Positions 1 to 64,000 of a stretch of DNA of 64,000 bases are shown one piece after another. Position 1 is the stretch's first letter; each line of letters begins with the position of its first letter. A program made the position numbers and the translations under genes. The notes under the pieces are model-generated. The model saw only the letters and a list, made by a program, of their open reading frames with translations, was not told the origin of the DNA and ran no database searches. This DNA is from Profundicola chukchiensis. Its GTDB lineage: Bacteria; Bacteroidota; Bacteroidia; Flavobacteriales; Weeksellaceae. The stretch covers positions 124,001 through 188,000 of the forward strand of contig NZ_JANAIE010000002.1 of assembly GCF_029664245.1 (NCBI RefSeq). The letters are read 5' to 3'.

Positions 1-559
1 CATCCTCTTCATTGCTGATTAAACCTTTTCCTGGTTTAGGAACATAAAGTTGAACTGGCAAATCTGGGTCGGTGAATAATGATAATCGAGAAGAAACTTC
101 CGTCCCAATTACAATTTCGTCTAAATATTCTCTACCTAAAGGATCACCAATTCTAACCATGGTATCCAAACGAAAAATTTGATTGAAATTCTCATCGATA
201 CCCTTTAAAGTTACAATATGATTCTTGTTATTATAGCGAATAAAAGCTCTTTCTTCAATAACTTTACTAAGAGTTTCCACCTCATCAAAAGCTAATATCT
301 CATTCAACTTTTTCTCAAACTCTGCAGAAGATTGAATGGTTTTTCCTTTCGCAGGTGAAATAGCAATTTCAGGGTTGATATTGGAATAAAATTGAAGGTT
401 TACGCTCTCTAATCCCGTGAAAACCGACATGATGATAAACAAACATGCGGTGACAAATCCCAAGGCTAAAAATGCAATCCAAGATATCACGTTTACTTCA
501 ATGGCATTTTTACCAGAGAAGACATACTTTCGTGCAAGTTTAAAGGGAAATAGATTCAT
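1..559 (-). CDS. FtsX-like ABC transporter permease, partial (N-terminal part)
   Basis: The minus-strand frame opens with ATG at 559 and stays open to the window edge, giving about 186 residues without a stop. The N-terminus (MNLFPFKLARKYVF) leads into one hydrophobic segment at about residues 24-46. A soluble, MacB-like periplasmic region follows. This is the layout of FtsX/LolC/LolE-type permeases, which act in the inner membrane with an ATPase partner, often in lipoprotein release. It begins 21 bases after the rbfA stop and is probably cotranscribed with it. The later membrane segments lie outside the window, so the exact subfamily is not settled. Confidence 0.8.
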   Translation of the reverse strand, partial: MNLFPFKLARKYVFSGKNAIEVNVISWIAFLALGFVTACLFIIMSVFTGLESVNLQFYSNINPEIAISPAKGKTIQSSAEFEKKLNEILAFDEVETLSKVIEERAFIRYNNKNHIVTLKGIDENFNQIFRLDTMVRIGDPLGREYLDEIVIGTEVSSRLSLFTDPDLPVQLYVPKPGKGLISNEED

Positions 560-580
560 TGATGATTTAAAATCAACTAA

Positions 581-940
581 TTATAATACTGGATTGTCGC
601 CTTTACCTTTTAAAGCTCTATCAATTTCATCGGCTTTATCTAAAGTAACATCTACAAAGAATTGTAATTCAGGAACAATACGCATTTGTTTACCAATTCT
701 ATTTCCTAACTCACCTCTAATAAAAGCATGATTTTCTTTCACAAACTCCATCACCTTATCAGTATTGTTGGTTGGAAAAATACTTAAGTAAACTTTAGAA
801 ATAGATAAATCTGAAGTTGTTCTAACCTCAGTGACCGTAATCAACATATTGCGACCAATTTTACTGGTCAATTTTCTGAAGATATCGGCCATATCCTTTT
901 GAATCAGTTGATTTACTTTATTAAGTCGATTGCTTTCCAT
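581..940 (-). CDS. rbfA: 30S ribosome-binding factor RbfA
   Basis: This 119-residue protein has the size and fold signature of RbfA, the cold-shock factor that binds the 30S subunit and helps mature the 16S rRNA 5' end. It starts MESNRLNKVNQLIQKDMADI and contains the KH-like stretch around TVTEVRTTSDLSISKVYLSI. The C-terminal ELQFFVDVTLDKADEIDRAL stretch matches the family's RIPELRFVPDDSLD-type tail. A TAnnTTTG element lies 66 bases upstream. The permease gene follows at 559, an order I know from flavobacteria. Confidence 0.93.
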   Translation of the reverse strand: MESNRLNKVNQLIQKDMADIFRKLTSKIGRNMLITVTEVRTTSDLSISKVYLSIFPTNNTDKVMEFVKENHAFIRGELGNRIGKQMRIVPELQFFVDVTLDKADEIDRALKGKGDNPVL

Positions 941-1005
941 GATTGTAGTGTTTAAAATAGCTATAAAATTCGTGTTTGGCAGAAGCCATTACTACGAACT
1001 TTTGA

Positions 1006-1013
1006 CAAAATTA
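1006..1013 (-). promoter_or_regulatory. -7 promoter element upstream of rbfA
   Basis: Read on the minus strand the bases are TAATTTTG, a full match to the Bacteroidota -7 consensus TAnnTTTG. It lies 66 bases upstream of the rbfA ATG. No clear -33 TTG partner was identified. Confidence 0.5.
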
Positions 1014-1025
1014 CGGATTTTAAAA

Positions 1026-1259
1026 TCAGTTTCGGCCTGCGCTTGAGGCTATTTGTTTTATTTTATATAAGATCTCGTCGAGTCCGTTGGTTTTAATTTC
1101 AAAAACGGTGGACATCAACATACCTAATTTCCCTGGAGGAAATCCCTTTCGTTGAAACCATTCCAAATAAGAAATAGGTAAATCTGAAATCATTTTACCT
1201 TTATATTTACCAAAAGGCATCGGTGTTCTAACGGTATCTAGCAGTACTTTTTTATCCAA
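1026..1259 (-). CDS. DUF3820 family protein
   Basis: This 77-residue protein contains MPFGKYKGKMISDLPISYLE (residues 14-33) followed by WFQRKGFPPGKLG. That is the hallmark of the DUF3820 family, sometimes labelled putative quorum-sensing-regulated virulence factor. No biochemical role is established that I can rely on. There is no signal peptide or membrane segment, so it should be cytoplasmic. It lies two bases after the stop of the upstream secreted protein, which suggests cotranscription with that gene and kdsB. Confidence 0.8.
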   Translation of the reverse strand: MDKKVLLDTVRTPMPFGKYKGKMISDLPISYLEWFQRKGFPPGKLGMLMSTVFEIKTNGLDEILYKIKQIASSAGRN

Positions 1260-1261
1260 AA

Positions 1262-1924
1262 TTAATTAAATATAAATCGTTCTGCAGGAATCGCAGCATT
1301 CGGAATAATCTTATCGAAAATCACAACATACTCCTTTCCTCCTACTGGCGTAGCCTCCATTCTATGAGCAAAACTCAGTTTACCAACTTTCTTAAATTCT
1401 GAATAATTTACGGTTTCTAACTCATTTTGTTCTTTCAATAATTGAAAGTTTTTCGCATCAAACCAATAATAATTTTCAACTGTGTTTTTAGTTAGCTTTA
1501 CCTTAAATACATCTTTTGAATTTAACTTTTCTTTACCCATTAAACTCACTTTGAAACCTTTCTTTTTATAATTTAAAATATCAGTTTCAAATGCATCCTT
1601 CTGATAATTAGCTAATTTCTTATAATTCCCGTCAAGCTCATTATAAGTATAGGCCTGTTCTCCATCAAAACCTTCACTCAACATCTCTTTGCCATCAACG
1701 ATATAACTCACTCTTTTAAAATAAGGTCTAGCGTGTTCTATTTTAATATGTACCCCATCGCTAACGTCAATCGACACTTGACCATCTATAATAATACTAT
1801 TCAGATTGTTCCAAGCTTCGATTCCACCTGTAACTTCTAAATGTTTGTCAATAATTTCCTCAGCACTTTGGGCATTTAAAAACCCAATACTGATTAATAG
1901 AAATAATGCGAAAATTTTATTCAT
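1262..1924 (-). CDS. Secreted LolA-like/outer-membrane lipoprotein-sorting-like protein
   Basis: The 220-residue protein starts at ATG 1924 with a signal peptide (MNKIFALFLLISIGFLNAQ). A TTG 11 codons upstream touches the kdsB stop and would place charged residues before the signal, so it is rejected. The mature part (AEEIIDKHLEVTGGIEAWNN, then repeated short beta-strand patterns) resembles Bacteroidota proteins with a LolA/LolB-like fold. These sit in the periplasm and may bind lipid or lipoprotein. The exact function is unknown. It sits in a probable kdsB - this gene - DUF3820 transcription unit. Confidence 0.65.
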   Translation of the reverse strand: MNKIFALFLLISIGFLNAQSAEEIIDKHLEVTGGIEAWNNLNSIIIDGQVSIDVSDGVHIKIEHARPYFKRVSYIVDGKEMLSEGFDGEQAYTYNELDGNYKKLANYQKDAFETDILNYKKKGFKVSLMGKEKLNSKDVFKVKLTKNTVENYYWFDAKNFQLLKEQNELETVNYSEFKKVGKLSFAHRMEATPVGGKEYVVIFDKIIPNAAIPAERFIFN

Positions 1925-1957
1925 CTTCAAATATAAATTAAGCTTTTCAATATCCAA

Positions 1958-2698
1958 CTATTGTTCCAAGTTTCCAAGATAAACCCGAGCTTCTTCTAAA
2001 TCCTCTGGAGTGTCAATTCCAATAGTTTTATATTGAGTCTCAACCACTTTTATTCTATAACCATTTTCTAAATAACGTAACTGCTCTAATTTCTCTGCCA
2101 TTTCTAAAGTTCCTGGTTCAAGCTGAGTAAAAGCCAACAAAGCTTTCTTGCGATAAGCATAAATTCCAACATGTTTAAAATAATCTACCACAACATTTTC
2201 ATCTCTAACAAAAGGAATGGCGGAACGAGAGAAATAAAGCGCATCCATATTATTACCAACTACTACTTTAACGTTGTTAGGGTTTTGAATATCTTCTTTA
2301 CGCTCCAATTTTTCCATTAAAGTCGCCACATCTACCTTTTTGTCATGATCATTTTTAAATACATCTATTAAGGATGCTAGAGCTTGGGTAGCTGTAAAAG
2401 GCTCGTCACCTTGAACATTTACAATGACATCTACGTCAATATATTGAATCACTTCTGCAATTCTATCACTTCCGCTCGCATGGTTTGGTGAAGTCATTAC
2501 GGCCTTACCTTGTACACCTTCAATGTCTTGTATTATCTTTTCATCATCTGCCGCCACAATCACCTCATCAAACAATCCCGCATTCTTCACAGCTAAATAA
2601 GTGGTAGCAATCACCGAGTGTTCGCCAAGCTTCTTTAATAGCTTACCGGGAAAACGTGTAGCACCAAAACGTGCAGGAATAACAGCGACTACTTTCAT
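1958..2698 (-). CDS. kdsB: 3-deoxy-manno-octulosonate cytidylyltransferase
   Basis: This 246-residue enzyme activates Kdo to CMP-Kdo for lipid A-core assembly in the cytoplasm. The nucleotide-binding start VIPARFGATRFPGKLL is at residues 6-21. TSPNHASGSDRIAE is at 69-82 and VNVQGDEPF at 93-101. Length and motif order match KdsB throughout. It is the first gene of a minus-strand run that continues into the LolA-like gene. Its presence shows an organism that makes Kdo-containing LPS. Confidence 0.96.
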   Translation of the reverse strand: MKVVAVIPARFGATRFPGKLLKKLGEHSVIATTYLAVKNAGLFDEVIVAADDEKIIQDIEGVQGKAVMTSPNHASGSDRIAEVIQYIDVDVIVNVQGDEPFTATQALASLIDVFKNDHDKKVDVATLMEKLERKEDIQNPNNVKVVVGNNMDALYFSRSAIPFVRDENVVVDYFKHVGIYAYRKKALLAFTQLEPGTLEMAEKLEQLRYLENGYRIKVVETQYKTIGIDTPEDLEEARVYLGNLEQ

Positions 2699-2785
2699 TT
2701 GATTTTATTTGTTTACATTAGACAATTAAAGAAGGCAAATTAAAGTTTTTTAAAAGAATATTTTAAGTTTCTTTTAAATTTAATT

Positions 2786-2793
2786 TATATTTG
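2786..2793 (+). promoter_or_regulatory. -7 promoter element (TATATTTG) before the gene at 2812
   Basis: TATATTTG matches TAnnTTTG exactly and ends 18 bases before the ATG at 2812. It overlaps the alternative TTG start at 2791, which argues for translation from 2812. Confidence 0.6.
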
Positions 2794-2811
2794 GTGAATA
2801 ATTTAGGTACT

Positions 2812-3501
2812 ATGAAGAACATTATAAAAATAGCTCTATTAATTTTAGCTCTTTTCTTATCTTTTATGATCTACCGATCAGTTGATGGATTGGTGAATTT
2901 CAACCAACAAAGGCTTGTGCGTTACGCTATTGCAGCAGAACAGTTACAAGATGTAGCCAATGCTCAGCGTCTTTACAGAGTATATAAAGGTGAGTATACA
3001 GACAATCTAGATTCGCTTAAGCAATACTTAAACGAAGGTAAAATCTACATGATTAACCGTAAAGATTCTTCTGGCTATGTTTATGATGAAAGAAAAAGAA
3101 TTGATGTAATGAAGAGTTTTACAATTATCGACACAATTGTATCTCAAACAAGCGTTAAAGATTCAATTCTTGGAAACCGTTCTGTGGAGAACTTTGGTTT
3201 TGTTCCGATTGAAGGTAAAAACATTCCTATCGAGATGTATGCATCTTATGTAGATAGAGTGGTTGGTACAGATAGTACCAATGTTCAAAGAGATCACTTA
3301 TTCAAAGCATCTGTTAGCAAAAGAGCAGTTTTAGCAGGTCTTGGTGATGATTACATCAACAGAGAAATGAACGACGAAACTTCAGCAGTTAAAGCAGATG
3401 AAATTCAAGTGGGTAGCGATAGACGTCCTACATTAGAAGGAAACTGGTCATCTGAAGTAGATAGAATTATGAAAGATAAACGAGGCGGTTTAAACAAATA
3501 A
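2812..3501 (+). CDS. Conserved membrane-anchored protein of unknown function
   Basis: The 229-residue product has one N-terminal hydrophobic segment (IIKIALLILALFLSFMIY) and then a hydrophilic body. The part after the segment (RYAIAAEQLQDVANAQRLYR, then KGEYTDNLDSLKQYL) resembles the helix-plus-loop layout of pilin-like subunits, but I see no prepilin cleavage site. I regard it as an uncharacterised flavobacterial protein with its body in the periplasm. The ATG at 2812 is preferred because the upstream TTG lies in the promoter. The DUF3822 and rsmD genes follow closely and probably share its transcript. Confidence 0.6.
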   Translation: MKNIIKIALLILALFLSFMIYRSVDGLVNFNQQRLVRYAIAAEQLQDVANAQRLYRVYKGEYTDNLDSLKQYLNEGKIYMINRKDSSGYVYDERKRIDVMKSFTIIDTIVSQTSVKDSILGNRSVENFGFVPIEGKNIPIEMYASYVDRVVGTDSTNVQRDHLFKASVSKRAVLAGLGDDYINREMNDETSAVKADEIQVGSDRRPTLEGNWSSEVDRIMKDKRGGLNK

Positions 3502-3508
3502 TCCTATT

Positions 3509-4258
3509 ATGGCAATTAAAAAACTATCCATCCTTTTCTTGAAGGATGGATTTTCTTTTTGTGTAGCAAAAGACTCTGAGTTGATTCATACCGAAAAAGT
3601 TCGATTTGAAGCTTCTCAAGAGACTACTTTCTATGAGTTATTGAGTCAGAAGTTAGATCAACAATTATATTTAAATCAAACTTACGATGAAATTCATTTG
3701 GCTTATTTAGGAGATCAATTTAATATTATTCCGAGCAGCTATTTCGAGGCAGAACCAGATGCCCAAAAATGGTTGGAGTTCAATGCTGAAATATTTGAAG
3801 GCGATAGTATAGAAACCACTGAGCTTTCAGCTTATGATGCAGAGTTGATTTATGCCTATCCACTAGAGTTAAAGGAAATTATCGATAGGAAATTTAAAGG
3901 AGCAAAAATAGAAAGCGCTTCTGCCCTTTTCATCAATAGTTTTAAATTAGAAGATGATAAGGCTCAAATATTTTTAAATATTCACACGAATCAATTAGAG
4001 CTTTTAGCATTTAAAAACCAGGGATTATACTTTTATAATATCTTTGAAATTGCAACCAAAGAAGATTTGGTTTACTATATACTAAATAGCTTCAAACAAC
4101 TCGAACTCGACCCCAACGAGGTTGAAGTCTATTATTTTGGAGGAGATTTGGAAGAGGCCAGCTTAAAAATGTTGATGAACTTCGTTCGTCATGTGATGCC
4201 TGGAATTTCCAATACTACCGAATTATCTTATTACACCGAACTACAAAACTTATCATGA
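3509..4258 (+). CDS. DUF3822 family protein
   Basis: The 249-residue protein (MAIKKLSILFLKDGFSFCVA...) matches the DUF3822 family by its start, by its length and by its place directly before rsmD, an arrangement I recognise from Bacteroidota. DUF3822 proteins appear to have an actin/hexokinase-like ATPase fold, and their role is unknown. No signal peptide or membrane span is visible. Its stop overlaps the rsmD start by four bases, so the two are translationally coupled. A role connected to rRNA modification is only a guess from context. Confidence 0.75.
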   Translation: MAIKKLSILFLKDGFSFCVAKDSELIHTEKVRFEASQETTFYELLSQKLDQQLYLNQTYDEIHLAYLGDQFNIIPSSYFEAEPDAQKWLEFNAEIFEGDSIETTELSAYDAELIYAYPLELKEIIDRKFKGAKIESASALFINSFKLEDDKAQIFLNIHTNQLELLAFKNQGLYFYNIFEIATKEDLVYYILNSFKQLELDPNEVEVYYFGGDLEEASLKMLMNFVRHVMPGISNTTELSYYTELQNLS

Positions 4259-4797
4259 GAATCATATCAGGAAAATGGAAAGGAAGACGATTTATCGCTC
4301 CCAACAACTTACCAACAAGACCCACCACCGATTTTGCGAAAGAAGCATTATTCAATATTTTGAATCACCAGCTCTACTTGGATGAAATCAAGGTTTTAGA
4401 TTTATTTGCGGGTATTGGTAGCATAAGCTTGGAGTTCGCGTCTCGTGGTGCAGTTAAAGTGGACGCTGTAGAACAAAACCCTACTTGTGTTCAGTTTATT
4501 AATGAAAGCATCGAGAAAATTGAAGCCAAAGAAATCGAAGTTTTCAAACATGATGTTTTTCAATTCCTGACACGTAGCTTACACGACAAATATGATGTCG
4601 TTTTTGCTGATCCGCCATACGATTTAGAAGAAGAGGATTACAATAAAATTGTCTCTCTTGTTTTTGACAATGACTATATCGAAGAAGAAGGTATGTTTAT
4701 TCTAGAACATCCAAAAAACATTAGCTTCGAAGATCATCCTAAGTTCTCTGAGCATAAGAAATATGGAAACGTAAACTTTAGTTTCTTTTATCTTTAA
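4255..4797 (+). CDS. rsmD: 16S rRNA (guanine(966)-N(2))-methyltransferase RsmD
   Basis: This 180-residue SAM-dependent methyltransferase modifies G966 of 16S rRNA. It shows RIISGKWKGRRF at residues 2-13 and RPTTDFAKEALFNIL at about 22-36. The SAM-binding loop is VLDLFAGIGSISLEFASRGA and the catalytic DPPY motif is in DVVFADPPYDL. All are classic RsmD signatures. The start overlaps DUF3822 (ATGA). It ends convergently against the MscS gene with no obvious terminator between them. Confidence 0.95.
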   Translation: MRIISGKWKGRRFIAPNNLPTRPTTDFAKEALFNILNHQLYLDEIKVLDLFAGIGSISLEFASRGAVKVDAVEQNPTCVQFINESIEKIEAKEIEVFKHDVFQFLTRSLHDKYDVVFADPPYDLEEEDYNKIVSLVFDNDYIEEEGMFILEHPKNISFEDHPKFSEHKKYGNVNFSFFYL

Positions 4798-4810
4798 TTA
4801 AAATTAAAAT

Positions 4811-5755
4811 CTATTCTAGTGCATCTTTTGGATTCGCCCATTCCAGGGTTCGAATAGGATATGGAATATTGATTGAGTTTTCATCGAATACTTCTTTGAT
4901 GACCATCATAGCTTCAGACTTAGCTTCATACACATTGAGATATGATTCCGCGGCGATCCAAAATCTTATTTGAAAATTAATCGAGCTATCACCAAATTCC
5001 AGCCAATGAAACTCAACTCGTTCATAATCTAATTGAGAGAAATGTTTACTAATGGCGTCTGTTGCTAGTTCCTTAACAAAGCGCATATCACAGTCATAAT
5101 GCACTCCACAGGTAATTTTAGTTCTAATTCTTGGTGTTAATCCATAGTTTTTAAATGGATTTTCAATAATCATCTTATTGGGAATCACCACAATATTATT
5201 ATCTACCTCTCTAATTCTTGTGTTGCGCAAAGTTATTTCTTCAATGGTTCCAGCATAACCGTTGGTTTCCACATAGTCTCCAACGTTCATTATATCATTT
5301 AAGGAAATAAATACCCCCGAAAATGTATTGGCCAAAGCTCCTTGAAAAGCGAGCGCAACTGCCAAACCAGCAATTCCCCCTGCTGCTAAAATACCTTTTA
5401 ACAAGTTGCTCATGTTCAATAAGCTTACAGCAATCACAACTCCTGTTAAAATGATTAAAATTGAAACCACATTTGCTACCAATGAACGAATCGAAGCACG
5501 TTTAATGACTTTGCTGAGAAGTTTCTTAACCCATCGTTTCGTATAGATACTTAGGATATAGCAGAGCGTAAAAACGATCAAAGACAAAATGATTTCCGGA
5601 AGATATTCTATCAAAGATTCTTTCCAGCTAAAGATTCTTTCCCACATTTTATCCCACGAGGACTTAAATCCTTCAGAAACTTTCTCCACATCCTTTCCTA
5701 AGTCAGAATCTTCTGTCTCTTGCTGAATCAATAATAGGAATTTAAACATGCTCAT
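4811..5755 (-). CDS. Mechanosensitive ion channel protein, MscS family
   Basis: The 314-residue protein has an N-terminal segment, then hydrophobic helices at roughly residues 50-75, 95-115 and 120-150. The Gly/Ala-rich pore helix is ILAAGGIAGLAVALAFQGAL, followed by NTFSGVFI. The beta domain contains GDYVETNGYAGTIEEITLRN, the MscS_TM-beta signature. Such channels release solutes through the inner membrane on hypo-osmotic shock. I start it at 5755 because an upstream in-frame ATG (5815) lies inside the thiolase terminator hairpin. ATG 5749 is also possible. Confidence 0.9.
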   Translation of the reverse strand: MSMFKFLLLIQQETEDSDLGKDVEKVSEGFKSSWDKMWERIFSWKESLIEYLPEIILSLIVFTLCYILSIYTKRWVKKLLSKVIKRASIRSLVANVVSILIILTGVVIAVSLLNMSNLLKGILAAGGIAGLAVALAFQGALANTFSGVFISLNDIMNVGDYVETNGYAGTIEEITLRNTRIREVDNNIVVIPNKMIIENPFKNYGLTPRIRTKITCGVHYDCDMRFVKELATDAISKHFSQLDYERVEFHWLEFGDSSINFQIRFWIAAESYLNVYEAKSEAMMVIKEVFDENSINIPYPIRTLEWANPKDALE

Positions 5756-5802
5756 AAGTCTCCGAATCGAAAATAATGCTAAATATAAGGATTTGACACA
5801 AA

Positions 5803-5830
5803 AAAAAGCGTTCATCTCTGAACGCTTTTT
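5803..5830. terminator. Intrinsic terminator between thiolase and mscS
   Basis: The stem GCGTTC/GAACGC with loop ATCTCT is flanked by an A-run on one side and a T-run on the other. It can work in both directions. In context it ends the ilvE-thiolase transcript on the minus strand. Confidence 0.85.
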
Positions 5831-5866
5831 AATTTATAATTTACTGAATTTAATTCAACGTAAATA

Positions 5867-7045
5867 TTACATATTCTCAATCACCATAGAAGAGGCTCCA
5901 CCTCCACCATTACAAATTCCGATACCTCCGTATTTACCAGCATTTTGCTTCAATACATTGATTAAGGTAACCAAAATTCTAGATCCTGAGTTTCCTAGTG
6001 GGTGTCCTAATGAAACCGCTCCACCGTTCACGTTAACTTTAGCTGGATCTAAGTCTAATAATTTAATGTTAGCCAATCCAACTACCGAGAATGCTTCGTT
6101 TAATTCAAAGTAATCAAGGTCTGTCATTTTTAATCCTGCTTTAGCAACCGCCTTAGGAAGTGCTTTTGCTGGAGCTGTTGTAAACCACTCTGGCTCGTGA
6201 GCTGCATCTGCATAGCCAACGATTTTAGCTAATGGTTTTAACCCTAATTCTTCTGCCTTTTCTTTAGACATTAAAACAACTGCAGAAGCTCCATCATTTA
6301 AAGTAGATGCGTTAGCCGCAGTTACAGTTCCGTCTTTAGTAAAAGCTGGACGTAAACTTGGAACTCTATCTAATTTGATGTTCTTGTACTCCTCGTCTTC
6401 TTTAACAATAATAGGCTCTCCTCTTCTTTGTGGTACTTCAACAGGAACAATTTCCTCATCGAATCTACCTTCAGCCCAAGCTTTAGTTGATCTGTTATAA
6501 GATTCAACAGCAAAGTTATCTTGGTCTTCTCTAGAGAAGTTATACTCAGTAGCACATAAATCTGCACAAACTCCCATTACATTTTTATCATAAGCATCAG
6601 TTAATCCATCATTAACGATACCATCGATTAATTGTGTATTTCCGAATTTATTACCAGTTCTAGCTGTCATTGAATAGAAAGGAGTCATTGACATATTTTC
6701 CATTCCTCCAGCAACAATCACATCAGCGTCTCCTGCTTTAATAGCTTGAGCTGCTTGCATAACTGCTTTTAATCCAGATGCACAAACTTTGTTCACAGTT
6801 GTACAAGGAACATTATTAGGAAGACCTGCTCCTAATGCAGCTTGTCTTGCAGGCGCCTGACCTTCACCAGCTTGAAGAACGTTACCCATGTAAACTTCTT
6901 CTACTTTATCTGCCGACAAACCAATTTTATCTAAAGCACCTTTGATTGCTATTGAACCTAATTTGGTAGCAGGAACAGTTGATAAACTACCTAGAAAACT
7001 ACCGATTGGAGTTCTAACAGCTGATACTATATAAACTTCTTTCAT
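5867..7045 (-). CDS. Acetyl-CoA C-acyltransferase (thiolase)
   Basis: The 392-residue thiolase condenses or cleaves acyl-CoAs. The nucleophile is Cys88 in TTVNKVCASGLKAVM. NEAF precedes GGAVSLGHPLGNSGSR with catalytic His348, and the second Cys is Cys378 in GICNGGGGASSM. Length and motifs are those of type II (degradative or biosynthetic) thiolases. AtoB and FadA types cannot be separated by eye, though the lack of a neighbouring FadB favours an acetoacetyl-CoA role. It begins five bases after the ilvE stop, so the two form an operon ending at the 5803-5830 hairpin. Confidence 0.93.
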   Translation of the reverse strand: MKEVYIVSAVRTPIGSFLGSLSTVPATKLGSIAIKGALDKIGLSADKVEEVYMGNVLQAGEGQAPARQAALGAGLPNNVPCTTVNKVCASGLKAVMQAAQAIKAGDADVIVAGGMENMSMTPFYSMTARTGNKFGNTQLIDGIVNDGLTDAYDKNVMGVCADLCATEYNFSREDQDNFAVESYNRSTKAWAEGRFDEEIVPVEVPQRRGEPIIVKEDEEYKNIKLDRVPSLRPAFTKDGTVTAANASTLNDGASAVVLMSKEKAEELGLKPLAKIVGYADAAHEPEWFTTAPAKALPKAVAKAGLKMTDLDYFELNEAFSVVGLANIKLLDLDPAKVNVNGGAVSLGHPLGNSGSRILVTLINVLKQNAGKYGGIGICNGGGGASSMVIENM

Positions 7046-7050
7046 AATAA

Positions 7051-8124
7051 TTATAATGTGTTAACTAAATTCTTTTCTACTTTCACTCTCCAACCAAATG
7101 GATCTTCTGATTTGTTATTTTGGATGTCCATCAATTGTTTTTTCAATTGTTTACCCCAAGACTCTTCCATTGGCATATCAGCTAAGTCTAGTGTTTCGTC
7201 TGGATAACCGATAGCTGAGAAAGTGTTTAAAACTACAGCCGTACCACAACCGAATACTTCTTTCAAGCTTCCGTCTTTGTGTGCTGCTTTCATTTCGCTT
7301 ACTTTAATTGGTCTTTCTTCAACTTTCCAACCATTGTGTTTAGCGATATTGATAAGACTATTACGAGTTACTCCGTTTAAAATTCTTTCCGAAATAGGCG
7401 CTGTAATTAAAGTATCGTTAATTCTAACAAATACGTTCATAGTACCTGCCTCTTCAATAAATTCATGCGTACTAGCATCAGTCCAAATAACTTGGTCGAA
7501 TCCTTCTTCTCTTGCTAATTTTGTAGGATAGAAAGAAGCCGCATAGTTACCAGCTGCTTTAGCATAACCTACACCTCCGTTCGCCGATCTAGAATATTTA
7601 TCTGCAATCTTAACGCGTAATGGTTTAGCATAGTAATCAGGAGCAACCGCAGTAATCACACAGAACATAAACTCTTCTGAAGATCTAGCAGTAATCATTG
7701 GCTCAGTAGCAAAAATGAATGGTCTAAGGTATAAAGCCATACCATAAGTTGGCGGAACCCAATCTCTATCGATATCTAATAGAGCTTTTAACCCATCCAT
7801 GAAAACTTCCTTTGGAACTGTAGGCATATTCAAACGAATCGCAGAATTGTTGATTCTTTCGAAGTTCTTTTCAGGACGGAACATAAATACGTCACCATTT
7901 TCATCTTTATAAGCTTTCATTCCCTCAAAACAAGCTTGTCCGTAGTGGATTGCTTGCATAGCAGGAGAGAAACTCATTTCTTGAAATGGAATAATTTTAG
8001 CCTCGCCCCAAACGCCATCTTTATAGTTACAAACCAACATGTGATCTGCAAAGGTGTTACCAAAAGTTTTGATTTCTAAACTTTCGGGTGTTAGTCGAGA
8101 GCTTTTCACTTTTTCTATATACAT
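7051..8124 (-). CDS. ilvE: Branched-chain amino acid aminotransferase
   Basis: This 357-residue PLP enzyme (fold type IV) interconverts Leu/Ile/Val and their 2-oxo acids. The PLP-lysine region is GGVGYAKAAGNYAASFYPTK, and the cofactor-binding stretches FIEEAGTMNVF and ITAPISERILNGVTRN are present. Length and motifs fit the larger, eukaryote-like BCAT subgroup found in Bacteroidota. I start at MYIEKVKSSRLTP (8124); the upstream in-frame ATG at 8163 lies next to the -7 element. The thiolase follows in the same operon, consistent with branched-chain carbon metabolism. Confidence 0.95.
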   Translation of the reverse strand: MYIEKVKSSRLTPESLEIKTFGNTFADHMLVCNYKDGVWGEAKIIPFQEMSFSPAMQAIHYGQACFEGMKAYKDENGDVFMFRPEKNFERINNSAIRLNMPTVPKEVFMDGLKALLDIDRDWVPPTYGMALYLRPFIFATEPMITARSSEEFMFCVITAVAPDYYAKPLRVKIADKYSRSANGGVGYAKAAGNYAASFYPTKLAREEGFDQVIWTDASTHEFIEEAGTMNVFVRINDTLITAPISERILNGVTRNSLINIAKHNGWKVEERPIKVSEMKAAHKDGSLKEVFGCGTAVVLNTFSAIGYPDETLDLADMPMEESWGKQLKKQLMDIQNNKSEDPFGWRVKVEKNLVNTL

Positions 8125-8160
8125 CGTTATATTTTTAAAATTCTTATATTTATAGCTCTT

Positions 8161-8168
8161 CAAATTTA
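8161..8168 (-). promoter_or_regulatory. -7 promoter element for ilvE
   Basis: On the minus strand the bases read TAAATTTG, a full match to TAnnTTTG, 36 bases upstream of the ilvE ATG at 8124. It lies in the divergent ilvE/mnmD gap. Confidence 0.5.
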
Positions 8169-8227
8169 ATTATATTTATGGAATTAATAAAAGAAAAATT
8201 AACACTTCACCTGATTTTTAACGAAAT

Positions 8228-8920
8228 ATGTTAAAACGCGAAATCAAAATAACCCAAGACGGAAGCAAAACTCTTTACATTCCAGATTGGAATGAAAGCT
8301 ATCATTCTAAGCATGGAGCTTTGAGAGAAGCAGAGCATGTATTCATAACAAATGGATTGGAAAAATTAATTGATTCCAACGTGATTAATGTCCTTGAATA
8401 TGGTTTCGGCACAGGTTTAAATGCCTTACTTTCTTTTATCTGGTCTCGCGACCATTCCAAACGTATAAACTATACTAGTCTTGAGAAATTTCCAGTTTCC
8501 ACCACAGAAGTCGAAGCCATGGATTTTCATCAAGTTATAGCACAAAAATATACTAATCTTCAAGCCGACCCAATATACGATTTTTTCTTAAAAATGCATC
8601 AAGCAAAATGGGAAGAAAAAGTAAATTTGACTGATTTTTTTGAGTTATTTAAGCAAGAGGTCGACTTTAGAGAGGTTAGACTGAAAAAAGAGACTTATGA
8701 TATTGTATTCTTTGATGTATTCGGAATGCGGGTACAGCCAGAACTATGGTCGGAAGAGATTTTTGAAAAGATATTTTTAAGTCTTAAGAAAGATGGTTTA
8801 CTTACCACCTATGCGTGCAACGGACACACAAAACGTGCCTTACAAGTATGTGGTTTTATCGTTGAAAAACTAGCCGGACCTCCAGGTAAAAGAGAAATGA
8901 TTAATGCATGGAAAAAATAG
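8228..8920 (+). CDS. mnmD: tRNA (mnm5s2U34)-forming methyltransferase MnmD
   Basis: The 230-residue protein matches stand-alone MnmD (old DUF752), which methylates the nm5 group of wobble uridine 34. N-terminal GSKTLYIPDWNESYHSKHGA is the family start. VLEYGFGTGLNALLSF is the SAM-binding loop. The C-terminal GLLTTYACNGHTKRALQVCG and GPPGKREMINA complete the domain. The FAD-dependent MnmC2 half is absent, as expected for this form. It is divergent from ilvE, a pairing common in flavobacteria, and overlaps the following NUDIX gene by 13 bases. Confidence 0.9.
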   Translation: MLKREIKITQDGSKTLYIPDWNESYHSKHGALREAEHVFITNGLEKLIDSNVINVLEYGFGTGLNALLSFIWSRDHSKRINYTSLEKFPVSTTEVEAMDFHQVIAQKYTNLQADPIYDFFLKMHQAKWEEKVNLTDFFELFKQEVDFREVRLKKETYDIVFFDVFGMRVQPELWSEEIFEKIFLSLKKDGLLTTYACNGHTKRALQVCGFIVEKLAGPPGKREMINAWKK

Positions 8921-9333
8921 ATACATTTAATATAAGGGTATATGGACTTATCATCCACCAAGATGCTTTATTAATACTTAAAGAACCCTACGCAGGAGAA
9001 ATTTTATTTAAATTCCCCGGCGGTGGTTTAGAATTCGGTGAAAGCTTAATCGAAGGTTTAAAGAGAGAATTAAAAGAGGAATTAAACCTTAACCTAACTG
9101 AAGCAAGTCATTTCTACACCCAAGAAGAATTTATGGTTTCTAAATTTAGAGCCAACGAACAATTACTTACCATATATTATAAAGCCAAGGTGGATAATAT
9201 AGAGGATTTAACCAAGTTCGATCAGGCCATTCAAGAATTGATTTGGGTGCCTCTTAAGGAACTTTCCACTAATCATGTTAATCTTCCAATTGATCAAGTC
9301 GTGGTAAAAAAACTAATGTCTCAATTAAAATAA
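8908..9333 (+). CDS. NUDIX hydrolase
   Basis: The 141-residue protein carries the NUDIX box GGLEFGESLIEGLKRELKEE (residues about 32-51), matching GX5EX7REUXEEXGU except that the final glycine is Asn. NUDIX enzymes hydrolyse nucleoside diphosphates linked to other groups; the substrate here cannot be told. It overlaps mnmD by 13 bases, so it is translationally coupled to it. A terminator follows at 9361. Confidence 0.85.
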   Translation: MEKIDTFNIRVYGLIIHQDALLILKEPYAGEILFKFPGGGLEFGESLIEGLKRELKEELNLNLTEASHFYTQEEFMVSKFRANEQLLTIYYKAKVDNIEDLTKFDQAIQELIWVPLKELSTNHVNLPIDQVVVKKLMSQLK

Positions 9334-9360
9334 CTCCTCCTTCAATCTATTAAAAACAAA

Positions 9361-9387
9361 AAAAACCTAAGCCAATGCTTAGGTTTT
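9361..9387. terminator. Intrinsic terminator after the NUDIX gene
   Basis: Stem ACCTAAGC/GCTTAGGT with a CAAT loop is flanked by A- and T-runs. It lies between the convergent NUDIX gene and the small gene ending at 9422 and can serve both. Confidence 0.85.
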
Positions 9388-9421
9388 ACTATTTAATACT
9401 TTTAATATAGTCTATCGCTAT

Positions 9422-9763
9422 TTAAATCAATCCCTGCTCTTCGAAATAAAGAATAATTGCTTTCTTCATTAGCAAAGCTTGTTCGTTAGATTTAAGTTCT
9501 GGTAATTCTGAGATCAACTCAAACTGAGGCCAACCATCTGCATCTTTACCATCAAATCTATAGTAGCCATAAGGCTCGAGAAGACGACAAACGGCGATGT
9601 GCATTAAATTCACCTTTTCGTCTTTCTTAAATTTAGCTTGACCTTTCCCTAGCTCTTGAACACCTATTAAAAACAATATCCCATCTAAATCTATGGTTTC
9701 TCCATCGGTGAAATTCACCTTAAAAAACTCCAAGATTCTATCCCACTTTTCTATTTCTGTCAT
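9422..9763 (-). CDS. Conserved hypothetical protein
   Basis: A 113-residue soluble protein (MTEIEKWDRILEFFKVNFTD...). It has no signal peptide, membrane helix or motif that I recognise. It is rich in Leu and charged residues, with a GYYRFDGKDADGWPQFEL stretch. The steady codon pattern and flanking terminators on both sides suggest a genuine monocistronic gene, probably restricted to Bacteroidota. I do not assign a function. Confidence 0.6.
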   Translation of the reverse strand: MTEIEKWDRILEFFKVNFTDGETIDLDGILFLIGVQELGKGQAKFKKDEKVNLMHIAVCRLLEPYGYYRFDGKDADGWPQFELISELPELKSNEQALLMKKAIILYFEEQGLI

Positions 9764-9787
9764 TTTATTTAAATCTTTATTAAAAAC

Positions 9788-9819
9788 AAAAGGCTTCGGG
9801 TTTTACACCGAAGCCTTTT
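9788..9819. terminator. Intrinsic terminator of the ompA-like gene
   Basis: Stem AAAAGGCTTCGG/CCGAAGCCTTTT with loop GTTTTACA. It lies 20 bases beyond the minus-strand stop at 9839, and its T-run is on the minus strand. Confidence 0.9.
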
Positions 9820-9838
9820 ACAAATATAATTATAAATT

Positions 9839-11137
9839 CTAATTCTTACGTAGAATTTCTACTCGTCTGTTGATCTCGTGACACTCTTCTGTATCTTCAT
9901 TACAGATTGGGAATCTCTCACCCATTCCGCGTACTTGAAGTTTGCTAGCATCAACACCTTCTTTAATTAAGGCATCAGCTACAGCTTGTGCACGTCTCTG
10001 AGATAACTTGTCGTTATAAGCATCAGCACCTCTAACGTCTGTATGACCATCTACATAGTAGAATCCATCAGTAGCTTTAATCTCAGCAGCTGCTTCTTCA
10101 ATAGAACCATACTCACTCATCTTAATCGTGAAGCTATCAAACTCGAACAATACATCTTCGAATACAATTTGCTTAGGAGCTTCTGGTTCTGGCTCTTCGA
10201 TTACTCTAATCGGAGGAGGACAACCGTCGTACTCAATTAAACCTGGAGTATCTGGACACTCATCTACATCGTCAAGGATACCATCACCATCTCTATCTTG
10301 GTAAGGACAACCATTGTTCTCGATTGGACCTGGCTCTAATGGACATTCATCTTCGTGATCTGGTAAACCATCACCATCTGTATCAGGACAACCATTAAAT
10401 TTAGCTAAACCTGGCGTATCTGGACATTCATCCTCTCTATCAGGAATACCGTCACCATCGCGGTCTAATTTTCCAAATCTAAATACTAAACCTGCTGAAT
10501 GTTGGAAAAAGTCGATATTATCTCCTTCCATACCTCTCATGTGGTAGTATTCACTCATAATATTAGCACCAAACTTTTCAGCGAACCAAAAGTTGATACC
10601 TAATCCCCCTGTCATTGCAAAGTGATCGCTTGCAGCAACCGCTCCGTTACTGATGGGATGACCTTGTTCATCTACAACATTTGTAAACTCCATGTCTTGG
10701 TAATCTAAGTGATGAATACCAGCACCAACACGTAAATATGGATCAAACCATGAAGTTGGGTTTAAAATGTATCCATTCGCTAAACGGTAACGTAAACCTA
10801 AAGTTCCGTTTACCATAAACTCATTTTCTACATTTAAACGCTTATTATCAATTTGACCTAAATTGGCCGATACATCCATATCAAAGGATCTGTTCAAACC
10901 TTTAACAATTGTAAGTTTCGCTGGGAATGGAACAACACTATAGTCATCGAAATCAAAAAAACCATCACCGAAGCCTCTTACAGAGGTATGATCGGTTGCA
11001 AACATACTAATGCCTATTTGCCAATCATAGTGGTTACTAATGGGCTGAACTTGAATCTCGTCTTCGTTAACCTCTTGTGCATGTACTCCAGCGCTTATCA
11101 AAAGAAATAAAAGTAATAGCTGGTTGAATTTTTTCAT
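9839..11137 (-). CDS. OmpA family outer-membrane protein with thrombospondin type 3 repeats
   Basis: The 432-residue protein has a signal peptide (residues 1-20, ending GVHAQ) and an N-terminal beta-barrel region to about 220. Next come calcium-binding TSP3 repeats at about 225-305 (DRDGDGIPDREDECPDTPG, DTDGDGLPDHEDECPLEPG, DRDGDGILDDVDECPDTPG). The C-terminal OmpA domain (YYVDGHTDVRGADAYNDKLS, then QRRAQAVADALI) binds peptidoglycan. This barrel-TSP3-OmpA order is typical of flavobacterial major outer-membrane proteins, which link outer membrane and cell wall. It is monocistronic, with a strong terminator at 9788-9819. Confidence 0.93.
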   Translation of the reverse strand: MKKFNQLLLLFLLISAGVHAQEVNEDEIQVQPISNHYDWQIGISMFATDHTSVRGFGDGFFDFDDYSVVPFPAKLTIVKGLNRSFDMDVSANLGQIDNKRLNVENEFMVNGTLGLRYRLANGYILNPTSWFDPYLRVGAGIHHLDYQDMEFTNVVDEQGHPISNGAVAASDHFAMTGGLGINFWFAEKFGANIMSEYYHMRGMEGDNIDFFQHSAGLVFRFGKLDRDGDGIPDREDECPDTPGLAKFNGCPDTDGDGLPDHEDECPLEPGPIENNGCPYQDRDGDGILDDVDECPDTPGLIEYDGCPPPIRVIEEPEPEAPKQIVFEDVLFEFDSFTIKMSEYGSIEEAAAEIKATDGFYYVDGHTDVRGADAYNDKLSQRRAQAVADALIKEGVDASKLQVRGMGERFPICNEDTEECHEINRRVEILRKN

Positions 11138-11191
11138 AAAATCAATTTATTAAAGAAATAAAGATATAATATTTTTTATAATTGGAGTGAA

Positions 11192-11842
11192 TTAATGTGC
11201 ATTTTTTAAATCTGAAATCACCTGCGTAGGATTTTCATTAGCAAAAACAGCGCTACCTGCCACCAATGCATCTGCTCCACAAGCGATTAATTTACTTGCA
11301 TTTTCCACATTAACACCACCATCAATTTCAATTAAAGTTGAAGCATTTTTTTGAATAATTAAATCCTTCGCTTTTTCAATTTTAGAATAAGTGTTTTCAA
11401 TAAATTTTTGTCCGCCAAACCCAGGATTAACCGACATGATCAATAATAAATCAATATCCTGAATCACCTCTTCTACCGCAGAAATTGGTGTATGAGGATT
11501 TAATGCCACTCCTGCTTTCATTCCAAGGCTTTTAATCACTTGAATTGAACGATGCAAGTGTGTGCTCGCCTCTGCATGAATCGTTAAATATTCAGCGCCT
11601 AGCTTTTGAAACTCCTCAAAGTATCTTTCTGGCTCGATAATCATTAAATGTACATCTAATGGTTTTTGAGCTAAAGACTGAATCGATTTCATGACTGGCA
11701 TACCATAAGATATATTGGGAACGAAAACACCGTCCATGATATCCAAGTGAAACCAATCTGCCTGACTTTGGTTAACTAATTCTATATCTTTTGCCAAATG
11801 CAAAAAATCAGCTGCTAATACCGAGGGTGAAATCAATGCCAT
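11192..11842 (-). CDS. rpe: Ribulose-phosphate 3-epimerase
   Basis: This 216-residue TIM-barrel enzyme interconverts ribulose-5-P and xylulose-5-P. It shows ISPSVLAADFLHL at the start, DWFHLDIMDGVFVPNISYG (metal-binding His/Asp), LDVHLMIIEPERY, MSVNPGFGGQKFI and EIDGGVNVENASKLIACGAD. Length is standard. It is divergent from prs, which makes PRPP, so the two neighbours both serve pentose phosphate metabolism. Confidence 0.96.
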   Translation of the reverse strand: MALISPSVLAADFLHLAKDIELVNQSQADWFHLDIMDGVFVPNISYGMPVMKSIQSLAQKPLDVHLMIIEPERYFEEFQKLGAEYLTIHAEASTHLHRSIQVIKSLGMKAGVALNPHTPISAVEEVIQDIDLLLIMSVNPGFGGQKFIENTYSKIEKAKDLIIQKNASTLIEIDGGVNVENASKLIACGADALVAGSAVFANENPTQVISDLKNAH

Positions 11843-12025
11843 ACCAAAAATTTGGTCGCTAAAATACTATTAATTGTGCAATTAATCAGAATTAATCCTA
11901 AAATTTAGCATTCTTTCGAAAGCATATATTAAGGTATATCAATTTTAAGCTTAGTGCTTAATTTGAGTTAAAAATAATTCTCAAAATTAAGTGGGTTAAA
12001 AATTTATGTTTTATAAATATTGCTT

Positions 12026-12033
12026 TACTTTTG
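12026..12033 (+). promoter_or_regulatory. -7 promoter element for prs
   Basis: TACTTTTG matches TAnnTTTG and ends 14 bases before the ATG at 12048. It places the earlier in-frame ATG at 12006 upstream of the likely transcript start. Confidence 0.6.
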
Positions 12034-12047
12034 CACAAACCAAAAAA

Positions 12048-12983
12048 ATGGAACAAACAGCATTATTATTTTCTACACGCCAAAGTAAAGTTTTAGCAGA
12101 GAATATTGCTTCCCATTACGGACAGCGTTTGGGAAAAATCGAGTTTCAAGAGTTCAGCGATGGTGAATACCAACCTTCTTTTGAACAATCTGTGCGAGGT
12201 GCGCGTGTATTCTTAATCGGATCTACCTTCACGCCAGATATCAATCTAATGGAAATGTTATTAATGTGTGATGCAGCTAAAAGAGCATCAGCTAAAAACA
12301 TTACCGCTGTTATACCATATTATGGTTATGCAAGACAAGACCGTAAAGATAATCCTAGAGTTCCTATTGGAGCAAAGTTAGTTGCTAACTTATTAACGGC
12401 TGCTGGAGCAACAAGAATCATGACGATGGATTTGCACGCAGACCAAATCCAAGGATTCTTTGAAATTCCTGTTGATCACTTATTTGCTTCTACTATTTTT
12501 GTAGATTACTTAAATGGTTTAAGCTTAGATAATATTACCATGGCTTCCCCAGATATGGGTGGTGCAAAACGTGCAAATGCTTATGCTAAACATTTCAATA
12601 CAGACATTGTAATCTGTTATAAAGAAAGAAAAGAAGCAAACAAAGTTGCTCGCATGATGCTTATCGGTGACGTTAAAGACAGAAATGTTATTTTGGTAGA
12701 TGATATGGTAGATACTGCTGGAACCATTACCCAAGCTGCGGACTTGATGATGGAAAAGGGAGCTAAGAGCGTAAGAGCTATGGCAACCCATGCGGTATTA
12801 TCAGGAAATGCTTACGAGAGAATTGAGAATTCTGCCTTAGAAGAATTAATCATAACAGATTCAATTCCACTTAAAAGAAATGATATTTCTAAAATAAAAG
12901 TTGTATCTTGCGCCCCACTTTTCGCTGAAGTAATGCACTTGGTACATAGCAAAGAATCTATCAGTAACAAGTTTGTAATCTAA
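12048..12983 (+). CDS. prs: Ribose-phosphate pyrophosphokinase
   Basis: The 311-residue enzyme makes PRPP from ribose-5-P and ATP for nucleotide, His and Trp synthesis. FSDGEYQPSFEQSVRG near residue 38 is the N-terminal substrate region. YYGYARQDRK is the flexible ATP loop, MDLHADQIQGFF is the metal/ATP signature, and VILVDDMVDTAGTI is the PRPP-binding loop. I start at 12048 (MEQTALLFSTRQ), which matches the family start; a longer reading from 12006 includes the promoter. The rplY gene follows after 65 bases, a common Bacteroidota pairing. Confidence 0.95.
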   Translation: MEQTALLFSTRQSKVLAENIASHYGQRLGKIEFQEFSDGEYQPSFEQSVRGARVFLIGSTFTPDINLMEMLLMCDAAKRASAKNITAVIPYYGYARQDRKDNPRVPIGAKLVANLLTAAGATRIMTMDLHADQIQGFFEIPVDHLFASTIFVDYLNGLSLDNITMASPDMGGAKRANAYAKHFNTDIVICYKERKEANKVARMMLIGDVKDRNVILVDDMVDTAGTITQAADLMMEKGAKSVRAMATHAVLSGNAYERIENSALEELIITDSIPLKRNDISKIKVVSCAPLFAEVMHLVHSKESISNKFVI

Positions 12984-13048
12984 GCAGAAAACGTGTGAGA
13001 TTGAATTTCAATCTTAATTTAAATTAAACATTATTAAATATTATATAA

Positions 13049-13699
13049 ATGAAATCATTAACGATTCAAGGACAAAAAAGAGAAAGCGTGGGCAAGAAAA
13101 ATACCAAGGCTTTACGTAATGCTGATCAAGTTCCTTGTGTTGTTTACGGTGGCGCTGAACCAATTCATTTTTCTACGGACGAACGTTCGTTCAAAGATTT
13201 GGTTTACACCTCGGAAGCACACACGGTAGTATTGGAGCTAGACGGAGGCGACGCCATCTCATGTATTTTAAAAGACATTCAGTTTCACCCAGTAACTGAC
13301 AAAATCTTACACGCAGACTTCTACAGATACACAGAAGATGTTAAGATTACTATGAACATTCCAGTTAACTTAGTTGGACGTGCTCGTGGTGTTGTTGCCG
13401 GTGGTGTTTTACGTCAGAATGTTAGAAAATTAAGAGTAAGAGCTTTACCAGCTAACTTACCAGACGAAATCGTAATCGACATTACTCCAATGCGTATTGG
13501 TCACAAGAAATATATCAAGGATCTAAGAACTGACGAATATGATTTAATCCACCCAGACAACCAAGTTGTTTGTATGATTAAAACTGCTCGTACGGCTATC
13601 GTTGATATTGACGACGAAGATGAAGACGAAGAAGTTGAAGGAGAAGAAGGAGCAGCTGAAGGTGCAGAAAATGCAGCTGAAGAAAATGCAGAAGATTAA
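13049..13699 (+). CDS. rplY: 50S ribosomal protein L25/general stress protein Ctc
   Basis: The 216-residue protein is the long CTC form of L25, which binds 5S rRNA. The N-terminal L25 domain spans about 1-90 (SVGKKNTKALRNADQVPCVV) and the C-terminal TL5/CTC domain about 95-180 (MNIPVNLVGRARGVVAGGVL). A strongly acidic tail from about 188 consists mostly of Glu, Asp and Ala, as is common in Bacteroidota. It follows prs and ends at a strong terminator, which closes the housekeeping part of the window. Confidence 0.94.
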   Translation: MKSLTIQGQKRESVGKKNTKALRNADQVPCVVYGGAEPIHFSTDERSFKDLVYTSEAHTVVLELDGGDAISCILKDIQFHPVTDKILHADFYRYTEDVKITMNIPVNLVGRARGVVAGGVLRQNVRKLRVRALPANLPDEIVIDITPMRIGHKKYIKDLRTDEYDLIHPDNQVVCMIKTARTAIVDIDDEDEDEEVEGEEGAAEGAENAAEENAED

Positions 13700-13724
13700 T
13701 TCTTTCTTCCTTAGAAATAAAAAG

Positions 13725-13750
13725 AAGCTATCTGAAAAGATAGCTTTTTT
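13725..13750 (+). terminator. Intrinsic terminator after rplY
   Basis: Stem AGCTATCT/AGATAGCT with a GAAA loop and a T-run. It separates the prs-rplY unit from the polysaccharide locus. Confidence 0.9.
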
Positions 13751-13754
13751 TATG

Positions 13755-13762
13755 TAAATTTG
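13755..13762 (+). promoter_or_regulatory. Candidate -7 element of the polysaccharide operon
   Basis: TAAATTTG matches TAnnTTTG. It lies directly after the rplY terminator and 77 bases upstream of the pglC-like TTG start. The rather long leader could hold control signals, but I see no clear hairpin in it. Confidence 0.45.
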
Positions 13763-13839
13763 TAACCTAACTAACTTGCTGTTTAAGTAGAAACTTTTTT
13801 CTCACTTTTATAGCCACAACCCTACTAAAAACCTGAGCA

Positions 13840-14451
13840 TTGAAATTATATCAATCCTTTTTTAAGAGATTATTAGATTTTTGTGCAGCCTTGTTGGGCT
13901 TCATTGTCTTATCTCCTATTTTTATTTTAATCACCCTATTCCTTAGTATTGCTAATCAAGGCAAACCATTTTTCTTTCAAACTCGCCCTGGAAAAGACGA
14001 GAAACTCTTTAATATCATCAAGTTCAAAACCATGAATGATAAAAAGGATGCAGAAGGAAACTTATTATCGGATGCAGAGCGATTAACCAAGGTAGGTCAA
14101 TTTGTTAGAAAAACATCTTTAGACGAAATTCCTCAATTGCTTAATGTAATCAAAGGCGATATGAGTTTAATAGGACCTCGTCCTCTCCTACCCGAATACT
14201 TAGAACTGTATAATGCTACGCAGAAACGTCGTCATGAAGTTAGACCAGGCATTACAGGTTGGGCACAAGTTAATGGACGTAATGCAATCTCTTGGGAGCA
14301 AAAATTTGAATATGATGTGTGGTATGTAGACAATATTACTTTTTTATTAGACATTAAAATATTATTTTTAACAATTAAAAAGGTTTTTGTGTCCGAGGGA
14401 ATTAGCTCAGATACATCTGTAACCATGGATAAATTTAGAGGTTCATCATGA
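13840..14451 (+). CDS. pglC: PglC-like undecaprenyl-phosphate phosphoglycosyltransferase
   Basis: This 203-residue monotopic transferase moves a sugar-1-phosphate, probably diacetylbacillosamine phosphate, onto undecaprenyl phosphate to start repeat-unit assembly at the inner membrane. It has one N-terminal hydrophobic helix (about 11-33), then RPGKDEKLFNIIKFKTM, TSLDEIPQLLNVIKGDMSLI, GPRPLLPEYLELYNA and RPGITGWAQVNGRNAISWEQ. The motif order closely follows Campylobacter PglC. The start is TTG: an in-frame TGA lies two codons upstream and no ATG occurs before the conserved region. The stop overlaps the pglD-like start by four bases. Confidence 0.92.
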   Translation: MKLYQSFFKRLLDFCAALLGFIVLSPIFILITLFLSIANQGKPFFFQTRPGKDEKLFNIIKFKTMNDKKDAEGNLLSDAERLTKVGQFVRKTSLDEIPQLLNVIKGDMSLIGPRPLLPEYLELYNATQKRRHEVRPGITGWAQVNGRNAISWEQKFEYDVWYVDNITFLLDIKILFLTIKKVFVSEGISSDTSVTMDKFRGSS

Positions 14452-15038
14452 TTATTTACGGAGCGAGCGGACATGGCAAGGTCATTCATGACATTCTGAA
14501 GTCACAAAGGATTTCAGAAGATATCCTATTTGTAGATGATGCTGATAAAGGTGATCTTTTTTATGGATGTAAGCTTCTTAAACCGCAGCAAGTAAATCTC
14601 AGTGAGCATAAGATAATCATTGGGATTGGCAATAATCTGATTAGAAAAAAAATCTCATATAAGTATCCACAATATGCACTTGCGATTCATGCTAGTAGTG
14701 TTATTTCTCCTAGCGTAGAGATAAATGAAGGCAGCGTCGTGATGTCTAACGTCAGCATTAATGCAGATACTAAAATTGGAAAACATTGTATATTAAATAC
14801 CGCATGTAGCATAGATCACGATTGTGTTTTAGACGACTTTGTACACATTTCTCCTAACGCCTCATTGGCTGGAAATGTTAAAGTTGGAGAAGCAACACAT
14901 ATAGGAATTGGTGCATGTGTAATTCAAGGCATAAAAATTGGTAAATTTGCCACCGTCGGAGCGGGCAGTGTTGTTATAAAAGATGTGCCCGACGGCGCTA
15001 CCGTAGTTGGTTCACCAGCTAAAATAATTAAAACCTAA
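14448..15038 (+). CDS. pglD: PglD-like UDP-4-amino-sugar N-acetyltransferase
   Basis: The 196-residue protein has an N-terminal Rossmann-like half (MIIYGASGHGKVIHDILK) and a C-terminal left-handed beta-helix of hexapeptide repeats, ending VVGSPAKIIK. CSIDHDCVLDDFVHISPNA holds the His expected to be catalytic in PglD. PglD acetylates the C4 amine to complete UDP-diacetylbacillosamine. Coupling to the PglC-like gene (ATGA overlap) and the PglE/PglF homologues downstream support this substrate over other NeuD-type roles. Confidence 0.9.
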   Translation: MIIYGASGHGKVIHDILKSQRISEDILFVDDADKGDLFYGCKLLKPQQVNLSEHKIIIGIGNNLIRKKISYKYPQYALAIHASSVISPSVEINEGSVVMSNVSINADTKIGKHCILNTACSIDHDCVLDDFVHISPNASLAGNVKVGEATHIGIGACVIQGIKIGKFATVGAGSVVIKDVPDGATVVGSPAKIIKT

Positions 15039-15043
15039 ACTCT

Positions 15044-16177
15044 ATGAATTCAAAAATATGGCTTTCATCGCCACATATGGGCGGAACTGAACAAAAGTAT
15101 GTTCAAAATGCATTTGATGAAAATTGGATTGCTCCTTTAGGACCGAATGTAACTTTATTCGAAGAAAAGATCCAGTCTTTCTTAGACCAAGATATTCAAG
15201 TTGCGGCTCTAAGTTCAGGGACAGCAGCATTACATTTAGCTTTAATTTTATTAGGCGTTGATAGAGATGATGAAGTAATTTGTCAAAGTATGACTTTTAG
15301 TGCTTCTGCTAACCCTATTAAATACTTAGGTGCTACACCCGTATTCGTGGACAGCGAAGAGACTACTTGGAATATGGATCCTAACGCCCTAGAAGAAGCC
15401 ATTAAGGATAGAATTCAAAAAGGTAAAAAACCAAAAGCAATTGTTGCCGTACATTTATATGGAATGCCTTATCAGCATGATGCTTTAAGAAGTATTGCTG
15501 ATAAATATGAAATTCCAATTGTGGAGGATAGTGCCGAAGCTTTAGGTAGTACATTTAAAGGACAGGAATGTGGAACTTTAGGTGATATTTCTATTTTAAG
15601 CTTTAATGGAAATAAAATCATTACGACTTCAGGTGGAGGTGCTTTAGTTACCAAGACCAAACAATTAAAAGACAAAGCTGTCTTTTTAGCAACTCAGGCA
15701 AGGGATAATGCTCCCCACTACCAACATAGTCATGTGGGATATAATTATAGATTGAGTAATGTTTCTGCAGGTATCGGTTGTGGACAAATGGAAGTTTTAT
15801 CCGATCGAGTTAATCAGAGAAGAAAGAATCAGGAGTTTTATACCGATCTTTTTCAAGACCATGCAGAAATTAAAGTTATGCAAGAACCAACTAAGGATTA
15901 TTATTCAAACTTTTGGTTGAGCGCATTAACTTTTGAAGGAAATAAGGCCTACGAAAAAAGAGAAACTTTAAGAATCTCTTTAAACGACAAATATAATATA
16001 GAAACACGTCCGTTGTGGAAACCTATGCATCTACAGCCTATTTTTGCTGATGCACCTTATTATGGAGCTAATGTTTCTGAGGAATTGTTTAATAAAGGTT
16101 TATGTTTACCTTCTGGGTCTAACTTAACGGAAGAAGAATTAAGCAGAATAAAACAAGCCTTTCAAGAATTGGTATAG
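15044..16177 (+). CDS. pglE: PglE-like UDP-4-keto-sugar aminotransferase
   Basis: The 377-residue DegT/DnrJ-family PLP enzyme transfers an amino group to the 4-keto sugar made by PglF. The PLP lysine lies in SFNGNKIITTSGGGALV, with EDSAEALGSTFKG before it. IWLSSPHMGGTEQKYVQ, YNYRLSNVSAGIGCGQMEVL and ETRPLWKPMHLQPIF closely resemble Campylobacter PglE along the whole length. It starts five bases after pglD and abuts pglF (stop TAG then ATG). Confidence 0.93.
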   Translation: MNSKIWLSSPHMGGTEQKYVQNAFDENWIAPLGPNVTLFEEKIQSFLDQDIQVAALSSGTAALHLALILLGVDRDDEVICQSMTFSASANPIKYLGATPVFVDSEETTWNMDPNALEEAIKDRIQKGKKPKAIVAVHLYGMPYQHDALRSIADKYEIPIVEDSAEALGSTFKGQECGTLGDISILSFNGNKIITTSGGGALVTKTKQLKDKAVFLATQARDNAPHYQHSHVGYNYRLSNVSAGIGCGQMEVLSDRVNQRRKNQEFYTDLFQDHAEIKVMQEPTKDYYSNFWLSALTFEGNKAYEKRETLRISLNDKYNIETRPLWKPMHLQPIFADAPYYGANVSEELFNKGLCLPSGSNLTEEELSRIKQAFQELV

Positions 16178-18145
16178 ATGATGAATTTTAAAGTCAAAGA
16201 TTCTGGACTATTAGCCAAACTAGCTGAGAAGCTACACGCTATCAATCACCTACCAAGATGGGCTATCTTGTCTATTGATATAGGTACGGTCATCTTTTCC
16301 TTATTAATCACTTATTTCTTAATGAATATTTGGGGAATAAAGGAGTTTGGATCTTTTAATACCTATCTCACTTTCAGCTTTCTAGTGGGGATTGTTGTGT
16401 TCTATCTTTATGTATTTAAGGTTTCTTCTGGTATTGTTCGACATTCGAGCATTCGAGATATCATTAAAATATCGCTTGCGACCTTTAGTGCTTTAATTAC
16501 AATTTTAGTACTTAACTATGGCTATTACTTCTTTAAAGGTCAGTATTTGAATCCTGAAAAGAAATTGGTCTTTGACCCACCTCTCTTCTTTTTCATCCTT
16601 TTAGCCTTTTTAATGTTATCCTTATTTAGGTTTTATGTAAAATTAGCCTTCTTAATGTTCTTAAAATTTAAGGATGATAAAGTAGTAAAAGAAGTGATGG
16701 TTTATGGTACGGATGATAGCGCGGTTGCTATAGGCAATGTGTTGAATGAAACCATAAGCAATGGATTTAATGTGATTGGATTTATTTCAAGCCAAAAACA
16801 TCCAAGCAATAGTCGAATTTTAGGTAAGAAGATTTTTTCTATTGATAAGATTATTCAAAGTGATTTTATGAATAAAAGAATCGATGGAATTGTTTTCCCA
16901 GATAAAGACATGCGCGCTGATGAAAACCAAGATTTAATCAATCAACTTATTCAGAAGAAGATTAAATTATACCATATTCCTTTTCAATCCTTTGATGAAA
17001 CTAATGGAATCGAAAGAAAGAATATTCATTCTTTAGAGATTGAAGACTTATTGTACCGAGAGCAAATTACTATTGAGAATGATGCTATTAGCCAAAGACA
17101 TTTGGGGAAAAATGTGTTAGTGACGGGAGGAGCAGGTTCTATCGGAAGTGAAATCGTAAGAAAAGTAGCTCAATTTAAGCCCGCTTTAGTGGTAGTAGTT
17201 GATCAGGCTGAAACACCACTAAACGACATTAAGCTAGAAATGGAGAAAAAACATCCAGAGATTAAATTCGTTTTCCATTTAGCCAATGTGAGTAATAAGT
17301 ATAGAATTGAACCTTTATTTAAGAAGTACAACTTTTCTATGGTGTATCATGCAGCTGCCTATAAGCATGTACCGATTGTAGAAGAAAACCCACATGAGGC
17401 TATCTACGTCAACATTATGGGGACTAGAATTCTAGCAGATCTATCCAATGAATATAAGATCAATCGTTTCGTGATGATTTCTACGGATAAGGCTGTTAAC
17501 CCTACCAATGTTATGGGAGCTTCTAAACGTGTTGCAGAATTATATGTACAATCCCTTCAAGAAAAAGAGAATAATACCACCAAATTTATTACTACCAGGT
17601 TTGGTAATGTATTAGGATCGAATGGTTCCGTGATACCTCTATTTAGAAAACAAATTGAAGCGGGTGGTCCATTAACCTTAACTCACCCGGAAATTACTCG
17701 TTATTTTATGACCATTCCCGAAGCCTGCGAATTGGTATTACAAGCAGGAACCATGGGACAAGGGGGTGAGATTTTTGTCTTTGATATGGGAGAACCCGTT
17801 AAGATTCTTGATTTAGCTAAAAAGATGATTAAACTGAGCGGACTTGAGCCTGATGTAGATATTGAAATTAAAATCACTGGCTTACGACCAGGAGAAAAGC
17901 TTTACGAGGAATTACTGAGTGATCAATCGAAGACTTTAGCCACACATCACGAAAAGATTATGCGTGCCAAAGATATCACCATGCCTTATAGCATAATGGA
18001 AGAGAAAACCAAAGAGATTGCACGCGCCACGGTGAAGAAAACTAAAAATGAATTAGTACAAATGATAAAAGATTTAGTTCCTGAATATAAAAGTCAGAAT
18101 TCTGAATTTGAATGCCTTGATGCTAATCCTGAAAATATTACTTAA
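16178..18145 (+). CDS. pglF: PglF/FlaA1-like membrane UDP-GlcNAc 4,6-dehydratase
   Basis: This 655-residue protein has four hydrophobic helices in about residues 30-160, a CoA-binding-like domain to about 300, and a C-terminal SDR domain. The NAD loop GGAGSIGSE is at 317-325 and STDKAVNPTNVMGASK spans 435-450. Met446 replaces the usual SDR Tyr and pairs with Lys450, as known for PglF/WbpM dehydratases. It makes the 4-keto-6-deoxy intermediate for bacillosamine. A second ATG one codon on is equally possible. A promoter for the next gene overlaps its stop. Confidence 0.92.
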   Translation: MMNFKVKDSGLLAKLAEKLHAINHLPRWAILSIDIGTVIFSLLITYFLMNIWGIKEFGSFNTYLTFSFLVGIVVFYLYVFKVSSGIVRHSSIRDIIKISLATFSALITILVLNYGYYFFKGQYLNPEKKLVFDPPLFFFILLAFLMLSLFRFYVKLAFLMFLKFKDDKVVKEVMVYGTDDSAVAIGNVLNETISNGFNVIGFISSQKHPSNSRILGKKIFSIDKIIQSDFMNKRIDGIVFPDKDMRADENQDLINQLIQKKIKLYHIPFQSFDETNGIERKNIHSLEIEDLLYREQITIENDAISQRHLGKNVLVTGGAGSIGSEIVRKVAQFKPALVVVVDQAETPLNDIKLEMEKKHPEIKFVFHLANVSNKYRIEPLFKKYNFSMVYHAAAYKHVPIVEENPHEAIYVNIMGTRILADLSNEYKINRFVMISTDKAVNPTNVMGASKRVAELYVQSLQEKENNTTKFITTRFGNVLGSNGSVIPLFRKQIEAGGPLTLTHPEITRYFMTIPEACELVLQAGTMGQGGEIFVFDMGEPVKILDLAKKMIKLSGLEPDVDIEIKITGLRPGEKLYEELLSDQSKTLATHHEKIMRAKDITMPYSIMEEKTKEIARATVKKTKNELVQMIKDLVPEYKSQNSEFECLDANPENIT

Positions 18146-18150
18146 TTTTG
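18143..18150 (+). promoter_or_regulatory. -7 promoter element for the export genes
   Basis: TAATTTTG matches TAnnTTTG. Its first three bases are the pglF stop codon. It ends 21 bases before the lipoprotein ATG at 18172 and covers a possible TTG start at 18148. Confidence 0.5.
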
Positions 18151-18171
18151 CACTTACCTATCACACAACTT

Positions 18172-18921
18172 ATGAATAGAATCATTTTATTATTGTTACT
18201 AATAAGTTTAGTTTCCTCCTGTAGGACGCAAAAAGATATTTGGTATTTTCAAAACATAGATCAGGTAATTAATGAAACTGCTGAAATATATGAAGATCCC
18301 AAAATACAAACTGGTGATGCGTTAAGTATTGTTGTGAGCACTTTCAACCCTAAATTGGCGGAACCTTTTAATTTAGGTGGTGGCGTTAATAACACTCGAA
18401 GTATTTCAGAAGACAGTCCAGCAGCGTATGTAGTAAGTAGCGATGGTAACATTGAAATGCCTATGCTAGGAAGTATTCAAGCAGCTGGGAAAACTAGGCA
18501 AGAATTAGCAATATTATTAGAAGAAAAAATTAAAACTTACGTTAATGACCCTATAGTCAACGTTAGATATATCAATTTTCGTGTAAGTATGCTTGGTGAA
18601 TTTAATCGCCCAGGTGTGGTGGAATCTAAATCAGAAAAGCTGAGTATTATGGAAGCAATTGCAAAGTCAGGAGATATGAGTTTATATGCCATACGAGATT
18701 CCGTAATGATAATTCGTACAACTGATGGTATACGTGAACATAAATTTGTAAATCTTCTAGATGCTAATTTAATCAATTCAGAGTATTATTATCTTCGTCA
18801 AAATGACATTTTATACGCCATGCCTACTAAATCTAAAGCTATTGAATTTAATTCTCGCCCTATTAGAGATGGACTAACTGTTTTAGGATTTGTATTAACC
18901 ATATATGCACTATTTAAATAA
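18172..18921 (+). CDS. wza: Wza-like polysaccharide export lipoprotein
   Basis: The 249-residue protein has a lipoprotein signal (MNRIILLLLLISLVSSC) with Cys17 as the predicted lipidation site. The poly_export domain follows: IQTGDALSIVVSTFNP, then SSDGNIEMPMLGSIQAAGKT. An SLBB-like segment has VSMLGEFNRPGVVESKSEKL and ends in NDILYAMPTK. A hydrophobic C-terminus (LTVLGFVLTIYALF) could be the helix that spans the outer membrane. Together with the following Wzc-like kinase this makes the export machinery. ATG 18172 is chosen because the upstream TTG lies in the promoter. Confidence 0.9.
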   Translation: MNRIILLLLLISLVSSCRTQKDIWYFQNIDQVINETAEIYEDPKIQTGDALSIVVSTFNPKLAEPFNLGGGVNNTRSISEDSPAAYVVSSDGNIEMPMLGSIQAAGKTRQELAILLEEKIKTYVNDPIVNVRYINFRVSMLGEFNRPGVVESKSEKLSIMEAIAKSGDMSLYAIRDSVMIIRTTDGIREHKFVNLLDANLINSEYYYLRQNDILYAMPTKSKAIEFNSRPIRDGLTVLGFVLTIYALFK

Positions 18922-18924
18922 CAG

Positions 18925-21330
18925 ATGAATAACCAACTCCAAAATCCCTTTTTAGAAGAATCTTCACATCAGCGTACTGCAAAGTTAAGAAGAGATGTGG
19001 CAGCTTATGTCAGAAGGTGGCCTATATTTCTATTAAGTATTCTTTTCTTTCTTTTTGCAGCATGGCTTTATACTAGATACTTAACACCAATTTATCAATC
19101 CACTATCAGTGTTTTAGTTAAAGATGGAAAACAAAATCCAGGAACTAATATTTTGCTACGTGATATTGCTTTAACTGGAAATTTAAGTGGGGGAATTTCT
19201 AACGATATGCAAATTCTTAAATCTATGAGAAACGTTTCACAAGTTGTTCGTAATTTAGATTTGCATCATAAGTATAATAGAGAAGGAAGAATAATTGAAA
19301 AGGAGGCCTATGGTCGTGAATTACCTATTTTGCTAAAATCCTATGCGGCAGATAGCCTGAGACCAATTCAACAACAGTTTCAAGTAAAATATAAGCACCC
19401 CAATGTTGAGTTACAAACTACAAATGGTAAAATCTATTCCACTCAATTAAACAAACCTCTTTTAATTGATAAAAACACTTTTGTTTTTGTAAAAAACCCA
19501 ATTGGATCTAATGCCAAATCTGACGAATTTAAGGTTACCGTTAGCAATCCAACTTCAGTTGCCCGTGGTCTTCAAAATAGAATTAATATCAACACGGTTG
19601 AAGGGACTACAATTGTTAACCTTTCTATGACCTCTATCAATACTTTAAAATCTGAAGATATATTACAAGAATTAGTTAAAGTTTATAATCAAGAGTCTAT
19701 AAGTGATCAAAATCTGGAATTTGAAAAAACTGAGGAGTTCATAGAAGAACGTATTGTACAAATTAATGAAGAACTGGGAGGAGTAGAAGGAACAAAAGTT
19801 TCATTTAAAGAGGATAACGCCATTGCTAATTTAGAAGCTGAGGCATCTCAAAGTATAAACATGAAACCGGGTTTGGAAAGTAATTTAATGAACATTGAAA
19901 CTCAATTAAGTTTAGTACAATCTTACAAAAATCATGTACAAAAACAAGGTATTGATGAAATTCTCCCATCCGATGTTAGTGATGGATCAAATGCCACCAA
20001 TGCTGCAGTCAATCATTATAATAATCTGGTTACTGAAAGGAATAACTTGTTAGCCTCTGGAGCTACAGAAGATTATCCTGATGTAAAAAACTTAACAGCA
20101 AATATTCAAAGTAGTAAGTCAGCTATTCTTTCAAACATAAGTAAAAAAACCTCATCCTTACAAAGTATGAGAAATGATATTTCTGGGCAGTTAGGAAAGT
20201 TTTCGGCAATTAAAAGCAGTATACCTAAATTAGAAAGAACAAATAGAGAAATTGATAGACAACAACATATTAAAGAAAGTCTTTATTTATTACTTCTACA
20301 AAAACGTGAGGAAGCCGCTATATCTAAAGCTATCACGGGAGAAAAAGCTAAAGTCTTGAACCCACCATCAAGTTATGGACCAGTAGCACCCGTTAAATCA
20401 AGATATTACTTTGGTGCTTTCGCTTTAGGTTTACTTTTACCTTTAGCAGTTATATACACCAAAGAATTACTTAAAAACAAAATTGAAACTAGAAGTGATT
20501 TAGAAGAATTAGTGAAAGGAGAGCCAATCGTAGCTGAGCTTCCTAAAATATCAATGGATGAAGAGTTTCAATTGGTAGGGAGTGACCTGAGCGTGATGTC
20601 CGAAGCCTTTCGTATTATGCGAACAAATATTGAGTTTGTTATATCCAGAAGGTTATCGAATAATAAAAGTAAAGTAATTCTGGTAACTTCTAGTATAAAG
20701 GGAGAAGGTAAAACATTTGTATCCATGAACTATGCTCATGTTTTAGGTCAATTACAAGGTAAAAGAGCTATAATAATCGGGGCAGATATACGAAACCCTC
20801 AATTACATCGATATGATAGATCAAGTAAAAATGCAGTTGGATTGACAGAATATTTATATTCTGATGATGTTTCTCTTGATGAGTTAATTAAAGTTTCCAA
20901 ATCTGATAATAAGACTCATATTATATTCTCAGGTAAGATTCCGCCAAATCCAACAGAGTTATTAATGAGTGAGAAGTTTGATAAATTAATTGAACAATTA
21001 AGAGAACTTTACGATTATATAGTCATTGATAGTGCTCCTTTAGTTCTAGTATCAGATACCTATCATATTAGTAGTACAGCTGACTTAACTGTATATGTAA
21101 CTCGATCAGAATTCACTCCTAAAGATGTGATTAAAGTTCCTATGGACTCGATAGAGGAAGGAAGGTTGAAAAATGTGGTTTTTGCCCTAAATGATATTTC
21201 CACAGCTCACTCAGGTTATGCTTATGGCTACAAATATAATTATGGCTATGGCTATGGCTATGGTACTGTCAATAGAAGAAGATCGCCTATAAAAAGATTC
21301 TTATCTAGTTTTGGAATAAATTTAAAATAA
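18925..21330 (+). CDS. wzc: Wzc-like polysaccharide co-polymerase/tyrosine autokinase
   Basis: The 801-residue inner-membrane protein has TM helices at about 33-52 and 495-511 around a periplasmic Wzz/GNVR region with coiled-coil-like stretches. The C-terminal BY-kinase has Walker [10 protein letters not shown] (589-597), Walker A' [10 protein letters not shown] (616-625) and Walker B YIVIDSAP (698-705). A tyrosine cluster at 765-779 has eight Tyr. The usual first Asp of Walker A' (DxD) is Gly here. Cycles of Tyr phosphorylation control chain length and export through Wza. It overlaps the next gene by one base (TAATG). Confidence 0.94.
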
Positions 21331-22310
21331 TGAGTAAAACAACATCAACCGTATTAGTAACAGGAGCTGCAGGATTTATTGGATCTAACTTAGTAGAAAG
21401 ATTATTAAGTGAAGGATACCAAGTCAAGGCTCTTGATAACTTTGCTACGGGACATAAAAAAAATATTAATCCTTTTTTAGAAAATGAAAATTTCTACTTT
21501 ACGGAAGGTGATATTAGAGACTTAGAGACTTGCCAAGAGGCCTGTAAAGATGTAGACTTTATCCTTCATCAAGCGGCTCTAGGTTCTGTACCTAGATCGA
21601 TCAACGACCCTATTACGAGTAATGAAGTAAATGTAGGAGGCTTTCTAAATATGCTGGTGGCTGCCAAAGAGAACAATGTTAAGCGATTTGTTTATGCAGC
21701 AAGTTCTTCTACCTATGGTGATTCTACGGCTTTACCTAAAGTTGAGGACAAGATAGGAAAACCTCTATCTCCTTATGCAGTTACCAAATTAGTGAATGAA
21801 GTTTATGCCGATGTATTTCAAAAGGTTTATGGCTTAGATACGATAGGTTTAAGATACTTTAACGTCTTTGGTCGTAGACAAGATCCAAATGGTGCCTATG
21901 CCGCAGTGATTCCAAAATTTGTTATGCAGTTAATGAAACACGAATCTCCAGTGATTAATGGAGATGGTACATTTTCCCGTGATTTCACCTATATTGACAA
22001 TGTAGTTCAAATGAATTTACGTGCTATTGAAACAGATAACCAAGGGGCATTAAATCAAGTCTACAATACCGCTGTAGGCGATCGAATCAGCATTCTAGAA
22101 ATGGCAGAATTATTGCGCTCCATGTTGGCTGAGTATGATCCAAAAATTGCAGAAATTGAAATTAAACACGGTCCAAATAGAAAAGGTGATGTCCCTCACT
22201 CTCTCGCTTCTATTGAAAAAGCTCAAGAAAAACTTAATTATCAACCCACCCACGTATTCAAGGATGGCTTAAAAGAAGCTGTGGCTTGGTATTGGGAAAA
22301 TTTAAAATAA
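21330..22310 (+). CDS. wbpP: UDP-N-acetylglucosamine 4-epimerase, WbpP/TviC-like
   Basis: The 326-residue extended SDR enzyme interconverts UDP-GlcNAc and UDP-GalNAc. The NAD loop is [30 protein letters not shown] and SSSTYGDS precede the catalytic SPYAVTK (Tyr and Lys of YxxxK). [20 protein letters not shown] is the substrate loop typical of WbpP/TviC. Directly downstream is the matching 6-dehydrogenase, the same partner as in Vi antigen and Pseudomonas O6 clusters, pointing to UDP-GalNAcA. Confidence 0.9.
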
Positions 22311-22332
22311 GAACCTAGAATAAAAGATTAAA

Positions 22333-23619
22333 ATGAATAAAAAAATTGCAGTCATAGGATTAGGATATGTAGGCTTACCATTAGCCAGATTATTTGCCGA
22401 GAAATATCCAGTTGTTGGATTCGATATTCATCAAGCACGCGTAGATAAATTAAACGCAGGACATGATGACACCCTAGAGGTGGCCGATGAATTATTACAA
22501 TCAGCATTGGTTAAAAATAATCCAAGTTATGATGAGAAAGGATTGTTTTGTACTGCAAATATAGAAGATATTGAAGATGCTAACTTCTATGTGATTACAG
22601 TTCCGACTCCTGTAGATAAAAATCATAGACCTATTCTTACGCCATTAATCAAAGCTAGTGAAACAGTAGGTAAGGTTTTGAAAAAAGGTGATATTGTAGT
22701 ATATGAATCTACAGTTTACCCAGGAGCCACTGAAGAGGATTGTATTCCAGTTCTAGAAAAGTTCTCAGGTTTAAAATTTAACGAAGATTTCTTTGCAGGT
22801 TACTCTCCAGAAAGAATTAACCCAGGAGATAAAGAACACACGGTTGAGAAGATATTAAAAGTAACTTCTGGTTCCACCCCTGAAATTGGAAAAGTAGTAG
22901 ATGATATTTATAAATCCGTAATTACGGCAGGTACACACTTGGCTCCTACCATTAAAGTAGCAGAAGCTGCTAAAGTAATTGAAAATTCTCAACGAGATAT
23001 CAATATCGCTTTCGTTAATGAATTAGCTAAGATTTTCAATTTAATGGAGATTGATACTCACGACGTATTAACAGCCGCTGGTACCAAATGGAATTTCCTT
23101 CCTTTCAAACCAGGCTTAGTAGGCGGACATTGTATTGGGGTTGATCCTTATTACTTAGCTCAAAAAGCTCAAGAATTTGGTTATCACCCAGAAATAATCT
23201 TAGCCGGTAGAAGATTGAATGATTCTATGGGGCAATATATTGCAAGTGAAGTAGTGAAGAAAATGCTACAAAACGATTGCAAAGTGAAAGGATCTAAAGT
23301 ATTAGTACTTGGGGTTACCTTCAAAGAAAACTGTCCAGATGTTCGTAATACGAAAGTGGTGGATGTTGTTCATAACCTAGAAGAATTTGGGGTTAATGTA
23401 ACGATTCATGATCCATGGGCTAATCCAGAAGAGATTACACATGAGTATAATTTAGAAACAACACAAGACCTACCAAATGAAAAATTCGATGCGGTAATCT
23501 TGGCGGTTGCTCACCAAGAGTTTAAAGGAATAGATATCGATGCTCTTTTAAATGAAAATGGAATCGTATATGATGTTAAGAACTTTTTACCAAAAGATCA
23601 AGTAAACGCAAGATTATAA
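22333..23619 (+). CDS. tviB: UDP-N-acetylhexosamine 6-dehydrogenase, TviB/WbpO-like
   Basis: This 428-residue nucleotide-sugar dehydrogenase oxidises C6 to a uronic acid with two NAD+. The N-terminal NAD loop is [15 protein letters not shown], and [17 protein letters not shown] is the conserved middle. Catalytic Cys is in [16 protein letters not shown], and [16 protein letters not shown] lies in the C-terminal UDP-binding domain. Length and motifs fit the UDP-HexNAc group (TviB/WbpO/WbpA) rather than Ugd; whether GlcNAc or GalNAc is used is inferred from its neighbour. A strong terminator follows. Confidence 0.9.
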
Positions 23620-23647
23620 GTTAATCTAATTCATAAAATATGGTTAG

Positions 23648-23681
23648 AAAAGGTCGATTCAGTATTGAGTCGACCTTTTTT
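23648..23681 (+). terminator. Intrinsic terminator after the UDP-HexNAc dehydrogenase
   Basis: Stem AAGGTCGATTC/GAGTCGACCTT (one G-U pair) with loop AGTATT, followed by a T-run. It ends the pgl-wza-wzc-wbpP-tviB unit. Confidence 0.88.
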
Positions 23682-23864
23682 CTTTGAGGGAAATTTTGAA
23701 TGTTGAATTAAGGGTGGATAATAAAGAAATTCATAAATCTTTTAATTCAAAACCTAATTAAACTCTGTAGAATAATTTTCATTGAAAAATCAGTTAGGTT
23801 TAGGAATCTGACTGAAACGATATGCTTCACTCTAGAAAGATTTATACTCAAAATCCCCCTCCGT

Positions 23865-23926
23865 CTTTCTGTCAAGACTTCGATACATTTTTTCTAAAGA
23901 AAAACTCCTCCATCTGACAGAAAAAC
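23865..23926. repeat. Family C hairpin repeat
   Basis: It begins TTTCTGTCAAGACTTCGATA and ends TCTGACAGAAA, so the ends are inverted complements. Related copies lie at 25390, 26281, 56632, 57066 and (decayed) 57205. Confidence 0.6.
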
Positions 23927-24082
23927 TCTACACCCCAATACCAATTATCGAGTACTAAGTACTATCTACCATTCCCTCTCTAACACATAAAACTCACAAT
24001 ACAACGATCTTTAATCTTGAACCTAAATTAATTGGCAAATATCAACCAATTTTACGATATTTGGAAAGCTAAAGAATAATCT

Positions 24083-25135
24083 ATGTCAAAAACAATTTTA
24101 ATCACAGGAGGAGCAGGTTTTATCGGTTCTCACGTCGTAAGAAGATTCGTAAATCAATACCCTCAATATAAAATCGTTAATTTAGATGCCCTTACCTATG
24201 CAGGGAATCTAGAGAACTTAAAAGATGTTGAATCCGCTAATAATTATGAATTCGTACACGGAGATATAACAGATGCCGACTTCATCCAAAAGCTTTTTGA
24301 AAAATATAAATTTGACGGAGTAGTTCATTTAGCAGCTGAATCTCACGTAGATAGATCAATTACCGACCCTCTTGCTTTTGCCAAAACCAATATTCTAGGT
24401 ACCATGAATTTATTAAATGAATTCAAAACATTATGGCAAGATAAGTGGGAAGGAAAACGTTTCTACCACGTTTCTACCGACGAAGTTTATGGTACTTTAG
24501 GAGAAACCGGCTTATTTACCGAAGAAACTTCCTATGACCCTAATTCACCTTATTCAGCTTCTAAGGCATCGTCTGACCATTTCGTAAGAGCTTATGGTGA
24601 AACTTATGGTATGCCTTATGTAATTTCAAATTGCTCTAATAACTACGGACCTAATCACTTTCCAGAGAAGTTAATTCCACTTTGCATCAATAATATTTTA
24701 AATAAAAAACCACTTCCTATCTACGGGGATGGTAAATTCACTAGAGATTGGCTATATGTTATCGACCATGCCATTGCTATCGATAAAGTTTATCATGAGG
24801 GCGTAAATCACGAAACTTATAATATTGGTGGATATAATGAGTGGAAAAACATAGACCTAGTAAAAGAATTGTGTAAACAAATGGACGAAAAACTAGGTAA
24901 CGAAGCTGGAACTTCGGAGCAGCTCATCACCTTTGTAAAAGATAGACCAGGACATGACTTGCGATATGCCATTGATTCTAGTAAAATCACCCGAGAATTA
25001 GGCTGGAAACCATCGGTTACTTTCCCTGAGGGGCTTTCTGCAACCATCGATTGGTACCTAAACAACGAGGAATGGTTGAATAATGTAACCAGCGGTGATT
25101 ATATGGATTACTATGAGGAGAGATATAATGAGTAA
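24083..25135 (+). CDS. rfbB: dTDP-glucose 4,6-dehydratase
   Basis: The 350-residue SDR enzyme makes dTDP-4-keto-6-deoxyglucose. The NAD loop is ITGGAGFIGSHVVRRF and LAAESHVDRSI is the family signature. STDEVYGTLGE holds the catalytic Thr-Asp-Glu, YSASKASSDHFVRAY the Tyr/Lys pair, and SNNYGPNHFPEKLIPL the substrate region. rfbA is 9.4 kb downstream. rfbC and rfbD are absent from the window, so the product may feed an amino-sugar pathway (see the aminotransferase at 36831) rather than rhamnose. It stands alone, with repeat-rich gaps on either side. Confidence 0.95.
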   Translation: MSKTILITGGAGFIGSHVVRRFVNQYPQYKIVNLDALTYAGNLENLKDVESANNYEFVHGDITDADFIQKLFEKYKFDGVVHLAAESHVDRSITDPLAFAKTNILGTMNLLNEFKTLWQDKWEGKRFYHVSTDEVYGTLGETGLFTEETSYDPNSPYSASKASSDHFVRAYGETYGMPYVISNCSNNYGPNHFPEKLIPLCINNILNKKPLPIYGDGKFTRDWLYVIDHAIAIDKVYHEGVNHETYNIGGYNEWKNIDLVKELCKQMDEKLGNEAGTSEQLITFVKDRPGHDLRYAIDSSKITRELGWKPSVTFPEGLSATIDWYLNNEEWLNNVTSGDYMDYYEERYNE

Positions 25136-25150
25136 GACTTTAGAGCAATG

Positions 25151-25242
25151 AGATGCTGAATCAAGTTCAGCATGACATGCGTGTGGGCACCCCGAATATT
25201 AAAAACCCGGAGCGTCATTCCGCACTCGATGCGGAATCTCAT
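25151..25242. repeat. Composite repeat: family A copy plus inverted family A copy (copy 1)
   Basis: GATGCTGAATCAAGTTCAGC (palindromic) is followed by ATGACAT, a spacer with GGCACCCCGAATATT, and then an inverted copy, CGTCATTCCGCACTCGATGC. The whole unit recurs in direct orientation at 25691-25780. Confidence 0.7.
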
Positions 25243-25305
25243 GCTCAAGTAGGATAAATGTTGTTTAATATTGCTTAAATAGTTTAAATATTGTCTTTCG
25301 TGAAT

Positions 25306-25376
25306 CTCTCTTGTCAGGCTGAGTGATTTTGCACAGCAAAATTATATCGAAGCCTTAGGCAAGAGAAAAGCGAAGA
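25306..25376. repeat. Family B hairpin repeat
   Basis: Nested complements CTCTTG...CAAGAG, AGGCT...AGCCT and ATTTTGC...GCAAAAT predict a long stem. Copies at 25614, 56548 and 56983 keep the pairing while the sequence differs. Confidence 0.7.
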
Positions 25377-25389
25377 ATGTTATTAGCTC

Positions 25390-25450
25390 TTTCTGTCGAC
25401 ATTTCGATACAAATTTTTCTAAGGAAAAATTCACTCAATGTAACAGAAAG
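25390..25450. repeat. Family C hairpin repeat
   Basis: It starts TTTCTGTCGACATTTCGATA and ends AACAGAAAG, so the ends are complementary; the AT-rich middle (TTTTTCTAAGGAAAAA) is also self-complementary. Confidence 0.65.
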
Positions 25451-25528
25451 CCTTCAACTCTTTACCAATACCAATTATCAAATCTCTACACTCTTCACAC
25501 TCCACTCTAAACCAAACCAGCTCGGAGC

Positions 25529-25555
25529 ATCACTCTGAACTCGATTCAGAGTCTT
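25529..25555. repeat. Family A palindrome (inverted orientation)
   Basis: ATCACTCTGAACTCGATTCA then GAGTCTT: the TCTGAAnTCGATTCAGA core is a near-perfect palindrome like the other family A copies. Confidence 0.65.
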
Positions 25556-25613
25556 ATAATAAAGTAGGACAAAGCTTGCTTACAAGTAGTTTAATGTTTA
25601 ATTGACGTAATCC

Positions 25614-25669
25614 TCTGGTTAGGCTGAGTGATTTTATACAATAAAACTGTAGCGAAGCCTTGGACCAGA
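25614..25669. repeat. Family B hairpin repeat
   Basis: CTCTGGTTAGGCTGAGTGAT at the start and AGCGAAGCCTTGGACCAGAA at the end give paired ends; it is a shorter copy of the 25306 unit. Confidence 0.65.
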
Positions 25670-25690
25670 ATGGAATAAATAGAAAAAAAG

Positions 25691-25780
25691 AGATATTGAA
25701 TCAAGTTCGGCATAACATGCTCGTGGACACCCCGAGTATTATAAACCCGGAACGTCACTCTGCACTTGATGCGGAATCTA
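25691..25780. repeat. Composite repeat, copy 2
   Basis: A direct copy of 25151-25242, with the same order of family A palindrome, GACACCCCGAGTATT spacer and inverted family A palindrome. It has point differences that lower the pairing of the first stem. Confidence 0.7.
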
Positions 25781-25805
25781 ATAAGTTGTTATCGAACATT
25801 ATGCT

Positions 25806-25833
25806 AAATGCTGAATCAAATTCAGCATGACAT
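25806..25833. repeat. Family A palindrome
   Basis: AATGCTGAATCAAATTCAGC followed by ATGACAT. Confidence 0.65.
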
Positions 25834-25959
25834 AAGTTAATCTTAGATCTCAAAATCCAATCTAATAAAATTTATAAAAATCCTGTATTCATCTACCATT
25901 TTGTAAGAGATTATTATTTGTTATACGTTTTTTAAATCTGCCACTTCCGAATGTTACAA

Positions 25960-26047
25960 GAAAAAGCTTTTGAGGTTTATGAAAAAAGCTCTTGTACTTT
26001 TCTAAAAAAGCTCTTGAGGTTTTTATAAAAAGCTTTTGAGCTTTTTT
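25960..26047 (+). repeat. Four imperfect tandem 22-base units
   Basis: Units start at about 25960, 25981, 26004 and 26026. Each has the core AAAAAGCTYTTG followed by AGG or a variant and a T-run. The core AAAAGCTTTT is itself palindromic. Confidence 0.6.
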
Positions 26048-26203
26048 CTTGATGATGCGTATAATCAAAAGCCATTATGCGCATCTTTTCCCTAGAACAT
26101 CCGTATAAATGTAATTGTAGTAACTTAAGTGAAGGTTTTTCGTTTTAAGCATGTTTCATTTTCATCTGTAAGCTCCATTTGAAGTATCGTTAAAAGCTTT
26201 GCG

Positions 26204-26230
26204 GATGCTGAATTCAGTTCAGCATGACAT
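26204..26230. repeat. Family A palindrome
   Basis: GATGCTGAATTCAGTTCAGC followed by ATGACAT. Confidence 0.6.
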
Positions 26231-26280
26231 ACGCTTTGCTTGTATGGTTGATATCATAACAAAATTAGCTAGTCTTATTT

Positions 26281-26340
26281 TCTTTCGATATTTCAATACA
26301 TTTTTCTCTAACGAGAAAAAATCTTTATCTGACAGAAAAA
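26281..26340. repeat. Family C repeat, diverged
   Basis: TCTTTCGATATTTCAATACA at the start and ATCTGACAGAAAA at the end; the left arm has lost part of its complement to the right arm. Confidence 0.5.
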
Positions 26341-26499
26341 CTCTACATTCCCACTAATTACTAACTACCAAATACCTACTACCATCCCCCCTATACCCAA
26401 CACCAATTAAAAACTGTGAACTGAGAACCTTGATCAAACAAAATCATCTCATACAAATTCCTCCTTTCAAATTCCTACTACTAATCTAAACTAAATCAC

Positions 26500-26507
26500 T
26501 ATCTTTG
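26500..26507 (+). promoter_or_regulatory. -7 promoter element for the WecF-like gene
   Basis: TATCTTTG matches TAnnTTTG and ends 24 bases before the TTG start at 26532, which supports that unusual start. Confidence 0.55.
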
Positions 26508-26531
26508 AACTACTAACCTAACCATCTTGAT

Positions 26532-27650
26532 TTGAAAAGAATTCTACACATCAGTAATGATGATAAATTCTTATGCTTGGGAAAAAAGATATTTGAATCT
26601 GTTCCTGAATTAGAAAATGAATACTGGGTGATAGCTGACAAAGCAGAAATACAACATATTCATTTTGAGCATAGAGTTTTTTATCCACTCAAGGAGAACT
26701 CAGACGATTTATATCTCAAATTAAATTCCTATGATTTAATTTGTATACATTTTTTAAACCCTCGTTTATATCCCTTAATTAAATCTAGAAAAATAAAAAC
26801 CAAAATACTTTGGATAGGATGGGGAGGCGATTATTATTGGCTTATTAACACTCATAATAGATTTAATCTTTACTTACCAGAAACCACAAAATTCATTTAT
26901 AATTCAAAATGGATTGCAAAATTACAGCCTGTATTGAAGCAACTCAAAAAAGTTAAAGGTAAAATGAAATTACCCACATTAAACGGAGTGGATTATTTCG
27001 CACCCGTCAACAAGTCAGAATATGATATAATTTTGAAGAACCATCCCAATTTTAGACCGCAATTTGTTGATTGGAATTATGGTTATATTAATCAAGATAT
27101 TATCAACTATTACGCTAGTTTAAAAAGATCGGGCAATAAAATTATGATTGGTAATAGCTCTACCCCGACGAATAATCATTTAGATGTATTCAAAGAACTT
27201 GAACACGTTCTAGAAAATGAATCATTGATAGTACCCCTAAATTATGGGAACAAGACTTATGCAAAAAACCTAAAACTCACTTTAAGTAAGCAATATAATC
27301 TTAATTTGGAGTTTATGGATGATTTAATGAGTTTAGAAGATTTCAATCAATTATTATTGGAATGTAAATCTCTGATTATTGGAAGTTCCAGGCAGCAAGC
27401 TATGGGAACAATTATTACTGCACTGTATATTGGAGTCAATGTATTTTTATTTAAAAGTAGTTTAAACTATAAATTTTTTAATAATTTAGGTTTAAATTTC
27501 CTTAGTATTGAGGAGTTGAAGGAAAATCCTGAACTAATCAATCGAGAATTAAATTCAGAGCAAATAGAAAAAAATAGAAAAATTATTAACGAAATTTGGT
27601 CTTTAGAAAGAAATGCCAACACAATCAAAGAATTACTACATAAAATATAG
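26532..27650 (+). CDS. WecF-like TDP-4-acetamido-4,6-dideoxyhexose transferase (GT56 family)
   Basis: This 372-residue protein shares the key stretches of E. coli WecF, which adds Fuc4NAc from dTDP-Fuc4NAc to a lipid-linked acceptor. These are IGNSSTPTNNH at 206-216, VPLNYG at 234-239 and RQQAMGTI at 287-294. The N-terminal WIGWGGDYYWL resembles WecF's HIWGADLYEL. Start is TTG at 26532 with a -7 box 24 bases upstream. wecB follows at once, and rfbA/rfbB plus a sugar aminotransferase are nearby, so a dTDP-4-amino sugar donor is plausible. The exact sugar is inferred. Confidence 0.75.
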   Translation: MKRILHISNDDKFLCLGKKIFESVPELENEYWVIADKAEIQHIHFEHRVFYPLKENSDDLYLKLNSYDLICIHFLNPRLYPLIKSRKIKTKILWIGWGGDYYWLINTHNRFNLYLPETTKFIYNSKWIAKLQPVLKQLKKVKGKMKLPTLNGVDYFAPVNKSEYDIILKNHPNFRPQFVDWNYGYINQDIINYYASLKRSGNKIMIGNSSTPTNNHLDVFKELEHVLENESLIVPLNYGNKTYAKNLKLTLSKQYNLNLEFMDDLMSLEDFNQLLLECKSLIIGSSRQQAMGTIITALYIGVNVFLFKSSLNYKFFNNLGLNFLSIEELKENPELINRELNSEQIEKNRKIINEIWSLERNANTIKELLHKI

Positions 27651-28742
27651 ATGAGAATTACATTAGTAGCAGGTGCACGTCCTAATTTCATTAAAATTGC
27701 ACCTATCATCGCTGAAATAAATCGTGTAAAAGCACTTGGGAGTGATATTAATTATCGTTTGGTGCATACAGGACAGCACTATGATGATGCTATGAGTGGT
27801 CAATTTTTTAGGGATTTAGAAATTCCTCTACCTGATGTAAACTTGAATTGTGGAGGCGGTTCTCAAGCAGAGCAAACCGCACAAATCCTTATAGCTTTTG
27901 AAAAGGAACTTATCGAAAACCCTGCAGATTTAGTTTTAGTAGTCGGCGATGTAACCTCAACGATGGCCTGTAGTATTACGGCTAAAAAACTGAATACAAA
28001 GGTAGCCCATGTAGAGGCTGGAATTCGATCTGGAGATATGAAAATGCCTGAGGAAATTAATCGAATTGTTACCGATTCTATAAGTGACTATTTCTTTACT
28101 ACTTCCCAACTAGCAGGTAAAAACCTCCTACAAATTGGTAAGTCTCAACAGCAAATATTCTTTGTAGGGAACGTGATGATTGATACCTTGTTAAAGTTTA
28201 AATCAAAATTTAAAGCACCACAAGTATATAACCAACATAAGTTAACCCATAGAGAATATTTGGTTCTTACCTTACACCGCCCTTCCAACGTAGATGAGGC
28301 CGATGCTCTAAGAAGGCAACTAGACTTTATATGTGAACAAGCCTATAACTTCCCAATTGTATTCCCTATTCACCCAAGGACTCAGCAACAACTTGACTTA
28401 ACTTTCTTACCCAAAAATCTTATTATTACTTCACCCCTAGGATATTTAGAATTTAATTATTTGATTCAAAACTCATTAGGTGTTCTAACAGATTCTGGAG
28501 GTATTACCGAAGAAACGAGTATTATGAACATCCCTTGTATTACTCTTAGAGAAAATACAGAACGACCTGAAACCATAGAATTCGGAACCAATGTATTGGT
28601 GGGTAAAGATTCAGAGAAACTAAAGTATTATATGCAAAAAATGCTTTCAAATCAATGGAAACAATCTCAAGGCATTGAACTTTGGGACGGGAAAACATCT
28701 GAGAGAATTATTAAAGTAATTACTAATACTTTTATAAGTTAA
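27651..28742 (+). CDS. wecB: UDP-N-acetylglucosamine 2-epimerase (non-hydrolysing)
   Basis: The 363-residue enzyme interconverts UDP-GlcNAc and UDP-ManNAc. VAGARPNFIKIAPIIAEI opens the GT-B-like fold, then HTGQHYDDAMS, VVGDVTSTMAC, HVEAGIRSGDMKMPEEINR and TDSGGITEETS follow. All are hallmarks of WecB. It begins directly after the WecF-like stop. The UDP-HexNAc dehydrogenase at 22333 could act on its product to give ManNAcA, the other sugar of enterobacterial common antigen; this is an alternative to GalNAcA. Confidence 0.94.
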   Translation: MRITLVAGARPNFIKIAPIIAEINRVKALGSDINYRLVHTGQHYDDAMSGQFFRDLEIPLPDVNLNCGGGSQAEQTAQILIAFEKELIENPADLVLVVGDVTSTMACSITAKKLNTKVAHVEAGIRSGDMKMPEEINRIVTDSISDYFFTTSQLAGKNLLQIGKSQQQIFFVGNVMIDTLLKFKSKFKAPQVYNQHKLTHREYLVLTLHRPSNVDEADALRRQLDFICEQAYNFPIVFPIHPRTQQQLDLTFLPKNLIITSPLGYLEFNYLIQNSLGVLTDSGGITEETSIMNIPCITLRENTERPETIEFGTNVLVGKDSEKLKYYMQKMLSNQWKQSQGIELWDGKTSERIIKVITNTFIS

Positions 28743-28842
28743 ATTTTACTAATCAAGTTGTTAGAACATCTAAGCATTGATTAAGATGAACAAGTTAAAT
28801 AAATAAAATCACTAGCACTATAAACTTATGTCGTTAATCTCT

Positions 28843-30030
28843 TTATTGTAACTCATTCAAAACCTTAACGTAAGACTTTGCACTCTCCTCAATAGAAAAA
28901 TACTTAATACCAGCTTGCCTAAGGCTTTCTTTATCTACCTCAAGGTTTTCGGCAAACTCTACAGCCTTAGAAATAGCATTTTTATCTGAATGGTCAAAAA
29001 TAAAGTTACCTGGAATCTGCCTAAGAATATCTTCTGAATCACCTATACCTTTAGACGCAATACTAGGTAATCCCATTAATAAGTATTCTCCTAACTTAAT
29101 AGGTGCAACACCTTGCATACTATAAGTCGGCTGTCGCAATGCAAAAGCTAGATCTGAAGCGCTTAAATAGTTTGGAACCTCACTAAATGCCACACTTTTT
29201 ATGGTGCATAAATCCTTTAAATCCTCATTTATATGGTTTTTAGCAAATTCTATGTTCCCCGTCAAAATTAGAAATCTAGAATTAGAATTATTTTTATGAT
29301 ATAAGGAGAAAATCTCCATCATTTCATCCCAGCCATATTGAGGGCCTAGCGATCCACAATAAACCCAAAGCTTTGCATTAGCTTCAACGCCTAATTCTTT
29401 TCTGATTTCAGCTCTTTTTAATGAATTAAATTTAAAATGCTCAATATTTCTTCCATTGCTTACCACAGAAAATTTAGATCTATTCTTCTCGCCAATAGTG
29501 TTCACATGAATATCAATAGCTTTTTGTGAACGTGTAATAACAGCATCTGAATTATTTAAGAGTTTGGTTTCTGCACTCTTTAATATCTTATACATCAAAC
29601 TTTTCTTGGATAAACCAGAGAAATCTACTCTTTCATCAATGGCCAAACCATCAGCATCAAAAATAACTTTTACACCTTTGTTGCTTAATCGATTAATCAT
29701 CATAGCCGGAAAAGTTGAACGAGGCATTAAAACATCAATTCCATGTTGACGAATAAATTGATTAATGATTTTTGGAGCATTAAAGACAGTAAACATACTG
29801 CCTAAACTAGCGACAGGTTTTCTATGAATTTTAGAGGAAACATATTTTATATTATTTTGTTCCGCAGCTGACTTAATTTTATCTAATTTTTCTTTTTCTG
29901 CCCAGGTAAATTGAAGCACATGAAATTCATAATCCGATTGTTTTTGAATTTCAGAAAATATAGGAAAAAATAATCCTTCCATATAACTCGTCTGCGGTCC
30001 ATCCCAAGAAATAAATAAAACTTTTTTCAT
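28843..30030 (-). CDS. Glycosyltransferase, GT4-like (WDGPQTSYMEG type)
   Basis: The 395-residue protein begins KKVLFISWDGPQTSYMEGLF and has a GT-B layout. The C-terminal half carries LWVYCGSLGPQYGWDEMMEI and APIKLGEYLLMGLPSIASKG, the donor-binding stretch of GT4-like enzymes. Donor and acceptor are unknown. It is the last gene of a minus-strand island (ATP-grasp, GT, GT, GT) set in an otherwise plus-strand locus, and overlaps the upstream GT by four bases. A broken paralogue lies at 47109-47645. Confidence 0.85.
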   Translation of the reverse strand: MKKVLFISWDGPQTSYMEGLFFPIFSEIQKQSDYEFHVLQFTWAEKEKLDKIKSAAEQNNIKYVSSKIHRKPVASLGSMFTVFNAPKIINQFIRQHGIDVLMPRSTFPAMMINRLSNKGVKVIFDADGLAIDERVDFSGLSKKSLMYKILKSAETKLLNNSDAVITRSQKAIDIHVNTIGEKNRSKFSVVSNGRNIEHFKFNSLKRAEIRKELGVEANAKLWVYCGSLGPQYGWDEMMEIFSLYHKNNSNSRFLILTGNIEFAKNHINEDLKDLCTIKSVAFSEVPNYLSASDLAFALRQPTYSMQGVAPIKLGEYLLMGLPSIASKGIGDSEDILRQIPGNFIFDHSDKNAISKAVEFAENLEVDKESLRQAGIKYFSIEESAKSYVKVLNELQ

Positions 30031-31160
30031 ATCAACCCCTTCTTTTTAGCTAATTCTAAGTAAAGGTTTTCAACATTCTTAACGTAAATATCTTCTGTGT
30101 AATTTTCCATCGCACGTTTATATCCAGACTCTCCCATTTTCTGTCTTAATTCTTTATTATTGATTAAGCTTTCTAGTTTCTCTGCGATTTCTAGCACATT
30201 ATATCTCTCAACTAAAAATCCAGTTTTACCATCTTCTACTATATATTTCATTCCTCCCACTCTAGAAGCCACAATGGGTAGTTTATTAAGCATGGCCTCT
30301 GCTAAAACTAAACCAAAGCCTTCCCTTGATGAAACTAGAGAAAAAATATTCATGATAGAGTAGTATAATGAAATATCCTCTTGAAATCCAACAAATATTA
30401 CATTTTCTTCAACATTGAGATCCTTAGCTAAGTTCTTATAATTATCCATTTCATCCCCCTCTCCAAGAAGTAATAATTTTACCTTATTGAATTTTTTTCT
30501 CAATAATGACAAGGACTTAATCAAATCAGAAAATCTTTTATTTTCATCAGATAACATTCTTCCAGCTGTTCCTATAACAATTTCCCCCTCCTCTATACCC
30601 AATGACTTTCTCAGTTTAAATTTTTCTTCAGAAGAAACCACTCTTGGTAATGCTACTCCATTATTAATCAATTTAATCTTTCGGTTTGGTGCCAGGGAGT
30701 ATCTGGTTAAGTACTTCACCGTTGCTGGCGATACTCCGACCACTTGATCTGCTAGATAACAAATTAACTTTAATAATAAGTTTCCACGCCATGACCGATT
30801 GTCTGGATAAGAAGTCTCTTCTGCGATTATAATGGGAACATTCTTAATAAAACCGTTAAATGAGGCCATAATATTTCCTTCGAAAACAGCTCCATGTATA
30901 ATATCAGGTTGATAACTATCAATTATCTTCTGAACTTCCAAATGTATCTTTACATCAAAAGGTCCCTTCAGTAAGCCAACGGGCAATACCTCTACCCCTT
31001 CTTTCTCTATTTTTTCATATAAAGAATGCTTTACTTGCGTGCAAATAATCTTTTGCTCAAATCTTTCTTTTGAAAGGCATCGGGCAAGAGAATATCTTCT
31101 TCTTTCTACTCCACCTGCACCAAGAGTCTCTTGAATATGTAAAATTTTTATTTTTTCCAT
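30027..31160 (-). CDS. Glycosyltransferase family 4
   Basis: The 377-residue GT-B enzyme has the acceptor loop TLGAGGVERRRYSLARCL near the N-terminus, GTAGRMLSDENKRFSDLIKS in the middle, and SSREGFGLVLAEAMLNKLPI near the end. The last contains the EX7E motif (EGFGLVLAE). It retains nucleotide-sugar donors; specificity unknown. I start at ATG 31160 because five codons upstream is only a TTG. It has no counterpart in the degenerate duplicate at 45-47.6 kb, so it was either lost there or gained here. Confidence 0.88.
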   Translation of the reverse strand: MEKIKILHIQETLGAGGVERRRYSLARCLSKERFEQKIICTQVKHSLYEKIEKEGVEVLPVGLLKGPFDVKIHLEVQKIIDSYQPDIIHGAVFEGNIMASFNGFIKNVPIIIAEETSYPDNRSWRGNLLLKLICYLADQVVGVSPATVKYLTRYSLAPNRKIKLINNGVALPRVVSSEEKFKLRKSLGIEEGEIVIGTAGRMLSDENKRFSDLIKSLSLLRKKFNKVKLLLLGEGDEMDNYKNLAKDLNVEENVIFVGFQEDISLYYSIMNIFSLVSSREGFGLVLAEAMLNKLPIVASRVGGMKYIVEDGKTGFLVERYNVLEIAEKLESLINNKELRQKMGESGYKRAMENYTEDIYVKNVENLYLELAKKKGLI

Positions 31161-31246
31161 TTTGAATATAGGCAAATCCAGAATAAAACTTCAACTAGTA
31201 AGATTGTAATAAAACCTATATTAATTTCAGCTTCAATTAGAAATTA

Positions 31247-32302
31247 TTAGTTGTAAAGCTTCATCAAATTTTGAATATGACTTTCCAATGAATAATTTTG
31301 CTTAATATGAAGTTTGGCTTTCTTAGCTACTAATTCCCGCTCTTCTTTATCTAATTCTATTATCTTCACTAATGTAGCAAATAAATCATCATCGTCATCA
31401 ACATTCACCAACCATCCATTAACTCCTGGTGTAATTATTTCCTCAGCAGATCCAGACTTGGTTGAAACAGAAGGAATTCCACTATACATAGCCTCAATCA
31501 AAGAATTAGAAAAACCTTCTGTAAATGAATTAATTACATAAACATCACTTTCTAGCAAAAATGGGTACGGATCGGTTTGAAAGCCCAAAAATTTAACCTT
31601 ATCCTCTAATTTTAATTCCTTAGCTAAAGCTTTAAGTTTAATCTCTTCTTTCCCACTCCCAACGATATGATAACACACATTAAAACCTTTGTTTAAAAGC
31701 CGGCGTAGCACTCTTAATGTACCTTCTATGTTTTTCACATGTTCTAGTCGTGAAACTGAAATAATTATAAATTCTTCGTACTTACTTTTAGGTTGCGGTA
31801 AATCTTTTAAAATAATGGGATTAGCAATAAGTTTTAACTTTTCATTTGACACCTTATTCATATTTGCCAAATATTTCAAAACAGGTTGTGAATTCCCGAC
31901 TACATAATCCACCCTTTTATAAAGAGTCGAAAATATAATTTTGCTCAACTTGCCTTGACCGGGTATTCCTATTTCCTCTGCAATAATCCTAGGAACTCCA
32001 GCTAAATTGGCAGCAATAATTCCAAAGAAATTAGCCTCTGCTCCAGACGTGTGAACCACATCTGGCTTATGTGATTTAAAAAAACGATATAAGGAATAGA
32101 CCGTGGCTGGATTAGGGATTTTATAGGAAAGATTAAGACAGTGTACCTGTTTACCCTTCTCTAATATTTCCTTCTCCGCTTGGCCACCCTTATTAATCGC
32201 ACAAAATACCCACTCATTTGAATCCTCTACTGAGGCAACGTTTGTAAGACGCTTCTCCACCCCTCCAAAATCTAAAAAAGTAGTTAACCTAATAATCTTC
32301 AT
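31247..32302 (-). CDS. Glycosyltransferase family 4 (FLDFGGVEKR type)
   Basis: The 351-residue enzyme begins MKIIRLTTFLDFGGVEKRLT and carries HTSGAEANFFGIIAANLAG, ISVSRLEHVKNIEGTLRVL and NSFTEGFSNSLIEAMYSGIP. The EX7E motif is EGFSNSLIE. It overlaps the upstream ATP-grasp gene by four bases, so the two are made together, and the same pair recurs (with this gene broken) at 44995-47106. That conserved pairing suggests the ATP-grasp product and this transferase act in one step or on one residue. Confidence 0.88.
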   Translation of the reverse strand: MKIIRLTTFLDFGGVEKRLTNVASVEDSNEWVFCAINKGGQAEKEILEKGKQVHCLNLSYKIPNPATVYSLYRFFKSHKPDVVHTSGAEANFFGIIAANLAGVPRIIAEEIGIPGQGKLSKIIFSTLYKRVDYVVGNSQPVLKYLANMNKVSNEKLKLIANPIILKDLPQPKSKYEEFIIISVSRLEHVKNIEGTLRVLRRLLNKGFNVCYHIVGSGKEEIKLKALAKELKLEDKVKFLGFQTDPYPFLLESDVYVINSFTEGFSNSLIEAMYSGIPSVSTKSGSAEEIITPGVNGWLVNVDDDDDLFATLVKIIELDKEERELVAKKAKLHIKQNYSLESHIQNLMKLYN

Positions 32303-33345
32303 GCCTTAGACTTTATATGGTAATCTATAGCATAGGCATATGATTTTTCTAAATCAGAACGTTCCTCAATGCATTCCCATTGATTTTCTTTATTAATGTA
32401 ATATCTATCTGATCCAATTAGAGTTAAGGGACCAAAAGCAACTCCTTGATATTCGAACAAATAACAATTATTATCAATATCAATTCCTATATCTAAAGAC
32501 ACAAATGGAGTTTTCAGTTTATTAACAATATTTTCTGCATAATCTAGAACTTCCCGTGGGGCTTCCACCCACTCAAATTTACCACTACCACTAGCTCTAA
32601 AATCATTTTCTCTTATCCCTCTTCTTAAAACATAATATTTATCTCCAAAAACAAGTACCTTATAATCACAGTTTAAACCTGGAATGAATTCTTGCGTAAC
32701 AATTTGAGTTCTCTTTTGAAAGCTATCAATAAAGTTTTGTTCCAATAAATTAGATATCGGTTTTAAACCATGATCACCTTTGAAGTTATTAAACTTATTT
32801 ATTCGATAAGCTATGCTGTCTTTGATACTTTTAGTCTTTAATTTGCTCTGAAACTTTAAAAGCTCTTCTTCATTATTTATTAACTGTACTCCACTTGAAA
32901 GAGCTCCTTCATTTAATTTCAAAACAAAAGGAAAACTCATTTTATTCTTATCCTTAATAAGATCATTTATATCACCGTAATATTTCCCTCTAACTCGTTG
33001 AATTTCACATATCATTTTTAAATACTCTTGAAAACCTTTGTTCTCTAGAGACCTAACCTGCTCATAATTTGGAAGCAAATGAATATCAGGTCGTATAACA
33101 GTAATTAAATGAATTGTATCTTGAATATATTGGAGATAAGATTTATTATAACTTCCTGAATAAAACAATGAACTATTATGAGGTATATTATTCAAATTCT
33201 CCACTATCTCTCTGAATGAAACTAATTCAACCTCATGATTATAAACTTCAATTAGTTCTTTTTTAATCGCTTCAGAATCCAATCCCATCCAAATTCTACC
33301 TGACATATAATGTTCAAATAAAGGGGAAATAATAATTTTACTCAT
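32299..33345 (-). CDS. ATP-grasp enzyme paired with glycosyltransferase (copy 1)
   Basis: The 348-residue protein has an N-terminal domain (IIISPLFEHYMSGRIWMGLD) and an ATP-grasp fold from about 125. FPFVLKLNEGALSSGVQLI holds the ATP lysine, VTQEFIPGLNCDYKVLVFGD the adenine-site strand, and LDIGIDIDNNCYLFEYQG the metal-binding acid. Such enzymes join a carboxylate to an amine through an acyl phosphate. A role in adding an amino acid or other acid to a sugar is possible but unproven. It is the first gene of the minus-strand island; a paralogue lies at 44995. Confidence 0.75.
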   Translation of the reverse strand: MSKIIISPLFEHYMSGRIWMGLDSEAIKKELIEVYNHEVELVSFREIVENLNNIPHNSSLFYSGSYNKSYLQYIQDTIHLITVIRPDIHLLPNYEQVRSLENKGFQEYLKMICEIQRVRGKYYGDINDLIKDKNKMSFPFVLKLNEGALSSGVQLINNEEELLKFQSKLKTKSIKDSIAYRINKFNNFKGDHGLKPISNLLEQNFIDSFQKRTQIVTQEFIPGLNCDYKVLVFGDKYYVLRRGIRENDFRASGSGKFEWVEAPREVLDYAENIVNKLKTPFVSLDIGIDIDNNCYLFEYQGVAFGPLTLIGSDRYYINKENQWECIEERSDLEKSYAYAIDYHIKSKA

Positions 33346-33410
33346 AGGTATTTTGGTTTAATAAACATTAGTTACAAAAGGCATATATACATAATGTTTA
33401 TTTATTATTT

Positions 33411-33418
33411 CAAATTTA
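33411..33418 (-). promoter_or_regulatory. -7 promoter element for the minus-strand island
   Basis: On the minus strand it reads TAAATTTG, matching TAnnTTTG, 65 bases upstream of the ATP-grasp ATG at 33345. Confidence 0.45.
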
Positions 33419-33667
33419 GCACTAATTATTTTATAATTAAAACATCGTTTAAAAATCTCATGAAGAATAGTATCAATTCAAATTACAATAAATTTATTAC
33501 CCTATGGATTTTATCACCAAAAGCAATTAATATTATCCTACTTCGGTATGTTGAATAAAAATGACTAAATGTTTTACGAAATTTAAATATAAACCGGCAT
33601 TTCAAAAAAATAACCCAACAATTTTAAAAGCACCAGTGATAAAATTTTATTTTAACATCTAATTAAC

Positions 33668-33675
33668 TATATTTG
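33668..33675 (+). promoter_or_regulatory. -7 promoter element for the NeuD-like gene
   Basis: TATATTTG matches TAnnTTTG and ends 16 bases before the ATG at 33692. Confidence 0.55.
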
Positions 33676-33691
33676 AAATAAAACTCAATAT

Positions 33692-34339
33692 ATGTTAGTA
33701 GTAGGCGCTAAAGGTTTTGCAAAGGAAGTACTTAACATCTTATTACTTAAAAATGAGATGAAGGATTTGGTCTTTTTTGATGATGTCAATCAAGATGGAC
33801 CCGATTTTCTATTCGACCAATTTCCAATTTTAAAGTCTATAGAAGAGGCGAAAAACTATTTTAAGACCATAGATAATAGATTTACTCTAGGAGTTGGCTT
33901 TCCGCAAGTTAGATATAAATTATATCATAAATTCATTGAATTGGGAGTTAATCCCTACACCTTAATCTCACCTAATTCTGACCTGGGTGATTTCGAGGTT
34001 AAAATATCTGATGGAGTAAGCATAGCTTATCATTGTGCTATTTCTAATTCGGTTAGTATTGGTAAAGGAAGTTTTATAAATGCAAAAACTATCATTGGAC
34101 ATGATTCCCGTATAGGTGAATTTTGCGAAATTTGTCCGTCTGTAAATATCGCAGGCCATATAGATATTGGAGACTACACCTTTATTGGTACAGGGGCCAT
34201 AATCTATCCTAATGTAAAAATTGGCTCCAATGTCGCCATTACCGCAGGAAGTGTTGTTAGAAAAAATGTGCCTGATAACTCAATTGTTCATGGCTTTCCA
34301 GCTAAAATTATAGGAAAGAAACCAGGGTTTAAAACCTAA
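33692..34339 (+). CDS. NeuD-family sugar O/N-acyltransferase
   Basis: The 215-residue protein has the NeuD/PglD plan: an N-terminal Rossmann-like half (MLVVGAKGFAKEVLNILLL) and a C-terminal hexapeptide beta-helix from about residue 95 to VHGFPAKIIGKKPGF. IIGHDSRIGEFCEICPSVNI supplies the putative catalytic His. It transfers acetyl or a related acyl from CoA to a sugar; the target is unknown. With rfbA and a 4-aminotransferase just downstream, acylation of a dTDP-4-amino sugar is one option. Confidence 0.82.
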   Translation: MLVVGAKGFAKEVLNILLLKNEMKDLVFFDDVNQDGPDFLFDQFPILKSIEEAKNYFKTIDNRFTLGVGFPQVRYKLYHKFIELGVNPYTLISPNSDLGDFEVKISDGVSIAYHCAISNSVSIGKGSFINAKTIIGHDSRIGEFCEICPSVNIAGHIDIGDYTFIGTGAIIYPNVKIGSNVAITAGSVVRKNVPDNSIVHGFPAKIIGKKPGFKT

Positions 34340-34481
34340 ATCATTATTGAACATTCTACTAAAAATAATATATTGACATTCATAGGTTTAAGCAAAAATT
34401 TACGGCAATCTATTTAAAACTTTTAAATTCATAAGAATTCAACTTAAATTTGGAAGTTTATTAATTCAAGCTTTAATTTAA

Positions 34482-34489
34482 TATATTTG
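34482..34489 (+). promoter_or_regulatory. -7 promoter element for rfbA
   Basis: TATATTTG matches TAnnTTTG and ends 24 bases before the rfbA ATG at 34514. Confidence 0.55.
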
Positions 34490-34513
34490 CAAATAACCTC
34501 TAACGATTAACTT

Positions 34514-35380
34514 ATGAAAGGTATTATTTTGGCTGGTGGTTCAGGCACTCGCTTACATCCTTTAACTCTCGCTGTTTCTAAACAGCTCCTACCTATATAT
34601 GACAAACCGATGATTTATTATCCATTATCGGTATTGATGTTATCTGGAATAAAAGATATTTTAATCATTTCCACCCCACACGATTTACCTAATTTCCAAA
34701 AACTTTTTGGTGATGGTTCTCAATTGGGACTACATATAGAATACAAAGAACAACCTAGTCCTGATGGTTTAGCACAAGCCTTTATTTTAGGAGAGGAGTT
34801 TATTGGAGATGATGACGTATGTTTAGTTCTTGGTGACAATATATTTTATGGCGCTGGACTATCAAAAAAACTACAAAGTGCCGTTCAAACTGTTAAAGAA
34901 GAAAATAAAGCTGTTGTCTTTGGCTATCAAGTTCTAGATCCTGAAAGGTATGGAGTTGCCGAAGTAGATAAAGAAGGTAATGTTATCTCCATAGAAGAAA
35001 AACCTATCCAGCCTAAATCTGATTATGCGGTTGTGGGATTGTATTATTATCCCAATTCAGTGGTACAAATCGCGAAAAACGTAAAACCATCTGAGCGTGG
35101 GGAGTTAGAAATTACTTCTGTGAATTCAGCCTATCTGACTCAAAAAAATTTAAAGTTAGAACTTTTAAGCCGAGGCTATGCATGGCTAGATACCGGTACT
35201 CATCAATCATTAACTGAGGCTACAGAATTTGTAAAGGCCGTAGAGCATAGAACAGGCTTGAAGATTGCCGCCATTGAAGAGATTGCATACAAAATGGGGT
35301 ACATCAGTCTCGAGCAACTCAAAGAGAATGCCAAGGCTATAGAAAAAAGTGGTTATGGGCAGTACTTGTTAAACTTATAA
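34514..35380 (+). CDS. rfbA: Glucose-1-phosphate thymidylyltransferase
   Basis: The 288-residue enzyme makes dTDP-glucose. [20 protein letters not shown] is the nucleotide-binding start, then [42 protein letters not shown] and [11 protein letters not shown]. Full-length match to RfbA/RmlA. Together with rfbB at 24083 it supplies dTDP-4-keto-6-deoxyglucose. It appears to begin the rfbA-wzx-aminotransferase-ATP-grasp run, whose genes are 1-5 bases apart. Confidence 0.96.
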
Positions 35381-35384
35381 ACCC

Positions 35385-36827
35385 ATGTCATTAAAGAAAA
35401 AAGCATTTCAAGGTTTTATATGGACGGGAATAGAAAACTTTGGGACTGTTGGGATATCTTTTATAGTACAAATTTTCTTAGCTCGATTAATTTCTCCCGA
35501 AGAATTTGGATTATTAGGTCTTATTGTAATTTTTAACGCAATTGGTGTAACAATTACTGAATCTGGTTTATCGCAATCTGTTATTCGTCTCCAAAAGCCA
35601 ACTGAGGATGATTATTTCATTTTATTTGTATTTAATTCATTCATATCAATTTTCATTTATTTTATAATTTTTTTTAGCGCTCCTTATATAAGTAACTTCT
35701 ATAACATCCCCATTTTAGAGTCATTAATTAAAGTATATGCATTGATAATCCCCATCTTGGCATTAAATATTGTACAACGAACTAAATTAACTAAAGATTT
35801 AAACTTTAAGCTTCAAGCTACGATTCAAATACCATCAATAATCATCTCTTCCATTATAGGCCTAACATTAGGCTATTTAAATTATGGTGTATGGGCGCTA
35901 ATAGTTATGCAATTATCCCAAGCAATTTTATTGACTATTCAATTTTGGGTTCGCTCTGGCTATGTTCCAAATGGTAGATTAATTAAAAAAAAGGTTTTGT
36001 TTCACTTAGATTTTGGTTATAAACTATTGTTTAGCGGACTGATAAATACAATCTACAGTAATATCTATCCTGCTGTAATAGGGAAATTTAATTCTACAAC
36101 AGAAGTGGGATATTTCTCTCGTGCATCTACTTTTAAAAATGTCCCTATTAGTATAATTTCATCCGTATTCGGAAAGGTAACTTATCCATTATTAGCGGAA
36201 ATACAAAATGAACCAAAAAGATTGGTAGAAACCTACAGAAGATTACTTAGAATAATGTTGTTAGTGGTGACACCTATAATGTGTATATTGTTTTTAATTG
36301 CCGAACCACTTATTATCCTATTAATTACAGATAAGTGGCTACCTATGGCACCTTATTTTAAGTGGCTTTGTATGAGCGGAATATTATTTCCCATGCACAG
36401 TTACTACTTAAATGCTATTAAAATAAAGGGTAGAAGTGACTTATTCTTAAGAGCAGAAATAATTAAAAAGATTTTAGGTGGAACAATTTTATTTATTAGT
36501 GCTTCGATGGGAATAATGGCAATTATATATGGTATTTTAATATCTAGTATTTTAGGATTATTCGTTAATCAATATTATTGTAGAAAAGTAATGGATTACT
36601 CCCTATTTAATCAAAATTTAGATGGGATTAGAATTATTTTCCCGAGTTTAATAGTTATGATATTTACTTTATTTATAAAAAATAAAATTTATTTTAATAT
36701 TAATAATATATTTGAGATAATTTTATCTGTATCTACTTTTTTAACTTTATATATGATTAGCCAATATATCGTAAATAGAAATTCTATTAATGAATTCAAG
36801 TTCTTAACGCAAATGATAAAAAAATAA
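35385..36827 (+). CDS. wzx: Wzx-type oligosaccharide flippase
   Basis: The 480-residue, strongly hydrophobic protein has about 12-14 membrane helices and the MOP-family start KKKAFQGFIWTGIENFGTVG, then ARLISPEEFGLLGLIVIF and ITESGLSQSVIRLQKP. This is the WzxC-like branch. It moves the undecaprenyl-linked repeat unit from the inner to the outer leaflet of the cytoplasmic membrane. The coding sequence is more AT-rich than the housekeeping genes, as is common for horizontally exchanged flippases. It is packed between rfbA and the aminotransferase. Confidence 0.9.
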   Translation: MSLKKKAFQGFIWTGIENFGTVGISFIVQIFLARLISPEEFGLLGLIVIFNAIGVTITESGLSQSVIRLQKPTEDDYFILFVFNSFISIFIYFIIFFSAPYISNFYNIPILESLIKVYALIIPILALNIVQRTKLTKDLNFKLQATIQIPSIIISSIIGLTLGYLNYGVWALIVMQLSQAILLTIQFWVRSGYVPNGRLIKKKVLFHLDFGYKLLFSGLINTIYSNIYPAVIGKFNSTTEVGYFSRASTFKNVPISIISSVFGKVTYPLLAEIQNEPKRLVETYRRLLRIMLLVVTPIMCILFLIAEPLIILLITDKWLPMAPYFKWLCMSGILFPMHSYYLNAIKIKGRSDLFLRAEIIKKILGGTILFISASMGIMAIIYGILISSILGLFVNQYYCRKVMDYSLFNQNLDGIRIIFPSLIVMIFTLFIKNKIYFNINNIFEIILSVSTFLTLYMISQYIVNRNSINEFKFLTQMIKK

Positions 36828-36830
36828 TTC

Positions 36831-37898
36831 ATGATCAACGTTACCAAAACTTATCTTCCCCCAATGGAAGAATACACTTCTTATCTACAGCGTGCTTATG
36901 ATAAGGTATGGCTGACCAATCGTGGTGAATTGGTGAAAGAGTTAGAAGATAAACTTAAATCCTTTTTAGGTGTTAACCACCTAACTTTAACGACCAATGG
37001 TACCTTACCAATTCAAATTGCTATTAAAGCTTTAGATTTAAAAGGGGAAATCATCACGACGCCATTTTCTTATGTGGCTACTACTTCGGCCATTGCTTGG
37101 GAAAACTGCACCCCTGTATTTGTTGATATAGAGGAAGATTATTTAACCATTGACCCAACAAAAATAGAAGAAGCTATTACCGACAAAACATCGGCTATTT
37201 TAGCTACACACGTGTTTGGAAATCCATGTGATGTGGAAGCTATTGAAGCCATTGCAAACAAACATAATTTAAAAGTTATTTATGATGCAGCTCATTGTTT
37301 TGGGGTAAATTATAAAGGTCAAAGTATATTTAACTATGGGGATGTAAGCACCTGCTCTTTTCATGCAACTAAAATTTTCCACACAGGTGAAGGAGGCTGT
37401 TTTATAACTAATGATTCAGAGTTACATCATAAACTATTCTATCATCATAATTTTGGGCATAAAACTCCAACCAGCTTTCATGGCGTAGGTACGAATGCAA
37501 AAATGAGTGAATTACAAGCTGCTATGGGCTTAGCTGTTTTTGATCATATAAATGAGATTATTGAACATCGTAAAAAAGCAGTTGAAAAATATGATGAACT
37601 TTTAGATCAAACTTCTCTAAAAAGATTAAAGATAAGACCTGGAACTGAATGGAATTACCACTATTATCCAATTATTTTTAACTCTGAGGAGCAACTGTTA
37701 AAAGTAATGGAAGCTATGAATTCTGAAAATATTTTCCCTAGAAGATATTTCTATCCTAGCTTAAATACACTTAATTATGTGAATAGAAATGAAATGGAAA
37801 TCTCGGAGTCAATTGCAAAAAGAATTTTATGCCTTCCTCTTTCAGCTGAAATTTCATATTCTGAAATAGAATTAATTGCTGGTTTTCTAAAACCTTAA
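36831..37898 (+). CDS. DegT/DnrJ-family 4-keto-sugar aminotransferase, VioA-like
   Basis: The 355-residue PLP enzyme starts INVTKTYLPPMEEYTSYLQR and has LTTNGTLPIQIAIKAL for phosphate binding. IYDAAHCFGVNYKG holds the PLP aspartate and CSFHATKIFHTGEGGCF the Schiff-base lysine. It is most like VioA-type enzymes that turn dTDP-4-keto-6-deoxyglucose into a 4-amino-4,6-dideoxyhexose; WecE or FdtB-type activity cannot be excluded by eye. rfbA just upstream and the WecF-like transferase at 26532 fit a dTDP-4-amino sugar pathway. Confidence 0.82.
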   Translation: MINVTKTYLPPMEEYTSYLQRAYDKVWLTNRGELVKELEDKLKSFLGVNHLTLTTNGTLPIQIAIKALDLKGEIITTPFSYVATTSAIAWENCTPVFVDIEEDYLTIDPTKIEEAITDKTSAILATHVFGNPCDVEAIEAIANKHNLKVIYDAAHCFGVNYKGQSIFNYGDVSTCSFHATKIFHTGEGGCFITNDSELHHKLFYHHNFGHKTPTSFHGVGTNAKMSELQAAMGLAVFDHINEIIEHRKKAVEKYDELLDQTSLKRLKIRPGTEWNYHYYPIIFNSEEQLLKVMEAMNSENIFPRRYFYPSLNTLNYVNRNEMEISESIAKRILCLPLSAEISYSEIELIAGFLKP

Positions 37899-37903
37899 AC
37901 ATT

Positions 37904-39094
37904 TTGAAAAAAAAGATTTTAATCCTAGGCGGCTCATATGCTCAATTACCTTTTATTAAAGAGGCTAAAGCAAGGAATTATTATATAATTTTAATAGACT
38001 ATCTGGAAAACAACCCGGGTCAAGAATTTGCTGATGAATACTATAGTTTAAGCACTACCGATAAAAATGCGGTTTTAAAATTAGCTATAAAAATTAAACC
38101 TGATATTATCTATTCCTATGCGTCAGATCCAGCAGCTCCTACCGTAGCTTATGTTGCCAATAAATTAGGCTTAAAATATGCTAACAATCCAACCTCTGTG
38201 GATATTTTAGGGGAAAAAAATAAATTCAAGGAATTTTTAAGATTAAATAATTTCAATGTCCCTAATTTTATTACTATTAATCTAGATAGTGATAATATTG
38301 ATAAATTAGAGGTTTTAGATTTGCCTTTTATCATAAAGCCTACGGATTCATCTGGAAGTAAAGGAGTTAACCTGATAACAAGTTATGAGGAAATTAAAAA
38401 AGCTGTAAAACACGCTCAATCATTTAGTAGAAATAATATCTTGATTGCAGAGGAATACATTGATACAAATTGGCAACAAATTCATGGAGATATGTTCATA
38501 GAAAACGGCGAAATTATTTTCAGCCATTTAGGAGATCATCACTTCGATATAAATCAAAATTCATTTGTCCCCTTTTCAACATCTTGGCCCTCTAAATATT
38601 CCAATAAACTTATAGAAAAAGTTAATTCTGAAGTTCAAAAAGTCTTAAACCTTTTAGAATACAAGAATGGCCCTATTAATGTAGAAGCTCGAATAAAAAA
38701 TGAAAAAGTTTATATAATGGAATTAGGACCTAGAAATGGTGGAAATTTTGTTCCCATAATTTCAAAAATATCCACTGAATTTGATATGATTGAGGGCTTA
38801 TTTAATCAATTTGAAGGCATTACTAATACAGTTCCCTCAACTACGACAAAACCATCATGCTATTACGTACTGCGTTCTTTTAAACCTGGGCTTTTAAAAA
38901 AAATAAATATATCAAAGGAATTGGATGCGAAAATTGAAAAATCATATATTTATAAAAAGGTAGGTGAGCAAATTAATTCATTTTCAGGAGCAAATGAAGC
39001 CATAGGGGTTTTTCTGATGACCTTCGATAATATAAAAGAAATGAACAACTTTTATGAGAAGGACTCGGATTTAATATCAATTGAATTAGATTAA
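37904..39094 (+). CDS. ATP-grasp carboxylate-amine ligase-like protein
   Basis: The 396-residue protein has a pre-ATP-grasp domain (KILILGGSYAQLPFIKEAKA) and an ATP-grasp core from about 110. FIIKPTDSSGSKGVNLI supplies the ATP lysine and glycine loop. VEARIKNEKVYIMELGPRNG supplies metal-binding Glu and Asn. It resembles PurD/CARNS-like ligases more than the short ATP-grasp genes at 32299 and 44995. The start is TTG at 37904. It heads the tight cassette with a PLP enzyme, a NeuD homologue and CoA-ester enzymes; it could make an amide on a sugar or an acid precursor, but the substrate is unknown. Confidence 0.75.
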   Translation: MKKKILILGGSYAQLPFIKEAKARNYYIILIDYLENNPGQEFADEYYSLSTTDKNAVLKLAIKIKPDIIYSYASDPAAPTVAYVANKLGLKYANNPTSVDILGEKNKFKEFLRLNNFNVPNFITINLDSDNIDKLEVLDLPFIIKPTDSSGSKGVNLITSYEEIKKAVKHAQSFSRNNILIAEEYIDTNWQQIHGDMFIENGEIIFSHLGDHHFDINQNSFVPFSTSWPSKYSNKLIEKVNSEVQKVLNLLEYKNGPINVEARIKNEKVYIMELGPRNGGNFVPIISKISTEFDMIEGLFNQFEGITNTVPSTTTKPSCYYVLRSFKPGLLKKINISKELDAKIEKSYIYKKVGEQINSFSGANEAIGVFLMTFDNIKEMNNFYEKDSDLISIELD

Positions 39095-39095
39095 T

Positions 39096-40046
39096 ATGAA
39101 TGAAATTGGAGGCTTTTTTGGATTAGAGCTATCTTCGGGTAATGAATATCATAAAGGTGCTATTAGACTAAACACCGGAAGAAATGCATTTGAGTATATT
39201 TTAAAGGCAAAAAATTACAGTAAAGTGTATATGCCCTACTTCACTTGTAGCGTTATGTTAGAACCTATACATAAACTAGACTTGGATATTGAGTTCTATC
39301 ATGTTGATGCCGAATTTTACCCAAAATTTAACTTTGATAAAGTACAAGACAAGGAGGTTTTTCTTTACACTAATTATTTTGGCATATGCGATCACTTAGT
39401 TGAACGCGTAATGAAAAAGGTTATTAATTTAATTGTAGATAATTCACAAGCTTTCTATTCAAAACCAATTAATGGTATCGATACTTTTTATTCGGCAAGA
39501 AAGTTTTTTGGCGTACCTGATGGGGCCTATCTTTACACAGAAACTCTACTTGATCAAGAGCTTGAACAAGATACTTCCATTAATAGGTTTGAACATTTAA
39601 TTGGTAGAGTAGAAACTAATGCAAAATCGTACTATTCCAAATTTAAAGAAAGTGATAACTCATTAAAAAACCAACCTATCAAAACAATGTCTATAATAAC
39701 ACAGAAAATTTTAGACTCCTTAAATTATAAGAAAATAGCCAACGTACGTAGACAAAATTTTGAATTCTTTGAAAATATTTTAAAAGAATCAAATATGCTT
39801 AATTTTGATTTAAGTAAGGATAGCGTTCCAATGATATATCCCTATTTCGTAGATGAAGGCTACAGATTAAAAAATAAACTTATAGAAGAGAACATTTTTG
39901 TTGCAACTTATTGGCCTAATGTATTAAAATGGACCACGCCTGATACATTTGAATTCAATTTAACTCAAAACTTACTTTCTTTACCAATAGATCAAAGGTA
40001 TGACTCAACAGAATTACTGCAAATTAAAAAAAATCTAAAAGAATGA
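39096..40046 (+). CDS. Diverged DegT-like PLP-dependent enzyme
   Basis: The 316-residue protein aligns by eye with the aminotransferase fold. RLNTGRNAFEYILKA is the phosphate-binding turn, LIVDNSQAFYSKP has the PLP aspartate, and FYSARKFFGVPDGAYLY has the lysine. Sequence between these points is unlike standard sugar aminotransferases, so its substrate may differ. It is one base after the ATP-grasp stop and overlaps the next small gene by four bases, so it is part of one cassette. Confidence 0.65.
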   Translation: MNEIGGFFGLELSSGNEYHKGAIRLNTGRNAFEYILKAKNYSKVYMPYFTCSVMLEPIHKLDLDIEFYHVDAEFYPKFNFDKVQDKEVFLYTNYFGICDHLVERVMKKVINLIVDNSQAFYSKPINGIDTFYSARKFFGVPDGAYLYTETLLDQELEQDTSINRFEHLIGRVETNAKSYYSKFKESDNSLKNQPIKTMSIITQKILDSLNYKKIANVRRQNFEFFENILKESNMLNFDLSKDSVPMIYPYFVDEGYRLKNKLIEENIFVATYWPNVLKWTTPDTFEFNLTQNLLSLPIDQRYDSTELLQIKKNLKE

Positions 40047-40267
40047 TAATCGAAAAACCCTATATAGATGTTAGAGAAAATGAAACTTACCTAATCGCGA
40101 ATATTATCGACGAGGTAAACAACCTTGAAAAAGAAATTTATGATCTTGCTATTGACACTCAATTTAGTTTTCCAAATGAGGTTAAGACTAAAATACAAAA
40201 ATATAAGTTGAAAGAGATATATATTGGTCTTAAAATAAGGCTTTATAACCTTATCAAAAGCAATTAA
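40043..40267 (+). CDS. Small protein of unknown function
   Basis: A 74-residue acidic/basic mixed protein (MIIEKPYIDVRENETYLIAN...). It has no hydrophobic segment, Cys pair or motif that I know. It is kept as a gene because its ATG overlaps the PLP gene stop (ATGA) and the next gene starts ten bases after it. A carrier or accessory subunit is conceivable, but there is no DSL-type serine for phosphopantetheine, so an acyl-carrier role is not supported. Confidence 0.5.
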   Translation: MIIEKPYIDVRENETYLIANIIDEVNNLEKEIYDLAIDTQFSFPNEVKTKIQKYKLKEIYIGLKIRLYNLIKSN

Positions 40268-40277
40268 ATATTTACAT

Positions 40278-40931
40278 ATGAAAAAGATAATTATTATTGG
40301 AGGAAAAGGGACCCCCGTGGTAATCGCTGAACAAATTCAAAATGCAATAGATAAATTCCAAATGGATTTGGAAATACTTGGTTTTGCATTTGATGATGAA
40401 TCTTTTGGAAAAGAAATTAATGGTTATCCAATATTAGAAAAGACTTACAATGTATATGAAAAATATAAGGATCATAAAGATGTTTATTTTATCTTCTCTC
40501 TCTACCGTAGTGATGTGATTAAAGAACGTATTGCTTTACGCAACAGCTATGGTATTCCTTTAGATCGATATATTAATTTTATTCATCCCTTAGCGACAGT
40601 TGCCCAAAGTGCCAAATTAGGATACGGAAATATTATCTTAGCAAATGTTGTTATCAACCCAAATGTGATTTTAGGTAATTTCAACACTTTTAATTCGAAT
40701 GCTCTAGTTGGACACGATACTATAATGGGTAATAGTAACTTTTTGGCTGGACATTCAATTATTGGAAGTAATCTAAAAATAGGTAACGGTAATTTTTTTG
40801 GATTAAATTCTTCCTCCAAAAATTTTGTAGAAATTAAAGACTATAACATAATTGGTATGGCAGCAAATGTCGTAAAGGATGTTGAGTCTAATCAGATCTT
40901 AATAGGCAATCCTGCAAAACCTTTAAAATAA
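40278..40931 (+). CDS. NeuD-family acyltransferase (hexapeptide repeat)
   Basis: The 217-residue protein has a nucleotide-binding-like start (KKIIIIGGKGTPVVIAEQIQ) and a left-handed beta-helix from about residue 105 to LIGNPAKPLK. Asn-rich turns (GNFNTFNSNALVGHDTIMGN) mark the coil, with the His of VGHD as candidate base. It should move an acyl group from CoA to a sugar amine or hydroxyl. Its position next to CoA-ester enzymes suggests the donor might not be plain acetyl-CoA; that is inference only. Confidence 0.78.
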   Translation: MKKIIIIGGKGTPVVIAEQIQNAIDKFQMDLEILGFAFDDESFGKEINGYPILEKTYNVYEKYKDHKDVYFIFSLYRSDVIKERIALRNSYGIPLDRYINFIHPLATVAQSAKLGYGNIILANVVINPNVILGNFNTFNSNALVGHDTIMGNSNFLAGHSIIGSNLKIGNGNFFGLNSSSKNFVEIKDYNIIGMAANVVKDVESNQILIGNPAKPLK

Positions 40932-40984
40932 ACTTACAAATAAAATATCGTTAATGCTTAATTTCAAATAATTCACAATTGCAT

Positions 40985-41812
40985 ATGGATACTTTTTTCT
41001 TTATACCTGCGTCTAAACATCACAAAATTGATGATATATTAAAATTGGGTGTTGAACATATAATTATTGATTTTGAGGATTCAGTATTAGAAAAAGACAG
41101 ATTATTATTATTTGAAGAAATCAAAACTCATCCTCTTTTTAAAAGTTTTTGGTACAGGATTCCATTTAGAAGCGATTTCAAAGACACTATTGATTTAACC
41201 TTCCTAAAGCTATTTCAAGATAATGAAATAGCAAATTTCGTTTTCCCAAAATTAAAAGACCTTGAAGAAGTAATTAGCATTAATAATTTTAATCTACATA
41301 AAACATCATGTATATTATTAGTTGAACATCCTAGATTATTATTTGATTTAGAACAAATTCTGAGGAGTAATCTTGATAAATTGGAAATTACGGGTATAGG
41401 ATTAGGCTCACATGATTTAACAAGTGTTATGAACACTTTAAATAATGAGCGTGTATTAAATTACCCTAAATCATACCTTTCTTATTTATCCAAAGCTTTT
41501 GGTATTATTAATATCGATGTTGCATCCATGGAGTTAAAAGATTTCACTAAATTTAGTGAAGAATTAGAAATAGCACATGAATTTGCATGTGAAGCTAAGT
41601 TTTTAATTCATCCAATTCAATTGGAATGGATGAAGTCTATCTCATCCAAGTCTCAGATTGAAATAGAGTGGGCAGAAACTATCATTAATGCGCTTCCTCA
41701 GAATGTCAATCCAGAAGAAATTGAACCATTCGTGCTTCAAGGTAAAATTATAGAAAAAATGCATATAATAAATGCGTTAAATACGTTAAAAGAAAATAAA
41801 GATGGAAAGTAA
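40985..41812 (+). CDS. CitE/HpcH-like CoA-ester lyase or aldolase, copy 1 (diverged)
   Basis: The 275-residue TIM-barrel protein follows the CitE/HpcH plan: VEHIIIDFEDSVLEKDR (metal/substrate Asp), WYRIPF for the Arg strand, LLVEHPRLLFDLEQIL for the Glu, GIGLGSHDLTSVM, and FLIHPIQLEWM at the end. It is shorter and more diverged than the second copy at 42261. CitE-like enzymes cleave or form CoA esters such as citryl-, malyl- or methylmalyl-CoA. ATG 40985 is preferred to the TTG two codons earlier. It overlaps the MaoC-like gene by 11 bases. Confidence 0.75.
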   Translation: MDTFFFIPASKHHKIDDILKLGVEHIIIDFEDSVLEKDRLLLFEEIKTHPLFKSFWYRIPFRSDFKDTIDLTFLKLFQDNEIANFVFPKLKDLEEVISINNFNLHKTSCILLVEHPRLLFDLEQILRSNLDKLEITGIGLGSHDLTSVMNTLNNERVLNYPKSYLSYLSKAFGIINIDVASMELKDFTKFSEELEIAHEFACEAKFLIHPIQLEWMKSISSKSQIEIEWAETIINALPQNVNPEEIEPFVLQGKIIEKMHIINALNTLKENKDGK

Positions 41813-42257
41813 ATTTGGTAATTATTTAGAGGACTTTAATGTGGGTGATACTATTCAGCATGCGTTATCAAAAACCATATTCGAAAGCGACAATAACCTT
41901 TTTAGTTTATTGACGATGAACCATCATCCTGTACATCTAAATAATGATTTTGTGAAAGGCCACCAGCATGGTCAAATCTTAGTTGTTGGTACTTTAGTTT
42001 TCAGTTTAGCCGTAGGAATTACAGTCGGTGATATCAGTGGTAAAGCTATTGCTAATTTAGAGTACGAATCTATTAAACACTTAAATCCTGTATTTATTAA
42101 TGATACAATATATGTGAGAACAAAAATATTGGACAAAAGAGAATCTAAATCTAAAAGTGATAGAGGGATAATTTATGTTGAAAGCATTGCATACAATCAA
42201 GACGGAATTGACGTATTAAGTTTTCGTCGAAAAGTACTTATACCTAAAAAACCATAA
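41802..42257 (+). CDS. MaoC-like hotdog-fold dehydratase/hydratase
   Basis: The 151-residue protein starts FGNYLEDFNVGDTIQHALSK and has TMNHHPVHLNNDFVKGHQHG, the hydratase motif normally written DxNPxHxD. Here Asp is replaced by Asn, but the His is kept. GQILVVGTLVFSLAVGITVG and LNPVFINDTIYVRTKIL complete the fold. Relatives hydrate enoyl-CoAs such as mesaconyl-CoA. It sits between two CitE-like genes, the combination found in mesaconyl/methylmalyl-CoA chemistry, which is unusual in a polysaccharide locus. Confidence 0.82.
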   Translation: MESKFGNYLEDFNVGDTIQHALSKTIFESDNNLFSLLTMNHHPVHLNNDFVKGHQHGQILVVGTLVFSLAVGITVGDISGKAIANLEYESIKHLNPVFINDTIYVRTKILDKRESKSKSDRGIIYVESIAYNQDGIDVLSFRRKVLIPKKP

Positions 42258-42260
42258 ACT

Positions 42261-43148
42261 ATGAAAAATCAACTTTTTAGAAGCCTATTATTTGTTCCTA
42301 GTCATAATGAAAAACTAATGACAAGTGCATCGAATTCCGATGCAGATATATTATTATTAGATATAGAAGATTCTGTTCAACCAACTTCCAATAAAGAAGT
42401 TGCTAGAAATACAGTGTTAAAATACCTAAAGGAAGGACATTTTGAAAATAAGATTCTATTTCCAAGGATTAATGATAGAGAAAGTGGTCAATTGCTGAAA
42501 GATGTTTTAGCTCTCACCACTGACGGAATAGCTGGCTTTATGTATCCTAAAGCTAAAAAAGGTGAAGACATCTACTTTTTTGACAAGCTTCTAGAAACCG
42601 TCGAATACGAAAAAGGAATCGAAAAAGGAACATTTAAAATTATCCCTCTTATAGAAACAGCATCAGCTGTGTTAAATGTAGAGGAGATTTGTAGAGCCTC
42701 TTCTCGAGTAGTTGCAATTGCTTTTGGCTCAGAGGATTTCATTACTGATTTAGAAGGGATTCATGATTATGAACACACTAGTCTTTCAACTCCTAGAGCA
42801 ATAATAGCCATGGGTGCTCGTGCTGCTGGAGTCATTCCGATTGATACAGTTCATATTAGGGTTCATGATTTGGAAGATTTAGAAAAAAACCTAATCATAT
42901 CTAAGAATTTAGGTTTCGAAGGTATGTTAGTTTTACACCCCAAGGAACTCCCATTAGTTCATCAATACTTTTCGCCTTCCATTCAAGAAGTTAATGATGC
43001 TAAAGAAATGCTTAAATTAGCAGAAGAAGCTGAAAAGTCAGGGGTTGGTGTTGCGATTAAAAATGGTAAGTTTATAGGCCCACCAATGATAAAAAACGCA
43101 CAAAAGATTTTATATAAACACAAGCTAATTGAGGATAAAGAATCCTAA
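42261..43148 (+). CDS. CitE/HpcH-like CoA-ester lyase, copy 2
   Basis: The 295-residue protein is a full CitE-family member. FRSLLFVPSHNEKLMTSA begins it, ADILLLDIEDSVQPTSNK has the Asp/Glu pair, ILFPRIND the arginine, IPLIETASAVLNVEEI the metal Glu, AIAFGSEDFITDLEG the next acid, and MLVLHPKELPLVHQYFSP the C-terminal lid. Reactions in the family include malyl-CoA and beta-methylmalyl-CoA cleavage or formation. It follows the MaoC-like gene by three bases. The product may be a hydroxy-dicarboxylic CoA ester used to decorate the glycan; this is inference. Confidence 0.85.
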   Translation: MKNQLFRSLLFVPSHNEKLMTSASNSDADILLLDIEDSVQPTSNKEVARNTVLKYLKEGHFENKILFPRINDRESGQLLKDVLALTTDGIAGFMYPKAKKGEDIYFFDKLLETVEYEKGIEKGTFKIIPLIETASAVLNVEEICRASSRVVAIAFGSEDFITDLEGIHDYEHTSLSTPRAIIAMGARAAGVIPIDTVHIRVHDLEDLEKNLIISKNLGFEGMLVLHPKELPLVHQYFSPSIQEVNDAKEMLKLAEEAEKSGVGVAIKNGKFIGPPMIKNAQKILYKHKLIEDKES

Positions 43149-43162
43149 GAATACATAAATAC

Positions 43163-44125
43163 ATGGTCAACTTAAAAGAACCAATAGCAATATCAGAACA
43201 AAATTGGGATGATAACATATCTCCTTTGGTTAGTATTCAATGTATAACTTATAATCATGAAAAGTACATAAAAGATGCTATCGAGGGATTTCTTATGCAA
43301 AAAACAAATTTTCCAGTAGAAATTCTTATTCATGACGACGCCTCAACCGATAGAACTGCTGAAATAATTAGGGAATATGAATTGAGGTATCCTAATTTAT
43401 TTAAGCCTATATATCAAGTAGAGAATCAGTATTCGAAGAAAAAAGGAGTTATAACTCGTATTCAAAATGAAAGAGCTAAAGGAAAATATATTGCTAAATG
43501 TGAAGGTGATGATTATTGGACAGACCCATTAAAATTGCAAAAGCAGGTTGCTTTTCTCGAAGAAAATCCAGAATATGTATTATCATGTCATAATTACCAA
43601 ATTCTTGATTTTGACGGAAAAAGTCTCAGAAAAGAATACGAGCATAAATTCGTGAATAATAAGGAATCAATAGATATCGATGAAGAAGTGTTCTTAAATC
43701 ATTGGATTACTAAAACGTTAAGCGTTGTTTTAATAAATGATCCTAAAATATTTAATGAAAATTCAAAAATAAAAAATCAGCGAGATTTAACTTTGTTCTA
43801 TACCTTTATAAAAAATGGTAAAGGGATTTTTCATAATTTTTATGGAGGAGTTTACAGAAAACAGAAAGGAGGAGTTCACTCATCTAATTCTGCCTTACAA
43901 GCTGAAAAGGAAACTTTAAAAATTTTAGAGGAATTAAATTTCATTTATAATACTAAAGCATTGCAAAAGAAAATTCAATTTGTAAAGCGAAATATTATAT
44001 ATTATAATTTTAAAAGTTCAGACTCTAAGTCGATACCTTTAAGAGAGATAAGAAATTTAAAAATTTCATTAAAAGAAAAATTTATATTATTGGGTATTTT
44101 AATATATAACAAACTTAAAATCTAA
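43163..44125 (+). CDS. Glycosyltransferase family 2
   Basis: The 320-residue GT-A enzyme has VSIQCITYNHEKYIKDAIEG at the N-terminus, LIHDDASTDRTAEIIREYE for the nucleotide loop and KCEGDDYWTDPLKLQKQV, whose DD is the metal-binding DXD-type motif. It is the ordinary inverting GT2 type used in repeat-unit assembly; donor unknown. It closes the cassette that starts at rfbA; a 422-base gap follows. Confidence 0.9.
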   Translation: MVNLKEPIAISEQNWDDNISPLVSIQCITYNHEKYIKDAIEGFLMQKTNFPVEILIHDDASTDRTAEIIREYELRYPNLFKPIYQVENQYSKKKGVITRIQNERAKGKYIAKCEGDDYWTDPLKLQKQVAFLEENPEYVLSCHNYQILDFDGKSLRKEYEHKFVNNKESIDIDEEVFLNHWITKTLSVVLINDPKIFNENSKIKNQRDLTLFYTFIKNGKGIFHNFYGGVYRKQKGGVHSSNSALQAEKETLKILEELNFIYNTKALQKKIQFVKRNIIYYNFKSSDSKSIPLREIRNLKISLKEKFILLGILIYNKLKI

Positions 44126-44547
44126 AATACTTAAAATTTTAAAGTTCTTTCATTTTAGTTTATTCAAAATAGATACAAAAATCTAACGAATATCTTCATT
44201 TACAAACGAAGCTGTAATATATTTTCAAAAACTCAGATCTTATAATATAGAAAAAGCATTTGGATGCCTTTAAGAATAACCTTTATTTATAAAAAACCTA
44301 TTTTCAATCGATAAAATAAAAATCAGATCCCATAAATTACTCAGATAAAAATTATATTAAATTATATAATAAAATTGACTTTTTCTAAATTTTCACTGAT
44401 GAAATTCGAAGATTAGACAACTTTATCTGTTTTCCTTTAAGCATTTTGTTAAACTTTAATTAATAAAACTTATACGCTTTTAAAAGTTTAGGTAATGCAA
44501 TTAAAAGGTTGTAAAATCCTATATTTGTTTTTTAAACATACTAATCA
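44126..44547 (+). other. AT-rich gene-free gap
   Basis: 422 bases of very AT-rich sequence between the GT2 gene and the chimeric pseudogene. Apart from the -7 box at 44520 and the start of the direct repeat at 44532, I see no gene, hairpin or remnant. Confidence 0.55.
44520..44527 (+). promoter_or_regulatory. -7 promoter element before the chimeric gene
   Basis: TATATTTG matches TAnnTTTG and ends 20 bases before the ATG at 44548. The equivalent element before the intact epimerase (47764) has the same spacing but a different sequence, and lies outside the direct repeat. Confidence 0.5.
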
Positions 44548-44878
44548 ATGAAAAACAAAGTTTTAATTACAGGTGGAGCAGGATTTATCGGCTCTAATTT
44601 AGCATTAAGATTAATCGATAAGGGATATGAAATTACAGTTTTAGACAATCTATCACCACAAATCCATGGTGAAGATCAAAACTCTAGTTTATATAACTCC
44701 ATTAAAGACAAAGTTACTTTCATTCAAGGTGATGTTAGGTATAGAGAAGATTGGGAAAAAGCCTTAAAAGGCCAGCATAAAGTAATTCATTTGGCTGCTG
44801 AAACTGGTACAGGTCAGTCTATGTATGACGTTCAAAAATATATTGATGTCAATTGTTATGGAACGGGTATCTTTTTAG
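44532..44878 (+). repeat. 347-base direct repeat, copy 1
   Basis: Shared with 47776-48122 at a constant offset of 3,244 bases. I count about 14 differences by eye, so about 96% identity. It spans 16 bases of leader plus the first 110 codons of the epimerase and ends abruptly after GGTATCTTTTTAG. Confidence 0.9.
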
Positions 44879-44993
44879 GTGATACTACTATCGAAAATGG
44901 CGCTGAGATTTCCGCAAACAGTGTAGTAAAAAGATTTGTTCAAGAAACTCTACATTTGGAGGAAACCCAGCTAAAATAATTAAACAATTCTAA
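44548..44993 (+). pseudogene. Chimera: epimerase N-terminus fused to acyltransferase C-terminus, frameshifted
   Basis: Codons 1-110 repeat the NAD-binding half of the epimerase at 47792 ([20 protein letters not shown]). From base 44879 the sequence changes to the end of a hexapeptide acyltransferase: GDTTIENGAEISANSVV. The expected tail GGNPAKIIKQF is encoded at 44958-44990 but in another frame, with its stop at 44991-44993, so a frameshift lies shortly before it. Read straight through, a 143-residue product without the catalytic YxxxK results. Neither enzyme can be functional. It looks like a recombination junction that was then damaged. Confidence 0.85.
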
Positions 44994-44994
44994 A

Positions 44995-46053
44995 ATGAAC
45001 ATAATCATCTCCCCTATTTTTCAAAACTTTTTTTCTGGTCGCATTTGGATGGGACTAGACTTTATGGAAATAAAAAAAGAGTTAGAATCTAAATATCAAG
45101 CTAAGGTTCAAGTAATTCCACTTAAAGACATAAAAAGATCTTTAAACGATATACCTGAAGGTGCTGTACTTTTTTATTCTTCTGTATATAATCCAGAATA
45201 TTTAAAATTCATTCAAGATAGTATTACATATATTTCTTTGAAAAGACCTGACATCATATTAATGCCCAACCAACATCAATTAAATGCCTTAGAAAATAAA
45301 GGTTACCAAGAATTATATAAAGATTTGATAGGAATTGAAAAGGTACATGGAGAATATTTTGGTGATATCGATGACCTTCTATCCATTGAGAATTCTTTAG
45401 ACTACCCATTCGTTTTAAAAAAGAATATGGGAGCTTTATCAAGTGGTGTTCAATTAATAAAGTCTAAAAATGAATTAATAAACTTTCGAGAAAGAGAAAA
45501 GAAAAGAAGCTTAAAAGAAAGAATTGCCTTCAAAATCAATAAAAGAAATAGCTTCAAAAAGGACAGTAACTTAAATCCTCATTTGGACTTATTAGAAGAA
45601 AATTTCCAAGATGTTTTCTCAAAAAGGACACCAGTGGTTGTACAAGAGTTTATCCCTGATTTAGATTGTGATTATAAAATTTTAATTTTTGGAGATAAAT
45701 ATTATACATTTAGAAGAGAAACTAGAAATAATGATTTTAGGGCAAGTGGTAGCGGAAAGTTTTCTTTTATTGCACCACCATTGAGCGTATTAGATTATGC
45801 TAGAGAGATTAATGATAAATTTAAAGTTCCATTTATTTCTATTGATATCGGAATAGATAAGAATGGAGAATGTTATTTATTTGAATTTCAAGGAACAGCT
45901 TTCGGCCCTATTGGCGTTACGCAATCAAAATTTCATCTAAAATATGTTTCAAACGAATGGATTAAAGTTGAAGAAAGTCCTAATTTAGAAAAAGCTTACG
46001 CATATGCAATACATCATTTCGTAAATTCTAATAAAAAAAATGAAAATCCTTAG
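44995..46053 (+). CDS. ATP-grasp enzyme paired with glycosyltransferase (copy 2)
   Basis: This 352-residue protein is a full-length paralogue of the protein at 32299-33345, visibly alike throughout (IIISPIFQNFFSGRIWMGLD at the start; FVLKKNMGALSSGVQLI; VVQEFIPDLDCDYKILIFGD; FRASGSGKFSF). All ATP-grasp landmarks are kept and there is no stop, so it may still work. It overlaps the broken GT gene that follows by 14 bases, the same order as the intact island. Its surroundings are decayed, so expression and use are doubtful. Confidence 0.72.
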   Translation: MNIIISPIFQNFFSGRIWMGLDFMEIKKELESKYQAKVQVIPLKDIKRSLNDIPEGAVLFYSSVYNPEYLKFIQDSITYISLKRPDIILMPNQHQLNALENKGYQELYKDLIGIEKVHGEYFGDIDDLLSIENSLDYPFVLKKNMGALSSGVQLIKSKNELINFREREKKRSLKERIAFKINKRNSFKKDSNLNPHLDLLEENFQDVFSKRTPVVVQEFIPDLDCDYKILIFGDKYYTFRRETRNNDFRASGSGKFSFIAPPLSVLDYAREINDKFKVPFISIDIGIDKNGECYLFEFQGTAFGPIGVTQSKFHLKYVSNEWIKVEESPNLEKAYAYAIHHFVNSNKKNENP

Positions 46054-47106
46054 ACTTTCTACATTTTTAGACTTTGGAGGAGTTGAAACCAGGCTAGCAA
46101 ACATATCGCATACAAATACCTAGCATGAATGGGTTTTCGTTTGTATGAACAATGAAGGTAAAGCAGTAGAAAATATTAAGAAATATAATAAGCCTGTAAT
46201 AAACCTAAAAACTAAACCTAGTATCTATAGTTTTACAACCTTTCATAAGGTTTTAAAAGTTATTAAGAAAGAAAAACCAGTTTTAGTGCACACTTCAGGT
46301 GCTGAAGCCAATTTTCATGGCATAATCGCAGCTAAAATAGCAGGCGTAAAAGTAATTATTGGTGAAGAAATTGGGATTCCTCAACATGGCTCTCAAGCAA
46401 AATTTATATATTCTACCATATATAAATTTGCTAATTATATTGTTGGCAATTCGCAACAAGTTCTAGATGTCGTGCATGAACAAGATAATCTCCCTTTTCA
46501 AAATTAGTTAAAATCGCCAATCCAATTATTTTCAAAGAAATCCCAACGAAGGAAATTAAGGATTTTAGTGATTATCAATTTAAATTACTCATGATATCGC
46601 GCCTAGAGCCTGTTAAAAACATTAAGGCTGTATTAAATGTGATGAAGCGTTTGGTGAAATTGAATCACAAGGTTCATTTAACAATTGCAGGAAGTGGAAG
46701 TTTAGATAAGGAATTACGCGATCAAGTAAAGCATCAAAAATTAGATAATCATGTCAATTTTATTGGTTTTATTACCGATCCATATCCTCACTTACTAACA
46801 TCTGACTTATACGTATTAAATTCATTTACTGAAGGTTTCTCTAATTCATTAGTGGAAGCAATGTATAGTAGAACGCCAGCTCTAAGCACCTCAGTGGGAT
46901 CAGTTCCAGAAATTATTAAGGACGGTGAAAATGGATTCCTAGTAGAACCCGACAATGAAGATTTGTTGGTTGATAAAATATTGGAGATAATGAAAACACC
47001 TAAAGGGCATTTACTACAAATAGGAAAATCAGGGCATAAAACTGTGGTTAATAATTTCTCATTGGAAAAACATATATTTGAATTAATGAAAATTTATAAA
47101 AATTAA
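46040..47106 (+). pseudogene. Broken glycosyltransferase 4 gene (paralogue of 31247-32302)
   Basis: The start MKILRLSTFLDFGGVETRLA parallels the intact gene. A TAG at 46121-46123 replaces codon 28, where the intact protein continues towards NEWVF. The frame then runs on with HTSGAEANFHGIIAAKIAG and VGNSQQVL. A frameshift near 46495 moves it to SKLVKIANPIIFKEIP, and the rest includes MISRLEPVKNIKAVLNVM and NSFTEGFSNSLVEAMYSRTP (EX7E kept). With one stop and one frameshift, no full-length enzyme can be made. Partial pieces from internal ATGs lack one half of the GT-B fold. Confidence 0.88.
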
Positions 47107-47108
47107 GA

Positions 47109-47645
47109 ATGAAAAAATATTGTTCATCACTTGGGACGGCCCACAAACTTCTTATATGGAAGGACTTTTTATGCCTATATTCCATAAAATTTCCAAATTA
47201 GATGATTTCAAGTTTCATGTGATGCAATTTACCTAGGCAGATCAGCAAAAATTAAATCAAATAAAAGCAGCAGCTCAAGAATATGGTATTCACTACATTT
47301 CTCAAACTATTCAAAGAAAACCAATGGTTAGTATAGGTAGTCTCTACACTTTATTTACTTCTAGTCATAAGATAGCACATTATATAAAGGATTTTGAAAC
47401 TGTTATGCCAAATTAAAGAAAACCTAAATATTTTAAGGGATAAATATAAAAAAGCTCTTTAATACTTAAACTTAACACATATAGCTTTTGTGTTAAAAAA
47501 CACCAACACTAAGTATGCAGAGTATTACTCCAATAAAACTAGAGGAATACTTATTATTTAGTGTCCCCACCAACGCTTGTAATGGGGCTGGAGGCAATTA
47601 GGATTACTTAAGTAGATTAAAAGAGGCATTTTTATTTGAAAATTA
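47109..47645 (+). pseudogene. Remnant of a WDGPQTSYMEG-type glycosyltransferase (paralogue of 28843-30030)
   Basis: After ATG 47109 one A is missing from the A-run, shifting the frame before LFITWDGPQTSYMEGLFMPI. A TAG at about 47233 then replaces the Trp of QFTWAE in the intact paralogue. The N-terminal part ends at a TAA (47414-47416). After a gap, C-terminal pieces reappear at about 47470-47645: IAFVLKN, then after another shift SMQSITPIKLEEYLLFSVPT, which parallels SMQGVAPIKLGEYLLMGLPS. The middle is deleted. The gene is clearly dead. Confidence 0.85.
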
Positions 47646-47763
47646 ATCTACTACCTCCAACAATCGAGCTCTAACTTTCATTCAGAAGTGGAACAGTTTT
47701 AATAGGTTTGTAATAGGAGATAAAGCACTATCACATTTTTCATAAGAAAGTGCTGATAAATCT

Positions 47764-47771
47764 TATCTTTG
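47764..47771 (+). promoter_or_regulatory. -7 promoter element for the epimerase
   Basis: TATCTTTG matches TAnnTTTG and ends 20 bases before the ATG at 47792. Confidence 0.55.
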
Positions 47772-47775
47772 CGAA

Positions 47776-48122
47776 TTAAACATACTAATCAATGAAAAAC
47801 AAAGTTTTAATTACAGGCGGCGCAGGCTTTATCGGCTCTAATTTAGCATTAAGATTAATCGATAAGGGATATGAAATTACAGTTTTAGACAATCTTTCTC
47901 CACAAATCCATGGTGAAGATCAAAACTCTAGTTTATATAACTCCATTAAAGACAAGGTTACTTTCATTCAAGGTGATGTTAGAAATAGAGAAGATTGGGA
48001 AAAAGCCTTAAAGGGTCAGCATAAAGTAATTCATTTGGCTGCTGAAACTGGTACAGGTCAGTCTATGTATGACGTTCAAAAATACATTGATGTGAATTGT
48101 AATGGAACTGGTATCTTTTTAG
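47776..48122 (+). repeat. 347-base direct repeat, copy 2
   Basis: This is the copy inside the intact epimerase gene; it matches 44532-44878 with about 14 differences, several of them silent. The two copies bracket 2.9 kb containing the chimera tail, one ATP-grasp gene and two dead GT genes. Confidence 0.9.
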
Positions 48123-48925
48123 ATTTATTAGTAAATACAGAACACGAAATAGATAAAGTGGTTGTTGCCTCATCGAGAGCAATTTACGGAGAGGGAAAAT
48201 ATCATTGTAAAGAACACGGAACGGTGTATCCTAATGAAAGAAAGGATGCTGATATGGCTCAAGGTGAGTTTGAACCCAAGTGTCCTGTTTGTAATAAAGA
48301 TTTAGATTTAGTTCCGACTACAGAAGATTCTAAAATTCATCCATCTTCCGTTTATGGTATCACTAAACAGTTCCAAGAACAAACCGTATTAAATGTTTGT
48401 GGTTCTATTGGAATTAACTCAGTCGCTTTAAGATATCAAAATGTTTACGGACCAGGGCAATCACTTAAAAATCCTTACACAGGGATTCTTTCGATTTTTT
48501 CCACTCAAATTTTGAATGGGAACTCCATTAATATTTTTGAGGATGGTAAAGAAAGTAGAGACTTTGTATTTATTGATGATGTAGTAAACGCTACCATTAT
48601 GGCTATGGAATCAACTTCTTCGGCCAATAAAAGTTATAACATCGGAACAGGCATTGGTACGAATGTATTAGAGGTGGCTAATGCCTTAAATGATATCTAT
48701 GGAGCTCCCGTTGACATTAAGGTGACTGGTAATTATAGATTAGGAGACATCAGACATAATGTTGCTTCTTTAGACGCGGCTAAAAATGACTTCAACTTTA
48801 TTCCTCAAGTAACCTTTAGCGAAGGGGTACAAAAGTTTGGTAACTGGGTTAAAACACAGAAAGTTGAGGAAGATAATTACCAGAAATCTATAGAGGAAAT
48901 GAAGGCTAAAGGTTTATATAAATGA
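47792..48925 (+). CDS. NAD-dependent nucleotide-sugar epimerase, WbiB-like
   Basis: The 377-residue extended SDR protein has [34 protein letters not shown] and the catalytic SSVYGITKQFQE. A zinc-ribbon-like insertion between them (C-x2-H at YHCKEHG, then CPVC) is typical of WbiB-type dTDP-L-rhamnose 4-epimerases, which make dTDP-6-deoxy-L-talose. rfbC and rfbD are not in the window, so dTDP-rhamnose would have to come from elsewhere, or the substrate differs. Its first 110 codons are duplicated at 44548. It overlaps the next GT gene by four bases. Confidence 0.8.
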   Translation: MKNKVLITGGAGFIGSNLALRLIDKGYEITVLDNLSPQIHGEDQNSSLYNSIKDKVTFIQGDVRNREDWEKALKGQHKVIHLAAETGTGQSMYDVQKYIDVNCNGTGIFLDLLVNTEHEIDKVVVASSRAIYGEGKYHCKEHGTVYPNERKDADMAQGEFEPKCPVCNKDLDLVPTTEDSKIHPSSVYGITKQFQEQTVLNVCGSIGINSVALRYQNVYGPGQSLKNPYTGILSIFSTQILNGNSINIFEDGKESRDFVFIDDVVNATIMAMESTSSANKSYNIGTGIGTNVLEVANALNDIYGAPVDIKVTGNYRLGDIRHNVASLDAAKNDFNFIPQVTFSEGVQKFGNWVKTQKVEEDNYQKSIEEMKAKGLYK

Positions 48926-50160
48926 AAAAAGAATTAAAACCTTATACATTTTTTGCCTTAAATACCTTCGAAAAAGAAGGTGGAGGAACCATTAGAATGT
49001 ATGGAATGTTAAATTCTTTAGCTGGAAAGGGACACCCCGTTACTTTAATTTCCAATGCAAAGGATCATTCTAAATTTCATTCGAACATTAGGCATATCCC
49101 AATAAACTATATCATTACACCAGAAGAAAAAAGAAAATTTCAATTTTTACTTTCTGCTCTTCCCCTATTCGTGGTTAATTGGTTTTTTAAAGACTTATTA
49201 AACCACCTCAAAGAGGTTTTCAAAAACTCGAGCTTAGAGAAAGTTTATTTCTTTGAGTATTTAGATAATAGTATAGGATATTGGCTTAAGAAAAACAAGG
49301 TAATTAATAGCTATATCAACGATTTACATGGAGTGGCTACCCTTGAATTTGACTTTCAGAGAAAGAACAAGACTTCATTAAAAGATAAAGCCATTCTAAA
49401 TGCCAAATATCTTTCTGCTAAAAAACTAGATGAAAAAGTGTTAAAAGAAGCAGAATATAATATCTATGCGAGTAATGCCATGTTTGATTACTATGTTGAG
49501 CTTTATCCTCAACTGAGAAATCAAAAACTGGTAATTTTACCTTATTTATTACCTATAGAAGCTAGTGAAAGAGAGATTAATACAGAATTAGTAGAGAGTT
49601 TCAAACATCAATATCATATACAGCCCGACAACAAAGTAATTCTTTTTGCTGGGGCCTTTAAACTAACGGGAGGAGTTCTTGATTTAATTCAAGCGTTCCA
49701 TAAGATATCAGCAAAACATGAAAATGCTATATTATTGTTGGTGGGTGATGGTTATGAATTCAATAATTGCCAAGCCTATGTAAGTCAACATAACTTAAAG
49801 AATAAGGTTATATTTACTGGTCGTACGCCGTACGATCATTTGGCATCCTATCAAGAATTAGCTGATGTTATTGTTTGTCCTGATAAAGACAATGTATTTT
49901 CTCAATTGATAATTCATGTGAAATATTTAGATTCCTTATTATCAAATAAACCAGTAATCAATGGTAGTTTTAAAAGTGTTATGGAATTAAATCCAGCTAA
50001 AAAGCTATCTTTGACCTTCGAACCCTCTAATATTGCCGATTTAGCCAACGAACTCGAAAATGCGTTGATCCATAATCAACAGTTAAAGGAAAAATATAAA
50101 AATAATCGCCAAGAGGTACTGTCAAGTTTAACTTATGCTACCTGGAGGGATGAATTTTAA
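48922..50160 (+). CDS. Glycosyltransferase, GT4-like
   Basis: The 412-residue protein begins TFFALNTFEKEGGGTIRMYG, a GT-B N-terminal acceptor loop. KVILFAGAFKLTGGVLDLIQ, LLLVGDGYEFNN and NKVIFTGRTPYDHLASYQEL make the donor domain. The EX7E motif is not clear; DNVFSQLIIHVKYLDSLLSN stands in its place, so it belongs to a less typical branch. Its start overlaps the epimerase stop. Specificity unknown. Confidence 0.78.
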   Translation: MKKELKPYTFFALNTFEKEGGGTIRMYGMLNSLAGKGHPVTLISNAKDHSKFHSNIRHIPINYIITPEEKRKFQFLLSALPLFVVNWFFKDLLNHLKEVFKNSSLEKVYFFEYLDNSIGYWLKKNKVINSYINDLHGVATLEFDFQRKNKTSLKDKAILNAKYLSAKKLDEKVLKEAEYNIYASNAMFDYYVELYPQLRNQKLVILPYLLPIEASEREINTELVESFKHQYHIQPDNKVILFAGAFKLTGGVLDLIQAFHKISAKHENAILLLVGDGYEFNNCQAYVSQHNLKNKVIFTGRTPYDHLASYQELADVIVCPDKDNVFSQLIIHVKYLDSLLSNKPVINGSFKSVMELNPAKKLSLTFEPSNIADLANELENALIHNQQLKEKYKNNRQEVLSSLTYATWRDEF

Positions 50161-50183
50161 CTCTTCTCTTTAAACCAATTTAA

Positions 50184-51410
50184 ATGGATTACATCTTTGT
50201 TCCCATCATATTAATTTTTGGCTTTGGCTTAAAGAGTAGGTATAAAATATTTACTGCAAAAGATCATATTTTATTAGATCAATTGTTCTTCTATCATATG
50301 ATTATGTCATTTATATTTTACATTTATTTAAGACTTAATGGAGGGGATTCATTTTTATATTGGAATGGCGTAAAAAATGTTGACTTTTCCTTCTTCGCCA
50401 ATTCATATATTAATAACCCTCGTCCCACAAGTACAATGTGGCTAATTAATTACATCCCATCTAATCTACTTAATTTAGATTTCTTTACGGGTTGTATACT
50501 ATATGGTGTTTTTGGTTATTGGGGTATGCTCTATATCTTACTAACCCTAAAAAAGTTTTTTCCATTATTACATGATTTAAAGAAGATAAAAATACTCAAC
50601 TTTTCTATTTTTCCGACTTTATTTTTTATGCCTAACTTTCATTTCTGGTCTGCTGGAGTTGGGAAAGATACTCTTTCATTTTTTGTGATATGTTTATGCA
50701 TCTATGCTCTTCTTGATATTAAAAAAAAGATTTACTATGTCGTAATACCTGTATTACTTTTATACTTCATTAGACCTCATATTCTATTATTTTTATTCTC
50801 CGGACTAGCCGGGGCCTATTTACTTAAAAGCAAATTGCTTTTGTTTCAAAAAGTATTTATAGTTGCCATAGGTTTTGTATTATTTTTACCTCTTTTAAAT
50901 TCTGTGTTGGAATTTGCTAATATAGACGCCGCAAATGTTGAGGCGTTCGATGAATTTAGCTCAAGTAAAGCTAGGGCATTATCAAAAGCTGGTTCTGGAG
51001 TTGATCTTGGTGCATTACCCTATCCTCTACAGGTATTAACTTTTCTATATCGTCCCCTATTTTTTGATGCCCATAACGTATTAGCTCTACTTGCTTCTGT
51101 AGAAAGTTTAATTTGGATTATACTTTCTGTAAATTTTTTTAGAAATCAACCCATCAAGGTGTTTAAACATAGTAATTACTTTATCTTAGGAGGTTTCCTC
51201 TTTTGGATTATTGGTGCCTTAGCCTTCGCTCCTTCCATGAGTAACTTGGGTATTATTATTCGAGAAAGAAATATGTTCCTTCCAGGATTTATAATTTTTG
51301 CAGTCGCTGGTTTATATAATACCCCGAAATTTAGGAAATATGAATGGTGGTTAAAATCTCAAGTTACCAATTCAACTGGTTTTAAAAGCTCAGTTAATAA
51401 GAAGCTTTAA
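50184..51410 (+). CDS. Polytopic membrane protein, Wzy polymerase candidate 1
   Basis: The 408-residue protein has about ten or more hydrophobic segments. Between helices it has FFMPNFHFWSAGVGKDTLSF and a FIRPHILLFLF segment. Wzy polymerases vary so much in sequence that size, topology and locus are the main evidence. It lies between two glycosyltransferases, with the flippase and Wza/Wzc elsewhere in the locus and no other polymerase apart from its paralogue next door. O-antigen ligase or EpsG-like roles are alternatives. Confidence 0.6.
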   Translation: MDYIFVPIILIFGFGLKSRYKIFTAKDHILLDQLFFYHMIMSFIFYIYLRLNGGDSFLYWNGVKNVDFSFFANSYINNPRPTSTMWLINYIPSNLLNLDFFTGCILYGVFGYWGMLYILLTLKKFFPLLHDLKKIKILNFSIFPTLFFMPNFHFWSAGVGKDTLSFFVICLCIYALLDIKKKIYYVVIPVLLLYFIRPHILLFLFSGLAGAYLLKSKLLLFQKVFIVAIGFVLFLPLLNSVLEFANIDAANVEAFDEFSSSKARALSKAGSGVDLGALPYPLQVLTFLYRPLFFDAHNVLALLASVESLIWIILSVNFFRNQPIKVFKHSNYFILGGFLFWIIGALAFAPSMSNLGIIIRERNMFLPGFIIFAVAGLYNTPKFRKYEWWLKSQVTNSTGFKSSVNKKL

Positions 51411-51443
51411 ATATTATTGAGTTAGGTTAGAACTTTTTATATT

Positions 51444-52556
51444 ATGTTTTCTCACAAAAAAAACTATTTCAACCCATCTAATCATGTCTTAAAAAGGGCA
51501 AATCCTGTATTTTATATAGTTTCAATTTCTCATTTCTTAATAACCTATTTCGCATATAAGTTTATTAATCTATATTCGGGCGATGCTAAAAACTATTGGT
51601 TTATAACTAAATCCAAAGAAGATTTCATCAATTCAACCCCAATTCCTTTAAGAGAAGATCTACTTTATTATATAAATTATATCTTTACAAATAATCTTAA
51701 TTTACCCTTTTGGTTTGGTTTTTTAATATACAGTTGCGTAGGTCTTTTAGGTATATGGATTTTATATAAAACAACACTTAAGCTAAATTCTTCAATTCAA
51801 TATAAATGGATTTACATTCCACTTCTACTTTTGCCAAGTATACATTTTTGGACAAGTATGATAGGTAAAGAGCCTATATGTTTTTTGGGCATAAGCCTGG
51901 TATTCTATAGTTTAATAACTACAAAAGTTAAAACAACTCCCATTTTAATTGGGTTCATTTTATTAGCTCTTGTTCGTCCTCATGTAGGTATAATCTTAGC
52001 ATTTTCTGTTATCCTTTCATTTCTAATTAAAAACAAAAAGATATCTATAAGCTATTTTTTGATGTTTATAACCTTCAGTGGAGCTAGTTTATACTTTTTG
52101 CTAAAATCGCATTGGTTAGAAAATTTCTCTCTAGATAACCTGCAATTCTTATTTCAAAAACATCATGAAGTTTTAAAAACTACGGATACCTACGTTCCTC
52201 TCGAGGAATATAATATTTTTTATAAAGTTTTCACCTTTTACTTTAGACCTTTGCCTTTTGAAATTAACAATCTATGGGGTTGGATTTCTGGGATTGAAAA
52301 TCTTTTTAGTTTATTCATTTTTACTATTGGATTATATTCTATTTTTCAACTTATACGAAAGCGAAAATATGCCTTAAGTAAATTAGATATAAGCATTATT
52401 ATCTTTTTCATAACTTTGGCTGGGGTATTTAGCTTAGCCTATTCTAATTTTGGTTTAATTGCGCGAATGAAAAATCAAAGTTTACCTTTTATGCTTATGC
52501 TTTGTATATATTGGATAGGCCTTTATTTTAATCAAAAAAAACATGGCAAAACCTAA
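51444..52556 (+). CDS. Polytopic membrane protein, Wzy polymerase candidate 2
   Basis: The 370-residue membrane protein is a diverged paralogue of its upstream neighbour: LLPSIHFWTSMIGKEPICF matches the other protein's PNFHFWSAGVGKD, and ALVRPHVGIILAF matches FIRPHILLFLF. Both have an Arg-rich loop near the end (GLIARMKNQSLPF here, IIRERNMFLP there). Two related polymerases or a polymerase/ligase pair would allow two linkages or two products. It overlaps the next GT by 14 bases. Confidence 0.6.
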   Translation: MFSHKKNYFNPSNHVLKRANPVFYIVSISHFLITYFAYKFINLYSGDAKNYWFITKSKEDFINSTPIPLREDLLYYINYIFTNNLNLPFWFGFLIYSCVGLLGIWILYKTTLKLNSSIQYKWIYIPLLLLPSIHFWTSMIGKEPICFLGISLVFYSLITTKVKTTPILIGFILLALVRPHVGIILAFSVILSFLIKNKKISISYFLMFITFSGASLYFLLKSHWLENFSLDNLQFLFQKHHEVLKTTDTYVPLEEYNIFYKVFTFYFRPLPFEINNLWGWISGIENLFSLFIFTIGLYSIFQLIRKRKYALSKLDISIIIFFITLAGVFSLAYSNFGLIARMKNQSLPFMLMLCIYWIGLYFNQKKHGKT

Positions 52557-53703
52557 ATTAATTCGAGTTACCACAGTACCCATATCATTAGACAAATTAC
52601 TAGAGGGACAACTCAAATTCATGTCAGAAACCTACGAAGTAATCGCGGTATCTTCTCCTGAGAATAACTACTTAAAGCAAATTGCAGAACGAGAAGGAGT
52701 AGCATTTCATCCTATCCCGCTGACTAGAGCAATTACTCCTATCCAGGACTTCAAATCTTTATGGGAAATGTATCGTTTCCTAAAAAAAGAGAAACCACAA
52801 ATCATCCACTCACACACACCAAAAGCTGGTACTATAAGTATGTTAGCTGCTAAAATGGCTGGAGTTCCTATTCGTCTTCATACCGTTGCTGGTCTTCCCT
52901 TAATGGAAGCTACGGGACTAAAAAGAAAATTATTAAATACAGTTGAGAAAATTACTTATTGGGCAGCCACTAAAGTTTTACCCAATTCAGAAGGATTAAA
53001 AGAAATTATATTAAAAGAGGGGTTTACTAAAAATGAAAAGTTACATGTAATTGGAAAAGGAAGTTCTAACGGCATCGATACCTCTTATTTCGATCCTAAT
53101 TTATTTAACGATGAAACAAAACATAAACTTAGAGAGTCTTTAAATATTCGAAAGCAAGATTTTGTATTTGTATTCGTTGGTAGAGTTGTTAAGGACAAAG
53201 GAATTGTGGAATTGGTTAATGCATTTAAGGCAATAAATGCAGAAAATATAAAACTTTTATTAGTTGGAACTTTTGAGCATGAATTAGACCCGCTTCCTCA
53301 AGAGATCATTTCAGAAATTGAAAATAGTCCTCATATTATACTGACAGGTTGGCAAAAAGATGTTCGTCCATATTTAGCTATTAGCGATGCACTCACATTT
53401 CCAAGTTATAGAGAGGGGTTTCCTAACGTAGTTATGCAAGCAGGGGCTATGGGGCTCCCTGCCATTGTTTCTAATATTAATGGATGTAATGAAATAATAC
53501 ATCATCACGAAAATGGATTAATCATTCCAGTAAAAGATAAAATACGCCTAGAACAAGCAATGCTTAATCTCTTGAAGGATCATACATTATATCATAATTT
53601 GAAATCACAAACTAGAAGCAATATTATAGAAAGATATGAACGTGATTATATTTGGCATAGTATTAGCACGTTTTATAAAAAATATTTAAATGGTCACTTC
53701 TAA
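52543..53703 (+). CDS. Glycosyltransferase family 4
   Basis: The 386-residue GT-B enzyme has IRVTTVPISLDKLLEGQLKF at the start, IIHSHTPKAGTISMLAAKMA, FVFVFVGRVVKDKGIVELVN, and PSYREGFPNVVMQAGAMGLP near the end. In the EX7E position the second acid is Gln (EGFPNVVMQ), a change I associate with capsule and O-antigen GT4 enzymes of this phylum. It often accompanies bacillosamine-starting genes and may add the second sugar; unproven. It is the last gene of the glycan cluster proper. Confidence 0.87.
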   Translation: MAKPKLIRVTTVPISLDKLLEGQLKFMSETYEVIAVSSPENNYLKQIAEREGVAFHPIPLTRAITPIQDFKSLWEMYRFLKKEKPQIIHSHTPKAGTISMLAAKMAGVPIRLHTVAGLPLMEATGLKRKLLNTVEKITYWAATKVLPNSEGLKEIILKEGFTKNEKLHVIGKGSSNGIDTSYFDPNLFNDETKHKLRESLNIRKQDFVFVFVGRVVKDKGIVELVNAFKAINAENIKLLLVGTFEHELDPLPQEIISEIENSPHIILTGWQKDVRPYLAISDALTFPSYREGFPNVVMQAGAMGLPAIVSNINGCNEIIHHHENGLIIPVKDKIRLEQAMLNLLKDHTLYHNLKSQTRSNIIERYERDYIWHSISTFYKKYLNGHF

Positions 53704-53796
53704 TATGTTTACCAAAATTAAATTTAATTCAGATTTAATCATAAAAGAATTTAAGACCGTATTAAGAATATTTTAGTTAGATATTAAAAAATTACA

Positions 53797-53804
53797 TATA
53801 TTTG
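53797..53804 (+). promoter_or_regulatory. -7 promoter element for the first T9SS cargo gene
   Basis: TATATTTG matches TAnnTTTG and ends 25 bases before the ATG at 53830. Confidence 0.6.
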
Positions 53805-53829
53805 CACAATAACTAAAAACATTATAACT

Positions 53830-54984
53830 ATGAAGAATTATTTATTTTTTCTGTTAGCATTTTTCTTCGCTAACACTGCAATGCAAGCTGAAACATTAAC
53901 TTGTACTGCTCCTGATGCATCAAGCATTACTTTAACAAGAACAGCTCCAAAAGTTGCTGTAATCTCGGGTGCTGATGCTAATTTAACTTACCAAATTAAG
54001 GCAAATCAACATGGAAACGGTTTTGATCGAGCTAGAACGATTAACAACATATCTATGCCACATACTCAAGGTGGTTTAAATTCAAGCATCGCTTATGACA
54101 TTTGGATGAGAACGGATTGTGGTGATGGTACTTTCTCTGAGTGGGTTGGGCCATTATATTTACCTAAATATGGTGAAGTAGTTGAACCAGTATGTACTGC
54201 TCCAAATGCTGCAGATATTGTTTTGACAAGAACAAGCGCAACATCTGCTTCTTTTGATGGTGCTGATGCTAACTTTACATATGAAGTTAAAGCTAATAAA
54301 CATGGGAATGGAATGGAATTAGCTCAAACAATTACTAACGTAAGTATGCCACATTCTCAAAGTGGATTGAATGCTGCTATTGCTTACGACATTTGGATCA
54401 GAAAGGATTGTGGTGATGGTACTTTTTCAGAGTGGGTAGGACCTCTTTACTTACCTAAATTTGGTGAAGTTATTGACCCAGTTGTTTGTACTGCTCCTAA
54501 CGCTTCAGACATCGTTTTAACTAGAACTGGTGTTAAGAGTGCAACTATTGATGGTGCAAGTTCAGATTTCACTTATGAAGTAAAAGCTAATAAACAAGGA
54601 AATGGAATGGAATTAGCTCAAACATTAACTAATGTTACTATGCCTTACACTTTTAATCGTTTAAGTACACATAATATCGCTTATGACATTTGGATTAGAA
54701 CCAATTGTGGAAATGGAGAGTTTTCTGAATGGACTGGTCCTTTAAGTTTACCAATGTATGCTTCAAACGCAAAAATTTCACCAAACCCTACAAATGGTTT
54801 AGTTAAAATTCAAAATGTAGATGCAGTTAACGTACAAGTTTTCGGTATGACAGGTAATTTAGAATTATCATCTAAAGTGATGAATAACGAAGTTAACCTA
54901 TCAAATTTGAAAAATGGCCAATATATCATGCAAGTTACAGATGCAAATGGTAAGGTTACTACAACCAAATTAATGAAGAAATAA
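53830..54984 (+). CDS. Secreted protein with three Fn3-like repeats and T9SS sorting domain
   Basis: The 384-residue protein has a signal peptide (1-20), three repeats of about 97 residues (24-120, 121-218, 219-311) and a C-terminal type A sorting domain (312-384: ISPNPTNGLVKIQ..., LSNLKNGQYIMQV..., TTKLMKK). Each repeat has two Cys and a YDIWxRxxCGxGxFSEWxGP block. The repeats are alike even at DNA level, so recent expansion is likely. T9SS would take it across the outer membrane. It is flanked by its own promoter and terminator. Its link with the glycan locus is positional only. Confidence 0.88.
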   Translation: MKNYLFFLLAFFFANTAMQAETLTCTAPDASSITLTRTAPKVAVISGADANLTYQIKANQHGNGFDRARTINNISMPHTQGGLNSSIAYDIWMRTDCGDGTFSEWVGPLYLPKYGEVVEPVCTAPNAADIVLTRTSATSASFDGADANFTYEVKANKHGNGMELAQTITNVSMPHSQSGLNAAIAYDIWIRKDCGDGTFSEWVGPLYLPKFGEVIDPVVCTAPNASDIVLTRTGVKSATIDGASSDFTYEVKANKQGNGMELAQTLTNVTMPYTFNRLSTHNIAYDIWIRTNCGNGEFSEWTGPLSLPMYASNAKISPNPTNGLVKIQNVDAVNVQVFGMTGNLELSSKVMNNEVNLSNLKNGQYIMQVTDANGKVTTTKLMKK

Positions 54985-55004
54985 TAATTTCACTTATTAT
55001 ATTT

Positions 55005-55034
55005 AAACCACCTCAATAGAGGTGGTTTTTTTTT
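55005..55034 (+). terminator. Intrinsic terminator after the first cargo gene
   Basis: Stem AAACCACCTC/GAGGTGGTTT with an AATA loop and a long T-run. Confidence 0.92.
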
Positions 55035-55091
55035 ACACAAATATTAAATACTTAATTCCACTACCGAGCCAATATCAAAATGATAAATAAT

Positions 55092-55122
55092 TTTGTTTAA
55101 TATTATTTATTTACTATATTTG
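55092..55122 (+). promoter_or_regulatory. Promoter (-33 TTTG, -7 TATATTTG) for the second cargo gene
   Basis: TTTG at 55092-55095 and TATATTTG at 55115-55122 are 19 bases apart, the standard Bacteroidota spacing. The ATG follows 33 bases later at 55156. Confidence 0.68.
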
Positions 55123-55155
55123 ATATGAAAACATTAACTAACAAATTTACTCATT

Positions 55156-56289
55156 ATGAAAAATTATCTATTCATTATGCTGTCTATGCTATTTATTGGC
55201 CTAACAGCACAGGAAACGCAAGCTACTTGTTCAACCCCTACCGATGTACAAATCCAACGATTTAGTGACAACCATGCAGCCATGACCGCTTTTGGTGGAA
55301 CAAATTATGATTTGTATGTGAAACCCACCGGTTATCCAGCTCCAAGAAATACTACACCTGGAAGAGCTGGTTATAGGAACATAACAATGCCCTTAAGCTC
55401 TCTTGCTTTATTATCGCAATATGGTTATGATCTTTACATCAGAACAATATGTGAAGACTCTAAATCAAATTGGTCGGGTCCGCACTTAATTGCCACCTAT
55501 GAAGAATGTAACAACCCAACTGGAGTTTCAGTTTCAAGAATTGATGCTAACACAGCAAGTATAACAACAGATCCAGGAATACACGATGCTTGGATAGTTG
55601 AAGCTGGAGAAGCTGGACCTACTGATATTTGGTCAATTCCTACAGTTCAGGACTTTAATACTAATCATTCGGAAGGTGGATTAGAATCTTCTAAATCTTA
55701 TGATGTATGGGTTCGAAAACAATGTAACCCTAGTCAAGTATCAGACTGGGAAGGACCGTACAATATTCCTGCTTTCACACCTGAATGTACTGAACCAACT
55801 AATGTATTATTAACTAGAACAAGCCCAACAACAGCAACATTGGAAGGACCTGAGGAGTTTTTCACTTATCAAGGCTCAGCTAATCGTCCAGGAAGACCAT
55901 TAAGAGCGAGACCTCTGTATGGCATGAATAACATGAGCATACCTCATACACAACATCATCTAGTGCCAGCTTATGATTATGATGTATGGCTTAGAACTGA
56001 TTGTGGCGATGGAACTTTCTCTAATTGGACGGGACCATTCTATTTACCAACCTATAATGCTGGACTAAAGGAATTAGTAATCTCACCAAATCCCGCTTCA
56101 CAGTTGATTAGATTTGATGGAATTAAAGTTTCTAAAGTGGAAATCTTTAATATGAACGGAAAGCTAGAAATAAGTAGCTTTGTTACAAGTAATGAACTTA
56201 ATATTGAAAAATTAACTCCTGGTCAATATATAATTCATGCTACAGACGCACAAGGAAATGTTACTACATCTAAATTGATGAAGAAATAA
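55156..56289 (+). CDS. Second secreted Fn3-like repeat protein with T9SS sorting domain
   Basis: The 377-residue protein is a paralogue of the preceding one. It shares the signal peptide start MKNYLF and has three more diverged repeats (blocks YDLYIRTICEDSKSNWSGP, YDVWVRKQCNPSQVSDWEGP and YDVWLRTDCGDGTFSNWTGP). The sorting domain begins ISPNPASQLIRF and ends TSKLMKK. The third repeat is nearest to those of the first protein. It has its own promoter and terminator, so the pair can be expressed independently. Function of the repeats (adhesion or surface layer) is a guess. Confidence 0.87.
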   Translation: MKNYLFIMLSMLFIGLTAQETQATCSTPTDVQIQRFSDNHAAMTAFGGTNYDLYVKPTGYPAPRNTTPGRAGYRNITMPLSSLALLSQYGYDLYIRTICEDSKSNWSGPHLIATYEECNNPTGVSVSRIDANTASITTDPGIHDAWIVEAGEAGPTDIWSIPTVQDFNTNHSEGGLESSKSYDVWVRKQCNPSQVSDWEGPYNIPAFTPECTEPTNVLLTRTSPTTATLEGPEEFFTYQGSANRPGRPLRARPLYGMNNMSIPHTQHHLVPAYDYDVWLRTDCGDGTFSNWTGPFYLPTYNAGLKELVISPNPASQLIRFDGIKVSKVEIFNMNGKLEISSFVTSNELNIEKLTPGQYIIHATDAQGNVTTSKLMKK

Positions 56290-56311
56290 GGATTAATTCT
56301 TATCTAAATAT

Positions 56312-56341
56312 AAAGCCACCTCTTGCGAGGTGGCTTTTTTT
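56312..56341 (+). terminator. Intrinsic terminator after the second cargo gene
   Basis: Stem AAAGCCACCTC/GAGGTGGCTTT with a TTGC loop and T-run; the stem core (CCACCTC/GAGGTGG) is the same as in the 55005 terminator. Confidence 0.92.
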
Positions 56342-56358
56342 GTTGGCGGTAATTAAAG

Positions 56359-56430
56359 TAGTTTAATTGTTGTTCAAGTGGTTTAAAAGTAGTTTAAAAT
56401 TGTTTAATTGTTTTAAAGGTGTTTAAGTTC
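56359..56430 (+). repeat. GTTTAA-rich repeated tract
   Basis: AGTTTAA, GGTTTAA, TGTTTAA and similar heptamers recur at short, irregular spacing; the same motif returns at 56492-56540 and 56937-56970, and weakly at 25258-25295. Confidence 0.5.
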
Positions 56431-56453
56431 CTCTCTGGTATACAAACGCAAGC

Positions 56454-56482
56454 TGTCACTCTGAACTCGATTCAGAGTCTCT
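56454..56482. repeat. Family A palindrome (inverted orientation)
   Basis: TGTCACTCTGAACTCGATTC then AGAGTCTCT; almost identical to the copy at 25529. Confidence 0.65.
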
Positions 56483-56547
56483 GATAAAGGTGGTTTAAAT
56501 GTTGTTTAAAAATAGTTTAATTAGTTTAAAGTTCGCTTAACGTGAAT

Positions 56548-56621
56548 GTCTCTTGTCAGGCTGAGTAATTTTGTGAAATAAAATTGGATCGAAGTCTTGG
56601 ACAAGAGGAGAGCGAAGTGCG
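56548..56621. repeat. Family B hairpin repeat
   Basis: CTCTTGTCAGGCTGAGTAAT at the start and GTCTTGGACAAGAG towards the end are paired; ATTTTGTGAAATAAAAT forms the inner stem. An AGCGAAGTGCG tail follows. Confidence 0.7.
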
Positions 56622-56631
56622 TCAAACCCCT

Positions 56632-56692
56632 TTTCTGTCGACATTTCGATACATTTTTATCTCAGGAGAAAAACACTCAAGGTGACAGAAAA
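56632..56692. repeat. Family C hairpin repeat
   Basis: TTTCTGTCGACATTTCGATA at the start and AAGGTGACAGAAAAG at the end, directly after a family B copy, the same B-then-C order as at 25306-25450. Confidence 0.68.
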
Positions 56693-56728
56693 GAACTAAA
56701 TTTTACACACTACACTTTAAAATAAATT

Positions 56729-56771
56729 AACCCCTCAGTCCTACGGACAGCTCCCCTTAAAAGAGGAGCAG
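56729..56771. repeat. CCCCTCAGTCC-type palindromic element
   Basis: CCCCTCAGTCCTACGGACAG followed by CTCCCCTTAAAAGAGGAGC: a small GTCC/GGAC hairpin and a CTCC/GGAG hairpin. I recognise this type from intergenic DNA of other Bacteroidota. Confidence 0.45.
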
Positions 56772-56829
56772 CTACTTAGCTTCTAAACTTTAAATTAAAG
56801 AACAAATACATTCTACGTATAACAAGACT

Positions 56830-56858
56830 AGATTCCGGATCAAGTCCGGAATGACATA
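56830..56858. repeat. Family A palindrome, TTCCGGA variant
   Basis: AGATTCCGGATCAAGTCCGG then AATGACATA; both arms changed together (TTCCGGA/TCCGGAA), so pairing is kept. Confidence 0.65.
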
Positions 56859-56891
56859 CATCTACATAACAGAATAAATCTAAACCCGTAG

Positions 56892-56920
56892 CGTCACTCT
56901 GAACTTGATTCAGAGTCTTC
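56892..56920. repeat. Family A palindrome (inverted orientation)
   Basis: CGTCACTCTGAACTTGATTC then AGAGTCTTC. Confidence 0.65.
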
Positions 56921-56982
56921 GACACAGGTGGCTTAAAGTAGTTTAAAATTGCTTAATTAGTTTAAAGGTTAACCACCTAAAT

Positions 56983-57055
56983 CCTCTTGTCAGGCTGAGT
57001 AATTTTGTGAAACAAAATTGTATCGAAGCCTTGGACAAGAGAGGAGCGAAGTGCG
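56983..57055. repeat. Family B hairpin repeat
   Basis: CTCTTGTCAGGCTGAGTAAT ... GAAGCCTTGGACAAGAGAGG, close to the 56548 copy. Confidence 0.7.
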
Positions 57056-57065
57056 ACAATCCCAA

Positions 57066-57126
57066 TTCTGTCGACATTTTGAAACATTTTTATCTCAGGA
57101 GAAACCCTCCTCCATGTGACAGAAAA
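57066..57126. repeat. Family C hairpin repeat
   Basis: TTCTGTCGACATTTTGAAAC at the start and TGTGACAGAAAA at the end; again directly after a family B copy. Confidence 0.62.
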
Positions 57127-57131
57127 CATCG

Positions 57132-57160
57132 TAGATGCTGAATCAAGTTCAGCATGACAT
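57132..57160. repeat. Family A palindrome
   Basis: AGATGCTGAATCAAGTTCAG then CATGACATA; nearly identical to the copy at 25151. Confidence 0.68.
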
Positions 57161-57204
57161 ATACCTTGCTTTAAAAATAAAACTTATAAAAACATTAGCC
57201 CCCT

Positions 57205-57260
57205 TCCAGGCGACATTTCGATACAAATATTTCTTAGGCAAAATCCTTTTCCATATCATA
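57205..57260. repeat. Family C repeat, decayed
   Basis: CCAGGCGACATTTCGATACA keeps the middle of the family, but the ends (ATCATAGAAA) no longer pair well. Confidence 0.45.
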
Positions 57261-57264
57261 GAAA

Positions 57265-57430
57265 AACTCTACACTCTACACCCTAAACCAAATACTAAAA
57301 ACCAACTACTAACGACCATCCTCCCTACACCCTCCACCCTAAACGAAGTACTAACTACCAAATACCGTCTACCACCTTACCTACACTCTACACTCTACAC
57401 TCTACACCCTCCACTCTAAACTCTACACCA
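57265..57430 (+). repeat. CTACACT/CTAACTACC low-complexity tract
   Basis: Heptamers such as CTACACT are repeated in tandem (57380-57408) and mixed with ACTAACTACC-like units. Similar tracts occur at about 23930-24000 and 26345-26400. Confidence 0.55.
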
Positions 57431-57468
57431 AAATAGCATATTTCTATAATTATGATTAATTTTGAAGC

Positions 57469-58635
57469 ATGAAAATAGCTGTCGTAGGAACGGGGTATGT
57501 TGGACTCTCCAATGCCATATTATTGGCGCAACATAATGAAGTGGTCGCTTTAGATATTGTTCAAGAAAAAGTGGACATGCTCAATCAAAAGCAATCTCCT
57601 ATTGAAGATTCAGAAATTATTAGATTTCTAACAGAAAAGAAACTAAACTTTAGAGCTAGTTTAGATCCTAAAGAGGCTTATCAAAATGCTGATTTTGTAA
57701 TTATTGCCACCCCTACGGATTACGATACCAAAACCAATTACTTTGATACGAGTAGCGTTGAAAAAGTAATGCAGGATATCATTAAAATTAATCCTGAAGC
57801 AGTGGTTATTATTAAATCTACAGTTCCTGTTGGATTTACAAAAGATCTTAAGGAGAGATTAAATTTTGATAACATCATATTCTCTCCAGAGTTCCTAAGA
57901 GAAGGTAAAGCTTTATACGATAATCTTTACCCGTCCAGAATTATTGTAGGCGAAAAAAGCGATAGAGCTGAGAAGTTTGCGGAACTTTTACAGGAAGGTG
58001 CAATAAAAAAAGACATCGACGTACTCTATACAGAACCTACGGAAGCAGAAGCTATTAAGTTATTCTCTAACACTTACTTAGCCATGCGTGTAGCCTATTT
58101 TAATGAATTGGATAGTTATGCTCAGATTCATGGATTGAATAGCAAACAAATTATTGAAGGCGTTGGTTTAGATCCTCGAATTGGAACGCATTATAATAAT
58201 CCATCTTTTGGTTATGGAGGTTATTGTTTACCTAAAGATACTAAACAACTTTTGGCAAATTATGAGACCGTACCTAATAATTTAATACGAGCGATTGTTG
58301 ACGCGAATAGAACACGTAAAGACTTTATAGCGGATTCTATTTTAGCTAAAAAACCAAAGATTGTTGGTATTTATCGCTTGATTATGAAAACTGGTTCTGA
58401 TAACTTCAGAGCTTCGGCGATACAAGGTGTTATGAAACGCATTAAGGCAAAAGGAATTGAGGTAATCGTCTATGAACCGGTGTTGGAAGAAGAGACTTTT
58501 TATGGATCTCGAGTCTTACGCGATTTAAACCAATTCAAGCAAGAGGCTGATGTCATCGTCATGAATCGTTATTCTGAAGATTTATCTGATGTTATGGATA
58601 AAGTTTACACAAGGGATTTATTCGGGAATGATTAA
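57469..58635 (+). CDS. ugd: UDP-glucose 6-dehydrogenase
   Basis: The 388-residue short-type dehydrogenase makes UDP-glucuronic acid. [20 protein letters not shown] is the NAD loop, [33 protein letters not shown], and [13 protein letters not shown] with the catalytic Cys follow; the C-terminal domain has [19 protein letters not shown]. It matches the E. coli Ugd type, unlike the longer HexNAc enzyme at 22333. TAATTTTG lies only five bases before the ATG, so either transcription starts almost at the ATG or the true promoter is elsewhere. Confidence 0.94.
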
Positions 58636-58712
58636 CACCAAAAAGTTTATCACATAAACCAAGAAAGAAAATAGGTAGAGCCTTAACACTACATTCTCCA
58701 TCTCAACAACCA

Positions 58713-59972
58713 CTAAAAATTAATCATCCCAGCAGCTACGGTTTCATTCGTCGTTTCATCGATTAGAATAAGCGAACCGGTGATTCTATTGTCTCTATAT
58801 TCGTCGGCAAAGATAGGTTTGGTAGCTCTTAGGCGAACACGAGCGATATCGTTCACACCCAACTGACTTACATCTTCTGATCGACTCAACGTATTGACAT
58901 CGATTTTATAGACTATTTCCTTAATCATCGCTTTTACTTCATTCGAAGTATGTCTCAAATAGTATTTAGCTCTTGGATTTGAAGGTTTGGTGTTCAACCA
59001 ACAAAGCATAATGTCTAAATCTTGAGTAGCTTGAGGCTGGTTATTTTTCTTCACCAACATATCACCCCTACTCACATCTATATCGTCTTCTAAGGTCACC
59101 GTTACCGACATTGGTGGATATGCTTCTTCTAAATCTCCATCAAATGTATGAATCGATTTTACCGTGCTTTCAAATCCAGAGGGTAAAATATTCACCACAT
59201 CTCCTACGCGAATTGTTCCGCTTGCCACACGACCTGCATAACCTCTAAAATCATGAAACTCATCAGAATGCGGACGTATCACTGTTTGCACCGGAAATCT
59301 CATATCAATATAATTCTCATCGCTCGCAATGTGAATGGTTTCTAAGGTACTCAACAAACTTCGTCCATCGTACCACGGCATATTTTCACTTTTCTCTACC
59401 ACATTATCTCCGTGCAAAGCAGAAATCGGAATAAAACGAACATCTTTGGTCGTCATTTTATAAGCAAATGCCTCATATTCCTTAACCACCTTATTGTATT
59501 CTTCCTCACTGTAATCCACCAAATCCATTTTATTGATGCAAACAATAATGTGTGGAATTTGTAATAGCGAAGCAATGAAAGAATGTCGCTTGGTTTGTTC
59601 GATAACGCCTATACGAACATCTACCAAGATTAGGGCTAGATTAGCTGATGATGCTCCCGTTACCATGTTTCTTGTGTACTGAATATGTCCAGGTGAGTCT
59701 GCTATAATGAACTTCCTTTTCGGTGTTGAGAAATATCTGTAAGCAACATCAATGGTGATACCTTGTTCTCTTTCATCACGCAGTCCATCGGTTAGCATCG
59801 ATAAATCTATATGATTTAATCCTTTACTTTGAGATGATTTCTCAATGGCGCTCATTTGATCTTGAAAAATCGACTTTGAGTCATATAAAAGCCTTCCGAT
59901 TAAGGTACTTTTCCCATCATCTACACTTCCGGCGGTGGTAAATCTCAATAATTCACGTTCGTTGTTATTCAT
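58713..59972 (-). CDS. cysN: Sulfate adenylyltransferase subunit 1
   Basis: The 419-residue GTPase subunit of ATP sulfurylase activates sulfate to APS with CysD. G1 loop GSVDDGKSTLIGR is at 15-27, followed by DEREQGITIDVAYRYF (switch I), ADSPGHIQYTRNMVTGAS (G3) and CINKMDLVDY (G4). Domain 2 and 3 strands complete an EF-Tu-like body. No CysC domain is fused, since cysC is separate here. It is the last gene of cysQ-cysC-cysD-cysN, 17 bases after cysD. Confidence 0.95.
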   Translation of the reverse strand: MNNNERELLRFTTAGSVDDGKSTLIGRLLYDSKSIFQDQMSAIEKSSQSKGLNHIDLSMLTDGLRDEREQGITIDVAYRYFSTPKRKFIIADSPGHIQYTRNMVTGASSANLALILVDVRIGVIEQTKRHSFIASLLQIPHIIVCINKMDLVDYSEEEYNKVVKEYEAFAYKMTTKDVRFIPISALHGDNVVEKSENMPWYDGRSLLSTLETIHIASDENYIDMRFPVQTVIRPHSDEFHDFRGYAGRVASGTIRVGDVVNILPSGFESTVKSIHTFDGDLEEAYPPMSVTVTLEDDIDVSRGDMLVKKNNQPQATQDLDIMLCWLNTKPSNPRAKYYLRHTSNEVKAMIKEIVYKIDVNTLSRSEDVSQLGVNDIARVRLRATKPIFADEYRDNRITGSLILIDETTNETVAAGMINF

Positions 59973-59989
59973 TTTGATGCGTTTATGGA

Positions 59990-60892
59990 TTAAAAATAAC
60001 CTTCTTTCTTACGATCCTCCATGGCTGTATCGCTTCTCTTATCATCGGCTCTGTTGCCTCTTTCTGTCGTTCTCAAAGTTGAAACCTCAGCCACAACTTT
60101 TTCTAAAGTATCGGCGTCTGATTCAATTCCACCTGTAATGGTGATGTCACCTAAAGTTCTAAACCTAACTTTCTTGGTCACATATTCTTCTCCTTCTCTT
60201 AAGGTCAAAAACTCTGATGCTGGAATCCAAGAGTCATTTCTCCAAACTACTTGTCTTTCTTTTGCAAAGTATAATGGTGGAAGCTCAATGTCTTCTTCTA
60301 GGATATAATTCCAAATGTCCATTTCGGTCCAGTTAGAAATCGGAAATACTCTAAAATGCTCTCCCATGTTTTTTCTACCGTTGAAGATATTCCATAATTC
60401 TGGCCTTTGATTTTTTGGATCCCATTGTCCAAAATCATCACGATGAGAGAAAAATCTTTCTTTTGCCCTCGACTTTTCTTCGTCGCGTCTTGCTCCACCC
60501 ATACATGCATCAATCTGATGTTCTTCTATGGCATCTAACAGCGTAGTGGTTTGAAGAATGTTTCTGCTAGCGTTAATCCCGGTTTCTTCTGCCACTCTAC
60601 CATCATCAATGGACTTTTGAACAGAACCAACGATGAGCCTCGCTCCTATTTTATCAATCAACTTATCTCTAAATTCAATCGCTTCAGGGAAGTTATGTCC
60701 TGTATCTATGTGCATTAAAGGAAATGGAATTTTAGCAGGAGAAAAAGCCTTACGCGCTAAATGTGTCAACACAATTGAATCCTTACCACCTGAAAATAAA
60801 ATCACCGGATTGTCGAATTGAGCATAAACCTCACGAATCACATAAATAGATTCCGCTTCAAGTTCTTTTAAATAGGATAATACTTTTGACAT
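59990..60892 (-). CDS. cysD: Sulfate adenylyltransferase subunit 2
   Basis: The 300-residue catalytic subunit has the PP-loop VILFSGGKDSIVLTHLARKA at about 30-49, MHIDTGHNFPEAIEFRD, CMGGARRDEEKSRAKERFFS and PLYFAKERQVVWRNDSW. It forms APS from ATP and sulfate with CysN. It follows cysC by three bases. The C-terminal Arg-rich tail (TTERGNRADDKRSDTAMEDR) is typical. Confidence 0.96.
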   Translation of the reverse strand: MSKVLSYLKELEAESIYVIREVYAQFDNPVILFSGGKDSIVLTHLARKAFSPAKIPFPLMHIDTGHNFPEAIEFRDKLIDKIGARLIVGSVQKSIDDGRVAEETGINASRNILQTTTLLDAIEEHQIDACMGGARRDEEKSRAKERFFSHRDDFGQWDPKNQRPELWNIFNGRKNMGEHFRVFPISNWTEMDIWNYILEEDIELPPLYFAKERQVVWRNDSWIPASEFLTLREGEEYVTKKVRFRTLGDITITGGIESDADTLEKVVAEVSTLRTTERGNRADDKRSDTAMEDRKKEGYF

Positions 60893-60895
60893 ATA

Positions 60896-61495
60896 TTATA
60901 GTTGATGTTCAATATTTTCTAAGGCTAGTTTTAACAATTTAGCCAAACTTTCTTCTTGAGTTTCTTCTCCGGTTTTAAGCACTAAATCATTTTGCTCTGG
61001 CACTTCAAAAGGAGAATCAATTCCTGTAAATTGCTGAATCTCTCCTGCTCGTGCCTTGGCATATAATCCCTTCACATCTCTCGACTCACAAACCTCTAAA
61101 GGACTGTCCACAAAGACATGCAAAAAGTTATCAGCACCAATAATTTCTTTAATTTTAATTCTGTCGGCTTCAAAAGGTGTGATAAATGCGGCAATGACAA
61201 CTATCCCGGCATCCACAAACAACTTAGCCACCTCAGAAATTCGCCTTAAGTTCTCTTTACGATCCTCATCCGAAAACTTTAAATCTTGATTTAATCCTAA
61301 GCGAATATTATCTCCATCCAAAACATAGGTTTTAAAGCCCTTTTGATGAAGTTCAACTTCGAAACTATTCGCCAAAGTTGATTTCCCGGAACCAGACAAA
61401 CCACTTAACCAAATAACTTTAGCTTGATGCTTATGCAAATGTTCACGATTAGAACGATTGACCTTATAATCTTGTCGGTGAATATTCTCTGACAT
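60896..61495 (-). CDS. cysC: Adenylylsulfate kinase
   Basis: The 199-residue kinase phosphorylates APS to PAPS. The P-loop is WLSGLSGSGKSTLANSFE (about 30-47), followed by VLDGDNIRLGLNQDLKFSDE, DRKENLRRISEVAKLF, FITPFEADR and DVKGLYAKARAGEIQQFTGI. Full-length match. Its presence means PAPS, not just APS, is made, which suits sulfation of glycans or PAPS-dependent assimilation. Confidence 0.96.
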   Translation of the reverse strand: MSENIHRQDYKVNRSNREHLHKHQAKVIWLSGLSGSGKSTLANSFEVELHQKGFKTYVLDGDNIRLGLNQDLKFSDEDRKENLRRISEVAKLFVDAGIVVIAAFITPFEADRIKIKEIIGADNFLHVFVDSPLEVCESRDVKGLYAKARAGEIQQFTGIDSPFEVPEQNDLVLKTGEETQEESLAKLLKLALENIEHQL

Positions 61496-61499
61496 AAGC

Positions 61500-62306
61500 T
61501 TAGTTAAAAAATCGATTTCCCACTACAAACCAAGGATTAAGTAAATTTTCCTTGTTGTAGATTAATTCTTGATCTGTTCCAGCTTGTAAAACTTTAACCC
61601 CAGCCGCATGGCAAATAGCGTGTCCTGCAGCTACATCCCATTCCATGGTTGGCGCATATCTCGGATAAACATCAGCTTTAGCTTCAGCTACCATACATAT
61701 CTTTAACGAGCTTCCAGCAGAAATGGTTTCGATTGAAGATACACCTTCTGTATTTTTAATTTTATCTATAAATGCTTCTGTTTCTAGAGTTAAATGAGAA
61801 CGACTTGCTACAACAACAACTTCTGAAGTAGGTTGTTTCGCTTGAAGTTGGATTTTATCAACTTTATCTAAATCTGCTTTGCTTTCTACGTTCAGCATTT
61901 TAAACGCAGCTTCCTCACTTCCAAAAAACAATTCCTTCTTCACAGGAACATAAATAACACCTAAGACAGGGATTCCATCCGAAATTAAGGCAATATTTAC
62001 CGTAAACTCTCCATTTTTCTTAATGAACTCTTTCGTACCATCAAGAGGATCTACCAACCAAAATTGCTTCCAGTCTTTTCGTTCTGCATAAGGAAGTTGT
62101 TGGTTTTCTTCACTAATAATGGGAATGTCTAATGTATTTAAATAAGACATAATCACTTGATTCGACTTTTGATCAGCTTGCGTCAAGGGTGATTGATCTT
62201 CTTTATAATCCACCTCAAAATCCGTGTCGTATATTTTCAAGATTTCCCGACCTGCTTCTATGGCAGCTTCTTGGGCTAATCTTAAGAGTGAAGTCGTGTC
62301 TTTCAA
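61500..62306 (-). CDS. cysQ: 3'(2'),5'-bisphosphate nucleotidase
   Basis: The 268-residue phosphatase removes PAP, the by-product of PAPS use. It has EDQSPLTQADQKSNQVI, IISEENQQLP, FWLVDPLDGTKEFIKKNGEF (metal-binding DPLDGT) and MEWDVAAGHAICHAAG. I place the start at TTG 62306 (MKDTTSLLRLAQEAA), which fits the family. An ATG nine codons upstream (62333) would give 277 residues but overlaps a perfect -7 box. It leads the cys operon, four bases before cysC. Confidence 0.93.
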   Translation of the reverse strand: MKDTTSLLRLAQEAAIEAGREILKIYDTDFEVDYKEDQSPLTQADQKSNQVIMSYLNTLDIPIISEENQQLPYAERKDWKQFWLVDPLDGTKEFIKKNGEFTVNIALISDGIPVLGVIYVPVKKELFFGSEEAAFKMLNVESKADLDKVDKIQLQAKQPTSEVVVVASRSHLTLETEAFIDKIKNTEGVSSIETISAGSSLKICMVAEAKADVYPRYAPTMEWDVAAGHAICHAAGVKVLQAGTDQELIYNKENLLNPWFVVGNRFFN

Positions 62307-62321
62307 GTTTATAATTTTAAA

Positions 62322-62329
62322 CAAAAATA
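62322..62329 (-). promoter_or_regulatory. -7 promoter element for the cys operon
   Basis: On the minus strand it reads TATTTTTG, matching TAnnTTTG, 15 bases before TTG 62306. The distance is the same as for prs. Confidence 0.5.
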
Positions 62330-62411
62330 GCATAAATCTTAATCCCCACCAATTTAGTGGGGATTAAAAATAGATAAGTTTAAATTCCTGAAGTTTAAGT
62401 TTTTGAAGCAT

Positions 62412-62450
62412 AAAAAAACTGCCTTAAAAAGCTTACTTCTTAAGGCAGTT
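62412..62450 (-). terminator. Intrinsic terminator of the RND efflux gene
   Basis: Stem AACTGCCTTAA/TTAAGGCAGTT with a 12-base loop; on the minus strand it is followed by a T-run. It lies 24 bases beyond the stop at 62475. Confidence 0.88.
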
Positions 62451-62474
62451 AAAATATTTATTTATAACTAATGA

Positions 62475-64000
62475 TTAGTTTTTTATTTCGGATTCAGCAA
62501 TAGGATATTTCTCTCCAGTCTTACCATATCTCGCTCTAAACTTCAATCCATTGACTAAATATTGAAGAATTGGAACGATCACCAAGGTTAAGAAAGTCGC
62601 GAAAATTAATCCATAAATTACTGTTTTCGCTAAAGGTCCCCAGAACATCACGTTATCCCCTCCGATATAAATATCTGGATTGTAATCCATCAATAAACCT
62701 TGGAAGTCGATATTTAATCCTGTTGCTAAAGGAACTAATCCTAAAACAGTTGTGATAGCGGTCAACAATACCGGTCTTAATCTAGATTTACCCCCGTTGA
62801 TTACGGAATCTTTCATATCTTCTAAAGGCAACATTACATCTTCTGGAATCGCCAATCTACGCTTTTTACGATCGATTAAAAGCTGTGTATAATCAATCAA
62901 TACAATCGCGTTGTTTACCACAATTCCGGCCAAGGAAATAATTCCCATCATCGTCATCATAATTACGAAATCATCGCCCATAACAATTAAACCTAAGAAT
63001 ACGCCAATAAAACTTAATAAGACCGAAAGCATAATAATCACAGGTTTCGAAACTGAGTTAAATTGTGCTACAATAATTAAGATAATTCCTGCTAATGCCA
63101 TTAGTAAGGCGCTTAATAAAAAGGACATATTCTCTTCTTGTTGCTCTTGCTCACCCGTAAATTCATAGCTCATGTCTTTAGGTAATTTGTAATTCGCATT
63201 ACTTAAAGTCGACTTAATATTATTTACCGTTTCAGTTGGATTAAAATCTCCAATTACGTTAGAATATAAAACAATGGTTCTCTCATAACCTCTACGTTTA
63301 ATCTTAGAGAATTGTTTACCCATTTCCTTTGACGTAATCGAAGAAATTGGAATCTGCAAAATCTGTCCTGTTGAAGGATTAGTGAAGGTAATCGGCTGAT
63401 TGAATACGATATTTTCATCAAATCTTTGAGCCTCGTTTAATCGAATATTGATTGGATAATCATCGTCGTCACCTTCTGGACGGTATCTTGAAACCTCATA
63501 ACCATAAATAGACTGACGAAGAGTTCCTCCTACCATTTCGTTAGTGATTCCCATAGAACCAGCTAGTTCACGATTTACGTTAATTCTCAGCTCTGGTATA
63601 TCACGACTCACATCGATTTTAAGCTCTTCAATTCCTTGGATTCCTGCTTCATCTATGAACGCTTGCATCTTTTCTGCTTCATCCATCATAGCGTTATAAT
63701 CCTGTCCTTTGATTTCAATGTTAATTGGATATCCCGCAGGTGGTCCAACATCGTCTTTTTCTACGGTAATAGAAGCTCCAGCAATTCCCTTCACATTCTT
63801 TCTAACTTCTTCTAAAACTTCAGAACTCTTCTTACCACGTCTATATTTAAACTCTCGCAAGGAAACTGTCACCTTACCTTTGTGTGGAATCTCAGCCGCC
63901 GAACCCGCATCGGTTTGAGGGTTTCCTGCTCCTTCTCCAACTTGGGCAACAATAGCCTCAGCCATGTAATTGTAAGGCTCTCCGTCTTTTTCAACGATAT
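62475..64000 (-). CDS. RND efflux permease, partial (C-terminal half)
   Basis: About 508 residues are visible; the frame is open to the window edge (reading IVEKDGEPYNYMAEAI at the boundary), so the N-terminal half is missing. It has the periplasmic loop (ELRINVNRELAGSMGITNEM), then helices including LLMALAGIILIIVAQFNSVS and GIISLAGIVVNNAIVLIDYT, the second-half RND signature. LRPVLLTAITTVLGLVPLAT and a final helix ending VPILQYLVNGLKF complete it. Such inner-membrane pumps use the proton gradient with a fusion protein and an outer-membrane channel. The substrate is unknown. It is separate from the glycan locus. Confidence 0.92.
   Translation of the reverse strand, partial: IVEKDGEPYNYMAEAIVAQVGEGAGNPQTDAGSAAEIPHKGKVTVSLREFKYRRGKKSSEVLEEVRKNVKGIAGASITVEKDDVGPPAGYPINIEIKGQDYNAMMDEAEKMQAFIDEAGIQGIEELKIDVSRDIPELRINVNRELAGSMGITNEMVGGTLRQSIYGYEVSRYRPEGDDDDYPINIRLNEAQRFDENIVFNQPITFTNPSTGQILQIPISSITSKEMGKQFSKIKRRGYERTIVLYSNVIGDFNPTETVNNIKSTLSNANYKLPKDMSYEFTGEQEQQEENMSFLLSALLMALAGIILIIVAQFNSVSKPVIIMLSVLLSFIGVFLGLIVMGDDFVIMMTMMGIISLAGIVVNNAIVLIDYTQLLIDRKKRRLAIPEDVMLPLEDMKDSVINGGKSRLRPVLLTAITTVLGLVPLATGLNIDFQGLLMDYNPDIYIGGDNVMFWGPLAKTVIYGLIFATFLTLVIVPILQYLVNGLKFRARYGKTGEKYPIAESEIKN

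Follow-up and report, generated by a model that had tools for sequence, protein, structure and literature searches.

The seven genes at positions 37,904 to 43,148 of the window, by which we mean the whole 64,000-nt stretch of Profundicola chukchiensis contig NZ_JANAIE010000002.1 (positions 124,001-188,000), probably encode two stacked modules of a single polysaccharide locus, which would together give a Qui4N residue with a carboxylate-bearing N-acyl-aminoacyl side chain. We infer the following scheme, down to each reaction, the amino acid, the acyl group and what the NeuD protein acylates, from computed gene order, recurrence, family kinship, active-site residues and fold. RmlA, RmlB and a VioA-type enzyme would supply dTDP-Qui4N, and an ATP-grasp ligase with a divergent PLP enzyme (PLPx) would most likely attach alanine or a similar small amino acid to the 4-amino group of Qui4N, comparable to WbqC and PLPx in Escherichia coli O123. 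The CitE1, MaoC and CitE2 proteins would provide a short-chain dicarboxylic acyl-CoA (C4/C5), hydroxylated or unsaturated, most likely by the last steps of itaconate or mesaconate degradation run in reverse, from acetyl-CoA and pyruvate or glyoxylate followed by hydration/dehydration. NeuD would then transfer the acyl group from the CoA ester to the free amine of the aminoacyl unit on Qui4N, and the resulting carboxylate-bearing N-acyl-aminoacyl-Qui4N would be moved on by the adjacent GT2 glycosyltransferase.

Gene layout and two separable modules

A sequence-only reading of the window had described seven tightly packed genes, and all seven open frames were confirmed at the same coordinates on the plus strand, separated by 1, -4, 10, 53, -11 and 3 bases, where the 53-base gap is counted from the ATG of citE1 at 40985 and shrinks to 47 if the alternative TTG at 40979 is used. 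Since the same genes co-occur again in other genomes, their grouping is more than chance. The locus also codes for the dTDP-Qui4N route, all on the plus strand: RmlB (dTDP-glucose 4,6-dehydratase, 24083..25135; TIGR01181 462 bits, cut-off 365), RmlA (glucose-1-phosphate thymidylyltransferase, 34514..35380; TIGR01207 468 bits, cut-off 361) and the VioA-type aminotransferase (36831..37898; PF01041 303 bits), the putative dTDP-Qui4N maker. The best NCBIfam match of the latter is DesI with 269 bits, under the DesI cut-off, and it is 42% identical to the aminotransferase of the E. coli O123/O186 cluster. Neighbouring genes encode a NeuD-type protein (start 33692) and Wzx (start 35385). Downstream of the seven genes lies the GT2 gene (43163..44125, plus strand; PF00535 65 bits), which probably transfers the decorated Qui4N; its product is 34% identical over 126 aa to the O123/O186 GT2, and GT2 cluster-mates are found near PLPx in many related loci. 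The third of the seven genes (40043..40267, plus strand) encodes a 74-aa protein with no Pfam or NCBIfam match, and it is absent from this position in the other mapped loci.

The sequence-only reading had treated the seven genes as one cassette. Judged by their neighbourhoods in other genomes, they are two separable modules and not one pathway unit: the ATP-grasp/PLPx pair (module 1) is found elsewhere with a GNAT, a sulfotransferase or a second ATP-grasp in place of CitE/MaoC, and CitE1-MaoC-CitE2-NeuD (module 2) recurs without ATP-grasp/PLPx. A single pathway of all seven genes is thereby ruled out, as either module is found without the other. CitE2, MaoC and a beta-helix acyltransferase co-occur in 17/17 loci from two phyla, which include loci both with and without module 1. 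All 17 CitE2 loci are glycan loci, so that no cassette turned up outside one. Mesonia hippocampi DSM 29568 and Pontibacter sp. FD36 are among the relatives that carry it. The aminotransferases alongside are WecE, LegC/PseC-like or VioA, and therefore point to C4-amino sugars. One Verrucomicrobiota locus (L167) has VioA and no detectable PLPx; the cassette can therefore work without aminoacylation, and the acyl group in the window could go to another amine.

E. coli genomes searched with the CitE/MaoC DNA of the window or with the PLPx gene of locus L088 gave no match, and phages yielded generic CitE only. CitE2 had no match in a sample of 369 genomes from the class of genome G684, a sample that held no positive control and thus shows little. 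No description of CitE/HpcH together with MaoC in O-antigen loci was found in the open-access literature searched.

The ATP-grasp ligase and PLPx

The ATP-grasp ligase gene (37904..39094, plus strand, TTG start) matches PF13535 with 45 bits and PF02222 with 39 bits. In the PDB the family profile scores highest with 4dim (183 bits), deposited under the name phosphoribosylglycinamide synthetase, and it also matches the L-amino acid ligase BL00235 (3vot, 142 bits) and BacD (88 bits). In comparison with related loci the ligase occupies the place of WbqC, and we infer that it joins an amino acid onto Qui4N. PLPx (39096..40046, plus strand, 316 aa) has no match to PF01041 or to any other family at E 0.01, and no PDB match by profile. 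It was recognised as a PLP enzyme only through its predicted structure (pLDDT 95.9), which has the DegT sugar-aminotransferase fold with a Z score of 23.7 to ArnB, and in this model Lys136 takes the Schiff-base position; Lys136, Asp115 and Arg135 are invariant among 64 homologues. Directly 5' of PLPx, 67 of 81 loci carry WbqC (29), ATP-grasp (22) or PhyH (16), while the cap gene varies across the 81 loci. PLPx is the constant partner of the ligase.

The experimental anchor for module 1 is the E. coli O123/O186 cluster, with the order rfbB-rfbA-wzx-VioA-WbqC-PLPx-GNAT-MaoC-GT2, where a "hypothetical protein" is 36% identical to PLPx. In the published O123 structure, Qui4N carries an N-[(S)-3-hydroxybutanoyl]-D-alanyl group with the acyl on the alanyl nitrogen (PMC10609480), and the published structure of Salmonella O58 contains the same N-[(S)-3-hydroxybutanoyl]-D-alanyl-Qui4N. 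Because O123/O186 combines VioA-WbqC-PLPx-GNAT-MaoC with an acyl-alanyl-Qui4N, module 1 most likely aminoacylates Qui4N. This parallel supports the earlier suggestions that the ATP-grasp enzyme joins an amino compound, here probably an amino acid, and that a CoA-ester cassette is paired with NeuD beside a 4-amino-sugar aminotransferase.

Acyl supply and transfer

The NeuD/VioB-type left-handed beta-helix N-acyltransferase (40278..40931, plus strand) scores 127 bits with TIGR03570, below the curated cut-off of 160.8. Its top PDB match is VioB (7txp), and a catalytic-type His in the beta-helix part aligns to VioB and to the pilin glycosylation protein 4m98. The window has three NeuD-type genes (14448, 33692 and 40278). 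In a tree that covered the last two, the 40278 protein groups with the NeuDs of other cassettes and 33692 falls elsewhere. The sequence-only reading had NeuD place the acyl group on the amino sugar itself; because of the O123 analogy, the acceptor is most likely the amine of the aminoacyl moiety and not the sugar nitrogen. It is improbable, but worth weighing, that NeuD instead puts the CitE/MaoC-made acyl group directly on a sugar 4-amine (Qui4N, or QuiNAc4N from 14448-18145) while ATP-grasp/PLPx serves another glycan residue. Such direct acylation would agree with cassettes lacking ATP-grasp/PLPx that adjoin WecE-, VioA- and PseC-like aminotransferases, and with vioA-NeuD-MaoC of E. coli O49, which has neither WbqC nor PLPx. 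It fits less well with the alanyl-linked acyl group of O123, or with the tree, where a single clade unites the NeuDs from PLPx-linked cassettes and leaves most other NeuDs outside; moreover, NeuD takes the position of GNAT in PLPx loci. Locus L132 has a NeuD of the PLPx-clade type, yet its PLPx relative is only distant.

The MaoC-type enoyl-CoA hydratase (41802..42257, plus strand) matches PF01575 with 64 bits and NF038241 (RipB/Ich) with 124 bits, below the curated equivalog score of 340. It is 67-79% identical to other cassette MaoCs and 45% to its counterpart in an itaconate/methylsuccinate-type cluster of Azospirillum, with which it shares the motif TMNxHPxH, and only 26% to the O123 MaoC with the motif SGDxNPxH. 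These similarities make it an itaconyl/mesaconyl-CoA hydratase type. Inactivity due to the Asp to Asn change in its motif was ruled out, as the MaoC of the itaconate/methylsuccinate-type cluster has the identical motif.

Both CitE1, an HpcH/HpaI-type acyl-CoA lyase/synthase (40985..41812, plus strand; 33.6 bits), and the CitE-like CitE2 (42261..43148, plus strand; 143 bits) score above the PF03328 cut-off of 25 bits. The active-site residues on which the sequence-only reading had made its case depend are retained in part: the equivalents of Arg76, Glu141 and Asp168 (Mcl numbering) in the metal and substrate site are kept in both proteins, whereas the lid Asp of Mcl and CLYBL (Asp299 in Mcl) is replaced in CitE2 by Gly273 (FIGPPM) in 17/17 loci (15/15 aligned plus 2 further loci). 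The lid Asp is present in 29/29 generic CitEs compared, and the lid residue of CitE1 is Glu (9/9). CitE1 accompanies CitE2 in about half of the loci, and in the 99% complete genome G422 CitE2 is the sole HpcH/HpaI protein. Because of the lost lid acid and of G422, condensation by CitE2 is doubtful. The same genome rules out, as a general need, a mixed oligomer in which CitE2 borrows the lid acid of CitE1, an arrangement that is possible where both occur. His15 of CitE2 as a substitute base is a lead only, being invariant (15/15) but missing in the Verrucomicrobiota homologue L167. A more speculative possibility, less likely than not, is that CitE2 forms or processes a dicarboxylic acyl-CoA otherwise, with another base or a decarboxylating donor, and feeds a new decoration (citramalyl-, mesaconyl-, itaconyl- or malyl-aminoacyl on a 4-amino sugar) from a plug-in cassette spread between phyla.

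Alternatively, CitE2 builds no carbon chains and either is a thioesterase or assists MaoC by binding or editing CoA esters, so that the cap is a plain 3-hydroxyacyl group from MaoC, such as 3-hydroxybutanoyl, as in O123/O49. The Gly in every CitE2 and the presence of MaoC without CitE in the O123 and O49 clusters speak for this, but the hydratase type of the window MaoC, the fully kept Arg, Glu and Asp and the acidic-lid CitE1 in about half of the loci speak against it, and we regard it as unlikely, though a serious alternative. That the CitE/MaoC genes were left over from itaconate or mesaconate catabolism and lie in the locus by chance is highly improbable: homologous CitE and MaoC are indeed paired in catabolic clusters, for example in Azospirillum, but genes for a CoA transferase or an acyl-CoA dehydrogenase were not seen in the vicinity, a beta-helix acyltransferase is linked in every CitE2 locus, and the lid signatures of CitE2 and CitE1 mark the glycan cassettes alone, the 29 other CitEs all having Asp. 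Apart from the split into two modules and the probable aminoacyl acceptor, the inference drawn earlier from the sequence was broadly right.

In this way an unannotated gene set becomes a testable pathway, and aminosugar decoration is split into exchangeable parts: an aminosugar maker, an aminoacyl ligase (ATP-grasp or WbqC), a PLP partner, an acyl-CoA maker and a capping acyltransferase. PLPx and WbqC, which had no assigned function in the annotations examined, gain a concrete candidate role, and the CitE subfamily without the lid acid is a natural experiment in CitE catalysis. If the cap has a carboxylate, the side chain would make the surface polymer more charged, with possible consequences for antigenicity and phage binding.

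Comparison with known systems

The closest parallel, E. coli O123/O186, likewise has a VioA-type aminotransferase, a PLPx relative, an acyltransferase, MaoC and GT2 in one operon, with the ligase between the aminotransferase and PLPx. It differs from the window in having WbqC for ATP-grasp, GNAT for NeuD, a small SGDxNPxH-type MaoC and no CitE. E. coli O49 shares a NeuD-type acyltransferase and MaoC beside vioA, but it lacks CitE and aminoacylation genes and its MaoC is of the SGDxNPxH type. WbqC, absent from the window, compares with bacillithiol BshC, the enzyme that attaches Cys to an amino-sugar conjugate: the predicted WbqC model resembles BshC with a Z score of 14.7 (next best 8.2) in a second structure aligner, whereas Foldseek gave no significant match, BshC included. 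For both proteins the presumed reaction couples an amino acid with an amino-sugar compound. WbqC has roughly half the length of BshC, and the kinship is undetectable by sequence.

Itaconate/methylsuccinate degradation clusters (Ich/RipB and Ccl/RipC; PMC12290011), the home of the MaoC kin, resemble the window in MaoC and in a CitE-type partner (30%). Unlike them, the locus lacks CoA transferase, acyl-CoA dehydrogenase and MmgE/PrpD, has lost the CitE2 lid Asp and contains NeuD and sugar genes. Malyl-CoA lyase and CLYBL share the fold family and the metal-site residues with CitE1 and CitE2, and differ at the lid. Malyl-bearing O-antigens are described from P. rubra ATCC 29570, V. vulnificus YJ016 and F. 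columnare ATCC 43622.

Gene set, surroundings and the PLP enzyme

The sequence-only reading had singled out seven closely spaced genes and called one of them a PLP enzyme. The seven genes are indeed present, intact and point the same way; they span 37904-43148 and are spaced by 1, -4, 10, 53, -11 and 3 bases. Family scans identified the ATP-grasp protein (37904), the NeuD/VioB-type protein (40278), the two CitE-like proteins (CitE1 at 40985 and CitE2 at 42261) and MaoC (41802), while the scans gave no match for the 316-aa protein (39096, termed PLPx) and the 74-aa protein (40043). The PLP label stands, since PLPx takes the DegT sugar-aminotransferase fold in an AlphaFold2 model made from 64 homologues (pLDDT 95.9; alignment with ArnB over 271 residues at 3.0 A, Z 23.7), and Lys136, Asp115 and Arg135 are invariant in these homologues.

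The locus also encodes RmlB (24083), RmlA (34514), Wzx (35385) and a VioA-type aminotransferase (36831). A separate set with a phosphoglycosyltransferase, NeuD, a LegC-family aminotransferase and a PseB-like dehydratase (13840-18145) looks like a UDP-QuiNAc4NAc route. A truncated epimerase gene copy at 44548-44979 is 98% identical to the first 110 residues of the complete copy at 47792-48925. Next to it, a weakly ATP-grasp-like gene (44995) and a GT4 gene broken into two frames (46145, 46591) share 48-53% identity with the intact pair 32299/31247, as if 44995-47106 were a decaying older copy of the 31247-33345 pair. Two paralogues (34%) with C-terminal secretion-sorting tails (Por_Secre_tail) also lie inside the polysaccharide locus (53830-54984 and 55156-56289).

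PLPx and its probable amino-acid ligase partners

The PLPx alignment was scanned against 84,980 species genomes, and the resulting list is biased towards close relatives of the window protein because only the best 80 of 168 loci were kept. Among 81 loci (these best 80 of 168 and the window), the gene directly upstream of PLPx encodes WbqC in 29, ATP-grasp in 22 and PhyH in 16, downstream genes encode GNAT (32), ATP-grasp (9), NeuD (7) or a sulfotransferase (4), and VioA-type genes are nearby in 50. The same place is therefore held by either ATP-grasp or WbqC, and the capping gene is variable. A second ATP-grasp gene follows PLPx instead of GNAT or NeuD in L020, L022, L071, L073, L089 and L097, in some cases with an epimerase-family gene behind it, and perhaps adds a second amino acid. 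In Mucilaginibacter, Pedobacter and Arcticibacter (L028-L049), PLPx relatives lie downstream of a PhyH-type dioxygenase gene and upstream of GNAT genes in loci that lack VioA, WbqC and ATP-grasp, which suggests that PLPx is also used in another way.

BshC is the proposed ligase of cysteine to glucosaminyl-malate. A model of WbqC (pLDDT 94.8) gave a Z of 14.7 to BshC, with 223 of its 233 residues aligned, and 8.2 to the next match; Foldseek alone gave no significant match for this model. Judging from the model, WbqC may act as an amino-acid:amino-sugar ligase in the manner of BshC of bacillithiol synthesis. Members of the WbqC family (PF08889) are found at L041:3346-4044 and L140:7875-8582. The profile of the window ATP-grasp family (BL00235, an L-amino acid ligase, 142 bits; BacD 88 bits; top match the structural-genomics entry 4dim, 183 bits) fits a predicted amino-acid ligase role.

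E. coli O123/O186 provides an anchor, with the gene order rfbB-rfbA-wzx-aminotransferase-WbqC-"hypothetical protein"-GNAT-MaoC-GT2. Its "hypothetical protein" proves to be a PLPx, 36% identical to the window protein across 312 aa, and the aminotransferase is 42% identical to that of the window. The two serogroups have all but identical clusters (PMC4732683), and a review (PMC10609480, citing Perepelov 2010) gives the O123 O-antigen as containing beta-D-Quip4NR, where R is N-[(S)-3-hydroxybutyryl]-D-alanyl. By elimination, WbqC and PLPx would supply the alanyl group in O123, and GNAT and MaoC the hydroxybutanoyl group. Since literature Qui4N N-acyl groups include acetylglycyl, acetyl-aspartyl, acetyl-allothreonyl and carboxyethyl-alanyl, a capped aminoacyl group on Qui4N is of an established kind.

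CitE and MaoC active sites

The equivalents of Mcl Arg76, Glu141 and Asp168 are present in every CitE1 and CitE2 compared. All 29 other CitE-family proteins compared have Asp at the lid position (Mcl Asp299, corresponding to Asp320 of CLYBL), against Glu in all nine CitE1 and Gly in all 15 CitE2, and two further CitE2 (L167 and L168) also carry GPP at the lid. CitE2 has thus changed. CitE1 may well be active by analogy, because a lid Glu (LVERP) is also present in the CitE-type lyase of an Azospirillum cluster, whose other genes (MaoC, MmgE/PrpD, acyl-CoA dehydrogenase, CoA transferase) are those described for itaconate/methylsuccinate use (PMC12290011). In genome G422 CitE2 is the sole HpcH/HpaI protein and thus must work there without CitE1. 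His15 of CitE2 (42303-42305) occurs in 15/15 CitE2 and in none of the 29 other CitEs and covaries with the lid Gly, but L167, a distant homologue, lacks it.

The window MaoC (TMNHHPVH) is 45% identical to the Azospirillum cluster MaoC (TMNRHPMH), unlike the O123 and O49 MaoCs with their SGDxNPVH motif, that of O123 being distant (26%). Itaconyl-CoA hydratase also hydrates mesaconyl-C4-CoA (PMC12290011), and together these likenesses point to dicarboxylic C4/C5 CoA esters rather than crotonyl-CoA as the probable substrate.

Recurrence, proposed NeuD acceptor and known systems

Over 395 Bacteroidota genomes the CitE2 profile split cleanly: 8 genomes scored at least 263 bits, and the next one 166. 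In each of the seven non-window genomes above the split, MaoC sits right beside CitE2 and the cluster also contains a beta-helix acyltransferase of the NeuD or LpxD type; of the lower-scoring matches, the two examined (L137, L138) lie outside glycan loci and retain Asp at the lid. L131, L132, L135 and L136 share the order citE1-maoC-citE2-neuD, Verrucomicrobiota L167 reads rmlA-vioA-maoC-citE1-citE2-neuD-wzx, and L050 has citE1-maoC at a contig end. CitE2 is PLPx-linked in the window, L025, L026, L052/L168, L054, L057, L075, L078 and L096. With the seven genomes above and L167, these make up 17 CitE2 loci from two phyla, the near-identical L075 and L078 both counted, and all 17 are glycan loci with MaoC. 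Their aminotransferase partners vary (VioA, WecE at 541 bits against a cut-off of 375, LegC-type, PseC-like), and by family would make C4-amino sugars. Among 246 genomes of its own family the window alone matched a MaoC profile; taken with the occurrence in two phyla, this suggests that the cassette was acquired horizontally.

In the NeuD tree, proteins from PLPx-linked cassettes group in a single clade that also includes L132, whose PLPx relative is distant; those from cassettes without PLPx (L131, L133, L135, L136) and from L130, which has WbqC, fall outside. The C-terminal half of the window NeuD aligns to VioB, including a His at the catalytic-type position, the N-terminal half being outside the alignment. 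Clade and alignment support an aminoacyl group as the putative NeuD acceptor.

The proposal of a cassette that builds an acyl-CoA for NeuD to place on an amino sugar holds in broad terms and now has an anchor; its single pathway unit gives way to two exchangeable modules, and the CitE at its centre is atypical. Neither the combination of the modules nor the CitE-bearing acyl cassette turned up in the literature searched. Both modules resemble known parts, and vioA-NeuD-MaoC of E. coli O49 is a simpler version without aminoacylation.

Follow-up and report, generated by a model that had tools for sequence, protein, structure and literature searches.

Surface-polysaccharide loci are mosaics, and the intermediate steps in their history are seldom readable. 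One such locus in Profundicola chukchiensis contains the same small group of genes twice, once intact and once broken, which raises the question of how the two copies are related, which of them belongs in its place, and what the broken one records. The window analysed here is a stretch of 64,000 nucleotides (contig NZ_JANAIE010000002.1, positions 124,001 to 188,000); the contig is 459 kb long, and the draft genome, 2.62 Mb in all, consists of 108 contigs. It is a surface-polysaccharide locus, encoding a sugar transferase, aminotransferases, an export protein, a chain-length protein, nucleotide-sugar enzymes and many glycosyltransferases (GTs).

An ATP-grasp gene followed by two GT4 genes, called here GT1 (FLDFGGVE type) and GT3 (WDGPQTSYMEG type), occurs twice in this one locus, about 12 kb apart and on opposite strands, at the positions where the initial annotation had placed the repeated order. 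Set 1 (28843-33345, minus strand) is intact throughout and comprises the ATP-grasp ligase (32299-33345), GT1 (31247-32302), an extra middle GT of the GT4 family (30027-31160) between GT1 and GT3, and GT3 itself (28843-30030). On its left, on the plus strand, lie a conserved locus gene for a glycosyltransferase (26532-27650; Pfam Glyco_transf_56, PF07429, E 1.3e-9), which has homologues in the relatives G002, G067, F. suncheonense and G210, and a wecB-like UDP-GlcNAc 2-epimerase gene adjoining set 1 (27651-28742; PF02350, E 5.5e-98; 65% identical to its counterpart in G002). The right neighbour is a PglD-type acetyltransferase gene (33692-34339, plus strand). Set 2 runs from 44995 to about 47650 on the plus strand, with the ATP-grasp gene open and both GT genes broken. 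All of its neighbours are on the same strand: a GT2-family glycosyltransferase gene upstream (43163-44125; 61% identical to that of G002) and, downstream, a full-length NAD-dependent epimerase gene (47792-48925), a native GT4 gene (48922-50160), genes for two proteins with no Pfam match (50184-52556), whose polymerase role is guessed from position, and a further GT4 gene (52543-53703), the last two entries being conserved downstream anchors. The Glycos_transf_1 domain is present in GT1, the middle GT and GT3 of set 1 and in the C-terminal half of the GT1 relic.

The damage to set 2 is as first described. Its ATP-grasp gene (44995-46053) is open over 352 amino acids, and the product is 53% identical over 343 amino acids to that of set 1 (E 7e-136). 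The GT1 pseudogene (46040-47106, plus strand) starts at 46040, has an in-frame TAG at codon 28 (46121) and a frameshift near 46490, and its two halves share 52% and 47% identity with GT1 of set 1. GT3 survives as two plus-strand pieces. The N-terminal piece (47109-47410) has a frameshift directly after the start at 47109 and a TAG at 47234 where the set 1 gene encodes Trp; past an internal deletion, the second piece (about 47497-47646) matches the C-terminal part and carries further stops. Some 195 codons lie between the two matched pieces, a figure that falls to about 165 should a non-significant match (E 0.13) within the intervening 86 bases be real. Similarity to GT3 fades past about 47650, with a weak match reaching 47784. 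Beyond the left end of 44995 originally assigned to it, relic sequence continues to 44532 as a truncated second epimerase allele (44532-44878, plus strand; 110 codons plus upstream bases) and the frameshifted 3' tail of a hexapeptide acyltransferase gene fused to it (44879-44980, plus strand), the latter recognised by eye in comparison with L010:10711-11304.

Xenologous gene displacement is the established term for the replacement of a native gene by an orthologue of foreign descent. We consider it highly probable that this locus records such a displacement, in which a native ATP-grasp, GT1 and GT3 module has given way to a foreign ATP-grasp, GT1, middle GT and GT3 module, with the relic still in place. 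Gene order and trees show the foreign module, whose nearest relative among those found is in Aequorivita, to be an insertion in reverse orientation between the wecB-like and acetyltransferase genes. With this backup the native module would have come under relaxed selection. A deletion would have brought the tail of the acyltransferase gene that precedes ATP-grasp up against the start of the second epimerase allele, and the small lesions and the internal deletion, which are observed, would have broken the native GT1 and GT3 in the course of the same decay. The locus was at first taken to be caught in mid-switch between two glycan types; the sets are orthologous gene for gene, so that like-for-like replacement is the plainer reading.

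Searches of the genome with the GT genes of set 1 bear on whether set 1 could have taken over the native function. With GT3, the relic is the sole other match at E 1e-5; with GT1 at E 1e-10, the matches besides the relic are at most 30% identical; with the middle GT at E 1e-20, the other matches are at most 33% identical. Set 1 thus holds the only intact close copies of GT1, the middle GT and GT3 in the genome, and the ATP-grasp gene is open in both sets. Apart from the ATP-grasp, functions that relatives carry in a single operon are thus intact in set 1 alone. Among 119 genomes searched, this is the only one with two ATP-grasp matches, and the family is rare, being found in 2 of 395 genomes drawn from the order, its own included (E 1e-60). 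Set 1 would appear to have assumed the role of the native module.

The age of the decay can be gauged at alignment columns that are invariant in six other rows. The GT1 relic is changed at 8.4 of 97 such columns (intact rows, 1-15) and the GT3 relic, in its N-terminal piece only, at 1 of 33 (intact rows, 0-4). For the native ATP-grasp the count is 3 of 104, compared with 1-10 in intact rows. So few changes of conserved residues in broken genes point to recent decay, with relics that look young relative to the divergence of the family. To this extent the initial annotation was right in seeing two related sets of which one has decayed, recently, and seems to have been replaced by the other. The same counts bear on a variant within displacement, according to which the native module was broken first, with loss or shortening of the glycan, and the foreign module was acquired later and restored function. 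That sequence of events leads to an identical end state and is a real possibility within the displacement reading, if clearly the less likely one, because the recent decay seen in GT1 and GT3 mildly favours a backup that was already in place.

Which of the two sets is native can be read from gene order in relatives. Six relatives with an ATP-grasp match were compared over stretches of about 20 kb, namely G067 from the same family, G002 from the same genus (record WTFG01000011.1, Flavobacteriaceae bacterium Ap0902), Aequorivita, and three Flavobacterium. All six have one set, in operon orientation, upstream of the homologue of 50184; the homologue of 52543 lies downstream of the set in five of them, and the Aequorivita stretch ends before that place. 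Searches of the whole genomes of G067 and G002 gave one full ATP-grasp match each. ATP-grasp adjoins GT1 in five of the six, with two genes between them in Aequorivita, and GT1 adjoins GT3 in five as well, the middle GT and one more gene intervening in Flavobacterium Tobar2m. It was correct to note that the middle GT is lacking from set 2; with GT1 and GT3 adjacent in five of six relatives, its absence from that spot does not read as decay.

Three further genomes of the same family (G210, G186 and G124) give no ATP-grasp match and carry the order middle GT, GT1, GT3, epimerase, 48922-type GT and 50184 homologue. One other gene stands between the middle GT and GT1 in all three, and between GT1 and GT3 there are two genes in G210, one in G186 and none in G124, whose GT1 is just 37% identical. 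The neighbourhood of set 2 matches this row, from the GT1 and GT3 relics through the epimerase gene at 47792 and the GT gene at 48922 to 50184, and the order GT3, epimerase, 48922-type GT was found in three of the five epimerase loci examined. Set 1, on the other hand, stands backwards between the wecB-like gene at 27651 and the acetyltransferase gene at 33692, and its site is empty in all four relatives examined that have both the 26532/27651 homologues and the acetyltransferase (L010, L011, L015 and L041). In G002, the wecB-like homologue adjoins the acetyltransferase gene; in G067, F. suncheonense and G210, there is no wecB homologue there and the acetyltransferase gene adjoins the homologue of 26532. 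Two congeners were compared: in G002 the single set occupies the native place, and in G001, where the downstream anchors are present, there is no ATP-grasp match.

Gene order in all six relatives with ATP-grasp thus shows that the decayed set occupies the native position on the native strand, and that the intact set is an inverted insertion. The word inverted, which the initial annotation had attached to the decayed set, belongs to the other one: set 2 runs with the operon and set 1 against it. The opposite assignment, with the decayed set as the incomer and the inverted set as the native one, could draw on the truncated epimerase beside set 2, which shows that a second allele was once there. 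It is nevertheless improbable, given that the position, strand and neighbours of set 2 match the six relatives with ATP-grasp and the three without, that its GT1 groups with rows from the same family, and that the set 1 site is empty in the four relatives that show it. Comparison of the gaps at 28743-28842, 33346-33691 and 44126-44531 with relatives gave no convincing similarity (best E 0.01), so the ends of the insertion are not placed to the base.

The two sets are nevertheless related to each other. Among eight GT sequences of the locus, the pairs formed by set 1 and set 2 show identities of 48% (298 bits) and 51% (119 bits), and all other pairs aligned over at least 100 residues are at most 27% identical and score at most 108 bits. 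The counterparts in the two sets thus resemble each other much more than any other GTs of the locus do and are not random GT4 partners. The initial annotation had gone further and called one set a paralogue of the other. Such an origin, by duplication within the genome into an inverted copy with later decay of one copy, would account for the like content and order of the two sets, and the GT3 fragments are not separable statistically. However, each gene of each set is nearer to another bacterium (57-65% identity) than to its partner (48-53%), and the trees of ATP-grasp and GT1 reject a single clade, which leaves duplication very improbable.

In the concatenated tree of ATP-grasp and GT1, set 2 groups with G067 (100/99) and then with G002 (100/98), set 1 groups with Aequorivita (97/95), all five inner branches are starred, and a clade of sets 1 and 2 is rejected (p-AU 7e-81). 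The GT1 tree of eight rows agrees, with set 2 beside G067 (99/97) and next G002 (99/98), set 1 beside Aequorivita (99/95), and p-AU 3e-54 for the one clade; these smallest p-AU values come from a two-tree test and are to be read merely as clearly rejected. With 11 rows, the one clade has p-AU 3e-4, set 1 with Aequorivita is supported at 97/97 and set 2 with G067 at 89/95, this latter branch being unstarred in a tree where G124 forms a long branch. ATP-grasp alone gives p-AU 0.018 in an inner tree that is poorly supported (set 1 with Aequorivita, 59/54), and the Aequorivita ATP-grasp has a slightly higher identity with set 2 (62.3%) than with set 1 (60.8%). GT3 alone, with 100-150 usable columns, does not reject the one clade (p-AU 0.098, 0.12 and 0.155). 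Rejection of the one clade by ATP-grasp and GT1 joined, by GT1, and less strongly by ATP-grasp alone identifies the sets as xenologues and not sisters, a matter in which the GT3 fragment has no say. The GT1 and joined trees suggest an Aequorivita-like source for set 1; in both sets, the nearest relative found for each gene is just 57-65% identical.

That sequencing or assembly error made the lesions, as the draft state of the genome in 108 contigs and one frameshift within a short run of A might suggest, is scarcely credible in view of the seven small lesions counted over 1,621 bases of relic pieces, the two deletions besides, listed neighbouring genes that are all open, and a contig of 459 kb in which the two epimerase repeats were kept apart and not collapsed.

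The epimerase repeat carries a record of its own. The stretch 44532-44878 repeats the start of the epimerase gene at 47792-48925, whose 5' third forms the right direct repeat, with 316 of 330 coding bases identical; the repeats are about 340 bp each and 3,244 bp apart, and the relic lies between them. Fourteen of the 110 codons differ, 12 of them synonymously, where 72-80% non-synonymous changes would be expected of a neutral copy (P 3e-7 to 1e-5). At each of the two non-synonymous differences the truncated copy encodes Tyr, against Asn, Ser or Gly in five relatives. The excess of synonymous differences argues that two epimerase alleles diverged as working genes and that one was cut down later. 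The second allele may have come either from recombination with another strain or from an older duplication. Neither congener (G001, G002) has an epimerase match at E 1e-60. G210 contains a pair of such genes separated by 16 kb, so that duplication within a locus does occur elsewhere. The acyltransferase tail, itself frameshifted, resembles the gene that precedes ATP-grasp in G067. At the junction, the epimerase gene and the G067 acyltransferase gene, the latter as a stand-in, both contain TTTTAG, consistent with a deletion at a short stretch common to the two; the same deletion may also have taken a native middle GT. A single homologous crossover between the direct repeats would remove the relic and leave one complete epimerase gene.

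An invertible, phase-variable promoter or segment was also considered as a candidate. Long inverted repeats were not found: between 24 and 58 kb, no inverted pair of at least 40 nt with an exact 14-base seed was detected, and when the gaps at the ends of set 1 were each searched separately, the five longest inverted arms shown at 33.3-33.7 kb measured 13-17 nt and there were none at 28.7-28.9 kb. The Bacteroidota -7 box, TAnnTTTG, precedes both epimerase copies (44520 and 47764), and a further one lies on the minus strand within the gap ahead of set 1 (33418). The two strands of the window together contain 111 such motifs, and TTG is absent 15-25 bases upstream from all eight sites listed. Composition gave no foreign signal for set 1, with GC 0.29-0.34 and GC3 0.20-0.28, compared with 0.27-0.37 and 0.20-0.31 in the other listed open genes.

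Related genomes carry comparable modules. Both G067 and G002 have an intact module of the set 2 type, with all genes open. The native-type module of G067 reads acyltransferase, ATP-grasp, GT1 and GT3, and the ATP-grasp, GT1, GT3 order of the relic recurs in G002; the ATP-grasp proteins are 65% (G067) and 59% (G002) identical to that of the relic. These modules differ from the relic in that every gene is open and each genome has a single ATP-grasp match. For set 1, Flavobacterium sp. Tobar2m-G16 has the order ATP-grasp, GT1, middle GT, another gene and GT3, which is the set 1 order plus one gene, and Aequorivita sp. LH_M31 is closest in sequence (61-63%). Both of these sets run forward within their own loci, unlike set 1, and LH_M31 has two genes between ATP-grasp and GT1.

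A parallel from another group is pneumococcal serotype 37, in which the surface glycan is made by a gene, tts, outside the capsule operon, and the 33F-like operon still present at its customary site is both redundant and incomplete (PMC5518733). In both cases a glycan function appears to be supplied from elsewhere while an operon at the usual site is redundant or incomplete. Serotype 37 differs in that one gene unrelated to those of the operon replaces a whole pathway, whereas in P. chukchiensis orthologous genes would have replaced their counterparts within one locus, at a distance of about 12 kb and in reverse orientation. Compared with xenologous displacement in general, a four-gene module is concerned here, at a new site and on the other strand, and the displaced copy is still legible. 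A literature search of titles and abstract openings, mostly outside subscription journals, found no report of this locus or of a similar ATP-grasp/GT relic. The displaced native module, the foreign module, the empty site in a sister species and the recombination scar with its two epimerase alleles can be read together, in what looks like a displacement that is ordinary in kind yet unusually readable.

The ATP-grasp ligase deserves separate consideration. The predicted model (pLDDT 79.9) has the ATP-grasp fold, and its best structural match is ArgX (3vpb; Z 21.1, rmsd 4.1, 276 residues aligned, 16% identity), followed by LysX and RimK (Z 19-21) and by synapsin, glutathione synthetase and the D-Ala-D-Ala ligases Ddl (17-18). 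At the sequence level, the set 1 copy matches Pfam RimK at 22.5 bits against a cut-off of 21; the set 2 copy matches nothing in Pfam or NCBIfam, and the best match of the protein among PDB sequences is another ATP-grasp enzyme (E 0.02). A carboxylate-amine ligase fold of the RimK/LysX type is predicted from the model. ArgX, LysX and RimK ligate amino acids to carboxyl groups, and the ligase of this locus probably attaches an amino-acid-like group during glycan building. The native copy is intact, an observation that displacement with pure decay would not predict and that runs against it in that form. The chance of finding no lesion in this gene, given seven small ones in the relics, is 0.03 if lesions are spread evenly and 0.25 as judged from GT1 alone. 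One speculative and rather unlikely reading is that selection maintains the set 2 ligase as a partner of the foreign GTs: two ligases that differ in specificity would decorate one glycan, and the remaining native genes would be discarded and removable by recombination between the epimerase repeats. The occurrence of GT1 and GT3 without ATP-grasp in three relatives shows that the ligase step is optional and lies outside the GTs' own reaction. Across relatives, the GT1/GT3 pair stays together, and the RimK-like ATP-grasp is its frequent but optional partner, present in six and absent from three.

Decorating enzymes may be swapped in and out at the place between the middle glycosyltransferase and GT1, another glycosyltransferase of the set, where the kind of gene differs among relatives of the same family. 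In G067, which possesses a match to the ATP-grasp of the sets, this position is held by an ATP-grasp gene, while in three genomes lacking such a match it is held by one kind of gene in G210 (L041, 13700-14665) and G186 (L043, 6936-7916), and by a different kind in G124 (L044, 9353-10432). G210 also has two epimerase genes, 16 kb apart within a single polysaccharide locus (stretches L041/L042), which score 68% and 74% to the epimerase of the window (47792-48925, + strand), the upstream one lying between homologues of window genes 21330 and 22333.

The polysaccharide locus of the window itself encodes an ATP-grasp protein of a kind other than the ligases of the sets (37904-39094; Pfam ATP-grasp_4), flanked by an aminotransferase on one side and, on the other, by a 316-aa protein with no match in Pfam or NCBIfam. 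Inside the same locus, at 40979-43148, a MaoC-type hydratase (RipB-like, 6e-36, under the family's cut-off) is flanked by two HpcH/HpaI (CitE/RipC-like) lyases, an unusual module whose product may be an acyl group for a sugar.

The non-coding gaps 25215-26403 and 56456-57393, which bracket the variable portion of this locus, share repeats of about 65-91% identity, belonging to a family dispersed over several contigs of the genome (78 matches, including their own). At 53830-54984 and 55156-56289, units of about 97 codons are repeated in tandem within a protein bearing a Por secretion tail, and one similar unit recurs in the ORF that follows it.
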